A stretch of DNA of 64,000 nucleotides from Romanomermis culicivorax (taxonomy: Eukaryota > Nematoda > Enoplea > Mermithida > Mermithidae): the NCBI GenBank assembly GCA_963922205.1, contig CAWUHX010000143.1, positions 744,001-808,000 of the forward strand, read 5' to 3'. The translations under genes were made by a program, and so were the position numbers. Positions 1 to 64,000 of this stretch are shown here, piece by piece (position 1 is the stretch's first letter; each line of letters begins with the position of its first letter). The notes under the pieces were generated by a model that was not told the DNA's origin, ran no database searches, and saw only the letters and a program-made list of their open reading frames with translations.

Positions 1-339
1 CTTTTCTCGTTTCATTTCTCATTTCTCAAAATAGTAGCTGATATTAAAAGCAATAAGATGGGACATTTATTATTTCTAATGTTTATTTACACCAAAAAAT
101 TGAATAATAAATAAGCATGTAACATGGTGAGTATATGCTTGTGTTACACTTTATGAATTGATAATTTTTTTGACCCGTGGTAGGGCTAATAACCCCATAC
201 CCCTATATTGTTGTCTGATTTCAGTTGCCTGTATTTGCCGAAGTTCAGATTAGGGACGTCCCAGTGCCACGTTTTTTGCTCATGCCGGTGACAATCATGC
301 ATATTTTTTTACCTATTTAATTTGAATTTTGTGTCGACT

Positions 340-790
340 TTGCCTGACCCTCGGTACAAGACTTGTTTCTTCAACAATTACCAGAAAAATTGAATAAATT
401 TTTTTATCATGTGATTACATGCTGGCTGACATGGAACATTAAAATCAGTTGTTGCATGTTGACTTTGCTTGATCCTCGGTACAAAATTCGTTTCTTCAAC
501 GATAACCAGAAAGATCGGATAAAGTGTTTAGAAATTGCCTATACATGTTGACTGGCACGGAACGCGAAAATCAGGAAATGATCAGCTAACTGCGGAAGAA
601 ATCCATTGAACTATTGGAAAATTAACAAGAATGAATATTGTTTGCTTGTGATCATTCTTATGTGCCCTGCCTGTGTATCTAGAGTACGTTTATTCAGTAC
701 GAGTGGCACCATCTAGGACAAGGTTATTGCCCGAAAAGCTTGAAAAGTTGATGCATTTGTTCAAAAATTCGAGAATTGTGAAAAAATGAT
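340..790 (+). pseudogene. Decayed hAT-superfamily transposase remnant
   Basis: Two tandem partial copies of a DPRYK motif segment are visible (about 345-410 and 455-545; the second reads LLDPRYKIRFFNDNQKDRIK), a motif typical of hAT transposases upstream of their dimerization domain. Further on, about 655-775, one frame gives SRVRLFSTSG and, after a frameshift, SRTRLLPEKLEKLMHLF, which resembles the hAT C-terminal dimerization region. Stops and frameshifts separate the parts, so this is not a working gene. Terminal repeats were not found. Confidence 0.6.
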
Positions 791-892
791 TAAGAATTAT
801 GATGAGAATAAATTAATTTCAACATCATTTTATTTTTCATATATGTAATATGCCCATAAAAATGTATAGAATATTCAAAGTGATTACTACTA

Positions 893-1565
893 GTGCCAAA
901 TCTGGTGGCACCTGCCAGTGCCAGATACGATGGTACCTGGGGCGGTGGGGGGACATGCCTGGTTCAGATTAGATAATAGGAAGTACAACTTCTGCAAACA
1001 TGGACAAACCCTATCGATTCATCTGGTACCAGATAGCCCATCGGTTTCCGAATGGTTGCCAAGCCAAATAGAGGGCGAAAATAAGGCGTATTGAATATAT
1101 ATCTAGTCGCGGATAGACGATACACGATGAGATCCAATCTCTAAGCTTTTTAGAAGGCGCACTTTTAACACGTCCAAAAATAAATTCAGCATCAAGCTTT
1201 AAAGTTTATGCATCTGTAATAACTCAATTTTTTGGAGTTGTTCAATAGTCAACCCTGACGCGCAGCTTGATCTGGTGCTGGGAACCAACTCGTCGTAGGC
1301 TGGCTCATCTGGTACTGAGTTGCATGCAGTTTTGATATTTTGACCTTCTAAATCGCATTAAAATACACTTTTTTCATCAGTGCCAGCAGTATAAACGCCC
1401 AGCACAACAAAGTTAAAAAGAGATCCCTATCCTAAAATTCTGGAACGTGAGCTACTCCGTTCACCAAAAGCTGCCTTTAACTGTGTAGGCAACTGGTCCA
1501 CGTCCGAACACTAGGTTCAACTGGATGCAACTCGGCATCAAAATAGGTACCAGTTAAGACGGTTC
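893..1565. repeat. Region with repeated CTGGTACCAG-type words
   Basis: The self-complementary word CTGGTACCAG and close variants (GGTACCTGG, TCTGGTAC, ACTGGTCC, GGTACCAGTT) recur in both orientations. A related stretch lies at 24450-24580 (shared phrase GATCTGGTGCT then GAGTTGCAT). No coding potential is seen. It looks like the arms of an inverted-repeat element whose ends I cannot fix. Confidence 0.4.
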
Positions 1566-1580
1566 CTAGTACTAGACTAA

Positions 1581-1951
1581 AGACCCATCTATACTTTTTT
1601 CGCTAAAAAACATACGCCAGCGATTTGCGCTTCAAGTATTGAAGCCATTTCAGTATACAATACATCGCAAGGTAGATATTGAAATTTCCGATCGAAAGAT
1701 ACCCAACACGTTCAACAAGTATCTATTGAGTGTTTTAAATCCAGCTTTGACGCAAGAAACGTAAGAAACACAAGATGCTTACAAAATAGCTGATTTCTGT
1801 CACACTATGCAAATTTTTTTTGCAAAATATACTTCACTGGGTAGAACTCGTCAAGATCTTTCTTGCGCACAGAGAAAATGAGGGATTCGTTCGATTTTGA
1901 TCGTTGGAATCACTTGCGACAGATTTTCGCGAAAAAAGTATAGATGGGCCT
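1581..1951. mobile_element. 371-bp MITE with TAA target duplication, Harbinger-like
   Basis: The ends are inverted repeats: left AGACCCATCTATACTTTTTT, right the complement of AGGCCCATCTATACTTTTTT. They differ at one base and continue CGC. The element is flanked by TAA on both sides (1578-1580 and 1952-1954). A 3-bp TWA duplication is the PIF/Harbinger signature. There is no ORF, so it is non-autonomous. Superfamily is inferred from the duplication length only. Confidence 0.65.
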
Positions 1952-1954
1952 TAA

Positions 1955-3194
1955 GGCTCATATCAGTGCTTATTGGACTGCATAAATGGCTAGAAGTACA
2001 CAAAAATTAATAATATCCTCAACAGTTTGATGCTGATTTTTCGGAATATACTACATCCTAAAGGTGAGTAGACTCTAAAATAAGCTTCAAAACCAACCTT
2101 GATCACATGGTGTTTATTGTATACGAGATAAATGCACGGAATAGTTGCAGCTGCGCCTTTCGGGTGCATTGCTACGCCCTTAAGTCCAACCCTGAGAAAT
2201 AATCAAGTCAGTTATGAGCTATTTTTACGCAATCGCAGATTTTTTTTTTGAGCGAAACACATAAGTGGATAAAATCCATGAAAAGCGTCGGTTATGCATA
2301 AATAAATGAACGAAAAAAATTATGTACCTATCGAAAAGAGACAAAAAAATTACACAATAAATATACGTCTTGAAGAATTACTGAGCGTTCACACAAAAGG
2401 GTGGGCAAAGGTTTTCCATGGCGTGTACGTTATCCATGAATGTACTCAAGGAAGATGGATGTACAACAGTCATAGGTGCTAAAATCGTCAGATATACACT
2501 AATAAATGTTTACACCTAAAAAGCGCGAGTTCCGTGCTCTAGTGTGCTATGACGCATTTTTCATCCGATTTTCTTGAACCACGAAAACGATTTGGAAACC
2601 GAATGATTTTTTTGGCTAACTGGTATTAAGTAAACCGACAGAGTTTGTTCTGACCAGGTATCAACTGACGAAGGCAGAGCTCTTCTCTAACGCAAATAAA
2701 TATTGAAGTGCATGCTTTGCAGAAAATTACCTCATCCATCGCGTTGTTTAAATTCTCGTCTTCCTGTCTAATATTAGTAACAAGCATGACGATTAACTAT
2801 CAATTGCGATAAATAACAGCATTCAGTCCACAGCGGCAACAAATTATATTATAAAGCGAAGTCTACAAATAATGGTCATATACAGAATTCGCTTAAGAGA
2901 GAAAATACAAAATAATGGTCTAAAAATTAGCGAATAAAAAGCAACATAGTTCGAAAAAATAAGAGATGGATGTCTCTAGAAAAGGCAGGAAAATTTACCA
3001 TAGTTGCGGGTCTGGGTCCCCACGTCACAGGATTTTTTTGCACACAGCAACCAAATTCAAGCTGTGAAACAATATTTTTCCAACCATGTTGCACAGCGTA
3101 ACTAAAAGCCTGGCGACATTTTTGGTTAAATTATCAGGTTTCTTGTCCGGAATCGCATTTGATGCATTTTAAAACAGGAAAATGCCGCTTTCAA
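1955..3194. other. No gene seen; one repeat arm
   Basis: No coding sequence or RNA gene is recognised. From 3028 there is one arm (CAGGATTTTTTTGCACA, then GCAACC and GTTGCACAG) of the GTTGCAC element family whose complete copy is at 17565-18162. No matching second arm is found nearby. Confidence 0.5.
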
Positions 3195-3512
3195 GGGGAA
3201 GAGTATCTAACCTGCTAAAGCCTTGGAGAAGGGGGTCGACAAGAGAATAAAATGCGCTTTTCCGACCAAAAAATATGCGAAACTCGCATGTATTCAGTGA
3301 ATTTTCACTTTAGAAGTAATAGTGAGGATTGTTTTGATGATATGCGCCGAAAATTTTTAGCTTTTTGGCTGATGTTTGCTCCGAAAAGTTATTTTTGAAT
3401 TGAAAATGACTATTCTTTGTCGATTCTCGCCAGACTAAGGGAGAAGGTAGCTGTCGACAAATGAAAATTGGTGGAGAGGGTCGTCGACTATACTTATACG
3501 CTGTACATACCA
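3195..3512. repeat. Dispersed repeat, GTCGAC-rich family, copy 1
   Basis: The sequence from the G-rich stretch with GGGGGTCGAC to the GTCGTCGACTATAC end matches two other stretches, about 25194-25500 and 26661-27000. They share the order of blocks AAAATGCG.TTTT..GACCAAAAAAT, then a TGAT.AATT stretch, then AAAAAGTTATTTT. It is non-coding and noticed only by comparing the copies. Confidence 0.45.
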
Positions 3513-3561
3513 CCTTGTTAAAAAACTTTTAGAAAATTCAGGGGTCGCTAAAGTGCGTAAG

Positions 3562-5090
3562 TAGACCCATATCACTTTGGTGTGTTCCTTGCAAATTTAT
3601 GGAATCGATCTTAAATAATTATATGATAGGATATTTATCTATAGAAAAAATAAAGCCTGAGCAGTTTGGTTTTCTAAAGGAAAAGTCTTGTACTACACAG
3701 CTGGTAAAATGTAAACATCAATGGACCAAACTTCTGGATCTAAATAAATCCATTGATATTGTCTACATTGATCTCTGTAAAGCTTTTGATATTGTAGATC
3801 ATTCCAAACTATTATCAAAATTAAATAATATTGCTTTTGGCGGCTTCTTAATAAAATGGATATCTGATTTTCTCTAAAACATAACTCAAAGAGTTAAAAT
3901 TAAATCTAGTTCATCAATTAATGAACCTGTTTTAAGTGGAGTTCCACAAGGTAATGTTCTGGGACTTACACTATTTCTATTGTTTATAAATGATATTATT
4001 AATAACATTAAGCATAGTATTATTCTTTTATTTACTGATGACGTGAAAATCTTTAACACATCTGACAAATCTACTGAGCTTCAAGCTGCTTTAGATACTA
4101 TTTCTCAATGGGCTACAAATTGGCAGCTGAATATTTCTTATACTAAATGCTTTGTCCTTTATATAGGGCATAACAATAAAAAAACCAATATATATTAGGA
4201 AATGGAATTGTAACTGATTCTGAGTCAGCTGTAAAAGATCTTGTTGTTTGCATTAGCACTGGAAAACATCGCATGATTTCTAGTTTATTACGTAAAGCAT
4301 TTTTCTTGAAAAATACTTGCCTGTTAGTCAAAGCATTTAAATTTTATGTTAGACCTATCCACGAATATAGAATATTGAGTAGTGGAATCCTTATCAAATT
4401 TCTGATATTAATAAACTTGAAAATTTTCAACGCCATTTTGTCAAACAAACTCTTTGGAATCTCGATTTAACATATATGAAGATCGCTTGAAACATCTTAA
4501 TTTAGAACGGTTAGAAACAGCGAGAATACACGTTGACTTATGTCAGATATGCACGGCAAGAATTTTTCAGGGGGGAGGTTCCTTGAACTTTTTATCCAGT
4601 GAGGTAGGGGGGTGGGTGAGCAAAAAAACAAAAAAAAGTTCTGAAAGCTAGTTTTCCCTACAAAATATGCACAAAAATCATCAAGAAAGCTGTCTTGAAG
4701 AAAGTTTAGGGGGGTGTTTGATGATTTTTTGGGCCAGCGGGGGTGGCCAGGGTCTCAGGTATGGGTGTTTATCTCCCCTAACACCCGCAATGTGCATGTA
4801 TGACTTATGTTTAAGGTGTAAAATTGTAAATAATCAGGCATTACCATGTAGTAATTTTTTCACGCATCCTCATTCTACAAATACTAGAGCTATTAAACAA
4901 AATAATTTTGTTGTTAAAAAATGTGAATTAAACTGTAGGTATATAAAGATTTTTCAAACAAATGTGCCAGCTTTGGAACATTTTACTTCCCGATATTAAA
5001 ATAATTAAAAATCTCCGACAATTTAAGATTAAAATAAAACAAGTGGACTTTAGCGATTTTCTAAAGAGGAATAAAATTTTAAAACTAATT
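3562..5090 (+). pseudogene. LINE copy 1, CR1/Jockey-type reverse transcriptase, decayed
   Basis: Broken frames give reverse-transcriptase blocks in order: RPISLWCVPCKFMES (3563-3610), EQFGFLKEKSCTTQLV, VYIDLCKAFDIVDHSKLL (3766-3820), GVPQGNVLGLTLFLLFINDI (about 3938-4000), and LFTDDVKIF, the catalytic box in which the usual YADD/FADD reads FTDD. The C-terminal part continues beyond 4330 to VDFSDFLKR near 5060. Stops and frameshifts are frequent and the endonuclease half is absent. A 259-bp element at 4544-4802 interrupts the C-terminal part; taking it out restores the frame (VDLC then LRCKIVNN). Confidence 0.8.
4544..4802. mobile_element. 259-bp hAT-type MITE inside LINE copy 1
   Basis: The termini CAGATATGCAC and (reverse complement of the right end) CATACATGCAC are inverted repeats. 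The 8-bp ACTTATGT is duplicated at 4536-4543 and 4803-4810. Removing element plus one duplication joins the LINE reading frame, so both boundaries are independently supported. An 8-bp duplication is the hAT signature; there is no ORF. Confidence 0.75.
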
Positions 5091-5119
5091 CTGAACAGCT
5101 GACAATCTGACATAAAAGT

Positions 5120-5470
5120 TTGAACTTGACCACAGGGCTTTTTTCTGCACAGGCCAAGTCGCAATGTGCAACTTGGGAGAAAATTTTAGTTGCACAGATA
5201 AATTTATGATTGCTGGCTCTAAAATCAATAAATTAGCTTAATCTTATCGGAAAGACCACCAAAAGCTAGTTTTCTTCTATTATATTCGACTCGCGTCGGT
5301 TTAGGCTTTTAAAACCAAATTTTGTGAGTTTTGAAGAGAAAATGAAAAGATTGGCACAAGTAACTTGTTCGACGCCTGGCGCCGAAAAATTTTCTGGGAT
5401 TTTGATATTCTAGACGCTAGAAAATAAACCTTTTCGACTTTTATTTCCTAGACAGAACTGGAATAATATA
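5120..5470 (-). mobile_element. Truncated copy of the GTTGCAC element
   Basis: The arm (CTGCACAGG, TTGCACATTGCAAC-like words near 5137-5200) followed by interior sequence matches the complete element at 17565-18162 in reverse orientation, including GCGTCGAACAAG / CTAGAAAATAAACCTTTTCGAC blocks. Only one arm is present, so the copy is truncated. Confidence 0.5.
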
Positions 5471-5550
5471 GAGAAATTATTAGATAATTAAAATATTAAA
5501 ATAAATTTAAATAATTTTCTATTTTAAAACGCGTAAATGCATTTCCGGAC

Positions 5551-6459
5551 CACTAATTTTTTTTCCCGAATGGTGCTTTTTCGGGGAAAAATTCGGGAAA
5601 GGGAAAAAAATTTTGGACTTTTTCCCTATTTGGGGAAGAAAATTTTGGGGATCGGATACAGAAAACATACATTTTGGTGCATTTTAGAAGGTCAGAATCT
5701 CATAATTTTCCGGCGCTTCGCGCAGATTCTAATTTTGATTATCATTGTTATGTATTAGCTAATTCAGGAGCGGCTTTCAGCATGTTTACCTTCATTTATC
5801 ACTCAATGTATAAGAGTTTTCACCATATTGAACGTATTATCACATGTTTTAACTGGTAATCTTCAGTATTTTGCATACTATTTAATGAAGATTCGCATTT
5901 TTTCCTTGACACAGTTTTTTAGAAACATCAATACGTCAAGTCAAGTCTCTAAGCTTTCTTTCATTTTTTCCATTTCTTTCCTAACGTTAAATCAATTCAA
6001 AAGCTCCATGGAAGTAGTTTTAGGAAATTTCTACTCTTCTTACTCATATCTTTTCAGCCAAGTTCGCGAGAGTTTACAAATAAATTATACTTAAGGCCCT
6101 GTCATACCTCACCGCGCGGCCGGAAAGATAGATTAACATCTGTATTGGGTTTTCACTTGTCATCATGAAGGACTTAACTATCGATTTCTCATGTAATTCA
6201 AAGTCATTATGCTCTTGGATAGTTTGCTGGGAAATTTTTTCTACAATGCTTGTAGATTATAGACGTCAAACTCGAAAATTTAAATTTTCCCCTCAATTTT
6301 AATTAATGGCTATAAAAAACAGAAGGCTTGAAAAAGCTCAAAAACACGCGAATAAAGCGCCTATGAGCATTTTTAAGCGAAAAAACGAATTCGGGAGACT
6401 GGGGAAAAAATTTTGACCCCTTTTCCTGTTTGAGAAAAAGGCCCGGGGGAAAAACAGTG
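5551..6459 (-). mobile_element. 909-bp hAT-like element, word TTCCCCGAA
   Basis: The ends are CACTAATTTTTTTTCCCG and GGGGGAAAAACAGTG. Flanks TTCCGGAC (5543-5550) and CTCCGGAC (6460-6467) agree at 7 of 8 bases. The interior (about 5680-6330) is the same ~850-bp sequence, in reverse orientation, as in 9147-11098, 13327-14005, 15891-17000 and 22634-23702. The arms repeat TTTCCC/GGGGAAA and TTCGGG words. A fragment at 6094-6120 (AAGGCCCTGTCATAC) is a single end of the Harbinger-like element at 55434-57180. Non-coding. Confidence 0.7.
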
Positions 6460-6494
6460 CTCCGGACAGGAAACCCTAATCTCAATCAAAACAG

Positions 6495-6784
6495 CAGGCC
6501 CGTATTTAGAGGGGGTAAGGATGGAATTCCCCCACCCAAAAATTTTCTTACATTTAAAATGTTCAGCAATTTTTTTGTTCATATATATCGCAAATTTCCA
6601 AATTAAATTATTTTATTTACAAACTTTTCGCCAAATAAAGAATTTAGGTACTAATCCAAGCACACATAACTAACTGAAAATAAGTCGTCTTTACTGCAAA
6701 AATGATTTTCTTTCTATTCAGTGAATTCTAAAAATTTTTTGGAAAATTCTCCCCCCTTTTTCAAAAATCCTGGATACGGGTATG
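6495..6784. mobile_element. 290-bp MITE, CCCGTATTTAGAGGGG family
   Basis: Imperfect terminal inverted repeats CAGGCCCGTATTTAGAG and CATACCCGTATCCAGGA bound an interior nearly identical to 47423-47695 (shared GAAAATAAGTCGTCTTTACTGC). The flanks here do not give a convincing 8-bp duplication; at the second copy they do (6 of 8). A reverse partial copy lies at 18176-18400. Confidence 0.6.
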
Positions 6785-6815
6785 CAGAAGGTCAGTCAGC
6801 TTGACCATCAAAAAT

Positions 6816-7200
6816 TTTTCCCTCAAATTGATGCATAAGCACAACAAAATTTGCCTCAATTTCAAAAAAAATTCGTCGAAAATGGTCGATTGAGGAAAAA
6901 ACTGTGATTCTCTTCAGCGTTTATTTTGTGCACGGACATTTGTGCCAATTGGCACAAAGGGCCAAAAAAATTTGTGCCAATGGCACAAAAAATTTTTTCG
7001 TTCTAAAAACGTACTGAAAACCATAAAACTAATTTGCGCCAAAAGTTATAGCAATATGCCCTGTTTTCGATCTAAATTGAGTCATTTTTTAAAGCTCAAT
7101 TCGCACGCGCTTTTGTCATGTCCATAAGCTTTTCTGTATTATTCATATTTACTCTTGTATATCTTTGCGTTTAATAAATTTCTTTTCTTTCTTTCAAGTT
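6816..7200. repeat. Word-rich repeat fragments (CCTCAATT, TTGGCACAA)
   Basis: 6830-6905 has CCTCAATTT and TTGAGGAAAAAACTGTG, the style of the CCTCATTTGAGG elements. 6940-7000 has TTGTGCCAATTGGCACAAA and TTTGTGCCAATGGCACAAA. These look like element arms without definable partners. The rest is AT-rich and non-coding. Confidence 0.4.
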
Positions 7201-7399
7201 TGATAAAAACTCACTAAAGATACTTTCACTGCATTCATTTGCATAAAAATCGTGCCTGCTCTATTTTCTCTAACCACGTCAGCGAGATAAGAAAAACTGA
7301 TCTAAAAACGGTTTCTACGATCCAAAAATAAATTGAATGCTGCGAAAATTTAGATATTTTTATAGACTTTTTGTCATGAAGTTTTCCTTTACTTTTCGG

Positions 7400-7624
7400 C
7401 ATATCTGTAAGACCTCCGACCAGTTGGGGTGGGGGGTAAATCCGAAATTTTGGGGGTAGGGGGTAGAAAAAGTCGAAATTTTTCCCAAAAAAGGCCGAAA
7501 AACATACACTTTTTGGCAAATTTTTTTAATTTTTTCCAAACTGGGAGTGGGTTGGGGGGGTAAATGATTTTGGGTACAGGGTTGGCCAAGTTGGGCCCCC
7601 CCCAACCCCCCAAGTACAGGTATG
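7400..7624. mobile_element. 225-bp G-rich hAT-type MITE
   Basis: Terminal inverted repeats CATATCTGTAAG and (reverse complement of right end) CATACCTGTACTT are flanked by a perfect 8-bp duplication CTTTTCGG at 7392-7399 and 7625-7632. The interior has G runs (GGGGTGGGGGG, GTTGGGGGGG) and is shared with 12770-12982, 17331-18174, 18413-18657 and 27170-27440. No ORF belongs to it. Confidence 0.8.
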
Positions 7625-7889
7625 CTTTTCGGCCTCCTTCCTAACTACTATATTAAAGATTAAATTAGGTCTTGTCTCTATCTAATTGTTTTCTCTTGAA
7701 AAAAGCTAAGTCGAAAGTCGCTTCACGTAGTCTTTTCGTTGGATAATTGTGCCGAAAATGTCAATTTTTTTCTTTGAATCAATCACCAAAAATATAAGTG
7801 TCGGTTCTCAATCCAACTTGAATGAACAGAGGGTGTAAAGTTAACAATTTCTATTCTTTAGCCGGTCATTGACAATCTCAAAGTCTGCT

Positions 7890-8852
7890 GCGATAATACA
7901 AATAAATTCTCTATATGGGCCATGCAAATCCAAAGGTCCCCTACAATTTAGGATTGTCTGAAATTCCAGGTGAAAACCCATACGTCAGAGACTTGGGCGT
8001 ACTTATATCCCAAAACTTGAGTTTTAGAGATCACATAGCATCAATTACCAAGAAAGCCTTTAGCTTAAGTTCTTTGATAATTAGAACCTTTACTTCCCAT
8101 GATACTTCTAACCTTGTACGCGCGTTTACTGTTTATGTTAGACCCCTGCTAGAATATTGTTCAACTGTTTGGAACCCTTACTATGCCTCTGACATAAATC
8201 TCATTGAAAAAGTTCAGAGAAGATTCACAAAGAGAATATGTGGTTTTGGGTCTATCCTTTCATATGATGGGCGTTTAACTAAGCTATGCCTTGGTAGCTT
8301 AGAAATACGCCGACTACGTGCTGCCTTATGCATGATGTTTCAAATTATTAAAGGCCAATCCTGTCTGCAAAAATCGGACTTCTTTATTGGCAGTAATTTC
8401 GAGTCCACCCGTCGTAAAAATGACTACAAACTCAAAACAGGTAAAGCTAAAACAAATATTAGATTATATGATTTTTCACACAGGTACATTAATATATGGA
8501 ATGAACTTTCAGCTGAAGTTCTTAGTTCTTCCAATTTACACACATTCAAAACGAAAATCTCTAAGATTGATTTTTCTGATTATCTCGGGGGAGCGCGTTA
8601 GCCTGTTACAAATATGTAACCTGCGCTTCCTATTACCGTCATTAACTTGTTTACTGTATCGCATATTTTCGCTGCGATATTGTATTTGTCGTTTTGAAGT
8701 AGCCGTCGATTGAGTTTTCGAAACTTTTCTTCCTTTTCTTATTTCATTTTAATCGTTTGTTTTCGCGTTTTAACCTTTTTTTCTTTTCTTGTGTTATAAT
8801 TCGCCTGACAGGTAATAAATCTTCTTCATTCATTCATTCATTCATTCATTCA
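7890..8852 (+). pseudogene. LINE copy 2, 3' part of a CR1/Jockey-type element
   Basis: An open frame of about 228 codons (7915-8601) is the C-terminal part of the polymerase ORF: NPYVRDLGVLISQNLSFRDHI, FTVYVRPLLEYCSTVWNP, and near the end IRLYDFSHRYINIWNELSAE. The same blocks occur in copy 3 (17200-17330). It ends at a TAG at 8599-8601. The 3' tail ends in an (ATTC)n run at 8828-8851, as many CR1-group elements end in short tandem repeats. The reverse-transcriptase core is missing through 5' truncation. This is the best-preserved C-terminus of the three copies. Confidence 0.85.
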
Positions 8853-8859
8853 AATTATT

Positions 8860-9099
8860 CGAATAGAATCCGCTCGCGTTCGAGACAAAGGAAAGTAGTC
8901 AATATTAAATCCATTTAATCGGCGCGAAGCGCCGTGGAAATTTTGCGTTTTCAGCCCTTAAAATGACTGAAAATCAAGGAAATTTAGCCTTGGACCAGTC
9001 AAAAAATTTGTGCCGATTGGCACAAACGCTCAAAATTTTTTGTGCCATTCCAAATTTTTTTGTGCCAAAAACCATGTTTTGGCACAAAAAAAAACACTG
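8860..9099 (+). mobile_element. Half-element with TTGGCACAA words
   Basis: The stretch ends ...GGCACAAAAAAAAACACTG. It has the GC hairpin GGCGC-GAA-GCGCC at 8921-8933 and words GTGCCGATTGGCAC, TTGTGCCA and TTTTGGCACAA. A copy in reverse orientation is at 11468-11725, matching through CGCGTTCGA / GCGCGAACG. Only one terminus is seen, so its full length is unknown. Confidence 0.5.
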
Positions 9100-9146
9100 A
9101 TTCTCCTTCAAAAAGGCATTTTTGGAAAAAAATAGAACCACCCACC

Positions 9147-11098
9147 CCCTGTTTTTTTCCACAAATGTGGAAAGGGCACAAAAATCCTCGTTTTTTTGGC
9201 TTAAAAATGCTCACAGACGCGTTATCGCGCTGTTTTCGAGCTTTTTCAAGCCTTCTGGTGTTTTTAGAGAAGTTAATTCATTAAAATTGAAGAGAAAATT
9301 GAAATGTTCGACTTAAAAGCCTAATCTACAGGCATTGTTGAACAAATTTTCTAGCAAGCTATCCAAGAGCATAATTGACTTGAATTACACAAGGAATCAA
9401 ATGGTCAAGTCATTGATGACAAGTGAAAGCCCAAAAAAGATGGCAATTTTATGGGTATATATTGACATTCTGGGATGCTGGAAAATCAATTTCCGAACAT
9501 TTATTTCAAGAATTAGATTCCAATTTTGTGTTGAAGAGTCGTAATTTCTAGAATTTTACTTGAAAAATTTTAAAATCTGTAATTTATCTGTTAACTCTCA
9601 TGAACTTGGTCGAAAATATATGAGTAAGAAGAGTATAAATTTCCGAAAGATATTTCCATGAAGCTTTTGAATTGATTTTACGTTAGCAAAGAAATAATCG
9701 CATCATAAAGCATAAAGACTTGACGTTACGTTATTGATATTTCTGAAAAGGAAAAAATGCGAATCTTCGTTAAATATTATGATAAAATGTTGAATATTAT
9801 CAATTAAAACATGAGATACTACGTTTAAGATGATGAAAACTATTATAGAATAAGTGATAAATAAAGCTAGACATGATGAAACCTGCGCCTGGGCTACTGA
9901 ATAAATAATGATGATTATTAAAGTTATAGATTTGCACCTCCTAAAATGCAACAAAATGCATCTTTTCAATATGAGAACCCCAAATTTTTCTTCCACATTT
10001 GTGGAAAGACCTCAAAAATTTTTTCCACATTCCAGATTTTTTCCACATTATCACCGTTTTTTTTTCTCGAAGATTTTTTCCACATGAGAACCGGACCCAA
10101 TATTTTTTCCTCATTTTTCAAAAATTTTCCACATTTTTAAAAACGCTTATAATGTGGCTACGGATGCTTTTTTATGCATTTTAGGAGCATGCATACCCAT
10201 GCATTTTGTTGTATATGGAGTCAGAAACCTGCAAAAATGAGAAAAAAATTGAGAAAATTCTAGTTATATTAGCAAAAATGAGCTCATGAAGAATATATTG
10301 GTGTTTTACAGGAGCGGGTGAAGCATGTTAACGAATAACGATAGAGTTCTCAGGAATTTATCCGCTATTAACATTTCTATGGCTCTCATTAGAATCATCT
10401 AATTTTATTTAGTTGCGCCACAAAATTTTGGGATTTTCACTTTCTTCAACGCTGGAAATTGAACCTTCACAACGTTGGGAAATAAATTAAAATCCGACTG
10501 ATGAAGTATAATTTGTTTCCCATTCCGGCGCGGAGCGCCGGGAAAATTTTTCAGTTTTTATATTCTAAAACGCTGGGAAATGAACTTCTCTCCAACAGAT
10601 ATTCAAAAACAGAAGTTCTAAAATCGTAGTCTAGAATGATGTCTTCAATTTCTATCTTCAGTAAACGCAAAAGTTCAGATTGCAGACGTTTAAAAAATTC
10701 CAAACATCGAGAGAAAAAATTGAGAAAATTGATGAAAAATCTCAATATTGGGCGACATAATTGACTGTTAACGATTAGAAAATGAAACGAGCTAACTTGA
10801 TTGATAGAAACTGCTGAGCATTAATTAGTAAGTCGAAGTAGATATGCTAATGGCCGCGCCTGATAGAAAATAGTCAAGATTGTACCTGTGGCCGGCGCGA
10901 AGCGCCGGAAAATTTTGAGATTTTGACCCTTTTAAGTCCACCAAAATGCATCTTTTCGGTTTGGAATTCCCCAAAATTTTTTCCTCAATGAGAACCATAC
11001 CCAAATTTTTTCCTCATTTCGAAATATTTTTTCTCAAAAGACCCCATTTGAGGAAAAAAACAGTGCATTATAGTGCAAATGTGGAAAAAAAAACAGTG
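9147..11098 (+). mobile_element. hAT-like element, word CCACAAATGTGG, with nested insert
   Basis: The ends are CCCTGTTTTTTTCCACA and TGTGGAAAAAAAAACAGTG, flanked by a perfect 8-bp duplication CACCCACC (9139-9146 and 11099-11106). The interior 9190-9960 is the ~850-bp sequence shared with 5551-6459 and others. Both arms repeat CCACATTTGTGG words. The right arm is split by a second element, 10052-11065. Without that insert the element is about 0.94 kb. Non-coding. Confidence 0.75.
10052..11065 (+). mobile_element. 1014-bp element, word CCTCATTTGAGG, nested
   Basis: The ends are CACCGTTTTTTTTTCTC and TTTGAGGAAAAAAACAGTG. It sits in the right arm of 9147-11098: CATTAT occurs on both sides (10046-10051, 11066-11071), and the reverse copy at 13327 shows the uninterrupted arm. 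Two GC hairpins, CCGGCGC-GGA-GCGCCGG (10525-10541) and CCGGCGC-GAA-GCGCCGG (10892-10908), are present. Relatives are 18658-20154 and 63360-63725. Some copies mix CCTCAT and CCACAT words. Confidence 0.65.
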
Positions 11099-11467
11099 CA
11101 CCCACCTACTCATCCCTACAGTAAAAATGGGAAGAGCATGTTTGTAACATTAAAGGCAAATACTTGCGCACACTCGATGTTGTTATCACTCAAATACATC
11201 TTTTCTGTTGTTTTTCCGGGATAAGAAGCAAGGTAATTGTTTTCAATCGGGATTTATCCGACAAATTAAACGGATATCTCAATGTTTTAGTTCTTTTGGT
11301 TTTGATTGAGTGCATAAAATTAATATTATTTACACTTTTCTGCTTCAAGGCAAGATATTCGAGTTTGTTATTTCCTATGTCGGAAACCATAAGTAGTGAA
11401 TTTTGTTAGTTTCCATAAGGTTGTTATGAACTGTACTGCCAACTGCGGGGATTTTTTGAGTTCGGGG

Positions 11468-11725
11468 CAGTGTTTTTTTTTGTGTTTAAAACATGGTTTT
11501 TGGCACAAAAAAATTTGGAATGGCTCAAAAAAATTTGAGCGTTTGTGCCAATTAGCACAAAAATTTTGGCTGTTCAAACATTAAATTTCCTCGATTTTCA
11601 GACGATTTAGGGGCGGAAAATGCAGAAAATTTTCGGCGCTTCGCGCCGCGCCTAGTCATTGTCAATGAATATATTATCTATACTCGTATTTGACCCAAGC
11701 GAGCGCGAACGAGTTTTCTTCGAAC
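11468..11725 (-). mobile_element. Reverse copy of the TTGGCACAA half-element
   Basis: It begins CAGTGTTTTTTTTTGTG, carries TTGGCACAAA-type words, and the GC hairpin GGCGC-TTC-GCGCC at 11635-11647. The whole is the reverse complement of 8860-9099. The far end is not recognisable. Confidence 0.5.
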
Positions 11726-11939
11726 AGTGTATCAGCATCGTTGCAGCAAAGTTTATAGGCTGTCAATGAATGATAAATGGAAATAAATTCTGAATATTCT
11801 CTGTTCATTCAGTCACATTCGGATTTAAAACTGAAATTCTTACTTTATGTGCTTGATTCATTCAAATAGAAAATACGATATCCTTAGTAATGGTACATTG
11901 TTCCGACCGAAAATTTACACAATTTTCGACTTTATGGAA

Positions 11940-12660
11940 TTTTTGCAGAGTACGGTGGCGGTGGTCCTAGCACTTGCAAAGTGGATTTTCGGTGTTTTTA
12001 TGGTACCGGCAACAAACTGCAACCAAAAAAACCAGGTGCTCAAGGACAGGGAGGGAGATAGACTAATTTGCATAATTCATATGCAAATTAAGTAAAATGG
12101 GCAAAAATATGGAGTTTTTGGAAAGCAGAAGTTGCATTTTTGGCACCTGGTATTATGATTGCTGTTAGTATAGCCATAGCCCCATAAAAACCCCCAAACT
12201 CCACTTTTCAAGTGCCAGGGCCACCAAAATTGGCCTAAGCCTAAGCCTAAGCCTAGGTACGTACTTATACAACAAAGGACGCAGTTTACTGTAGGGTATA
12301 AAAAAATCACTGTTCTTCGCATTGGCCCCAGCCGCCGCTGCTCGTTTTTGCGCACCGCTTCGCTTCGTCTGCAGCCATCGGTAGTGACGAGCGCCCCCTA
12401 AAGTAAAAAAATTATGAATGTGGCGGTTCCGTTGTAGGTAAAATGCTGAGCATTTTAGCCCAATTCTACAGTTATTTAAATTTTCTCAGCATTGCATGTT
12501 TTTCGAGTCGTCTTGAACTACTTGCACAGTTTTTTTCTCATCTCACTGACATGGTTAGTTGAAGGATATGTTGGGCACGATTTTTACAAAATATTAATGC
12601 GTTAAACGTCAACTTTTTATCAAAATTTTGGCCTAAAACCTTTCCACAGTTTTCAGTATA
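11940..12660. repeat. Repeat-derived region with a TTAGGC-type run
   Basis: Facing word pairs are seen (GTGGTCCTAGCACTTGCAAAGTGGATTTT-like at 11955 against AACTCCACTTTTCAAGTGCC at 12197). A short (GCCTAA)n run at 12232-12257 is the nematode telomere hexamer; the opposite orientation occurs at 13189-13209. 12360-12660 shows no recognisable feature. Confidence 0.4.
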
Positions 12661-12769
12661 TGTTTCTAGTAGAAAAATTTTTTTGTGCCATTGGCACAAA
12701 TTTTTTTCCGTGCACTAAAAGAAATCGCTGTCGAGGTTTTTCGAGCGCACCTGTAGTTGGCAGCATACC

Positions 12770-12982
12770 CATACCTGTACTTGGGGAGGTTGGGGGGGAC
12801 CCCCCAACTTGGCCAACCATATACCCAACCCCCCCCCCCAGTTTGGAAAAGATTAAAAAAATTTGCTAAAAATTGTATGTTTTTTGGCCTTTTTTGGAAA
12901 AATTTCGACTTTTTTTCGACCCCTCCCCCCAATTTCGGATTTACCCCCCCCCCCCCAACTGGTCGGAGGTCTTACAGGTATG
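12770..12982. mobile_element. 213-bp G/C-run hAT-type MITE
   Basis: Terminal repeats CATACCTGTACTTGGGG and CATACCTGTAAGACCTCC face each other. Flanks AGCATACC (12762-12769) and ACCATACC (12983-12990) agree at 7 of 8. Same family as 7400-7624 in the opposite orientation. Long C runs up to 14 bases are present. Confidence 0.7.
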
Positions 12983-12989
12983 ACCATAC

Positions 12990-13312
12990 CATACCTGAAA
13001 TTGAAGTAGGGTTTGTTTGGGGGACCCCCGGCCCCCCCCCCCCCAACTTGGTCGAACCATAAGTATACCCAAATGTTGAAACGGAATTTTTTTAAAGTCG
13101 GTTCCCTTCCCAATTATGGTCTAAACTAGCATTTTTAGGGTAAATTACGGATGGCGGTGGCCGCCGAATTTACCCTACCTTTAAAATTTTCCCTAGGCTT
13201 AGGCTTAGGGTACAGCAGCTGCGCCCGAAGGGCGCAGCGCTGTTGAGGCTCTTCCAAATGTTTCGGCGCGGCCACCGCCAATTTCGGCGTGGCTACCAAC
13301 ATCTGTAAAAAC
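12990..13312. repeat. Partial G-rich MITE and GGCGGTGGCC word region
   Basis: 12990-13085 starts CATACCTGAAATTG with C runs and resembles the MITE at 12770 without a clear right end. 13150-13310 has GGCGGTGGCCGCC and GGCCACCGCC words, the inverted hexamer run GGCTTAGGCTTAGG (13193-13206) and the hairpin GCGCCCGAAGGGCGC. No gene. Confidence 0.35.
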
Positions 13313-13326
13313 TCCCATTTTCGGAC

Positions 13327-14005
13327 CACTGTTTTTTTCCACATTTGCACTATAGTGGAAAAAAATCTGGAATGTGGAAAAATTTTTTGAGGTCTTTCCA
13401 CAAATGTGGAAGAAAAATTTTGGGTTTTCATAGTGAAAAGATACATTTCAGGAGGTCCAAATCTTTAGGTATTCATCACTAAGCTCAGGCGCGGCTTTTA
13501 GCATGTCTACCTTCACTTACCATTTAATCTTCAATAGTTTTCATTATCTTAAACGTATTATTCAATGTTTAATGGGCAATCTTGCATATTATATCTCTAT
13601 ATTTAATGAAGATCTGCATTCTTTCCTTCATAGATTTTTTTGAGAATGATCAACACGTCAACTTTCTCAACCTTTTGAAGCGTTTGTTCTTTTCTTAACG
13701 TGAATTCAATTCAAAAGCTTCATGGAAGAATTTTTGGAAAATTTCTACACTCCTGACTCATTGCTTTTCGGCTAAATTTATGAAACGTTACGAACAAAAC
13801 ATTGGTTTTAAAATTTTTCAAATAATAAATTTCTAGAAATTACGATCTATGAACACCAAATTTAAATCTATTTTTTGAGATATATGATCAGAATAATTAT
13901 CAGAATGCTTTAAAAAGCTCAAAAACACTTAGATGAAGCGTTTATGAGCATTTCAATCAAAAAGCGAGGATTTTAAGACCAAAAAAATTTTTTCCACATG
14001 TGAAA
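13327..14005 (-). mobile_element. Truncated hAT-like element, word CCACATTTG/TGTGG
   Basis: It begins CACTGTTTTTTTCCACA and runs through the shared ~850-bp interior in reverse orientation (GCTCAGGCGCGGCTTTTAGC at about 13485). The far arm stops after TTTTTTCCACATGTG near 14000 without the expected AAAAACAGTG end, so this end was lost. Its intact arm shows what the arm of 9147-11098 looked like before 10052-11065 inserted. Confidence 0.6.
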
Positions 14006-15515
14006 AGAAAAGGAAAAGAAAAAAGGAAAAATGTTATCACTAGCTTAGAGACATTTAGTATTGCGCGGATATAAGCTCAAATAGGCTATACATCGTTTTT
14101 TAAATACATGAACATTAACAGCGGATGTAACATGACTAGGTTACCTATCTTTCCCCATGCTAGAACTCGAAACTTTATTAAGGCTGATTATGTGGCTATT
14201 TCAGATTTATTATCCCACACATCTTGGCTGGACTTATTTTCTACATGTGCCGATGCTGATGACATGTACAAGGTTTTTTTGGAAATTTTAAACCATGCTA
14301 TAAACAACGTTGTCCCTGTTTTTAAACCAAAAAAGTTTAAAACACGTTATCCAAACAACATTCGAAAATCTCTCACCAAAAAACTAAGACTTTGGAAAAG
14401 GTATAAAAAAACAAAATTACCTACTGACAAGTCAAGGTACCAAATTCATTGTGAGTGTGTAAAAACACTGATGCTTTCTCATCAGGTGGATATTGAGCAA
14501 AATCTGATCAAAAAATCTGACCCCAAATCATTTTTCAAATTCGTCAACTCTAAAATTCAATCAAAGAAAACTATCCCCCCTTCAGTAAGTAACAGTGAAA
14601 CTATCATTCTTGATGATCTTCAAAAGTGTACACTTTTCAATGAATATTTTAGTTCAGTTTTTACTCATGATGATGACTCCACTCTTAATATCCTCCCCAG
14701 AACAACTTCCAAAATTTCATCGGTTTCATTCACAGTAGACTTGGTTGGTATAGCACTCAGAAAATTAAAACCCTCTCTAGCTCTAGGCCCGGATGGTTTG
14801 TGTGCCTATTTCCTGAAGAAACTTTCTGCCTGTTTGGCTGAACCACTCTCACATATTTTTGAAGTTTCTTTCAGAACTGGATCACTCCCCTTATTGTCGA
14901 AAAAGGCTAACATTGTTCCTGTATTCAAAAAAGGCGACCCTGCCCTTCCTTCCAACTATCGGCCTATCTCTTTGTGCAGTGTGCCTTGCAAGATTATGGA
15001 AAGTATCATTAACTCCTCTATCATGTTTTATCTGAGAAATAATTCTCTCTTAACTCCATGCCAGTTTGGTTTCCTCCCAACAAAATCTTGTGAAACACAA
15101 TTACTTCAATGCAAAAATGTATGGACCAAACACATCGATTCCGGCTTGCCAATCGACACAATTTACATTGATTTCAAGAAAGCCTTTGATTCCCTTTCTC
15201 ACAAAAAATTGATGCTTAAATTGAAAACCTATGGTATCTCAGGCTTTCTTGAGTAGTGGATCTTAGATTTCCTCTCAACTTGGACCCAGAGAGTCTGTAT
15301 CAATAATGTCACTTCTCAGTTTGCTCCCGTCTCTAGTGGTGTTCCTCAGGGTAGTGTTCTAGGTCCTACACTTTTCTTGTTATTTATCAATGATCTCCCT
15401 GACAATCTAACATCTGATATCTATCTTTTTGCTGATGATGTTAAGATCTTTAATTGTTCCAGAAACAAACGTATCCTCAAAGATGATCTTGATCAAATTT
15501 TTGGTTGGTCCAAAA

Positions 15516-17146
15516 TAGAGCTTGACACGACAAAAATTTCGTACCCAGGTACCCATTTATCCATTACCCGGGTACCCCAATTACCCGGGTATACCCGAGT
15601 ACATGTTAAAATGAGTTGTAATGTTAATGTACATAGACAGATACACTGAAAATAGAATGATGCATTACACACACTCCGTATTCCCTACTACATAATATTT
15701 TTCAACACTTGTGTTGAAACACTGGTTGTGTTGTCGTATACAATAGGCTGCATAGGTAAGTATAGTGCGAATATAATGCTAGAGATGATGATTGATACAC
15801 ATCATCGACGCACCTATGCTGCAAAATACTACACATCACATCACGATAGCTCAATATTATTGACGAGACAAAGCAAAATTTGCATACCTCCAGGGTTTTT
15901 TTTTGACCTACGAGTCACAAGCCAAGTGGCTTGTTGACCTTAAATTTTATAAGCCATTCCAAATTTTTGCAAACCAATTTTATAATATCAGTATACATGA
16001 ATAAATTCCAATGCTAGGTTATTTTTTAAAGAAATGTATATATTGAGCATCACGGCAATCAATCAAAAAAGAGATGTCATTCAACATTTATTCAGTAAAA
16101 TTTTAGAGCCGTTAATTCATTAAAATTCAGGAAACATTTGAAATTTTTGAGTTTGATCCAAGTCTAATCTACAAGCATTGTGGAAAAGATTTTCCAGCAA
16201 ACTATCCAAGAACATAATGTTTTCGAATTACATGAGAAATCGATGGTTAAGTCGTCTATGATCACAAGTGAGAGCCCAAAAAAGCTATTAATCTTTCCTG
16301 CCTGAAACGCTGGAAAATTTTTTTGGGTATTGACATTCTGCGATACTGGAAAATCAATTTTCCAACCACTTGTTTGAAGAATTAGTTTCGAATTTTCTGT
16401 TCAAAGGTCGTAATTTCTGGAATTTCATGTTTGAAAAATTTTAAAATCATTAATTTATTCACACACTCTAATGAACTTGACCAAATAGATATGAGCAAGA
16501 AGAGTAGAAGTTTCCGAAAACTACTTCAATGAAGCTTTTGGATTGATTTTATGTTGAGAAAGGAATAACCACTTCAAAAAGTTTACAGACTTGACGTATT
16601 GATCTTTTAAAAAAATATGTCAAGGGAAAAATGTGAATCTTCATTAAATATCAAGATTAAATATTGAAGATTACCAATTAAAACATGAGATAATACGTTT
16701 AAGATGATTAAAACTATTAAAGTTTAAATGATAAATGAAGGTAGACATGTTAGAAGCAATGCCTGAGCTAGGAAATGAATAATAATGCATATTTAGGTTA
16801 TAACTGGTGCGAAGTGCCGGAAAATTTTGAGATTATGACCTTCTAAAATGCACCAAAATGCATCTTTTCTGTATCCGATATGATCAAAATCATGACTCAA
16901 AAAATTCTTACAAGCCATTTTTGCTTGTTAGACTAAAATTCTACAAGCCATTTTTTCAGTCCAACAAGCCATGGCTTGTAAAAGGCTAAAAAAACTATGC
17001 ATACACCTCTACTCTCAAGTCTACATATTATACGTGATACAAAACGGGTACCCGAATTACCCGTGTATCCGGGTATACCTGGGTAATGGTTTCCATTTTG
17101 TACCCCCGTATACCCGGGTAATTCAGGAACCCGGTGTGAAGCTCTA
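15516..17146. mobile_element. hAT-type element, word ACCCGGGTA, inside LINE copy 3
   Basis: Terminal inverted repeats TAGAGCTTGACAC and TAGAGCTTCACAC are flanked by a perfect 8-bp duplication GTCCAAAA (15508-15515 and 17147-17154). Both arms carry ACCCGGGTA / TACCCGGGTA words (15540-15600, 17045-17125). A second element, 15891-17000, sits inside; without it the length is about 0.52 kb. The LINE sequence continues on both sides. Confidence 0.85.
15891..17000 (+). mobile_element. 1110-bp hAT-like element, word ACAAGCCATGGCTTGT
   Basis: It starts CAGGGTTTTTTTTTGACC and ends GGCTAAAAAAACTATG. Flanks CATACCTC (15883-15890) and CATACACC (17001-17008) agree at 6 of 8. The left arm has CACAAGCCAAGTGGCTTGT and the right arm ACAAGCCATGGCTTGTA, so both ends use the same word. 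The interior is the ~850-bp sequence shared with 9147-11098 and 22634-23702. Non-coding. Confidence 0.7.
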
Positions 17147-17330
17147 GTCCAAAAAATAGCAATTAGAAATTTCTGCTGAAAAAAAGTACTGTTCTATATT
17201 TGGGTTCTTCAAATCCAAAATACAATTACACAATGGGTAATTCTGTTATTCCCGGCAACAATCCATACGTTAGAGATCTTGGTATGTACATCTCCCAAAA
17301 TTTAAATTTCAGGGATCACCTCAATTATAT

Positions 17331-18174
17331 AATTTTTGGGGGTGGGGGTCCCAACATTTCTAAAATTTTGGGAATGGAGGTCGAAAAAACCCCAAAATAG
17401 TCGAAAAAATTTCAAATATTTTCCCAAAAAAGCCACTTTTTTCCAATTTTCCTGAGTTTGGGGGAGGTTGGGCATAAGGTTGACCAAGTTGAGGTGGTAG
17501 TCCCAACATTTGGGTATAGGGTTCGACCAAGTTGGGGGTGGGGTTCCCCCCCCCCAATTACAGGCAGGTTTTTTTTGCACACAGCAACCAAATTTTGGGC
17601 TGTGCAACCAAATTTTTTCTGCCAAGTTGCACAGTGCAACTTGAGGCCTGATTTTACAAAAAAAATTTTACTATCTTCATAAAAATTTCGACTTTCATGT
17701 GATTAGAACATTTTGAGTGTAGAAATTTTTGCCGATTGAAAGATCCAAATTCTTAGTCGCTTGCCTAGTTTTTGAATTTTACTTTGTCTGACTGAAAATT
17801 CATCAAATTCACTGAGAAATCAAACCTGTCTGGAAAATAAAAGGTGAAAAGATCCATTTTCCAGCATTCTAGAATATTGCAATCCAGAAAAAAATTTCGG
17901 CGCTACGCGCCGCACACATTACTTTAGTCTAGTCATATTAATCTTTTCATTTTCTCCCCAAAACACAGAAAATGGGTACTTATTTAAATGTCTAAAACTG
18001 ATGCTGATCGAATGAAATACAAGAAAACTAGTTTGCGATGGTTTTTTGGATAAATTTAAGCAAATTTATCCATTTTAGAGTGAGCAACCAAAAATTTATC
18101 TGTGCAACGAAAATTTTTCCCCAAGTTGCACATTGCAACCTGCCCTGTGCAAAAAAAACCTGATTACAGGTGTG
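17331..18174. mobile_element. G-rich MITE copy interrupted by GTTGCAC element
   Basis: 17331-17564 is the G-rich MITE interior (GGGGTGGGGGTCCC, AACATTTGGGTATAGGG). Its end, ATTACAGGTGTG, is completed only after the nested element 17565-18162. The left terminus (expected CATACCTGTAAG) is missing where it meets LINE copy 3. Confidence 0.55.
17565..18162. mobile_element. 598-bp hAT-type MITE, word GTTGCACAGTGCAAC
   Basis: Terminal repeats CAGGTTTTTTTTGCACA match at both ends (17 bases). A perfect 8-bp duplication ATTACAGG flanks the element (17557-17564 and 18163-18170). Arms repeat GTTGCACAGTGCAAC and GCAACCAAATTTT words. The GC hairpin GGCGC-TAC-GCGCC lies at about 17900. No ORF, so it depends on a transposase elsewhere. 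This is the clearest complete copy of its family; fragments are at 3028 and 5120-5470. Confidence 0.85.
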
Positions 18175-18175
18175 C

Positions 18176-18400
18176 CAGGATTTTTAAAAAAGGGGGAAAT
18201 TTCCCTGAATTTACTGGATAAAAATAAAATCATTTTTGCAGTATAGACGACTTATTTTCACTTAGTTTGTTCATGCTTTGATTAGTGGCTATATTCTATG
18301 TTTGACAAAAAGTAATGTAAAAATTTAATTTGGGAATTGTGATGTATAAGTACAATGATATTGCTGAAAATTTTATTCTATAATTTATGATTTAAGTTTA
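18176..18400 (-). mobile_element. Partial reverse copy of the 47423-47695 MITE
   Basis: Blocks AAAAAAGGGGGAAATT, GCAGTATAGACGACTTATTTTCA and GGGAATTGTGATGTATAAGTACAATGATATTGCTG are the reverse complement of 47423-47695. The outer end is not clear. Confidence 0.55.
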
Positions 18401-18412
18401 ATCTAACACTTA

Positions 18413-18657
18413 CATACCTGTAAGAGCTCCGACCAGTTGGGGGGTCCCGAAATTTCTAAAATTTTAGGGAGGGGGGTCGAAAAGACCTTAAAAAGTCAAA
18501 AAAAATTCGAAAATTTTCCCAAAAAAGGCCAGAAAAAGCCACTCTTTTGCTAATTTTTTTCAATTTTTCCTAGTGTGGGTGGAGGTTGGGTATATGGTTG
18601 ACCAAGTTGAGGGTGGGGGTCCCAACATTTGGGTATAGGGTTCGACCTATATGGGGG
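18413..18657. mobile_element. G-rich MITE copy, left end intact
   Basis: It starts CATACCTGTAAGAGCTCC and follows the interior of 17331 closely (CCCAACATTTGGGTATAGGG). It is cut at 18657 by the start of the next element (CACCGTTTTT), and its right terminus is not recovered after 20154. Confidence 0.55.
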
Positions 18658-20154
18658 CACCGTTTTTTTTACTCCAAGATTTTTTCCACATGAGAACCGG
18701 ACCCAAATTTGTTTTCCTCATTTTCCAAAAATTTTCCACATTTTAAAAAACGTTTATAATGTGGCTATGGATGTTTTTTATGCATTTTAGGAGCACACTC
18801 AAGATTTTTGTTGTATTTCGATGAGTTAGAAACCTGCAAAAAAGAAAAAAAATTGAGAAAACTGTAGGAGCGCTGCAAATCAATCAATATCGATAGCAAT
18901 TAAGCAATCTACAGTAAACAGTGATGCCCTCATAGTCACGCGCATGCCAGACAAACCTACGCTATCCAATCCTACTGTAGACACTATACCAAGATCCTTT
19001 GCCTTACGTCACTGAGCCTTTTTTCATTTATTAAAAACATACGTAACAGGAAAGCAATGGACGTCATGACTACGCCTACAAAGATTAGAATCTAAAGTCA
19101 CGTGATACTATGACATAATATCCCAGTTTTTATACCTTTTCTTTTATATATAAACGTCTGTTTTGTATGTAAAAATCACTTCACTTCGCTTCACTTCATT
19201 TTATCTCATTTTATTTTGCCTTATTCTCAATAAATTTAGCTTACCTGCTTTTCTGCTCTTTGACAAAGTCGTAGGGTCGTCCTGTAAAACATCGTCCACA
19301 TTGTCCGGACGTGCAACTATTGGAAGCTGGAAAGAAACGTATTTTCGTTACGAGACTAAACTTTTCTTTTTAAAATTACCTTAGCATTTTCCTGAGCGTT
19401 GCCATCGTCGTTTCCATTGGCGTTTCTGAAGAAAACGGAATAACTTAAGAACATTTTGAGCATTCAGTCCGATTTGCAGGTTGTTCAGCTACAGTAACCT
19501 GTATTTACCCTTAACCCAAAAATAGGCAACCCCTACAAAACTCTGGTTGTGTTAGTCAAAATGAGCTCATGAAGAATATATCGGTGTTCTACAGGAGCGG
19601 GTAAAGCATGTTAACGATAGAGTTCTCATGAATTTATCCGCTATTAACAGTTCCGATTAGAATCACCTAATTTTATTTAGTTCTTTGTCTGGCGCAGAGG
19701 TTCTAAAATTGCAGTCTACAATGATGTCTTCAATTGCCATCTTCAATAAACCCGAAAGTTCAGGTTGCAAACGTTTAAAAATTCCAAGCATCGAGACAAA
19801 AAAATTGAGAGAATTGAAGAAAACTCTAAATTTTCGGCGATATAATTGACTGTTAACGATTAGAAAATGAAACGAGCTAACTTGATTGATATAAACTGTT
19901 GAGCATTAATTAGTAAGTCGAAGTAGATATGCTAACGGTCGCGCCTGATAGAATATAGTTATCATTATACCCATGACCGCCGCGAAGCGCTGGAAAATTT
20001 TTGAGATTTTGACCTTTTAAAGTCCACCAGAACGCATCTTTTCGGTTTAGAGTTCCCCAAAAGTTTTTTCACAATGAGAACCATACCCAAAATTGTTTTC
20101 CTCATTTCGAAAATTTTTTCCTCAAAAGGCCCCATTTGAGGAAAATAAACGGTG
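18658..20154 (+). mobile_element. Element of the CCTCATTTGAGG family with insert
   Basis: The ends are CACCGTTTTTTTTACTCC and TTTGAGGAAAATAAACGGTG. It matches 10052-11065 through most of its length (GAGCTCATGAAGAATATATC at about 19560, GTTAACGATTAGAAAATGAAACG near 19850). A 673-bp insert, 18864-19536, makes it longer. Flanks TATGGGGG and GTTGGGTG agree only at 5 of 8, so the duplication is doubtful. Confidence 0.6.
18864..19536. mobile_element. 673-bp insert with 6-bp AAAACT duplication
   Basis: The copy at 10052-11065 lacks this segment, which fixes both borders. AAAACT is present at 18858-18863 and 19537-19542. The ends GTAGGAGCGCTGC and (reverse complement) GTAGGGGTTGCC are weakly inverted. 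Only short ORFs are inside. I cannot assign the superfamily. Confidence 0.55.
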
Positions 20155-20191
20155 GTTGGGTGTGGGAGACCCCCTCAACCTCCCCGCCAAT

Positions 20192-20635
20192 CATACATGT
20201 AATTGGGGGGGGGGAAGTGCTATGGGAACCCCCCCCAGAAATCGTCGACCATATGGCTAGCCATTGGGCGACCCCCCCCCCCAGGATTTTCCAATCATAT
20301 GGCTAGCCATATGGTAGCCCTGGGGACCCCATATTTTTTGTCGGAAAAATACTGAAAAATGTCAATTTTTTTATTTAAAATGTCAATTTTTGAACAAAAA
20401 ATGGTCAAAAACGTCAATTTTCTCGGCGCGTCGCGCCATAAGTACATATTCTATCATTTTTTAGACAAAAATTACTACTTTTTAAACCGTTTTTCGGACA
20501 TTTTTCATGGAAAAAATCGAATTTTTTTTCCTCCAGGGACCCCTCCCCCCAAAATTTTGGGAATTACTGACCCCCCGGCCCCAAAAAAGTGCTCCAATCT
20601 CCCTCCCCAGACCTCGAAGCTCCGTTACATGTATG
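20192..20635. mobile_element. 444-bp hAT-type MITE, word CCATATGGCTAGCCAT
   Basis: Terminal repeats CATACATGTAA and (reverse complement of right end) CATACATGTAACGG are flanked by a perfect 8-bp duplication CCGCCAAT (20184-20191 and 20636-20643). It contains CATATGGCTAGCCATATGG, G/C runs and the hairpin GGCGC-GTC-GCGCC (20424-20436). It is nearly identical to 21719-22164. Confidence 0.85.
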
Positions 20636-20720
20636 CCGCCAATGCAGGTATGCACATACCTGTAAGGAGTTCGACCGTTTGGGTCCGATCAGTAATAGTG
20701 TATTACTTGAATTTATGATA

Positions 20721-20728
20721 TTTTTCAG
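20721..20728 (+). promoter_or_regulatory. Candidate 5' splice-leader or intron acceptor (TTTTTCAG)
   Basis: TTTTTCAG precedes the KLHL20 start codon by 59 bases. Between them there is an in-frame TAA (20740-20742) and no ATG, which supports 20788 as the first codon. In nematodes such a site could accept a trans-spliced leader or end a 5'-UTR intron. Which one applies cannot be told from DNA. Confidence 0.4.
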
Positions 20729-20787
20729 AAATATTGAAGTAATAATAAATTTATAATAAAGCTCACGTGGAGCGTGTCATTTTTCTT

Positions 20788-23700
20788 ATGGCTTGCTCCG
20801 CGCCTAGTAGTCTCGAAAGGGCGCATACTCCTACAAAGATGCGGTATTGCAGTGAAAAGCATCCTAGATCCGTCTTAGAGACTTTCAACTCTTTACGGCG
20901 CGACGGTGAACTTTGCGACATCACCATTTTGATTGGCGAAAAACGGATTTCGGCCCATAAGTTGGTATTGTGCGCCTGCAGTCCATACTTCCAAGCCATG
21001 TTCAAGTCGGAAATGGCCGAAAGTCGCCAAACGGAAGTTTGTATCAAAGACGTCGATGAAAACGCCATGGAAATTATGATCGAGTTTTGTTACACGGCGA
21101 ATATAGTTATCGAAGAGTCGAACGTTCAAACGCTGCTACCGGCTGCTTGTCTATTACAGTTACAAGAAATACAAGACGTTTGCTGCGATTTTTTGAAAAA
21201 GCAGCTGGATCCCACCAATTGCTTGGGTATTAGGGCGTTTGCCGATACGCACGCTTGTCGGGATTTATTAAGGATAGCGGATAAATTTACGCAGCAGTAC
21301 TTCCAAGATGTAAATTAATTTTTTAGTATTTTCGGGTTGCCGAAGTGCCCAAGTTTCGTGTGTACATGTCAGAAGTCCACGAGGTCAGATTTTGAGGTAG
21401 GGGTAAAATACCAAGTTTGTGAGGGAAGAGGATTACCTAGATATCCAATAAAAATGATATTTTCTCCCAGAATCTTCATACCCCTCCATTTTTAGAACGG
21501 TAGATAGAGGCAATACTTCTCCTAGGCATACGTATTCTCAGCATTCGATTGAAATTAGGGAAGTTTTTCTTGTATAACTATCTATCATTTTTTACTCTTT
21601 CCGATACATTTTTGGACATATGGTTTTTTTCAATCTTTTCGTTGATGAATTCTTTTTCAAATTGCATTTAAAGATTTCTTGAAATAGCATTCAAACCAGA
21701 GTGCCCCATGGGCAGGGGCATACATGTAATTTGGGGGGGGGGGAAGTGCTATGGGAATCCCCCCCCCCAGAAAGCGTCGACCATATGGCTAGCCATTGGG
21801 CGACCCCCCCAGGTTTTTCCAATCCTATGGCTAGCCATATGGTAGCCCTAGGGACCCCCATAGTTTTGGTCTGAAAAATACTGAAAAATGTCATTTTTTC
21901 ATGAAAAATGTCAAATTTTGAACAAAAAATGGTCAAAAACGTCAATTTTCTCGGTGCTTCGCGCCATAAGTACATATTTTATCATTTTTTAGACAAAAAT
22001 TACTACTTTTTAAACCGTTTTTTCGGACGTTTTTCATGGAAAAAATCGAATTTTTTTTCTTTCAGGGACCCCACCCCCCAAAATTTTGGGAATTACTGAC
22101 CCCCCGGCCCCAAAAAAGTGCTCCAACCCCCCCCCCCAGACCTCGGAGCTCCGTTACATGTATGGGCAGGGGTATGAGGGGGTATTATCCCTACCTAAAG
22201 TCCTTAAAATCGACCACTGGCTGCCTAATTTTGGGTCAAAATTACGTGTTTAGTGGACATTTAGCTACACTACCCCCGAAAATTTTCAATTTTACCCCTA
22301 CCTGAAAAATCTGACCTTGGGGACCTCTGATTCAAACATTTGTTGCAGGTTGTCGAAAGCGAAGAATTTCTGCTCTTGCCTGTTAATCAATTAATCGACA
22401 TAATTTCGAGCGACGAATTGAACGTCAGATCAGAAGAGCACGTTTTCAAAGCAGTTATGAACTGGATACGCCACAATGTTGCGGAAAGACGTCAATATTT
22501 ATCGAAAGTATATCCTTCCTTGTGTTTTTCACGGTTCCAAAAGTCTGCTGGGAAAGTGGTTCTTTTCATTCAAATGAGTTATTAATGTAAAATGGATATT
22601 TTATTCTGCGTCGTCATTATTCAGTCTGAACACCAGGGTTTTTTTGTGCATGACCCATTTGCACATGTACAAACGGGAGCCAATATTTCATTTGTACAAT
22701 TTGTACATAGCAAAAATGAGTATAAATAAGTAACCTGTGTTCCTCTACATCGTGGCCAAAGACTAATAACCAAATAAGTGTAATTTTCAAATTTTATTCA
22801 TATCTGCGAAAAAAATTCATTAAAATTGAAAAAAAATTGATATTTTCGAGTTTCGAGTCTAATTTACAAGCATAGTGGAACAAATTTTCTAGAAAACTAT
22901 CCAATGGCATAATGAATTTGCGTTAGATGATAAATCGATGGTTAAGTCCTCTATGATGACAAGTAAAAACCCCAAAAAGATGTTAATCTTTCCGGCGCTT
23001 GGCGCCGGAAAATTTTTTTGTGTATTGACATTTGGCGACGCTGGAAAATCAATTTTCCGAACATTTATTCCCAGAATTAGATTCGAATTTTGTGTTTAAA
23101 AGTCATAATTTTTAGAATTTTATTAGTCGAAAAATTTTAAAACCACTAATTTATTCGTTAACTCTCATGAACTTGGCCGAAAAAATATGAGTGGAAGAGC
23201 ATAAATTTCCGAAAACTACTTCCATGAAGCTTCTGAATGATTTTACGTCAAGAAAGGAATAATCGCTTCAAAAAGTTTATAGACTTGACGTATTGATTTC
23301 AAAAAAACATATTCAAAAAATGTTTTAAGGATGAACTGTGAATCTTCATTAAATATCATAAAATATTGAATATTACCTCTTAAAACATGAGATAATACAT
23401 TTGAGATGATGAAAACCATCATACATTAAACGATAGGTGAAGGTAGACATTCTGAAAGCCGCGTCTGAGCTAGGCAACATAACATGTACATATTAATGAT
23501 TATCAAAGTTATATCCGGCGCCAAGCGCCGGAAAATTTTGAGATTATGAACTTTTAAAATGCACCAAAATGCATATTTTCTGTACCTTATCCCCAAAATT
23601 TTCTTCCCTAAATGAGGAAAGAGCCATTTGTACATACACAAATGACTACCTCAATTTCGTTTGCCCCAAATATTTTCATTTGAGTCCGGCAAAAAGACAC

Positions 23701-26700
23701 TGCTTAACACCAATTATGGTTGGTCGTGTTGCATACTCGAACCGTATAATTTTCGTTATCAAAATTCTTGGCGTATCGTCGTTAGTTTTCTGAAATTTTC
23801 GTGATTTATATAAAGTTGAATTTGATAGAAGTTTACGGTGCAAGCTATCAAAATTTAGAAATTGTGGATGCACCCTCAAATATTACTAAATAGACTACGA
23901 AGATTTCAAAACTATCACCGCGACAATGCTTGACTTGAACCTGATTTTTGTAGGTTCTGGAGCACGTCCGACTTCCGCTTTGTAATCCTAAATTTCTTGT
24001 TGGTACCGTCGGATCAGATAATTTAGTTAAAGCAGACGAATCTTGCCGCGAATTAGTAGACGAAGCAAAAAATTATCTACTCCTACCGCAAGAAAGACCG
24101 CTGATGCAAGGACCACGCACGAGGTGCCGTAAACCTATCCGATACGGCGAAATACTTTATGCCGGTAAAGCATTATTTAATTATATTTTTGTCTAATGTA
24201 CACACACAAATGAATATCAATGAACATTTCGATGCCCAATTTTTTAAATGCCCTAAAAAGTGCGTTGACTCATATAAACTTAAAAATCAACCTTTATGGC
24301 ATCATGTTCATTTTTGGTGATATACATATATGCTCTGTAATGGACATTTAGTTCATACACGTAATTGAGGAGTGCCATATAGGAACCCCGCAGAAATCGC
24401 CTGCCATATGATCAGCCATACCTGAACAAATTTTGCCGGTCAATCTGATTCCACTGAACGTAGGTTGGTTCTCGAGTCGTTTTGATCTGGTGCTAGCAAC
24501 CAGCTCACCTGATATCAAAGTTACCTCATATGATACAGAGTTGCATTCAGTTGAACCAGTTGTCCGGCTGTGTAGCTAGTCCTACCAGGACTCTCCAATG
24601 TATGATTACGGTCAGTTGGGATCCCATACTTTTCAAACAGGGACTAGGGAACGGCCCCGGGCAAGCTTTTTTACCATGAGCCACATTTAAAGGTTACTGG
24701 TAACCTTTAGGTGTGGCTGACTTTGCATCTGAAATATACATGCATACATTTAATTGGTGGGATGGGAATTGCCATAAGAACCCCTCAGAAATCGTCGGCC
24801 ATATTGTGACCCCTTCAAGATTTGCCAAGCATGTAGCTGAAGCATCATGAAAATCTCATCCTTTTCAACGGAAAAAAGCTGTAAAATATCAATAATTGAT
24901 AGAAATTGGTCATTTTTGAACAAAAACAATTAAAAATGTCAATTTTTTGACGCTTCGCGCCTTACATACATATGAGTTACTATTTTTGAATCGTTTTTCG
25001 GACTTCTTAGGCAAAAATTTGAAAAAAAATTCTTCAGCGATCCCCCAAAAATTGTGAGCAATCGATGACCCTCTCCCACAAAAAGTCGCTTTAACCCCCT
25101 TCCCCAGGTCTCGGGGTTCCGTTACATGTATAGTTCCAAATCTTCTGACAGTCTGAAGCCTGAAGCCCAGCCCAGGCTCTCCCGCTATCCTCAGGTATGG
25201 AAAGGAGTAGACGGATGTCCAATGTTTTGGGGGAGGAGTCAGCAAGTGTTTTAAAATGCTTTATTCGACCAAAAAATTGAAAAACTCACTTATGATCAAT
25301 TAACTTTTGTTTTTCAAGTGATACTGATTAGTGAGCATTATTTCGATTCGAAGTTCCGTAAAATTTTCGCATTTTCGCCGATTTTCCATCGTAAAAGTCA
25401 ATTAAAAAACAGGTATTTTTCGTCGATTTCCACCCGCTTAAGGGTTACTTTTGATTTTTAAAATGATGAAAATAAATAGCAGTAAAGCAGAGACCCCATT
25501 CTTTTGGACGAAAAAAGCTGAAAAACGCTCTTTTTTGTAAAATAAATTGTGAATTCTGAATAATAAATCGTTGTAAATCTTATCGGCCTTCAATACGAAT
25601 TCTAATATTTTGTGGAACAATTAATGTTTTTTGGTATTTTAGACGAAAGATCAGAAACTTTTTTTTCAACGACATTCCTCCCTATCTAAATTTTGGTAAA
25701 CCGATCACTCCCATCCCACTAATAAAAAACCTGACTGTTCCATCCAGACGTCAAAGCTCCGTTACATATATGACCTGGTTCCCTATAATTGTACCACGAT
25801 GACGATTCGGGAACGAACTCAACCAACTTTCTGGCCTAAGACCAGCAGCCAGTTCCAAGAAAGTGTCTCTCGCGCGGAAATGCTCTGTCTCTCGATTTTT
25901 GCTCTGTTTTGGCTCTCCGAGAGACAAAAGAGAGAAAATGGATTCCACGAAATTGTCTCTGACGGAGAGATGCTCTGAGAGCTGGCTCTCTTGGAGAGCG
26001 GCTCTGTGAAATGGCTCTGCAAGAGACAGTTTAGAGCCAAATAGGTTGCACGAATCAAAAAAAGTGCTCACGCGAGCAAGAGTAGAGCCAAAACTTGTAA
26101 GCCTGCTAGGGGCTGGCTTACGACTGTCTCTGTTTTGTCTCTCTTATATTTTTAGTACGAATTGGGTCGTATATTAAGACTTCGTTATGCTGTAGAGTAA
26201 TTATTCGTATTTTAAGTCATTCATAGCTCCTCTCTATCGCGATTTTTTCCCCGTACGGCAGAAAAAAATTGTTTTTTTTATTTAGCATTGAAGATTCAAA
26301 AATTGACATTTTTGTTAAAAATGGAGCGCAGTAAAACGACATTTTCCAGGGAAGGGGTCATCGATTGCTAGAAATTACCTCAGGAACGGACACAATAAAG
26401 AAAATAAATCGATTTTTTGGACTAAAAGGTTCACAAATCACTTCAAAAAGTAGTTTTCATCTACAAAAACCATGAAAAAACGACGACCCAAAAAATTGAC
26501 GTTTTGACCGTTTTTTTGCTTGAGAAAACACGATTTTTCAACACAACCTTACCATTTTCGACAGTTTTCTCCCGAATTACCTGCCGAAGAATTGCCATTT
26601 TAGTTGATTTTTTTCTTCAAAAGTTAACATTTTTTACCAAGAAATTGATCTTTTCAATCGCATACTTGTAAGAGCTCCGGACCGTTGAGTACACGATTAA

Positions 26701-29700
26701 AGCCATTTTTAGAGGGATGGAGTTGACAACTTTCTGAAATCGAGTAGGGGGTCGTGCAGTGCTCAAAAATGCGTTTTTTGACCAAAAAATGGACAAATCA
26801 TGCCCTTGATCAATTAATTTTTACTTTAAAAATGATGCTGAGCATCATTTCGGCGAAAGAGAAAAAAAATTTCTCCCAAAATTATTTTTTGCTCAAAAAA
26901 GTTATTTTCGACCAAAAAATATGTATTTTTCGTCGATTTCCGGCCTGTCATCAACTGGAAGTTGGGGGAGAGTCGTCGACAATTGCATATACGATTTAAA
27001 ATTTGGGGGACATTTTTGACCATTTTTGTAGAGAAATAACTATTAAGTGTCAGAAAAATAACTTTTCTGACCTTCTCGTTCAGAAACCATCATTCTCGAC
27101 CGTAAATCTGACATTTTTGAAAGTTTTATGTTCGAGAAAGGACCACATTCTACCAAAAAGCTGACATTATCGATTGTTAGACCCCACACCCAACTTGGTC
27201 AGATCCTATACCCAAATGTCGGAACCCCTATTCCCAACTTGGTCAACCCTATACCCAATATACCCCTCAAACTCGGAAAAATTGGGAAAAAGTGACTTTT
27301 TGGGAAAATTTCTAAAAAATTTCCGACTTCTGAAGGCTTTTTTCAACCCCCGCCAAAATTTTGAAAATTGTAGGACGCCACCTCAAAATTTTGGGTTTTA
27401 TCCCCTCCCCCCAACTGATCAGACCTCTTATGTTCAAAAAGGACCATTTTTTTCACCGAAAACTAAAGTTTTCGACCATTTTTTGTTCTAAAAAAGAATT
27501 TTGTGCAGAAATTTCTTGACGGTTTTTCAGAAATTACCAGCTCCTGCCAAAAAAATGATAATTTTGACAATTTTTTTTGTTTCAATAATGTCCCTATTCC
27601 ACGAGAAATTTTTACTTTCAACCAAATCTGAATATTTCCTAGAAAAGATTGACAATTGTCACTATTTTTCGTTCGAAAGTCACGATTTTCTAGCAAAAGT
27701 TGATATTTTCAATTGCTTTTCGTTCAAAAATCATTATATTCTAGCGGAAAATTTCACATTTTTGACCGTTTTTCGTTCAAAAATGAGCATGGTCTACTAA
27801 AAATCACGATTTTTTCACCGTTTTTTGTTAAAAACTCACCGTTTTAACTAAGAGTTGACATTTTTTACCATTTTTTGCTCAAAAATCAATATTTTCCACC
27901 GAAAAATTAAACTACTTATTTTATAAATAGTCAGCCATATAGAAAATTAGTATAAACACCGGAACACACGCAAAAATTGCTTTAAACCCGTTGAAGAGAT
28001 AAAAAATTAATCAGAAAAGCGCTAAGGTGTCAAAAATGACGTAAATTTTTATCGCAGCTCTGTCCTTCTTTTTGCTCTAATCATGCTCTCTTTTTGGCTC
28101 TCGTGAGCTAGCTCACGAGCACGTTTGTGGAACGGATTTCCAGAGCCAACTCAGAGCCGTCTCACAAGAGACTGTCTCAGCCGAGCCAAAAAAACTAGCT
28201 CTGTCTCTGCTCTAAACTGGCTCTCGGAAAGCAATATTCGTGGAACTGGCTGCAGGTATACTTGAGGAAATATTCCTCTGTCATCTGTACTACTTTTTAA
28301 AATTTCAGATAATTTTTTTTATCATTTAATTCGCTCCAGTGCTAATCAAAACACCCATTTTAGTTGGCGGCTGGTGCAGCGGAGACGCGATAGCTAGCGT
28401 CGAACGATTAGATTCGCGTACAGGTGAGTGGAAAATTGTTGCGTCGATGTCGAAAAGACGATGCGGGGTCGGCGTCGCTGTTCTCAACGATTTATTGTAC
28501 GCCGTCGGTGGTCATGATGGACAATCGTATTTAAATTCTATCGAAAGGTCTATATATTCATCAGCATGTTATTTTTGCTCACGTGTTCATGATGTTCAAT
28601 ATTTATCTTGTTGTGAGTAACCTTGTTTTGATTTAGCCCAGTTACAGCGGCTCAAACAAAGAGTTACAGTTACTAGACTTTGATTAGTCTGGGAGTCAAA
28701 TTTCTGAAAAAATAAAGTGTTAAATTACTGTTAATCAAAGCGAGCATAATTCAAAGTTTCCTGTGTGTACTCGCCAAAATCATTCTGCTTTTTCCTGCTT
28801 CATTGTGCAGTCGAAAAGCATAGAATAACAGCAAATTAGATGAGCGGATTTTTTGCTTGTTTTCGGTTCTCACATTGTCTTGGTAAATTGTGGCAAAGTT
28901 CCCCTTCTCGATTCATTTTGAATAATCGGGTGCATGTGTTTCATTTGATTTGAAAATTTCAGATACGATCCGGCAACAAATCAATGGAGTAGCGACGTCG
29001 CCCCTACGAGCACTTGTCGAACTAGCGTTGGTGTTGCTGTTCTAGACAATCATTTATACGCTGTTGGTGGCCAAGACGGCGTTTCGTGCTTGAACGTCGT
29101 CGAAAAGTCTGTCTATTAATTTTTTTTGTTTGATGTTTTCATAAATTTTTTTTCAGGTACGATCCTCACACTAATCGTTGGTCGAAAGTTGCTCCCATGA
29201 CCACGAGGCGTTTAGGCGTAGCTGTGGCTGTGTTAGGCGGCTGTTTATACGCCGTTGGGGGCTCAGATGGAGCATTGCCGCTCAATACGGGTAATAATTA
29301 TTACTCTTTATTTCCCATTTTATAGTAATTTGACTATGTAAGCGTCAGGCCCCTTAACTTTTCCAAAGAGCAAGAGCTGGCGTATTCGGGTAGATTCTTT
29401 TAACAAAATTTTGTTTTAAAATTTCATATTTTATTAAATTTTTGCGTCAAAATTTGATCTTTTAATCAATTTTGCCTTAAAATTCAATTTTCAGCAACAT
29501 TTTGTGTAGAAATTGCAATTTACAAATAAATGTAAACAAGAGATGAAGATTTACTCAGTAAAGCTCAATCGATTTGTTCAATAATTTCTTATGTTTTTGA
29601 TCAAATATTCAATTCTTATTTCCTTGAAAAGACTTCAACAATGAATAGAATAAGGAATATTTTTCGATATTTTAGTTTGATCAAATTTTAGTTGAACATT

Positions 29701-32700
29701 AATGATGGATAGCTCCGTTCCTAGGAGTTGTCAAAGTAAAAAATCGTGCGTCATGTTTCATTTCAAATTTAGCCGTGAAACAGTGGCCTGAATTTATTGA
29801 CGGATGTTGAAAGAATTTTATGCATAAAATTTTCTTCCATCGAAAAAATATGTATGTAGAATAATCGAAAATATGCAAGAATGAAAACCGTATTTTTCAT
29901 GCGGCGCACAGTGAAATTCGTTTAGCTCAGATCATACTAGTATGAGCTCAGACCGGTTGGGGAAGGTGAATTCAGAATCCGTAGGAATGTCTCTTTTTGG
30001 CGAAAATTTTCCAGAAAAGGCCGAAAAGGAAGTTTTGCACTCAAGTTTTCAAGTTTTGGAGGATGCCAAAATTTGCGCACCGGGTCCAACCGGGTTACGG
30101 GGTTCCTCCAACTCCAATAACAGATATGGATTAGATGCAGAACGAAAAAGACAAGGGAACTATCAGTTTCTGTAAGACACAATGTCAAAAAATCCGACAT
30201 TTCAAGGTTTTAATACTTCTCGTCATATCCAAATTGAGCATTCATCGTTGTTTGGTAAAGCGTCAGTTGATAATATATCCTAAAATTATTCCTAGTGTGA
30301 CAAACTTCAGAAAGCTGTATATTTCTAATTTTTATATTTTTAGTCTTAGACTGTTGCTTTTTGAATTAGGGAAAACGGACGACAGACGATTTTCCTCCGA
30401 TAATTCTGGAATTTCGACTATTTACTTCGCGTTTTATACATCCTAATTCTTGTTTGCCCTTGTTTTGTCAATTAAGCTTCAGAATTGATATTTTTGACTG
30501 CTGAACCGTAGCCAGGCCTTTTTTAAATGCACAGTGCACATTTATTTGATCCTGGAGAAAAATTTTCGAGTTTTGAATGTTTATTGACGAAATCGGTAAA
30601 AAATGCTTATTCTCGCTTTTTAACAAGTAAAAATCCCTAAATTTTCCGGCGCTAAGCGCCAGATCAATTATAATATAAGATATTCTTTCCATCATTGTCA
30701 TGGCTTTTAAGTTAACTTTTCTCATTGGATTGGGCCAGAGGTCCCCAAGGTCGAAAATTTAGGTAGGGGTGAAATCGTAAATTTTAAGGGTAGTACTTGA
30801 AATATGCCGTGACCTTTTTTTGCTCCTAACTTTTTGTCAAGTTGGGGGAGTTGTAGTACTCTAACCACATAGAACTTACATAAATGAATAATGCCCCTAC
30901 TTTATGCTTTTTACAGCCAAAAGACATTTACTGGTTCAACTCCATTTTTCGGCTCCCAATCCTGCAACTTTAATGCACTAATTATACGTATAGAATAGTC
31001 ACACTTTGAAGACTGTTGTGTCAACTGATTCCTGCACATTTCAAGAATCGGGCACAACATACGTTTGGAAACATTGTTTCAACCAGCATCTTCAGCAGTA
31101 TGGGCTTATCCCATCGCTGATTAGGCCTGGAACAGTGCTTCCAATTGAAAGTCCTGATGCTGAATGTGACTTTAGTATTATTAATCCCATTAGACTATGA
31201 ACTACGAGTTTGAAACCAAGTACCACTTCTGATCCACGTCAACAGACCTCACATGTCTCAACTCATAGCAGGAAAGTATGCCACAGCTTGGGTAACCATA
31301 CGCGCACAGAAGACCCAACGCAGAAGCGGAGAAAAGGAAAGGAGAGCATGAAGAGGCAGAATTTTAAGAACATAATGTTTTTCTTCCCAAGGGGCGATTT
31401 TTTGATTAATCACATATTATACATAAATCATTATTTCATCTCCCAATTATATTTATAATGATTTCCTACAAGTAGAATATATTAATGTACTGATATCCTT
31501 TCCTAAAAATCGCTATATGGCACAGAAGTTGCATACTTTCCCATTATCATTTGCTCAGTAAATGTGTCAAAAAGAGCAGTGAGTAATTCCTCAGAATCAC
31601 ACATTCTGCAATTTTTCTCGAATTAGTATAACCTACTGGGGAGAGGATGAAGTCTACCAAAATTTTTTGGTATAGTGAGCTGTTTTTATGGGGGTAGTAA
31701 ATGAATTTTCAAATTTAAGACGGGGGTAATACCCCCATACCCCCCCATGGGGTGCTCTGGATTGGGCCATTATTAAATGTTAATACTGTGCTCTATATAC
31801 TTCTTGCTTTTCAACGTTTTTTATTTTGATGTTCAAGACTTTCAATTTTGGGTACACATCATGCTTAGCTATGCTATTTTTAAATGATCGATGTGGCGAC
31901 CACAAAAAGTAAGTTTAACCTCGAAAAAATTGTAAAGTTTGCTTATTACTGTAATGACTGATGAACATTTCTCGTCAATGAACAGTAAGCAGAACAACTG
32001 AAAATTTCTTCCTATGACCTCATCAAATGGCCAAAATTTCTCGAGTAACACACAAGTGTCGAACACAATTCTATCCAAATCAAAAGTGGTAAGCCTAGCA
32101 GTCTTTCAGTGATTCTAGTCTTTGCATTTTCATGGGAAGCATTTTTTACAATATGAAGTTTTTCCCCACATCGAAATTTCATACCAGATTGAATCTACTT
32201 GGTTGTCGTTGCGGGGTTATAATGACAAAAGTGTTTTTTGCTCATTATTTAAATTATAATGTTCCTACGGCAACATCAATTTTTGCTTAAGGAAATGTTA
32301 CAACGTCTGTGTTTGCAGCTTCGGTAGTATCTGCGCGGTGAACCCATTCTCAGTGCAACATATGAGAAACTTTTTTTGCACGCTAATGATGCGAAAATAC
32401 TAAATATTCCTAATTGTCCTATGCTATGATACGACTTCAAGTATATTTTCCACAGTATTCAATATTGCCACGAAATATCGTGCAGAAAATTTTTTTCTGC
32501 AATTTTTTACTGACACAGCTTTTCGAAATTCTAAGAAACGCTCTCAAAATCAACGTTAAAAATTATGTCGCTGAAGGTTTTGATTTGATTTGAATCAAGT
32601 TTTTTTTTTGAAAACGAACTGAATGGCACATACTTCCCCATAGGGTATTGGATTACTAGGGATGGGCCGGGTATCCGGATCCGCGGGTATCCGCCTAAAT

Positions 32701-35700
32701 TTTAGGACCCGGATCCGCTAAACCAGATTTTTTTGGATCCGGATCCGCTGAACCAAATTTTTTAAGATCCGGATCTGCTGTTGTCAATGATTAAGATCCG
32801 GTCATAATCGGATCTTTATTCATTATTATTCACATAAAATTTTGCAGTATTGGAAAACACCAAAAATTTTCCGGCGCTCCGCGCCGGATTTTATAATTCT
32901 CTGCAATACTATTTTTCTACAAATCGTGCTTTCTGGAGAAAAAATTTCCGGTAAAGGGAGCAAATGTTGGTGGTCCTCCTGTATGGAAAAAGCGAATTTT
33001 GGTCCATTTCAGAACGTCAAAATCTATTTTTCCAACTTTCTTGCAACTGTAATTTTAAACATGAAGCTGAGTTTGAATTGAGAAGCATCATGGAACTAAT
33101 TTTCAGAAATTTCGGGTTTAACTTGAAGTTTTTTAGATCTATGAAAGTCATGAGTATATTTTCTTAATTTGTAAGATGATTATGAAGGACGGGAACTCGA
33201 GTCCTATTAGGGAGAAACTTTGTGCGAAAATACATAAAAGATCATGGTTTTTTTCAGTGTACAAAAAAATGTTCTTCGTTCAAAGACTTTTTGGCCGATC
33301 TTTGTACAGGTAAAAAGAGGCTTGTACAAAAAAAAAACACTGCAATGGTAGCAAAATTATACTTGGGAAATAGTAATTTTTCAACAGTATCACCCTTCAA
33401 ACGATTTATGGTAGGATCATAAATTTGACCAGCACCACTGAATAGCTGTTCATATGGACACTTTTCGCTGGTGCTAATTTAGGTTTACTTTCTGCATGAA
33501 GCAATTGTCCAGAGACGTTTGAGATTTCAGTTCATGCTCAAATTTGGTTTTTGAGTTGCTAGGTTCATTTTTTTGGCTATCTTTAAAGGAAACACAAAAA
33601 TTAATTTTTTAACATAACTTTACTAGTACCAATTTGTTCCACAATTTTCATTATCTTCTTTTTATTTAGCTGTAAACTGCTTATATATTGCCATATGTTT
33701 CCTCTCCAAATGTTTTCTCTGACATCCAGTAGCACAACCTTTTCTGGATAACTGGATTCTGCATTTATTGCACTTTGCCTTTTCTTCATCATCTGGGGAC
33801 ACTGTGAAGTAGTCCCACACTCTGCTAGTGAAAGAAAAACTTAAATCCATAATTTCTGAAAAAAGTTTCCATTTCTATTCATTTCTTTTCTGATGAAACC
33901 AATATTAATCTAAACATGAATACAATTTAATGAATAAAAATTATCGATTAGTACATGTGAACTATTTCAATAAACGAACACTTCAATCATTAATAATCTA
34001 TTAATCTATTGACACCAATGAATATAAATTCATTTAACTCAATTTTAGACAAATTAGACACAGTACATATACTTATTGAAAGATCCGGATCCGCTCGGAT
34101 CTGTTCCTCAAGATCCGGACCCGCTGAACCAAATTTTTTTGGATCCGGATCTGCCGAACCAAATTTTCCAAGATCCGGATCTGGATCCGCTGTCGCCAAA
34201 AATGTCGATCCGGCCCATCCCTATGGATTACTATGCCCTGAGGCTTCAGCCAAAATTTACTATAACCAATTTTTGAGCAAAAGATAAATCGCAATTGTAG
34301 AACAGTAGAAAGAAGAAACTTACCTGCAGATTATAAAAAAATCGTACAAGTACACTTACGAATAGAGAAAATAAAAATCTGCTATCCAGCCTTTTTCAGA
34401 AGATATTTACTTCTATCCCACATTATTAAAAAAAATAAAAAAGAAGAAATTTAAAAAAAAGAAAAAAGAAAAAAAATTTAAAAAGAAGAAAAATCTACTA
34501 AAAAAAGAAGAAGTGTTCTTCTGTGAATCATCCTCTGAAAATGATTTCACTCTTGATATTGTCCGAAAAATACGCTTTGCCAGCACTTTTAGGGAAACAT
34601 GTTACTATATAGCTTTTTGAGGAAATTCAACAACCTTGCAGCATTTGTCTGTGATTGTAGACAATTCTATTTTTTAGTGTGAGAGTTGTACATTTGTCAA
34701 CCTCCTGAAATTCTAATCCAGCATTGTTTGATAAATAAAAGGTTTACTATAGGCACTGTAGGTTTCACAATAATGTATAAAAACAATAACATTTACTCCA
34801 AACTACTTTAAAATGTCGTACTTTCTGGTAAATATGTAAACTTGTCATTGTCAGCCTCCTCTGAATCTATTTCATTGTGCCGCTTTTTCTATTTTTCTAT
34901 TTTTTGCTCTCTCTTTATAAAATTTACTATACATCATATTTTGGCATTTCCAATACCGGCGCACCTGACCGTGGGTATGTATGAAACGGCAGAATTTTTT
35001 GATGAACAATAATTCACTGACAAATTACCATGGCAAACGGATTGAACATTCAACGCAGGAAAATTCGAGTTTTTTCAATGTTTTTTACTTTTTGAATGTT
35101 TCATTGCTCATTTTAATTTTTAACTGTGCAGAAATCTATCACAAAGTTTTTTAGTTGAACGTTACGATCCCCGGGTCAATAAATGGTATGCTATGCCAGC
35201 CATGACGACGCGACGTAAACATTTGGGCTGTGCGGTCTATAACGGTTTTTTGTACGCCGTCGGCGGACGCGACGACGCCACTGAATTATCTTCCGCCGAA
35301 CGTTTTAATCCGCAAATAAATCAATGGATGCCTGTCGTAGCTATGAATAGTCGACGATCAGGCGTAAGTAACTTTTTTAGTTCAGCATGACTTTTTTCAT
35401 GAAAAAAAAAACATTTTTTCGAAAAATTAATCCATTTTATGCACTTTAAGTTTATTTCATTCTCAAAAGTAGAGGACTTAAAACGAAGGAAATACATTAG
35501 CAAAATGCAATAAACAGGTAATTTCAGATGAACAGTCGCATAGTTTATTGACTCAAGTTTATTTTTTTGGCATATTCCTGCTCACGTGTAACATAGTTAT
35601 CAAATTATTTGACTAAATATTTCAGATGAATTTCAAGATTGAATGTCTCGAAAGAGGTTCATCTGCGCTTTTTGTCGAAAAATACAGAATTTGGGAAATG

Positions 35701-36175
35701 CAATTTTGAAAGGACTGTGAAAAAAGACTACAAATGATTTAGCGAAATTTCGTGCCCATCGCTGGTGTTACTATTGAGGTGTAGTCACTAAAAATACAAT
35801 TAATTTTCGAAGTTACGTTTTGAACGCAAAATAAGTGATGAACATAGAACAAATAGTTTTACACATATTTTACTGTTAGAATCGGAACCAACGGAGTCTT
35901 GATAGACTAAAATCTAAATATCAAGCCTTCGTTTTCGGTCTCTTCTGCTTATATTGTGGAAAATTTGATTTTCACTATTTTAGGTCGGTCTTTCCGTCGT
36001 AAATGGTCAATTGTACGCCGTCGGCGGTTTCGACGGAAGCACATATCTCAAAACTGTCGAAGTTTTTGATAGGGAAGCCAATCAATGGCGTCATTCGGGC
36101 AACATGAATTACCGGCGTCTGGGAGGCGGGGTGGGCGTCGTCCGTTTAGCCAACGAAATGGACGCGGTTCTTTGA
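20788..36175 (+). CDS. KLHL20: KLHL20/diablo ortholog, BTB-BACK-Kelch Cullin-3 adaptor
   Basis: Eight exons: 20788-21309, 22349-22507, 23954-24164, 28364-28547, 28963-29106, 29157-29290, 35155-35363, 35984-36175. They join without frame loss into 584 codons plus TGA; human KLHL20 is 609 residues. All introns are GT-AG. Exon 1 carries the BTB domain, exons 2-3 the BACK domain, exons 4-8 the Kelch propeller. Diagnostic stretches include [54 protein letters not shown] and [20 protein letters not shown]. Proteins of this family recruit substrates to a Cullin-3 ubiquitin ligase; the adaptor role here is known for the family, not shown by the sequence. The start was chosen at the first ATG (ATGG context) after an in-frame stop; a GTG further up (20767) is in frame but not a plausible eukaryotic start. 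Nothing in it looks broken. Introns 1-3 and 6 hold mobile elements. Intron 5 is only 50 bp (29107-29156). Confidence 0.97.
21697..22329. mobile_element. hAT-type element (CAGAG ends) with nested MITE, KLHL20 intron 1
   Basis: Ends CAGAGTGCCCCATGG and GGGGACCTCTG (inverted CAGAGGTCCCC) are flanked by a perfect 8-bp duplication ATTCAAAC (21689-21696 and 22330-22337). It contains the complete element 21719-22164. Without that it is about 180 bp. The same terminal family forms 30736-31759. Its right flank lies 11 bp before exon 2 of KLHL20. Confidence 0.85.
21719..22164. mobile_element. 446-bp hAT-type MITE nested in 21697-22329
   Basis: It has the same termini as 20192-20635 (CATACATGTAA...TTACATGTATG) and a perfect 8-bp duplication GGCAGGGG (21711-21718 and 22165-22172). 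The sequence is close to 20192-20635 through its length, with the hairpin reading GGTGC-TTC-GCGCC here. Confidence 0.85.
22634..23702 (+). mobile_element. 1069-bp hAT-like element, word CATTTGTACAAATG, KLHL20 intron 2
   Basis: It begins CAGGGTTTTTTTGTGCATG and ends GGCAAAAAGACACTG. Flanks CTGAACAC (22626-22633) and CTTAACAC (23703-23710) agree at 7 of 8. Arms carry CATTTGCACATGTACAAA and CATTTGTACA words. Two GC hairpins, CCGGCGC-TTG-GCGCCGG (23001-23017) and CCGGCGC-CAA-GCGCCGG (23515-23531), have complementary loops. The interior is shared with 9147-11098 and 15891-17000. Confidence 0.75.
24165..25500. repeat. Partial elements in KLHL20 intron 3, first part
   Basis: 24354-24425 is a short fragment of the 20192-type MITE. 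24450-24580 matches the CTGGT-word region at 1255-1335. 24743-25133 is a diverged, nearly full-length 20192-type copy (CATACATTTAA to TTACATGTATAG) without a recognisable duplication. 25194-25500 is copy 2 of the GTCGAC-rich repeat of 3195-3512. No gene. Confidence 0.55.
25845..28253. mobile_element. 2.4-kb inverted-repeat composite, words GGCTCT and GTCTCT
   Basis: The ends GCAGCCAGTTCCAAGAA and (reverse complement) GCAGCCAGTTCCACGAA are inverted repeats. Behind each lies a block dense in GGCTCT/AGAGCC and GTCTCT/AGAGAC words (25855-26110 and 28080-28240). No target duplication is found. The middle contains other repeats (26400-27900). No coding sequence is supported. Confidence 0.5.
26400..27900. 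repeat. Degenerate tandem-like repeats and G-rich MITE fragment
   Basis: A loose unit such as GACATTTTTGACCGTTTTTT followed by GTTCAAAAAT recurs many times, most clearly 27430-27900. 26661-27000 is copy 3 of the GTCGAC-rich repeat with a CATACTTGTAAGAGCTCC start. 27170-27440 is a G-rich MITE copy in reverse (ACCCAACTTGGTCAGA and CCCCCAACTGATCAGACCTC). Short ORFs here are chance. Confidence 0.45.
29291..30735. other. KLHL20 intron 6, first part
   Basis: 29291-29925 is AT-rich with nothing recognised. 29930-30125 resembles a diverged G-rich MITE (GAGCTCAGACCGGTTGGGG at the left). From about 30513 (GGCCTTTTTTAAATGCACAG then TGCACATTT) to the hairpin CCGGCGC-TAA-GCGCC (30645-30659) it looks like one arm of a further word element. 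Confidence 0.4.
30736..31759. mobile_element. 1024-bp hAT-type element (CAGAG ends), KLHL20 intron 6
   Basis: It starts CAGAGGTCCCCAAGG and ends CCCCATGGGGTGCTCTG. A perfect 8-bp duplication GATTGGGC flanks it (30728-30735 and 31760-31767). The termini match those of 21697-22329. The interior differs and has short open frames (31006-31200 and 31210-31458) with no recognised domain, so any coding function is unproven. Confidence 0.8.
32657..34223 (-). mobile_element. 1567-bp hAT element with BED-finger remnant, KLHL20 intron 6
   Basis: Perfect 14-bp inverted ends TAGGGATGGGCCGG are flanked by a perfect 8-bp duplication TGGATTAC (32649-32656 and 34224-34231). Subterminal regions hold repeated GATCCGGATC(T/C)GC words on both sides (32680-32800 and 34080-34195), as expected for transposase binding sites. 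The interior encodes a BED-type zinc finger on the minus strand (33662-33850), the N-terminal domain of many hAT transposases. The rest of the transposase is missing. A GC hairpin at 32871 and a GTACA-word arm at 33250-33345 ending AAAAACACTG suggest another element nested inside. Confidence 0.9.
33662..33850 (-). pseudogene. BED zinc finger of a hAT transposase, remnant
   Basis: The minus frame reads [20 protein letters not shown] then [14 protein letters not shown] and [14 protein letters not shown]. The pattern W-x-F-x(9)-A-x-C-x2-C ... H-x4-H with hydrophobic flanks is the BED finger (C2H-H zinc ligands). It lies in the right half of 32657-34223 reading inward. The frame ends after about 62 residues, and no catalytic hAT domain follows. 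Confidence 0.8.
34420..34515 (+). repeat. Purine tract AAAAAAG/AAGAAG
   Basis: About 95 bases are almost only A and G with short TTT islands. It lies in KLHL20 intron 6. 34520-35150 is otherwise AT-rich with nothing recognised. Confidence 0.6.
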
Positions 36176-37733
36176 GTGGAAGAAGTGTTCGCCCTGTAAA
36201 TTGCGTAATACTGTATTTTGTACGTTTATCAATTTCAACTTGCACTGTAAGAAGCGATTATTCTTGGAAATTTATTTTACTGAAAAATTTCGAGTGTTTC
36301 GAAGATTTATCGGATATTCCTGCAACACAATTTAAAGTTGAAATCGAATTTTGAGAAAAGACAAACATTTTCGATAATTTTTTTTCATTCAAGATTGTCA
36401 AACATTTTTTACGCTTGGGAGCCTATTCTTCAACGTAGTTTTTCTATATCTCGCTATTTCAATCCTTTGTGATACGATTTTTCATATGATAAATAGTTCT
36501 CACGCCTGTTCAAATGTACAATATTATTTTAAGTTTACCTTGATTTTTATTAATTTTTTCGCAATATTCTGTTTTGCTTAGACGATTAATGGGCCGCAAT
36601 TTAATTTCAATTTTTTGAGTCAGGTTCAATATGCATTTCTACATCATATTGTGCGGAATTCGCCATGTTTTTTCTCATTTGTTTTCGCTTTTTATATTTT
36701 AGGAGCATTATATTGAAATGGCAAGTGTATTTAAGAAATTTTCTGTAGTCTGCTCTAAATTTCGGGGATCGTGTATCTTCGTAATAAAAGAAAACCACGT
36801 CTGATATTCTAACTGGTCCAGAAGGACGGTCCGCCGACCTGTTTTACCTCAACAGTCAAACAAGAATGTTCGGACTGAAGATTAGGTAATCCATTTCAAT
36901 AACATCGAAAAGGGTGGTAGGAAAGTAGGATGTATCATGGAGGAAAAATTTATTGAGTAGAGTCAACAAGCCTTCCATAATTTTGAATAGAAGTTTGGCT
37001 GCTACCTCGCTGCATTGATCATTTCCAAATGAATGGAGTATATACTGTAGGGCAACACTTATTTTGAATGAAATACAGGTCCATCGAAGTGCTCTTTGAT
37101 CACGATTTTTTGAAATGAAATAATGATGCATATTTATCACGCAAATGGACAGAGGTGACCAATTAAAACGCTCTGAATCATGTTTTGTTTATGTCATCCT
37201 TCATAGCGTTCATATTGTACGACAACCAATCAAAAACTTTTTGTACTTGAAATTTTTAGTTATGTTGTATAGCTAGGCGCTGAGAGCCGAAAACATTCCA
37301 ATCATAAAATGTAAATAATATCTTTCTACTTGTAATCGATTTCGAACCGCATGAAGAGTTCTTATACCATATTTTTTCCAAAATCAGCCTCGGCGCGCAG
37401 GAATGTTCATGTAGCAAATAAACAATTTACACTTCACGGATATTTTTTTCTATAGTTAGAAGTGGGAAAAAATCACGACTTAATAATGCAGGTGTATTGT
37501 CTGTGGATTACTTTATATTTTTAGGCTCATTTGAAAATGAATGGACTATACACTGTTTTGCATCATCAGCTATGAAAGAATACAGAGTACAAAATGTACA
37601 AGTAAAGAATTTGGAAAACATATAAAAACGAATCATCAGCCAAATTCAAGCAGTTTTTCAATAAGTTTTCACAATTTATAGGTCGTCTTGGATGCTTTTT
37701 GCGTTTATTGTCCGATTTTTAATGCTCCTCCCA
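36176..37733. other. Tail-to-tail intergenic gap between KLHL20 and ADAMTS
   Basis: The region carries the 3' ends of two convergent genes. 36880-37050 (AGAGTCAACAAGCCTTCCATAATTTTGAATA-like) matches 61780-61930, a dispersed repeat of about 170 bp. AATAAA at 36782-36787 could be a KLHL20 poly(A) signal. No further gene is seen. Confidence 0.5.
37704..37709 (-). terminator. Candidate poly(A) signal of the ADAMTS gene
   Basis: AATAAA on the minus strand lies 25 bases beyond the stop codon (37734-37736). This would give a very short 3' UTR, plausible for a nematode transcript. Confidence 0.4.
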
Positions 37734-40700
37734 TTATCGACATTCGGGTCCATTTGCGCACTGTTGAAAGTCGAAATCTGGTCCAGAACATAAATCCCCG
37801 TTTTGGGATGCCGGAGGATTGTCGCAAAACCTATAAAAACTTGCATGCGAGAACCGATACATTTTTTGAAGGGATATCATTCGGGATTCCTGTGCCTGCA
37901 TCCTTCAACCATCTCTGGTAGCATGCGCCGCTATCAGCCAGTCAGGGTATAACTCAAAAAGTATAATTTTTATTTCATGAGTTAATATAACTACTAGGTG
38001 AGGGACTCCGTAGTTCGTGTTCCACAAATGTGCAGTTTCATCAAGACTAAAAACGTGAGATAGATAGTACATCAACGAATATAGTTCTTTTAGTATTTTT
38101 ACGTTACAATAACCATAAGTTCATTTAGAAGTCCGAGTTTGTATTCGATAGTAAATGTCTTCAGCATATAAATTCATAAGGAATCCAACGACCGACCGTA
38201 GCCGCATCAAGCCAAAGTATTTTGTGAATTTTCACAGATTATTTTTGCAAAACTACGGAAAAATCACCAAATATGAATTGCGAAAACCACTGAGGGTGCT
38301 CAATTTTACCGCGTTTTTTATCATTTCTAAAGGCTCCATTAAAGTTTGATGATCTCTGATCAATCTGCAGCTCTCTCTTGACAGATATTTTGCAAAGTTG
38401 GGAAACCCGCAAATCTTGTTGAGGACGATTTTGTTCTAAGTAATCGACAGGAGCGACTGCAGTTCAAAAGACTATTGATGTGCAATCGTCCAGCTTTCCT
38501 TTGTAATGAGATTTAAAATGAAGTTTATAGAGAACAGTAAAAGAATACCGTTAACTATTTTCCAGGCAATACAAACGTGGCAACCGGAAGGCAGTCGTTT
38601 ACTATAAGTGAGTGTAGATCAGGATATGCTGTAGCTATGTGCTTGAAATTTTGGATTTAGAGATACAAGACTGAATATGCAACGTGAAGAACAAACCCTG
38701 ACGTTTAGCTTGGCTGGGCTAGTGTATTAAGATAAGTCTTTTAGACGAGCCATTTTTTAAAATAGCCGGTACTTTCAAATAATAAAAAACGTAATATCTC
38801 AAGAATTCGAGTGAAACTTTTACAATGAGCTGAATTTTACCGAAAATTGGTACACTTTTCAACTGTCATACTGTTGAGATAGGTCATCTGTCTAGAATGA
38901 ATATCTTTTTGAACATTTGAAGCGGCTCTCATGACATTGATCATACATACCTAGACCTCGTTCTTTGGCCGTTGCATTTCGAACTACATTCGCTCCAAGA
39001 AGTCCAACTTGACCAATTACCATTTACTGGACCGTCTAAAAAAGGCAGACACATACACGTTGGAGCTGAAGGAAGAATTTCATAGACACACTCTGATACT
39101 AAATTCATTGTCTGTCTACATTAAAACAGTTAGTCACAACATATGTATTAATCCAAAGAGCCGGACTTTTGTAATGAAATTTTTATGCACGATTGCGAAT
39201 AATTTTTATGTTCGCTGCAGCTGTCATTTAAAAATATAGAATAAATTTAATGTTTTCATGTATACTTGACCATGCTTGGAAGCAATGCGATCATCCCCAG
39301 GAGTTTTTTCTCGTTTTGGTTAGATGATGTCCTAGGTACCAGTATTAGCCCGGTATCAGCGTAAAAATGAGCCGGTCCTGATCCTTCTTGTAAATGATAT
39401 GGAGAGATGTAACTTTTAAGTCACACTACAAAATACTGTACTGAAATCTAATATTTTTTATTAGTAATTTTTATAAGTATTATTTCTAATAAAACTATAA
39501 CTTGTCATCATTCTCGGAGAATTTCTGATTCTCTTAATAACTATTTCGAGAAAAATTGCTGAGATTTGGAGATTATCTGAAAAAATATAGATTTTAATTT
39601 TTGATAAATTGCTTTTCGTGCATTAATTTTTTTACCAGAGAGGTTCACCCGAAAGGGCGAACAAAATTCTAGGGAACATCAGTTTTCGGATCATATTGAA
39701 AAAACGAACTGGACGAAATTTTTCCTCGAAATCAGCATGAAACAAGACAGCTGAATAATAGTCAGACGTATTGACAAAAAACAGAATTCTACGAAGATAT
39801 TACTATAGCCTCTTTATTTTGGAATTTCAGGTGCAGTTGTAGGAAATTTTACAGTTGCAGATTTATTGAAGATCGGATTAACCTGGATAACTCAGTCAAA
39901 AAGAAAAAGTTTTTCATAAAAGCCACATTTTTTCAGTAAAACTTTCGTTGAGTTGCACTTGCAATTTCAAAATGAATAAACTATATTTAAGCCCAAAAGG
40001 TTGTTTTTACTTGAGCACCCGTTTAGCCAAGAGCAGTCTTGCCGTTCGAACGACGGCCCAGAACAGTAACTGCCTCGATTGGACGGTTGCGGATCGGAAC
40101 ATAATCGGTTACGCAATCGGTAAGATCGCGAGGAACATTCCGAAGAACAGGCGCTCCAATGGCTCCAATTGGACCACTGTCCGTTCACTGATTCTGTAGA
40201 ATAAGATAAACTCGTTCGATATTAAAGCGCTTGTAAATTAAAAAATGACAAAAATAACTATTGTCGTCAAAATCAGTTAGAAGCATCAAAGAAAAAAATA
40301 AAATATAGTTCTGCGTTGAGAGGAATCACTCCAAAAGAATCTAACTCTATTACTAACAATTTTACTATTCAGGCAAAATTTTATGGCTTACGATAAAAAA
40401 ACTCCGTTTTCTCATATGTACCCTGTTAGAAACCAAAGACAGTAAGCTATTGAGCTTATTCAAATTGTTACTGAGTCATGTTCCCCAGATGATGAAAAAC
40501 TATTAGGCAATTGAACTGCTTAAACTGAATGCGAACACTACAAAAGCCCAAAATTAGACCAAGGCACTAAAAGTTAATGAACCCACATTTTTGGGTAAAA
40601 TTCCAAAATAAAACTTGTGTAAAAAGTTTTGAGGACAGTGCTTATTTCTTATCATTATTCGATTCACAAGCAGTTTATGAAAAATAAACTTTGATTTCAG

Positions 40701-43700
40701 TGGTAATACAGATCTGATATGAACAAGTTTTTTTAAAGCAATACTGTGGTCACAAGTTCGCTAATACGAATTTGTGAAGGTCAAAAATTTTTACTGTTCT
40801 CACGTCATTAGTTAAAATGATTTTGGCTTACATTACAGAGAGGAAATTTCAATGATTAGAGCATAATTTGCGATGTATAACCATTTTCAAGCGCATTTCA
40901 TTGGATAAAACTATGGCGGCAGAGCATTTTCAAAATTTATACTTTGCCATAAAAGTTGTACACTATAGTTTGTTTTTTATAAAATGCTTCCAAATAGAAA
41001 AGTGACACAAATCAATACTGCCGTCAAAATCGTTTACATAGGGCTCTTACTCTAAAACTTTTCACTCGAAAAATTGTTAAAGGTTAGGTCAGTACGCTCA
41101 CAAATTTCTAGTCCTATATGATATATTGTTAATCAGAAAATCTAAAATATTACTTGCTTTCCACTTTCATTATTTAGATGCATTTCAAGAAAAACAGACT
41201 ATAGAATATGCTTGTCGCAGACAATTGTCTACACGAATTTTTTGTTTACCACAACTATCTGCTTGGCACGCCTGTTCTTCAAAAACAGGTCCAATACAAA
41301 AGCCCATAAGCTTCGGTTCGAAAATTTGGCACATTCGCCGTCTGATGCGTCTCCTGCTATCGCAATTGCAGGTGCTCCATTGACTCCAAATCGACCATTC
41401 CGGTCGTTTGAGTGACTGAACCGGCTCTAAAAATTATTTTCTATGGAAGGCTGGCTACGCTATAGCATGTTCCACTGAATTATCGATGTAGCCAAATAGT
41501 CCTCTCTATAAGATCACATCCAGACATGAGGCTTTTTGAAATAAAAAATTTAGGATCAAAAGCTATCCAAATCTACGAAGCTTGTATTACAAAAATATTT
41601 CTGAGAAAATAATGAAAAAATCAGAAAAAATTTGTTTGAGACCGGAATAAATTATTACCGGGGGTCATTTCTCTAAATGCTACTAAATCTACAACTGAAG
41701 CAGTCATGCGTCCGTAGGGTAAGTTATAGCTTCATCAGGCTAGTAAAACAATAGAAAATTTCGGAATTTTCAACAACTGCGGGAATCAGATCAATCTGCC
41801 AAACTACAGCGTCAGGATACTGTCAGGACCTGAAAACCACAATTAGTGTGTATATATGCGTGCAGGCAACAAGGACGCGGTTGTAAATTCATACAAAAAG
41901 CGTACTTATTTCAGGCAGAAGATTTTGACAAGCGTTATAATCTTCAGGCTTGCACGGTCTTCGCTCCTTTGTAAAACCCCAACATTGCTTCCGATCGGCC
42001 GCCCAACATCTACGCGTCCTTTCTGACATGATCATTTTTTCGCGGCATATTTTTTTGTTGCTACAAAATTGCCAACGACTCCATTGCGACCAGTGCCCTA
42101 ACACACACGCACAAACACATAACATACGAAAAAGCAGGCTCAAAAGCGAGGCGAATATGCAAATGATAATGGAAAAGTGAGCAGTTAGCTAGCTTGGTTT
42201 GAATGAAGCACTGACAATTGTTAAAGACAATTATGGACACCTAACCTCTTGAGCATGGATGCGGATTGCACGACTGTGTTTCGATACCATTTCCAGGAGG
42301 ACATCTGTCGGAATAACAATAACGAATTCTGAAAAAGTTGATAGGTGTGAGAAATTTCATACTCTGATGCACTTTCCATCTTAGGGCTATTTTTTAAATG
42401 CAATGTTCACTAGTATAGGCGATGAATTTTTGGTACTCTTTCATAGTCTAACTGTAGTCATAATTTTTGCAATCTAGAATGTGCAAAGTAAAGCGCCAAA
42501 GTTTTGTGAAATTCACTGTCGTAATACAGTAGGTAAGCTTTGGTCGATACAGTCAAGATATTTACTGATGGATAAATAATTGATTTGAAAAATGTAATTT
42601 GCCAGGAAAACACAATCGGCACTGTTTCAAGGTAAAGGTAAGGGAAGAGTGCATAATTCTACAGATAAATCGTCATTGATAACAGTCACTAACGGCTTTA
42701 ATAAAACTAAAGGAAATTAGGCACCTAAGTCTCATGTTTCAATGTTATTCTACAATTAGTAAGTCGTATGATTTTACTTTATAAAACCTCAAAGGCCTTC
42801 ATAATTTACTGCAAAGAGATATCCAATGAGAGATTCTCCATTGAAGGGACATGCAATCCACTCTCCAAGGACCATTTTGCACCTGTAAGATAACATCACC
42901 TCTGTCTAACTCCACCGCCGCAAGACTTCGAACATTCACTCCACAACTCCCATTCATCCCAGGTGCCGAAATCGCCGTCCGTCGATTCTGGACAACGCAC
43001 GTCCGGACATTTTTCGTATTCTGTGCTATTACCGTCGCAAAGGAAGGTGCTGGGTAAAATAAGAAAAATTAGTGGAAACAAAAAATAGTTCCTACCTCAA
43101 GTTGCACACTACCTGCACAGGCGACTCCTTGATCTTAATCCTTGGAAGCCGCAAGATGACGAACATCTGTCCCATTCACTCCATTGTTTCCATTCTCCAG
43201 CTGGTATTCGAGAGCAAAGTTTTATCAAGCACGGACTGCTCTCTATGGTTGAACCATCGCATTGTCTAAAATTACTCAATTTTGAAATTCTTCAAACCCG
43301 TGGTATTGTGTTAATTGTCTTGTTTCGACGTCAAAAAAACAGTTATATTGGCAGACATTAAGAGGGTAACAGAGCCCGCGAGGAATAAAAAACGGTCTGC
43401 CTAAAAGAACAGCAAGCCATTCTTAAGTGTTAGGGTCTGGTTACTTAAGTTGTCTATCTGCTACAGATCCTTTTTTGAAATTCGTGGGCATGGCTACATT
43501 AACCGTTGATCCGTACACCAGACCACTGCTGTTTGAAACCAAATTTTGTTCGATCGTAATTAAATTAAGTAATCGGAAATAGACGAATGCTCATGATAGA
43601 TTGTCATTAAATGCTTCAAAATTTTGCAAACTACAAAATGGATTGAACAGTACCATTCCATTTCTCAAAATACCATAAATTTCTTAGCTGCATTAATTAT

Positions 43701-46700
43701 GATTATCAGCAGCAAAGTTAATGGCGTTTCAAGCTACCTATGATTGGAGAGCATTGAGCAGTAGATGATTCAGAAAACTGACTAAAAATCCTTGGAACCA
43801 TATCTTTGTAGACAAAATTCTTTTTCGTATTTTTTCAATGCAGACATAGGTTTCTGATGTCTTTTTCTTGAACTTTGTCCATTCTCCTGGAATTAAAATA
43901 AATGAAAACCATAAATTTTTTTACTTTTCAAATTTTCTACTACAGATTAGGGAAAAAAATTGCTTATGTAATACTTTATCCTGAAGAATAAAGTGTATAT
44001 TATATGATAAAATGGAATAGTGTCATGCATTGTTTAGCAGGAGATGACAAAAAATATATTTCAGGATTTTCAATTTTTTAAAAAATTTTTGTGCGTGCAC
44101 CTGTACTCATTTTCCTATAGCCAGAATAGGCTTTGCAAAACTGAAACCTGGTTCCCGAGGCTAGTAGTTGGAGGCAGTAATCACTCGACCAAGACGGCCG
44201 TTTGCAAGTTTTTGGGCAACATAAACAAGTATACTTGGTATCTTGAAAGTTGAAACATCGATAATATTACATCTGATCACATCTTTCCTCATACCCATTA
44301 TCGCAAGATCGACTCCGCGAGCGACGTCCAGAACCGCACGACGATGAGCAAGGAGCCCACGAACTCCATTCTGACCAACCGTTGTCATCCGGGCATGATC
44401 TTTGCTTAGGGCATCGCAGTTCTTCCGTCAGCAGATCTTTGCATTGCTGACCGTCGCGGGAAGTGCATCGTCGGACGCGCTTTTTGACCGATTCCCCGCA
44501 AGTTTGGCTGCAAGGCGACCATTCGCTCCATAGGCTATCCAATGCTTCGCAGGTCTTCAAAATACAGCAGGACTAGGATCTTGGACGTCATATGAGAACC
44601 AACTGCCAAATTCAAAGTGGCTGTAAAGATATCCTGAAGAAATCGGCAGACAAGTTGATTACTCACAGTAATAAAAATTGAAAGCTCTACCCTCAGGATG
44701 TGATACCTACACGAAAGGAATCCAAGGAGATGAGCTACATTTTGAAGTGGAAAAAGTTTGACAGTCCACGCGAGGTATTCTTGTTAACAAAAAATTTTTG
44801 TCCAGAGAAGTTTGAGGAAACGGCTCGTCAAAAAAGCGACGAGTGAAACAGAACGGCTTTTCTCGTATTCCATGGGTCATTTGATTCTTTCGTTGTTACT
44901 TGAAAAAAACGTGTGTTGAACTGAAAAATGTGCACAATACTTTCGATAAAACGCCAAAAAACGTTCATCCAAATAAAGTTTTGTATCGCGATATTCAAGA
45001 TGTCAAATAAATGAAGTCAAAATTTCACTCACGAAATCAGGAGTAGCACGCACAAAAAATCATGACGAACTTGGTTGAAAAAAATTAAATCAAGATCCAC
45101 TTAATTAAGAAAAATCGATTGTGACCCATTACCTCAAATAATGCATAGCATTTCTGTTATCTTGAACAATCTTGGATTTTTACACCAAGCATTCCGTTAC
45201 CTCGAATGCAAAACGAAATCTGCGCCTAAGCCTGAGCCTGGCCTAAGCCTGAGTCTAAGTCTATACCTAAGCCTAAGCTTAAGCCTAAGCCTAAGCCTAA
45301 GCCTAAGCCTAAGCCTAAGTCTAAGTCTAAGTCTAAGTCTAAGTCTAAGTCTAAGCAGAAGCCTAAGCCTAAGCCTAAGCCTAAGCCGAAGCCTGAGCCT
45401 ATGCCTAAGAAATTTTGAAATTACTAGGAATTTTTATATTCACCTTTAATCATTATTTGGTATAACGGGATGTTGGGAGTGTTGGAGTTTTACAATTTCA
45501 CTTACAAATCAGTATTCCAGGTAACGGTATGTTCGAATTAATAGGAATTCGAGGTAACGAGGCGTTCAAGGTAACGGGAGTTTTGACACTAGCGCTTAAT
45601 CCTTATTCGAGGTAACGGGACATTTGAGGTAGCGAAACTTTAGATGTAAACGGACGTTCGAGAAAATGGAACACAACCAAAAAATCAAGATGAACTGCCT
45701 ATTTTGCCTTGCTCTGCCTTTAAGAGGGCGGACAACGAGTATGGCAACGTTCGAACTTAGCTTTTCAATATTACATAAATCTTACACGCAACAATCGCAC
45801 GATTTTGTTTATGCGAACGTACCACATTCAAATTTAAAGGACGATAAACGCTTTAAAGGACGATAAAAGTCGCGGTGCTGTGCTCCGTGTGAAAGAAGAC
45901 TATGCAACTAATTTTAAAAATCGTAGTTTTCTACCAATGAAAACACACTAAGTACAGATGATTAGTTTCAGAATTCAAGCTGCATGGGCTTTTTTCTAAT
46001 ATTTTTCGATAGGAAATAAACAAATATTCTTGCTGCCATTTTTATGAAAAATTCTTAAAAAGAAAAGAATGACACCGATGGTAGCACAGCCAATAATTAG
46101 TACAGCGACTTGCTGACTTCGAAGATTTTCTCCAATTGAGAATAAATGTAAATTTAGATGTTTTGTTTCAATATTTTATTGCTCTATTTGACCCGCATTT
46201 CACGAGATAGCAATGGACTTAATGGTCCAATTTACAGGTGATCAAACGACATTTTGAAATTATTTCTCAGAATAACGATGTCCAGAAGAACATGTTGAAG
46301 TTAACTATTTCTAAAAGAAAGTTAACCATAATTGACTCCACACTGGTATACTATGAAACCTGATCCCGGTTGCATCAACATCTACAATGGTTGAGTGGAT
46401 TCTTCGGCTGCACCAATGCTTACACTACTAAACTACTCTGAACTACTTCATACCTCTAGAGTATTCAAAAAATGGACTTCTGTTGTACCAAAAATCGATA
46501 ACCCCTTTTAATCTAAATGACACGCAGCGAGATTCAAAAAGGTAGATTCAATTTGATTCGAAATTTACACTTATTGGAAAACTTATTGTAGCAAAAAACT
46601 AAATTTCTCCTAGAATGGCAATGGCCAAAATCATCGACAAAACATAATGCTTATGCACCGTCGCTTTAACAGAATTGGGCAGATACTTCAGTGCTACTCG

Positions 46701-49700
46701 AGAACATTTTTACCACTTAAACAGGTTATTGAAGGGAATTCCCAGCTTTTCTGTTTGCGGCTCACGAGTTTAATTTTTTTCGAGTATTGAACTTTTTTTT
46801 ATGGGATCACAGCGTGGATCTTTTCAAAAGGAATAGAGTATAGTGCTTCAGTGGTCCATTACACCGAGATTTTCTAGTGGTCAGAAAAGAAAAAAAATTT
46901 TCGACTACTGGACCGCTGAACCGCTGCTCAGTGAAATCAGCCCCAGTGCCGAATCAGCTCTGGGGCTAACTATGAAGTACTCTATCAACAGAATGGATTA
47001 TATTGAAGAGCGGGCTTTATTATATGAAACAAAATATTTTGATATATTTGTTTCGTAATGAGTGCATTTCACTAAACAGAAATGCGGGATTGTACAAAAC
47101 AAGCTCATTTGATGAATATGTATTGACAAACATATATGTTATTTCGTTCAAAAAAGAGTAAAATTCAGCCATTCAATGAAAGCTCATGAAATTTCGCCAA
47201 CTTATAATCGTTTGGTGTCATTTACTCTCTTTATTTTCAAATGAGCCGCGAAACGAAAAAAATCAAAGAATTCCGTGGGCATGACCACGCATCATAAGTC
47301 AACATTTTTTGACGTGTAGTCCTGATTGACACAGTCAATCTCAGAAAAAATCAACCGCGTAAGCAGATTGTTTATTATTTCAAATAGCATCTTTTTTCTT
47401 TCCGAAGCTCAATTGGAGATTACAGGCCCGTATTTAAAGGGGGAAGGGGGGATTTCCCCCTGAATTTTTTTAGAATAAAATTTTCAGCAATATCATTGTA
47501 CTTATACATCACAATTCCCAAATTAAATCATTATATTTCGTCAAACATAGAATTTAGCCACTAATCCAGCACACATAAACTAACTGAAAATAAGTCGTCT
47601 TTACTGCAAAAATGATTTTCTTTTTATTCAGTAATTTCTAAAAAAATTTTGGAAAATTCCCCTCTCCTTTTTGAAAATCATGGATACGAGTATGGGAGAC
47701 CAACAAAAAAAACATGATCCATCTTTAATATTGAACATCTTGAATATTACTATACAAAACTTGATTCATCATGTGCGTTTTCTTATACCCCATTGTAAGT
47801 GTTGTGCATATTTTTCAAGTTCAACAAGTCTATTTCAAGTTCATTTTTTCAAAATCAAATAGCTCTCCTAGTATTCATTAGAAATTACTATTGCATTCAT
47901 GCTAAAATCTACTTTCTCTACTTGGCTGCTAGACTGATTAGGTTGACATGTTACGATTGCTGAATTTTGGAGGTTTCATGAATTTTTCGGCGGATTAAGA
48001 CAAAAAGTAGAACTCAATCACAATTTCACTTTATTTCAGATAGGTTTCTAATCCGTCTACAATTCTTCAGAAAATTGCGAATTTCAGAGAATCGGTAAAT
48101 TTTGTTTTGCTCCTGGATGACCGTTTAGTAGTCGACTTTATTTCGTTCAACTCCCACTGCTAATGAAGAAACATTCTACAGTGACTTATGGATGCCGAAT
48201 ATTGCTGTTCACTCAAATTATAATATAAAAATTACAATAAAAACCAATGGTTCACTGTAATTAACTACAGCTCGGAATATACTGCAGCAGTAAAGAAGTA
48301 GAGAAGACAGGTCGCCTGTAGAGGAAAACCCGAACTATAATTCTTTTGGGAGCATGTCGCTTAATCAGGTTTATTCATAATTATATTCAAGAACTCTTCA
48401 TGTTACTCCATGGGCAAGAGCGTCGAACTCAGAAATAATTCGAGGGATATAAATGGCATGAGTTCATAATTATTAAATTGAGTATGAAGAAAACATTGTT
48501 TCGCTTGATTTTTTTAAATGTTATAGTTATGCATTTTTGGGTGTTAGTAGAGGTTTAACAATGTTTTTTGATAGTAGTGTATGAATTAATTAGTCGAGTA
48601 TATGTAATAATAATCCCTGTTTGCAAAAAAGGTTTACCAAATCGACGGAAAATGTCCTTTATCGGGATATTTCTCTAGATTTTTGACGTCAGGAGTCAGC
48701 GCATCATGAACACTATCAAGCTTTGTATTATAAGAGAATAAACTTCAGTGGAAGACTGAGGAGCCAACCGTTGCTTATTTCTCTTAGAATAGTTTAACTT
48801 TTTAAAGAATGGCTTCCTTACTATTTCTGAGATGACTTTGTTTTTTCCAAATATCGCATCTTGATTCAAACTTGAGTACATTTTGAACTACATGCTTCAC
48901 AAGTTGAGTAAAGATGTACGTGCGCCTAAGTAAAGTTATTTTCAAGTATTTTTTAATGTGGTCTGCTTCTTATCTGTAGAGCACGATGTCGTGTACGACC
49001 ACTGACTAACTTAGCAGTTCGAAGATCTGCCTGAACAGTGAATACTGGTTATTGCCCTTAAATTCTTACTCGTGAATTGCAGGGTTGAACTTCAGAACTG
49101 ATGCCGTCGCAATCATGCCCGCCCGAACATCTCCTATGTCTTTCTCGCGTCCCAGACCCGCAGGATTTTGAACACGAAGACCACAATTCCCAGTTAGTCC
49201 AGGATTTGGAGCAAGACGGATTATTGGAACAAGCGGCGGTTTCTTCGCTGAGTCCTGCTATGCAAATGTAAAACAAAATTATAGCACAACATTACCCTTT
49301 AGCATCGTCATACCAGAACACTTGAAACCGATCGTACAAGATCGTCGTCTGACTGCAGTGCCGCCAGGAACGCAAGGCGTGGAACAATTGCTCCATTCGG
49401 ACCAGAGACTCCACTGCCCGTCACATTTCGGTAAATCAAAGCACTTTATCGTTTCAACGGCTTGACCTTGGCATGGTGCCTAGAAAAATTTCATTTTGTG
49501 GCTGCGAGACACCAGACGAAATTTCTTCTTTAACCAGCAAGCATGTTCTTCTCCTTTCCTGAATAGATGAATCGCCGCAAGTCTGCGAACACCCGCCCCA
49601 CGACGTCCACGCCGACCATTTTTCACTGTCATCTTCTCCGATAGCACCTATGGAAAATAACTTCTATAAACTTTTCCAAAAATATATTTCTTCTTTTCGG

Positions 49701-52700
49701 AAAAATAGCCCGACGATAAAATTTTTTGAATTACAGCCTCTTCGCACAAACAATGATGGATAAAACGATAATTTTTTGTTCACACGGTCGATGAATTCAC
49801 AAGGCAATTAGACAGTCAGAAATTTCAAAAATCGAAAATCGTGTCTACTTATTCAGCATTGGGACATGAAAGGGCATTTGATCCTCGTCTCATCTCATTG
49901 CTGCATCACCGAAGGATTCGGTGGGTTTTACGTAGACACCAATTCTATCGCCAACTTATTTTTTATCACTACAAAAAATTCGAATAATGATGAGAAAACT
50001 GCCGACCCTTTCTAATAACGCTTGGAAAAACTCAAGATCATTAAAATTTTAAAAGGCTTGCTTTGATCAGAATTCTACAGAATCTGGAAACCTTCATTGA
50101 CAAGAATTCGAAAAAAATACAAAACCATTCATGCGAAAAAGACATTTTCCACATAATCGAAACGTTGACCGATCATTTCAATAAACTTATATATTCTAAA
50201 TATATCTTCATTGATAGCTTACTTTACAAGTAATGGATAATGAATGATATAAAATCACTGTATTCACACTGAATGATATAAAATCACTGTATTGATTTGC
50301 ATAAGTGTGTGAATGAAATTTGTGAAAAAAAGATGCTGTTCTGGTAAATGAAACACAAACCTTTTTACTACACTCCATTTTGAAATGATCGATGATCGAT
50401 CATATGAGAGTAAGTTCAATACGGAAAAAACTATAGTCTGTTTTTTCTGAAATGTTTCTAAATAATGAAAGTGGAAAGCAAGTAGTATTTCAGATTTTCT
50501 GACAAACAATATATCACAGAGGAATGGAAATTTGTGAGCATACTGACTTGACCTTTAACAATTTTTCGAGTCAAATTTTACAGTAATAGCTCTATCTAAA
50601 CAATTTTGATGACGATACTGATTTGTGTCACTTTTCTATTTGGAAGCATTTTATAAAAAACAGACTATAGTAAGCTCGTTACTGTAATCAAGGAAAAATT
50701 TTTCTTCAGTAAGCGGCAAACAGAACAGCTAAAAATTTCCCTCAATAACTTGGTTAGATGGTCAAAATTTGTCGAGTAGCAATCAGGTATCGACAGAGTT
50801 CTGTCCAAATCGACGGAGGATAAGAAGCATGATGTTTTTCCAATAATTTTGGCGCTTCCCAGTTTCATGAAAAATTTTAGCGTTTTTCTGCAACATCATA
50901 TTTTTTACAACGTGAAAATTTAGTATCAAATTGAACCCACTTTTTTGGTTTTCGGCGCGTCTATCATTTTAAATTAGATTCGCTATAGTCTAAGACAGCT
51001 TTTCATACGTTGAATTTTCTTGATGAAACATTTTTCCAAATAGATTTTACCTGGACATTCATTAGAATTGAAGACAAGGGCTTGTCCACCGCACGATATG
51101 CCCTGAAATAAAAGAAACCATTGAAAGTAGGACTGTTTGGACAAACTCCACTTCCCGTTGCCCAGAGTAGGAGTAGGAATTAAGACATAATCGGAATTCT
51201 ACGGCCAACGTCTGAATATTGACCGAGCCAACAGGGCAACGGGAAAATCGCTCTCCTATTTTTTGCATCAATCCGAAGATCAGATGGCTGCTCAAGCCAC
51301 TCTCAGTCGTATTAAACTGCTTTAGGATAGGATAAGAATTGAACAATGAGGGCTTATAAGATCAAGTTGATAGTGTGAAAGATATATAAAGTCACACTTT
51401 TGTCGAATATAGACTGACGATAATCATTCAACCTGAGTTTGGCCATGCTGTTCACGCGCAGACGTGTAAATAATGAGAATATTGCTTACCAGACATTCGC
51501 CATTCACACAATACTTTTCATCATCGCATACCGTGCCATCGGGGTAGAATCCTTTATTTCGAACTAATTGTGTGCCTCCCAGGTGGCACCAGATTTTGCA
51601 CTTTGATATTGGATCTGCAATAAAGCGAATAGATTTTTTATGCACGTTTTAGTTCCAGGCAGAAAGAGTGGCAGATACATGAAAGATTCACATTAATTCA
51701 TTGATATCGAAAGCTTATCACAGAGAAGTCGCTTCGATCCGAGTAATATTCTAATTCTTTGAATAATGAAAAAATACTTCTTGAGATCAATTCTTTCGTT
51801 TGTTCCAAGGCTCATCTGTTATTGTGCATTTTTCCCGAATGAGCCTCGGAAAGACAAATAATGTTAATGTAAATAATAAACAACCAGTCTCTGTTCTCTG
51901 ATTGACTATAGCAGACATGACTACAGCTTGAAAAAATAAAATGTTGGATATGCGCGGTCAATCACCTGCCTATGAATTTCTTAGGACATTTTTTTGCATT
52001 TCGAGGCTAATTTGAAAATTTTGGTGACTTTCTTTTCAGTATGAGGCATTAGGCCAAAATTTGCAGTACAAACACAGATGACTCGATGAATTGGAAAAAT
52101 TCCCTCATTTTTCAACATCTTAAGGTAGATTACCAGTCCGTTCCTCTCAAAACTCTTAAAAATGAAACCCGAAAACAAATACTCATACTTTGGTAATTTT
52201 TCGCTCAACAGATAATCACAAGGACCAGGTAAATCAGCCAGTACAAAAACTTTTGAATACAATATTTTATAGTAAGAATGCATTGAACAATCCCAATGAC
52301 TATAGTCTGTTTTTCTTAAAATTCTTCCAAATAATGAAAGTGGAAAGCAAGTATTATTTCACATTTTTTGCGATTTTCTGATGAACAAAATATCATGTAG
52401 GGCTGGAAATTTCTGAGCATACTGGCCTGACCTTTAGCGATTTTTCGAGTGAAAAATTTTACACTAAGAACTTTATGTAAACGATTTCGACGACAATACT
52501 GATTTGTGTCACTTTTGCATCTGGAAGCATTTTATAAAAAACAGACTATAGTGTCATTTATGTAAGAATTTCATTAAAAATCTGTAGAGTCGGATGAAAA
52601 AAGATCTCACGTTGGAAGCTTTTTCCGCTCAGTTCAGGATCCGGCCTATCAGCATCCGTCCTCAAATTCTGGCATACCGAATCCGCGTACTGCTCATGAT

Positions 52701-55700
52701 CTGCCGATTCGCAAACTACTGGTCCATTACAAATCAACCCTCTAATTGCCGATCCAGGGCAATTTCGACCACCGTTGTTAGGACTGAAGAGTAAAGTGAT
52801 GTACTTTGTATGAAAATGAAAGCTACAGTGTTCTACGCTGGCTTATCGCAGCTCCTTGTTTCCTGTTTGACGCTCAAACTCCCACGAATTTTGCAGCGGC
52901 TGCACACAGATTTTGACGAAATTGAGCCGTCAGACCAGGAAGACCAACCGCCGTCTACAGCAGTGGGCTTTTTGACGTCAGTTGTCCAAGCAACGCATTT
53001 GCCCTCTATACACCACTGAAAAAGGTATTGTGCAAAAAATGCAGCCTTGATGCCGCCTGGTCATACCCTTTGGTCGCCGCACCAGCTACCCTCGAGAGCC
53101 GGGTGCGCGGTGGAGATGGTGGAACCACCGTTGCTGCACCACAGCATGTAACACAATTCCTGAAACAAAGTTGAAGTGAGTGGGAACGAGTATGAGATTT
53201 AAGGTATTCTATTTCCATCTACTACAGTTTTTGACATGATAATATTACTGCTGATAAACTCTCCCGGAAACAAGCTGCATTGGTGCTTCCAAAACTGGTT
53301 CAGGGTGAAAATCTTGTCACGCTTTATACATTTGTCATTGCTGTGATTCTTATTAGCAAATACAGTTCAAGCCCTGACATTTGGGTTTCATTGCATAAAA
53401 GACTCGTAGACGTACAAGTTGGTGTACATAGTATATAAGCTATAAAGTAAGCATACAAATTGACAATTAGTAGCTAAAAGTTACTACAAATTTTAGATGA
53501 AAATCTCAACAAGCTAGGGCCACTGTGGGGTCATTTAACGTCCTCTCGGTAAACGCACATAACCACCACAATCAAACCAAACATAAAAAAACTGGAAAAA
53601 ATTTACTTCCAACTGAGTGATTCGTTCGTTTCTAGGCATTCTTTTCATGCACATGTCTCATGATATACAATTTGCAAGAGCAAGTACATTTTCACTTGTA
53701 GCTTGTGAAGTTTTTTATCTACAACTTTTACCAACTTGTAGCTACAAGTTGCTAGCCATTTACTTGAATCTTGTAGCAATTTTCATGTATAACTTGTGGT
53801 AATTTGTAGCTACAACGTGTCGACGTCTATGTTCGTCTTGTAACTTGCAGGTATGAGCAACTCGTAACGTTCAGTTTTACAAGTCTTTTATGCAACGGAC
53901 TCCGTCGAGAGTGACTACAGTAAAGACGTTTTGAACATACAGCGTTCACTGGTAGGAAACAGTCAAGAAAATATACTTTATGTTATTACTATAATAATTC
54001 GTGTTTTGAAGGGCTTCTAAAATATGAAATTGGAAAGAGGATAACATTCACAATTTTTCTTATTTCCTGCTCAACAACATAGCATATAAAATGAAAATTT
54101 GTGAGCTCACTCAAATATGTAATCTTGACAAATTTTAAGCAAACGGTCATATTTTGGAAGCTTCGTGCAAAGAGCTTCGCTATACCTTTTTTTCGTGTTT
54201 CAATTTTAAAGATTTCAAAGCAGACCGTACGAGTATATTCTGATTCAAAAATGAGATTTGTTTTATATTTCGGCTGCGTCAGACAATAACTTACACTTTT
54301 ATCTTTCCCTACGGGAGTTTCGCTTTTGTAACCTCGTCCCCAGAAAAACGAGCATTGTTGGTCGATGCTGAATCTTTGACCCGGATACGTGCTGTTCCTT
54401 TTATAATCTTGAACAACTTTTTCTCTATGCACTTCGTCCAGTAAGCAGTTAGGTGGAGAATTGATCTTTCTACGAAAGAATAATTCTTTGTTCATTCATA
54501 TACTATTGATTATCTGAAATTCACTATAGTTATCACCCTAAAGAGTTAACGTAATCTCTTAGTTCTTCTCCCGAACATTTGGACCAAGTGGTTTTGCCGG
54601 CGCCATTTATAGCCGACATGAGGCAGCAACCTTTGCCGCATTCATTCTGAACTCCATCGTGTACCATTCCAAAGCTGGAAAAAGATTCGCGACACTCATT
54701 TTAATATTGACAAAAAGAACAAGAAAGGTCGTTTGTCTATTGGCACATTTTTGCACGAATCTTATAGTTCTCTTCAAAAATTTTGTTTTTTCACATTACG
54801 CGGACTAGGTGCAGCTACAGTTAATCAGTTAAAAATCAATGATTCGGTGCTTTTCGGTTGCATTAACAACTTGAACTAAGTATACTATATAGCTGTTCAA
54901 AAGAGCTGGATGCAACTGGAACTTTGGATTCCCAAACTCTTAGATTAGTTCAGTAGAGCTAATTTATGTACTAGTAAGGCATATAATATTTAAGTGGAAC
55001 AAGAAGTCGCAAGACTAACGATCAGAGATGAAGCATGTATAATAAACATTAACGCCGATGAGAAATCTTTATTGCAAATAACATTTGATAACGATATTTC
55101 AACCCCAAGAGCTATAGTCTTTTTTACACCATGCTTTTAGAGTGAAAAAAATACGTACCATCCAAAAAGTCATTTACACAAAGCTTTTACCATACAACAG
55201 CTTGATTAAAAAAATAGAAGGGGTTAGTTGAGTAGGCTCACAAATCTGCAGTCCTATGCGACATACAGTTCAGCACGAAACTTTAAATATATGAAATAGG
55301 ACTTGCTTCCCAATTATTATAAGTATTTCAAGAAACACAGACCTTTTTTATTTAAAAGCATTTCAAGAAACATACTTTTTCGTGGGACTGTAGCTGAAGT
55401 ACGCCATTTTAGGGCCAAGTGCTGAGAGTATTAAGGCCCTGTCATACTTCACCGCGCGGTACCGCGCAGCGCCGGTTGTTCTATCCATACTAAAAAGCGG
55501 CGCCGGCATCAAGTTTCAACTCAGCCGAAATTTTCGAACAAGTTATGTGTTCTAAAGTTGCAGCATGCTGTTGTTGTAACATATTGTTGCATACTGTGAC
55601 ATCTATACATGTAGTTGAATCATATTTTTCACTTGAATGGTGAATTCTGACACTTGTCAAATTATTTTAACAAATTTATTACTTAATTTTCAATGAAAAT

Positions 55701-58700
55701 TTACTAAGAAGTTGATCACTCAATTTGCAATGAAGACATTAATGTGTAAAAATTATGAATATTCAAAGTAGGTGTAAACATGTTTCTACAGCAAGTGTAC
55801 TCGCACATTTCGATTGTGCCCCCCAACGTCCCTTTTCCGCAAATATCCCGATTGTCCGAAAGTTCATATTCCCCGTAGGTGCCTATTCCCCGAATAATGA
55901 ATACATTTTCTATTTCCCCGAAAAATGCATTAGTCCCTATTCCCTGAACGTCCCGATTTCCCGAATACTAGGGAAAGGATGGATCCACTTTGAATCTGGG
56001 TCCTAAACAGCAGGGCCGACCGGACCCAGATCATATCTGGATCCTGTATATAGCACATATCTGAATTAAAAATTTGTGTATGTACAGGGTGAGCCAAAAA
56101 AAGTCGACCGGTACTGACTTTTATAGCTCCCGAACGGGTGAACCTTTTTTACTGCGGTTTCTGTCATCAATAGATAAAACATTTGGCATAAAGACTGCAA
56201 AGGTTCAGTCAGATTTCTTGAATTTTGACTGACTAAAATCAAAAATACTAAACGTCGATTTTTTTGATAATGAACATTTAAAAATTTACAGAATCAACAT
56301 GTTTCACGGCAGAAAAGTACAATAGATCCAATCATAAGAACCATATAACAGCTTGAAACTACAAGAGGGCCGCTTTAGTGTGTTCTAATTTCTGTTTCAC
56401 CAATAATTTTAATCGTTTTTCGATCTGGTCAATGACAGAGTTGATTTTGCTTCAATTTTGCTTTTTTTCCAATTTCATAACAAACGCTCTTGATTTTGGC
56501 AAAATTTTGATCATATTGAAATAAGAAGTTGCTGACTTAAAATTACGCGTAACTTACAAAGCTGGGTGATTTTCAAAGTATTGTTGTGTGTAAACAGCTT
56601 TACAAAACTTTTTTTCACAATAGGACAACTTTTACTTTCATTTCACAACTTTTACTTTTCGAAAAATCATCACTTTTACTAAATTTCTGTTTGTACAGTA
56701 ACCATCAATGCTGGGAGCATAAACTTTAGGCCTTGTAACAAAGACAATCAGGGCATTCTGATACAACAATCCGCATTATAAAACCTTCATCCGTTCAAAA
56801 GTTGTGGAAGTCAGCACCGGTCGCCTTTTTTTTGGCTCACCCTGTATATTCAATTTTTCAAAATCAATTTATATAAAATTGATATTTCTCAGCAATTCAA
56901 GAGCTATTAATCGTTGGAATGAGAAGAAAATTGAAGCAAGAGCCCAAAATCTTTAGACTAGGCTTTTCTGCAAGCTTCTATCTGCACCGTGCACGAATGA
57001 TTGATTTTTATTTTTCTTTTGCGCCTATTTTTCGATTTTTTTCGTATTTTTCATCTTTTTCGCATTTTTTCGTATTTCGCATTTGTCGAGACAGGCAATA
57101 CACATTTTTTGAGAAGAGAAAAATCCAAATGTGAAAAAGCGGCGCCGTAGGGCGCCGCGCGGCGAAGTATAACAGGGCCTTTAGTCTTCTTGCAAGGAAA
57201 GCGTGCTGATATTTTGCAAAAAATTTCGTGAAAAAAGAGGCGTAAGATGCACGATCCTGAAAGGCTATCGTATTACAAGTTACTTTATTTGTGTGGTCAT
57301 CATACTAAAAAAACTTTTGTGTTGATCGCGCCCGTTATTAGAACATCATTGCATTATATTTTTGTTGAAAGGCAAAGGTAAAGAATTTTCATATTATTTC
57401 TCAATCGTTCGATAAATGTCGCCTGCTAAATTTGACCGGAAAATCATTTTCGAAAAACTGAATGCAAATTTTTCTGTATATCGAATTTGTTTTCAAATGC
57501 TTTTTTATGCCGTTTAGCATAGACTGCGCTTACTTGTGCCCCATTTCATGCGCCAATACGAACGATCGACCCAAGTGCATACCCTCGACAAGGGAACAGC
57601 TGAACAAATGATCGCACATCCGAGCCACTGGGGCCACTCCCGCGACGCTGGGCGTACTGTGATACAGATCGAATCTGAAAAAATGTCACTGCTAAACACC
57701 GGCGTTTAGAGCAAAAGGGAACGTATTGAAAACTAACCCGGTGAGTAACGTCGCGTGATCCCAATGCGAAGCATCGTCGTCGTCCAAAGAATTGAGTCTA
57801 GATTGGAATGTGCAAAAAGTATCCAGAAAAAGCTGGGCTTCGCCATTCCGATGAACTTTGGCGTCCAGATTGCTCTACAGAAGAGGACAAATGAGAACAT
57901 ACTTCAATTTTTTACGATTAAATTCTTTTACGGGCTGCGTCTTCCAGATTTCGTATCGGACGATGTGAATCTCCACTCTCGGATTGATACTCTTTTCTTG
58001 ATAAAGTAAGTAAACCTGTAAAGTATATGTGAAACTAGAATTGAACTATAATAAAACACCAAAATGTTAAACACATAAAGCACATAGATTTAGTTTGTGG
58101 CAATCAATGAATGTGAAGCCTATATCTGCAGCAAAGAGATTCCATAGTCTGTGTTTCTTGAAATACTTCCAAAAAACTAGACCGAAAAGTAAGTATCAGG
58201 GTATCGGTTGATGTTTTCATAATTTTCTGCCAAAGCCCTAGTCATATAAAGCTATAAATTTACAAGCTAACTCAACTAGCCCTCAAATTTTTTTTGTAAA
58301 AAACTCTACAGTTAAAGTTTCGTGAAAACGATTTTGAAGACTCACCTACGTGGGTAGATTCGGATGAGATCTATAACAATGAGCTGAGTTTTAGGCTAAA
58401 ATCACTTCAATGATTGTAACCACATCTCTCGAAATTCTGATACCATCAAGCCCAATATGAAGTACAATAGATTCAAGTGACAATGTGTTTACTCCACATC
58501 TGTAGTCTGTTATTCTTTGAACGCTTGTAAATTAAAAAGTGGGACGCAAGTACTATTTCATATTTTTACAGTTTTCTGCCAAACTGTATTTTACATAGGA
58601 TGGCAAATTTCTGAGCACACTCAAAGAACATTCGGAAATTTTATGATCGAAAAATTTCATAATAAAATCTCCATGTAAATTATCTCGATAACGAAATCAA

Positions 58701-61700
58701 TTCTTTCATTTTTCATTTTTCATTTTCATTTTCCAGCTTACAAGCATTTTATAAAAAACAGACTATAGATATCAAATGTTGAACTCCGGAAAATTCCTTA
58801 CAGAAAAATAGGATTTAAAAATAAAAGCAGAATAATCAAGTTCATTGATAATTTCAAATAAAAAATTAAAAGTCATGCAAAGGAGTAATAAAAAACCAAA
58901 CAAATTGAAATTAAATGAAAAGTTTACGGATTGCATAAAAAGACATGAATGGGATAAGTAAATCAGCAATTATAAAATTAAATTTCATGATTATTATACT
59001 TGCTAAATACAGCTTTCGGCGCAAGAGAGATGAGATCAGCTACCGATTACAAAAAAGTGGTCCGTGATTTTCATACTTTATTCGAATTTCTGCTTTAAAT
59101 AAGTTTTGAACAAATTTTGAGTTCCATTATGACGTCCAATTTTTCATCTGGCGATGATGAAATACACTTTTAAAAGTGAAACTAATGGCAGCAGAAGCGA
59201 AAAATTGAAATTCGGTCAATCTCAGGAAATTCAGAGAAGATTCCTCGCAATTTTACGTTATTGATTAAAGCTAAGGAAAAGTCGACAATTTCTTGTTCGG
59301 CTCTTTTTTCGCCGAATTCCGAAACAAAATAGGACCAAAGTCGCGCGTCAATGAATAGAGCCAACTCCAAGTTCAAAACGTCGGGTACTTCACCGTCTGG
59401 TCGATTTGGACGTCGACCGTCGAAGAAATGAGACCAAGCCTCGGCGTCAATACTTTCTGATATTCGAACGTCGTCTCGCAATTTATTGTCATTTTCAGTT
59501 TTATTTGCGACTAAAAGTTGAGCAAATTATCATAAAAAAGCTTAAAAAGAAATGTAAAAATCACAGGAAAATAATAACGCAGAAAACAAATAACGAAAAA
59601 ATAAAAGAAGACTCAAAAATAGGGTAAAAGAAAAAGAAAAAGAACTCAGAAAATGAAACTGAAATCGAACAAAAAAGTAAAGAATAGAATCAAATGAAAA
59701 AAACAAAGACAAACAAGCGGCGGCAGAAGTAAGATCATAGCGAGCAAAAATAAAGATAACGAGAAGAAAAATAAGTATAAAATAGAAGAAGATGAAAATA
59801 AGATAATAATGACCATAGAAAAATGAAGAAGGAAATAAAGTAGAAGAGGGAGAAATGAATGAAAAAAAGAAGAAACAGGAATAACGGTGGTAGTAGAGAA
59901 ATTAAATATCGGAAGAAACAAACGAATAATGAAAAATAGAATAAGAACACACAGAGAATGGAAAATGAAAAAGAAAGTGAACATATGTGAAAAGAGGTAA
60001 AATCAGTGAGAAAACAGAATACAACAAAAATAAAAGATGACGAAGAACGAGAAAACAACGTAATTCAGATGAGTAAAAAGACGAAGAAATGAACTAAAGC
60101 GAGTTATGACAGCGAAGAAGGTAAGTATAAACGTACAAATGAACTAAAAATACATAAATAGAGTAAAAAGACGGAAAGAAAATAAGAAGAAAAACAAAAC
60201 GGTAGAAAAAAGAAAAAGAGGTTATGTCGAAGGAAACATAATAAAGCCAAGTAAAATATAAACACAAGAAAAATAATGCACAAGAGAAACAAGTAAACGT
60301 ATTGCAACTGAAAATGTGAAAGAACGGATAAAAAATGACCTAGAAAATAAAAGTAAAAGACCAAACCAAAACGGAAATCGAGTAATTGAAGAGGAACAGG
60401 CAGAGCAACAAATAAAAGATAAAAATTAAAAACGCGGGAAACGAGACAAAAAGAAACAAAAACAAGAATAGAAATACGAGCAAAATAAAAAAGGGTATCT
60501 TATAATAGAGAATAAAAAGGTTAAAGAAGAGCAATAAAATTAAAAGAAGGCCATAAAACGAAAATAAATGACAACACAAAAGAGGAAAAGATGAACAAAA
60601 ACAAAAATAATATAGAACAAGAATAAAAATGAGACTAATGTGAAAATGACCAAGAAACGAAAGTAAAGAAAACAAATTTGAAAAGAATAATCAATGCTTA
60701 CTAACTTCGCAGAATTCATTCGATTGATCGTCTCGTAAAATTTGGTTCTGCCTATTCACCGTACCGATTTTATCTTCTAAAAATTCCATATTCGGTATCA
60801 ATCCTGGCGATCTTTTGAAAATTACATGATTCGCCTTTTGCGTTTTGTGCCTATTCGGTATAGGATGAATTACGATGAAATAATCCGGCATAATGATCAA
60901 GGCGTGCTTGATAAGAAGGGCAGGTATCACATAGTTCAGGGTTAAAAATATACTGCAGGCTTACTGTATGAGAGCATAGTGAAATGGACACTGAAGCATT
61001 ATTGTGCGACAAAAGTTTTCCTTTAAAGTGGCATGTGGGTGTGTCGATCGTGGAGGGCAGCCCGGTAAAAATTCGGGATTGATTATTATGTCTAATTACA
61101 GTAATTAGATCATCCGATAAAAAATTGACGCGCGTGTCCGTCGAAATGAGAAACTTTTCGTTCCAAGCGTCGAATGACAATTTTTGTTCCTCCGTAGATC
61201 TTTTTTTTCTTCTCCAATTCAGTGACAAAATATCATACACCGGAACTAAAATTTACAGTTTTGTGACTGAAGAACCGTCAAGCTTTATTGCATATTATCA
61301 ATTCTTTTGCCACCATGAATAATGATTATATCGGAATTGGAACTGCTTTCGACATTCTAACTTCTGAGATAACGCCGAAATGCATTTTTGGGTAAAATTT
61401 TTGAAATTCCTAAACAGGACTTACCAAAAGCTCTTCCTGTCTGGTCGGAATAGCATTTGTGCGTTTTTTAAATGAGACTAGAGTAGATAGAGCTGAAAGT
61501 TGAGAAAAAAGATGTCCACGTGCGTTGCAGGTTTTTCATCTGCAAAAGCATTTCTTTATATTATAGGTCTCATAAAGTAAATGGACTGTCTATACAATAT
61601 TTCTACTCTATTGACCTGCAAAAAAGGCATTGAAACGTTCTAGAAAAGGGATTCAAATCGTGTATTGGTGATTCTATACTCAATTCATTTTGACGTGATT

Positions 61701-63205
61701 GATGTGGCGGGTGGAGTTTCGGCAAACGTAGCCTTACCATAGATCAGGAATTTCGATAATGTTGAAATGATTGAAAAGAGTGATCATCAAAAACCCTGTA
61801 TCGTGAATGAAAAATTTATCGATTAGAGTCAACGAGCCTTCCATAATTTTGAATAAAAGTTTGACTGTGACCTTACTGCATCGATCATTTCAGAACGAGT
61901 TGAGTAAAGTATCACATAACTATACTATGTTTTAGAAAACACTTCTAAATTGAAAAATGACAAAAATTAGTAGTTGTCCAAGTCAATAGCATAAAGTTTT
62001 TACCATTGTTTTACATATTATGGTTTAGAAAAAAATCGTGAAAATTTAAAATAGTATTCGATTTACAATTTTATTTTTGAAAGAATTTAAAGAAAAACCG
62101 ACCATCACATGCTTCATTAATCAATAAGATTCTTGAGCAATGTGGAAAACGTGGAAAAAATTGAAATTTTGCTCAAATGATGTATTAAATATCTACTGGG
62201 GTGGAAATCCGTAGGGTCTCAGCCATAATTCAGCATGAAGTCAACTGTTGTCTGCATGAAGTCAAATCAAACCTCTCTCTAATCCTCATGAACATGTATG
62301 ATTGTCGCCACTTTCCTACTCTTTGCACCGATAACGTCTGATACATGCAGATAATATTATTTGCCGATTGATAGATATTCCACAAATATTTTGTGGAGGG
62401 AAGGAAACAGCAGAATATTTATTTCAGAAGCATGTCACACTGAAGTTTTATTGTTTTGTTCAAAATTTTTTTTTCCAATTTTCTATAAAAAACACGATTT
62501 TTCAAATTTTTCATCCCAAATTATTTCCTGCGGTAGCCATATAATTTAAAATTCTGGGGGATCGCTATGTGGTCGTTCCTGGAAAAGGAAAGTCCTATGG
62601 CATTCTCCTCACAACCACACGAAGGCTCTCTACTGAATTCTGAATTTTAATTATTTTTCAGAATGGGCGATGCCTTCTGAAAATAGCCAAGCTAGTTAAC
62701 ATCAAGTACGGATATTATCCTGTAAATGCAAATTGTCGACAACCTTTGAAGTTTAGTCATTTAAAAAAAAGTTGATTTACAAAAACAGTGGTTTGTGGGT
62801 TCTTTTCCGACTGTGGTTCTTCTTTATTTCTTTTTTCACTTTCTAACGGTTGACAGATTTTAGAAAAGAGAATTTCATCGAATCGAAACAAGTTTCTTTC
62901 TTCTGTGAAGTAATTGATACTAGAAACCAAACTTTTTGTCATTCACTGTCTAACAACATTATGGAACACACGCACACCCGTATAACATAACAAAATAAAA
63001 ACGTTTAACTGAAATGTTCTTAATTAAAAAAATTTCTCGAAAATTAATTAGACCGAAAAATCGAAAATGAAGTCGACAAAAGTAAACTTGATTATGTGTA
63101 GTGCGCCTATGTATCTATGTTTTTTGAATACATACCTTGCTCGTGACGATCGACGCCGAAAACTTTCTTCAATTCGTGTTGATCGAAATTTTGATGGATG
63201 TCGGG
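37734..63205 (-). CDS. ADAMTS-family secreted metalloprotease, 12 TSP1 repeats, 5' partial
   Basis: 26 exons, 5' to 3': 63205-63136, 61245-60965, 60906-60702, 59510-59257, 58015-57932, 57874-57738, 57674-57534, 54674-54537, 54469-54295, 53159-53067, 53015-52837, 52783-52611, 51614-51490, 51102-51051, 49647-49535, 49479-49314, 49254-49070, 44554-44271, 43265-43113, 43049-42900, 42304-42246, 42097-41906, 41426-41250, 40187-40011, 39035-38951, 37830-37734. All junctions are GT-AG with matching phase and the sum, 3945 nt, is 1314 codons plus TAA. Order of domains: propeptide, zinc metalloprotease, disintegrin-like, central TSP1, Cys-rich, eleven TSP1 repeats. Family members are secreted and cut matrix proteins. 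No spacer, PLAC, CUB or GON domain is seen; C. elegans ADT-1 is a possible relative, not proven. The signal peptide exon is missing. Exon 22/23 borders have an alternative (41895 with 41420). Confidence 0.95.
40964..41203. mobile_element. 240-bp MITE, TATAGTCTG ends, copy in ADAMTS intron 23
   Basis: The ends TATAGTTTGTTTTTTATAA and AAAACAGACTATA are inverted repeats. If TA is the target duplication, the repeat starts TAGTCTG and the family is Tc1/mariner-like; this is inferred. It matches 50432-50669 and 52301-52550 in reverse orientation (GTGACACAAATC, ACTTGCTTTCCACTTTCAT). Confidence 0.7.
43266..44270. other. ADAMTS intron 18, nothing recognised
   Basis: About 1 kb between exons 19 and 18. 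It is AT-rich with no repeat, RNA or coding signal that I can name. Confidence 0.5.
45120..45670. repeat. Inverted word arms (CGAGGTAACGG) around a telomere-like array
   Basis: The left arm (45130-45215) has ATTACCTCAAATAA, GTTATCTTGAAC and CCGTTACCTCGAAT. The right arm (45520-45670) has GAGGTAACGAGG, TTCAAGGTAACGGG, TCGAGGTAACGGGAC and GAGGTAGCG. Between them lies the GCCTAA array. The arrangement looks like another word element, but I cannot fix its termini or a duplication. Confidence 0.45.
45223..45411 (+). repeat. Interstitial (GCCTAA)n / TTAGGC array, ~190 bp
   Basis: GCCTAA repeats with GTCTAA and GCCTGA variants fill the interval. TTAGGC is the canonical nematode telomere repeat. The array lies in ADAMTS intron 17, far from a chromosome end as judged by flanking exons. 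It also creates a spurious Ser-Leu frame. Confidence 0.85.
47423..47695. mobile_element. 273-bp MITE, CCCGTATTTAAAGGGG family, ADAMTS intron 17
   Basis: It starts CAGGCCCGTATTTAAAGG and ends ATGGATACGAGTATG. Flanks GGAGATTA (47415-47422) and GGAGACCA (47696-47703) agree at 6 of 8. It is closely similar to 6495-6784. The remainder of intron 17 (44555-49069) outside this and 45120-45670 holds no recognised feature. Confidence 0.65.
50432..50669. mobile_element. 238-bp MITE, TATAGTCTG ends, ADAMTS intron 14
   Basis: It runs TATAGTCTGTTTTTTCTGAA to ATAAAAAACAGACTATA and shares its interior with 52301-52550 (AATAATGAAAGTGGAAAGCA, ACTGATTTGTGTCACTTTT). The termini form clear inverted repeats. Confidence 0.75.
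52301..52550. mobile_element. 250-bp MITE, TATAGTCTG ends, ADAMTS intron 12
   Basis: The ends TATAGTCTGTTTTTCTTAAA and TTATAAAAAACAGACTATA are inverted. This is the cleanest complete copy of the family in the window. Diverged copies or parts are at 55125-55350, 58146-58350 and 61935-62110. Confidence 0.75.
53389..53897. mobile_element. ~510-bp element, word CTTGTAGCTACAAG, ADAMTS intron 9
   Basis: Facing ends TTGCATAAAAGACTCGTA (53391) and (reverse complement) TTGCATAAAAGACTTGTA (to 53895) differ at one base. Between them ACTTGTAGCTACAAGTTG and its parts recur at 53465, 53695, 53735 and 53800. No 8-bp duplication is visible. Confidence 0.6.
55434..57180. mobile_element. Harbinger-like MITE with nested mariner-like element, ADAMTS intron 7
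   Basis: Ends AGGCCCTGTCATACTTCACC and (reverse complement) AGGCCCTGTTATACTTCGCC are inverted repeats followed by GCGCGG. The 3-bp TTA flanks both sides (55431-55433 and 57181-57183). The arms contain GGCGCC-rich palindromes. It is interrupted by 56085-56844; without it the element is about 0.99 kb. A single end of the family is at 6094-6120. 55820-55980 repeats TTCCCCGAA-type words. Confidence 0.75.
56085..56844. mobile_element. 760-bp mariner-like MITE, CAGGGTGAGCC ends
   Basis: Ends CAGGGTGAGCCAAAAAAAGT and (reverse complement) CAGGGTGAGCCAAAAAAAAG are inverted and continue with CGACCGGT. TA flanks both sides (56083-56084 and 56845-56846), the Tc1/mariner signature. No transposase frame is seen. 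Confidence 0.8.
58501..58767. mobile_element. 267-bp MITE, TATAGTCTG family, ADAMTS intron 4
   Basis: It runs from TGTAGTCTGTTATTCTTTGA to TTATAAAAAACAGACTATA. The left end has one mismatch and the interior is more diverged than in 52301-52550. Confidence 0.6.
59515..60690 (+). repeat. 1.2-kb purine-rich tract filling ADAMTS intron 3
   Basis: The plus strand is strongly A/G-rich (AAGAAAAAGAAAAAGAACTC, GAAAAATAAGTATAAAATAG and similar), with few C or T. On the transcribed-RNA side this is a long pyrimidine-rich stretch. No simple period holds over the length. Short Phe/Leu/Ser-rich frames on the minus strand are by-products of this composition. It fills nearly the whole intron between exons 4 and 3. 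Confidence 0.8.
60702..63205 (-). other. ADAMTS propeptide exons (1-3)
   Basis: Exon 1 (63205-63136) gives [19 protein letters not shown] and RHEQ. Exon 2 (61245-60965) gives [17 protein letters not shown] then [22 protein letters not shown] and [20 protein letters not shown], the Pep_M12B pattern with its single Cys and the 'S..SISLC' strand. Exon 3 (60906-60702) gives [20 protein letters not shown] and HVIFKRSP, the usual 'YFI..P' block followed by a basic site. RRKKR in exon 2 is a furin-type site but lies early in the propeptide, so it is not the expected maturation site. Exon 1 starts in phase 0 after TTTTTAG, so at least one exon lies further 5'. Confidence 0.9.
61246..63135. other. ADAMTS intron 1: repeat fragments
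   Basis: 61780-61930 is the dispersed repeat shared with 36880-37050. 61935-62110 resembles the TATAGTCTG MITE family without clear ends. Elsewhere nothing is recognised. Confidence 0.45.
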
Positions 63206-64000
63206 CTAAAAATAAGGAATTGGCAAAAACGATATTCTTTCTTCATGGATGTTTATCATGTTCAGAGATCGTGTAATTCTGTTAATGTCGAAAAGCAAAA
63301 ATTTTATATACTGGGTCGGCAACAGAAATTAGGAATTTTTCTTTCGTAATTGAACCTTTTTGATGAGTTCTGAAGACATGGGGCGAGTGAGGAGTTTCAT
63401 GGAGAGAGGCAGAGTTACTTTGAGTCTTAACTTTTTCCTCATTTTCCAAAAATTTTTCACATTTTTGAAAACGTTCATAATGTGCGTAGGGATGCTTTTT
63501 CCTGCATTTTACGTGCATACCTAAACATTGTGATGTTTTCGGAGTCAATCACTCGCAAAAATGGGAAAAATTTGAGGTTTCGATTTTCTTCAGTTCACCG
63601 AAAGGCATCTTTTTTCTGTTTTGAACTTCCAAAGTTTTTTTCCGCAACGAGAATCATGCCCAAAATTTTTTCCCTCATTTAAAAATTTTTTTCGTCGAGA
63701 GACTCCATTTGAGGAAAAAACGGTGGTCTTAACCCTCCAAACTTCAAGGAACTCTCAGGTGCTTTGACGCTCAGTAGTGAAGATCAATTCGTATGCTAGA
63801 CCGTCGGGGACTTCCTGCTCCAAAACGTTTTTTCAGCAGCAAGTACGTGACCCAGTTGATAGTCGACTCGAAAAAAAGAAACAGTATATAGGAAAAAGGA
63901 TAAAAATGTGAAAATCTCTCAGTGCTTCTGGACTTGAAACCTTCTTAACAATTTAATTTGTGAACGGTCGGTATTATTTAAGTAGGTCAATCATCGCAGT
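63206..64000. other. Upstream of ADAMTS exon 1; CCTCATTTGAGG element end
   Basis: 63360-63725 is a relative of 10052-11065, shortened inside, ending TTTGAGGAAAAAACGGTG at 63725. No signal-peptide exon that would splice in phase 0 to 63205 is recognised, so it probably lies beyond 64000. 63726-64000 has nothing recognised. Confidence 0.5.

Follow-up and report, generated by a model that had tools for sequence, protein, structure and literature searches.

One interior between arms of different word families in probable non-autonomous hAT-type transposons of Romanomermis culicivorax

Transposons that share an interior and have changed ends are already known. In the accessible parts of the published accounts, Galileo of Drosophila mojavensis, a member of the P superfamily, includes copies with both TIRs of one subfamily and the interior of another (PMC3573991), and the CMITE elements of Acropora, which are piggyBac-like MITEs, combine one interior with different TIRs, a pattern whose cause the authors leave open (PMC2872659). 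The original prediction for the DNA described here, that no described element family behaves in this way, was wrong, as both cases are in print. Among hAT elements, the BED domains of Hermes bind subterminal repeats, two as a quasi-palindrome (PMC10368747). Work on hAT-derived CGG-binding proteins reports that the motifs of four hAT proteins match the subterminal regions of their own elements and that hAT-type BED parts prefer different motifs (PMC8097297).

We analyzed a stretch of 64 kb of R. culicivorax DNA (C143:744001-808000, hereafter the window) and searched the genome over 359 Mb and 595 contigs. Like the elements of the window, Galileo has subfamilies with different arms, swapped interiors and chimeras without matching flanks, but it belongs to the P superfamily and has 7-bp flanks and long TIRs, whereas the window copies have 8-bp target-site duplications (TSDs) and short, unlike arms; palindromic words and fossil arms inside new arms set the window elements apart from what is accessible on Galileo (PMC3573991). 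The CMITE interior is likewise conserved across families with different TIRs, but these are elements of ~100 bp with a 75-bp interior and a TTAA TSD, unlike the window copies, and palindromic subterminal words, present in the window elements, receive no mention for CMITE in the accessible part of that report (PMC2872659). Hermes and other hATs have short BED-bound subterminal repeats placed differently at the two ends, a layout like the one seen here, but Hermes, as far as its report is accessible, is a single element without a series of words on one interior (PMC10368747). The BED/Hermes DNA-binding parts of different hATs differ in motif, as the words do here, although the CGG-binding proteins are mostly domesticated and were compared across species, whereas here the arms change in non-autonomous elements (PMC8097297, accessible part). 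A literature search that left most subscription journals out of reach did not find any paper on hAT elements whose arm words change. Three features were not met in the accessible accounts of these parallels: their occurrence in hAT elements, the count of words borne by a single interior, and ends preserved as fossils.

Self-BLAST of the window located the interior common to five copies at 9262-9928(+), 16101-16802(+), 22814-23599(+), 5651-6317(-) and 13355-13898(-), with identities of 72-81% between aligned pieces and of 66% between the pieces of copies 1 and 3. This bears out the interior that had been predicted to be shared by these copies, and the ends read by hand lie at or very near the predicted boundaries. 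The word elements of the window are as follows, with the evidence for each in brackets.

5551..6459, minus strand: copy 1, hAT-like non-autonomous element with a TTCCCC-type word (ends, interior match)
6915..9099: GTGCC-word element, TSD ATTCTCTT/ATTCTCCT (ends, TSD scan, arm matrix)
9147..11098, plus strand: copy 2, CCAC-word element holding a nested CCTC-word element (ends, interior match)
10052..11065: the CCTC-word element nested within the right arm of copy 2 (self-BLAST, ends, profile)
13327..14005, minus strand: copy 3, CCAC-word element with one end cut (interior match)
15516..17146: CCCGGGTA-word element with exact TSD GTCCAAAA, holding copy 4 (ends read)
15891..16999, plus strand: copy 4, ACAAGCC-word element (ends read)
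17565..18162: TTGCAC-word element with exact TSD ATTACAGG (TSD scan, arm matrix)
22634..23702, plus strand: copy 5, TTTGTACA-word element with a fossil TTCCC-type word in the inner right arm (ends, alignment)
32657..34223, minus strand: GGATCC-word element with exact TSD TGGATTAC (BED finger at 33695-33826)

Copy 2 is flanked by an exact TSD (CACCCACC on both sides), its right arm being situated beyond the nested second element. The TSDs of copy 1 (TTCCGGAC/CTCCGGAC at 5543-5550 and 6460-6467), copy 4 (CATACCTC/CATACACC) and copy 5 (CTGAACAC/CTTAACAC) are imperfect, matching at 7/8, 6/8 and 7/8 letters, respectively; copy 3 is without its outer second end, and copies 1, 2 and 4 each have one end with deviating letters. 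Since four copies are flanked by TSDs that lie outside the arms, arms and interior form one transposed unit. These flanks rule out, for copies 1, 2, 4 and 5, that the arms are independent inserts of unrelated elements, the outcome that the original prediction had named as fatal to its idea. Copies 1, 4 and 5 measure 909-1,109 bp. No frame of at least 100 aa lies inside any interior, one frame (13135-13446) overlapping an arm of copy 3, and a first look at the genome gave 6,150 candidate interiors, 40 of which were scored; in being short, transposase-free and present in high copy number, the copies are MITE-like. We consider it probable that they are non-autonomous hAT-type transposons in which one passenger sits between arms of related word families.

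Nesting occurs twice in the window: copy 4 lies within the element at 15516-17146, which itself adjoins a reverse-transcriptase frame (14108-15256, RVT_1), and the element at 10052-11065 lies within copy 2. The flanking 8-mers of the latter are unmatched as read, and its right part matches the common interior. In the GTGCC-word element at 6915-9099, the interior profile did not detect the shared interior. Near copies of copy 5 (L040, C466:61804-62569, 95%, with the same flanks) and of copy 1 (C466:85708-86325, 98%) both lie on contig C466, which looks like a second haplotype or a duplicate of the window region.

The arms of the five copies had been predicted to use five different words, each shared by the two arms of a copy. 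The arms do differ in word, but the words are four, since CCACAAATGTGG and CCACATTTGTGG are reverse complements and represent one word on opposite strands. Agreement between ends was scored from shared 6-mers of left and right arms in ten families, each with one representative and arms of 140 bp, which in some families include part of the interior; for CTGCA, the two arms paired were taken from different copies. The mean score was 22.0 within families and 6.7 between families (permutation p = 1e-5), so that the predicted agreement holds across the ten families taken together. The own partner was the row maximum in 6/10 families and the column maximum in 6/10; the misses include the right arms of copies 1 and 5 (23) and the CTGCA left arm with the copy 1 left arm (15), and they are due to older words inside newer arms, to the likeness of CCAC and CCTC and to interior sequence within the 140-bp arms. 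Individually, copy 1 (score 13), copy 5 (10) and the CTGCA pair (13) do not reach significance, the maxima of their own shuffles being 13, 14 and 14, respectively.

TGTACA was found in both arms at 23/30 loci of copy 5's family, these loci being the best matches, chosen by likeness to copy 5, related by descent and not 30 independent copies, as they include the window copy (L039) and its same-flank duplicate (L040). In the remaining seven, one arm is truncated or changed or, in L052, is of another kind. CCACAAATGTGG is present at 1,490 + 1,478 places in the genome (control: 12 and 14). The first 100 places listed contain 24 neighboring pairs at most 1.5 kb apart, 20 of them convergent, with a median spacing of 915 bp, and the 29 TTTGTACATGTACAAA places listed for these contigs are all more than 1.5 kb away from these 100. 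The abundance of other words was 850 places for TTTGTACATGTACAAA (control 1), 873 for ACAAGCCATGGCTTGT (control 0) and 4,387 for GTGCCAATTGGCAC (control 0). Agreement is not strict, because the CCTC family is mixed, its left half-sites being 10 CCTC : 10 CCAC. The CCTC-word elements (L006, L028, L029, L030 and window 10052-11065) present CCTC, CCAC and some CCCC half-sites, and theirs is the one CC-type family counted that has clearly non-uniform arms.

The interior profile yielded 85 matches in the window and the sampled loci. The words found on this interior are CCAC, TTCCCC, TTTGTACA and ACAAGCC; copies that were not sought by their interior add CTGCA(C) (L058 and L063 on the left, L026 and L031 on the right) and TTTTGCAC, the latter in the right arm of a single copy (L010). 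The CCTC family matches the right third of the profile only. A tree built from 36 interior rows requires seven word changes, where the least possible is six and the shuffled mean is 16.9, which indicates that words track the lineages of the interior instead of being freely reshuffled. The tree has a weak backbone and the CCAC word falls in two clades. Its TTTGTACA rows are L038, copy 5 and 16 loci drawn from the 30 of copy 5's family, with L052 kept under its own label. L052 is sister to these 18 rows (100/100 for all 19); at 1340-2380 it combines an old CC-type left arm with a TTTGTACA right arm, with no matching TSD by eye, and a search of this locus for an upstream TTTGTACA left arm found none. 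L052 is either a recombinant or an intermediate.

Our proposal for how one passenger came to lie between different arms is as follows. The repeated, often palindromic words of each arm would most likely be DNA sites for the BED-finger transposase of one hAT family, and both ends would need the site for the element to move, so that only matched pairs would multiply. The same ~750-bp passenger now lies between the arms of six word families or more (TTTTGCAC being represented by one arm of one copy). Two steps of change have left traces. In the first, new arms were added outside an old end, and the traces are the CC-type end and terminus kept in the CTGCA family and the old inner word kept on the right in the TTTGTACA family; this would proceed by nested insertion and deletion or by recombination, and the rare matched product would then be amplified. 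In the second, the word changed in a coordinated manner on arms that still align (CCAC/CCCC; CTGCAC/TTGCAC), presumably following a change of transposase. The match between ends would be inherited from the founder and not upheld by exchange from end to end.

The traces of the first step can be read in the arms. Inside the new arm, the CTGCA left arms hold a segment that matches the left end of the TTCCCC element, beginning at the terminus and running inward, with alignment scores of 60 in L058 and 58 in L063 (shuffled maxima 34 and 42; 0/500 each). As the L058 stretch scores 59 against the CCAC end, the alignment identifies an old CC-type end and not its word. Half-sites over L058 and L063 are 5 CCCC, 1 CCAC and 1 CCTC, and by these half-sites (5/7), not by alignment, the fossil word would mostly be CCCC. 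In copy 5, the right arm inside the TTTGTACA part aligns with the right arm of copy 1 (score 66, shuffled maximum 36, 0/500) and scores 32 (2/500) with the CCAC right arm, whereas the outer TTTGTACA right arm shows no match to copy 1 (175/500 shuffles). No element preceding a capture was seen among the copies examined.

Interiors could also be exchanged without any nested insertion, if copies underwent ectopic recombination or conversion with each other and both breakpoints fell within the element. Such exchange has been proposed for Galileo, the elements here are numerous and close together, and L052 is a one-sided chimera with no matching TSD by eye, like the chimeras in the accessible account of Galileo (PMC3573991). 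The old terminus inside the new CTGCA arm, however, fits addition from outside and not reciprocal replacement. We consider ectopic exchange rather unlikely as the general explanation; it may explain the ACAAGCC and TTTGTACA families.

The arms might instead all be homologous, their words having diverged together with the transposases by plain descent and with no capture. Arms of several families do align beyond their shuffles (z 5.4 to 6.6): CCAC-CCTC left at 6.2, TTCCCC-CCAC left at 5.4, CTGCA-GTGCC left at 6.3 and CTGCA-TTTTGCAC right at 6.6. Even the outer CTGCA arm aligns with the TTCCCC end (39, shuffled maximum 36, 0/500), which suggests that some arms are themselves distant relatives. 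Nevertheless, the ACAAGCC arms show no alignment to any other family tested (z between -1.1 and 1.5) and the fossil arms lie inside new ones, and descent without capture appears improbable to us.

The original prediction had offered two causes of matched ends: arm-to-arm correction, or new arms fitted to different transposase specificities. Gene conversion between the arms of a copy would keep the ends matched as the word drifts, and it would account for the agreement of the ends and for the CCAC and CCCC families, whose alignable arms differ by one coordinated, arm-wide half-site letter (TTCCNC half-sites: CCAC family 18/18 left and 25/28 right; CCCC family 4/5 and 2/2). The left and right arms of copy 5's family nevertheless have different forms. 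The left central word is TTGCACATG in 11/30 loci and TTGTACATG in 6/30 (13 other or unparsed), the right one is GTACATG in 11/30 and GCACATG in 1/30 (18 other or unparsed), left GCAC and right GTAC occur together in four loci of the TTTGTACA family, and changes private to one arm are absent from the other. Moreover, the two arms are laid out differently and align at z 0.2 to 5.3 (first 12 bp omitted). Correction between arms is therefore not supported and we consider it very unlikely. The second cause has support in kind from the fossil arms and by six finger clades that adjoin six words, described below.

The assignment to hAT draws on ends, flanks and domains. The short TIR consensus of hAT elements is of the CA-nn-G type, and CACTG, CAGTG and CAGGG ends are present here. 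We scanned 307 kb, blind to words, for CA-nn-G ends accompanied by a T run and flanked by 8-mers that match. The scan returned 24 pairs with at most one mismatch, 14 of them exact, versus 0-6 and 0-1 in ten offset controls; these counts include three pairs (two exact) that look false by eye (L055 646-2081, window 10159-12416 and 44062-47041), 15/24 come from loci taken for copy 5's family, and L029 and L030 share a flank and may be one insertion. Its strict rule missed window copies 1, 2, 4 and 5, whose ends were read by hand. Window copies have 8-bp TSDs, as expected of hATs (one exact, three imperfect, one cut). Dimer_Tnp_hAT gave 1,837 first-look candidates genome-wide, and 150/150 of those scored exceeded the cut-off. 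Foldback elements differ in having long inverted arms of tandem repeats; the word arms here are ~80-120 bp, and the only tandem repeats that a repeat finder reported in such arms are two-copy 20-bp arrays (10105-10143, 18712-18750), besides the short arrays of the GGATCC element. CACTG ends recall CACTA elements, which resemble them in this respect, but the TSD of CACTA is 2-3 bp and the TSDs here are 8 bp. That these are CACTA or Galileo-like P-superfamily elements is highly improbable: Galileo does have long arms with several THAP sites, in the accessible part of its description (PMC3688188), but the 8-bp TSDs speak against both, and the P superfamily is weakened by the finding of two THAP domains in the whole genome against the 1,837 hAT candidates.

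Words accompany BED fingers elsewhere in this genome. One transposase element could be read at both ends, with an exact TSD (ATATATAC), GGATCC words in both arms, zf-BED near the left (E 4e-13) and Dimer_Tnp_hAT near the right (E 6e-23). The transposase elements of L026 and L037 carry words in both arms and have, by eye, TSDs of 7/8 and 6/8 letters; a word array lies beyond the domain in several of the transposase loci listed (30 taken), and a word-bearing arm was found upstream of 8/10 further BED fingers, with no clear word arm in L077 and L080. Six BED-finger clades, 28-56% identical, adjoin six words: GGATCC, ATCGGCC, CCCCGAC, CCTCGGC, GGTGCC and CCCCATCCCC, counted on both strands for four of the words and in one orientation only for GGTGCC and CCCCATCCCC. 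Two fingers that are 88% identical share GGATCC. The original prediction had proposed a search for transposases whose own ends carry each word; words were found beside six finger clades of other hAT families, but no transposase with CACTGTTTTTTT/CAGGGTTTTTTT ends and a window word was found. L069 was considered as an autonomous CACTG-type element, but other repeats lie outside its frame (GCCGCAAAAA by eye). L070, with CCAC words spaced 3.9 kb apart, proved to be a CCAC element broken up by other repeats (TSD GAGTGGAA by eye), with a longest frame of 136 aa. The left end of the GATATCCGGATATC transposase is not in L072. By likeness to the other hAT families, the window words are most likely binding sites of the BED-finger transposases of hAT families.

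L069 has an 844-aa open hAT-domain frame (1099-3633, minus strand), and several hAT-domain matches score identically or almost so, suggesting, from sequence, possible recent activity.

A broader reading, which we hold tentatively and at somewhat less than even chances, is that one non-coding passenger switched transposase at least three times by acquiring new arms outside or in place of the old ones, leaving fossil ends behind. The genome would then hold a large series of BED fingers and words, non-autonomous elements would outlive their transposase by switching, and the words would record a BED recognition code. If true, arms would tell, like fossils, by which transposase an element was moved and at what point this changed, transposons would have a testable route of escape from the loss of their transposase, and natural pairs of finger and site would be available from which the DNA preferences of BED zinc fingers could be learned.

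The GGATCC-word element at 32657-34223 derives by deletion from a BED-finger hAT transposon of the GGATCC family. It keeps an open 70-aa BED-finger frame (33695-33826, minus strand) and a disrupted dimer end. Of 150 scored genomic BED matches, 37 (counted by hand) have exactly its score of 43.9 bits, and such a family, reduced to the finger, could repress its own transposon. Two elements 92% alike, at 20192-20635 and 21719-22164, carry words like CATATGGCTAGCCATATGG and flank an exon of a BTB/BACK gene (20767-21318); they represent another word family, and L071 holds sequence similar to theirs. Finally, a degenerate GCCTAA array of ~31 units lies inside the contig at 45224-45409 and resembles a nematode telomere repeat.
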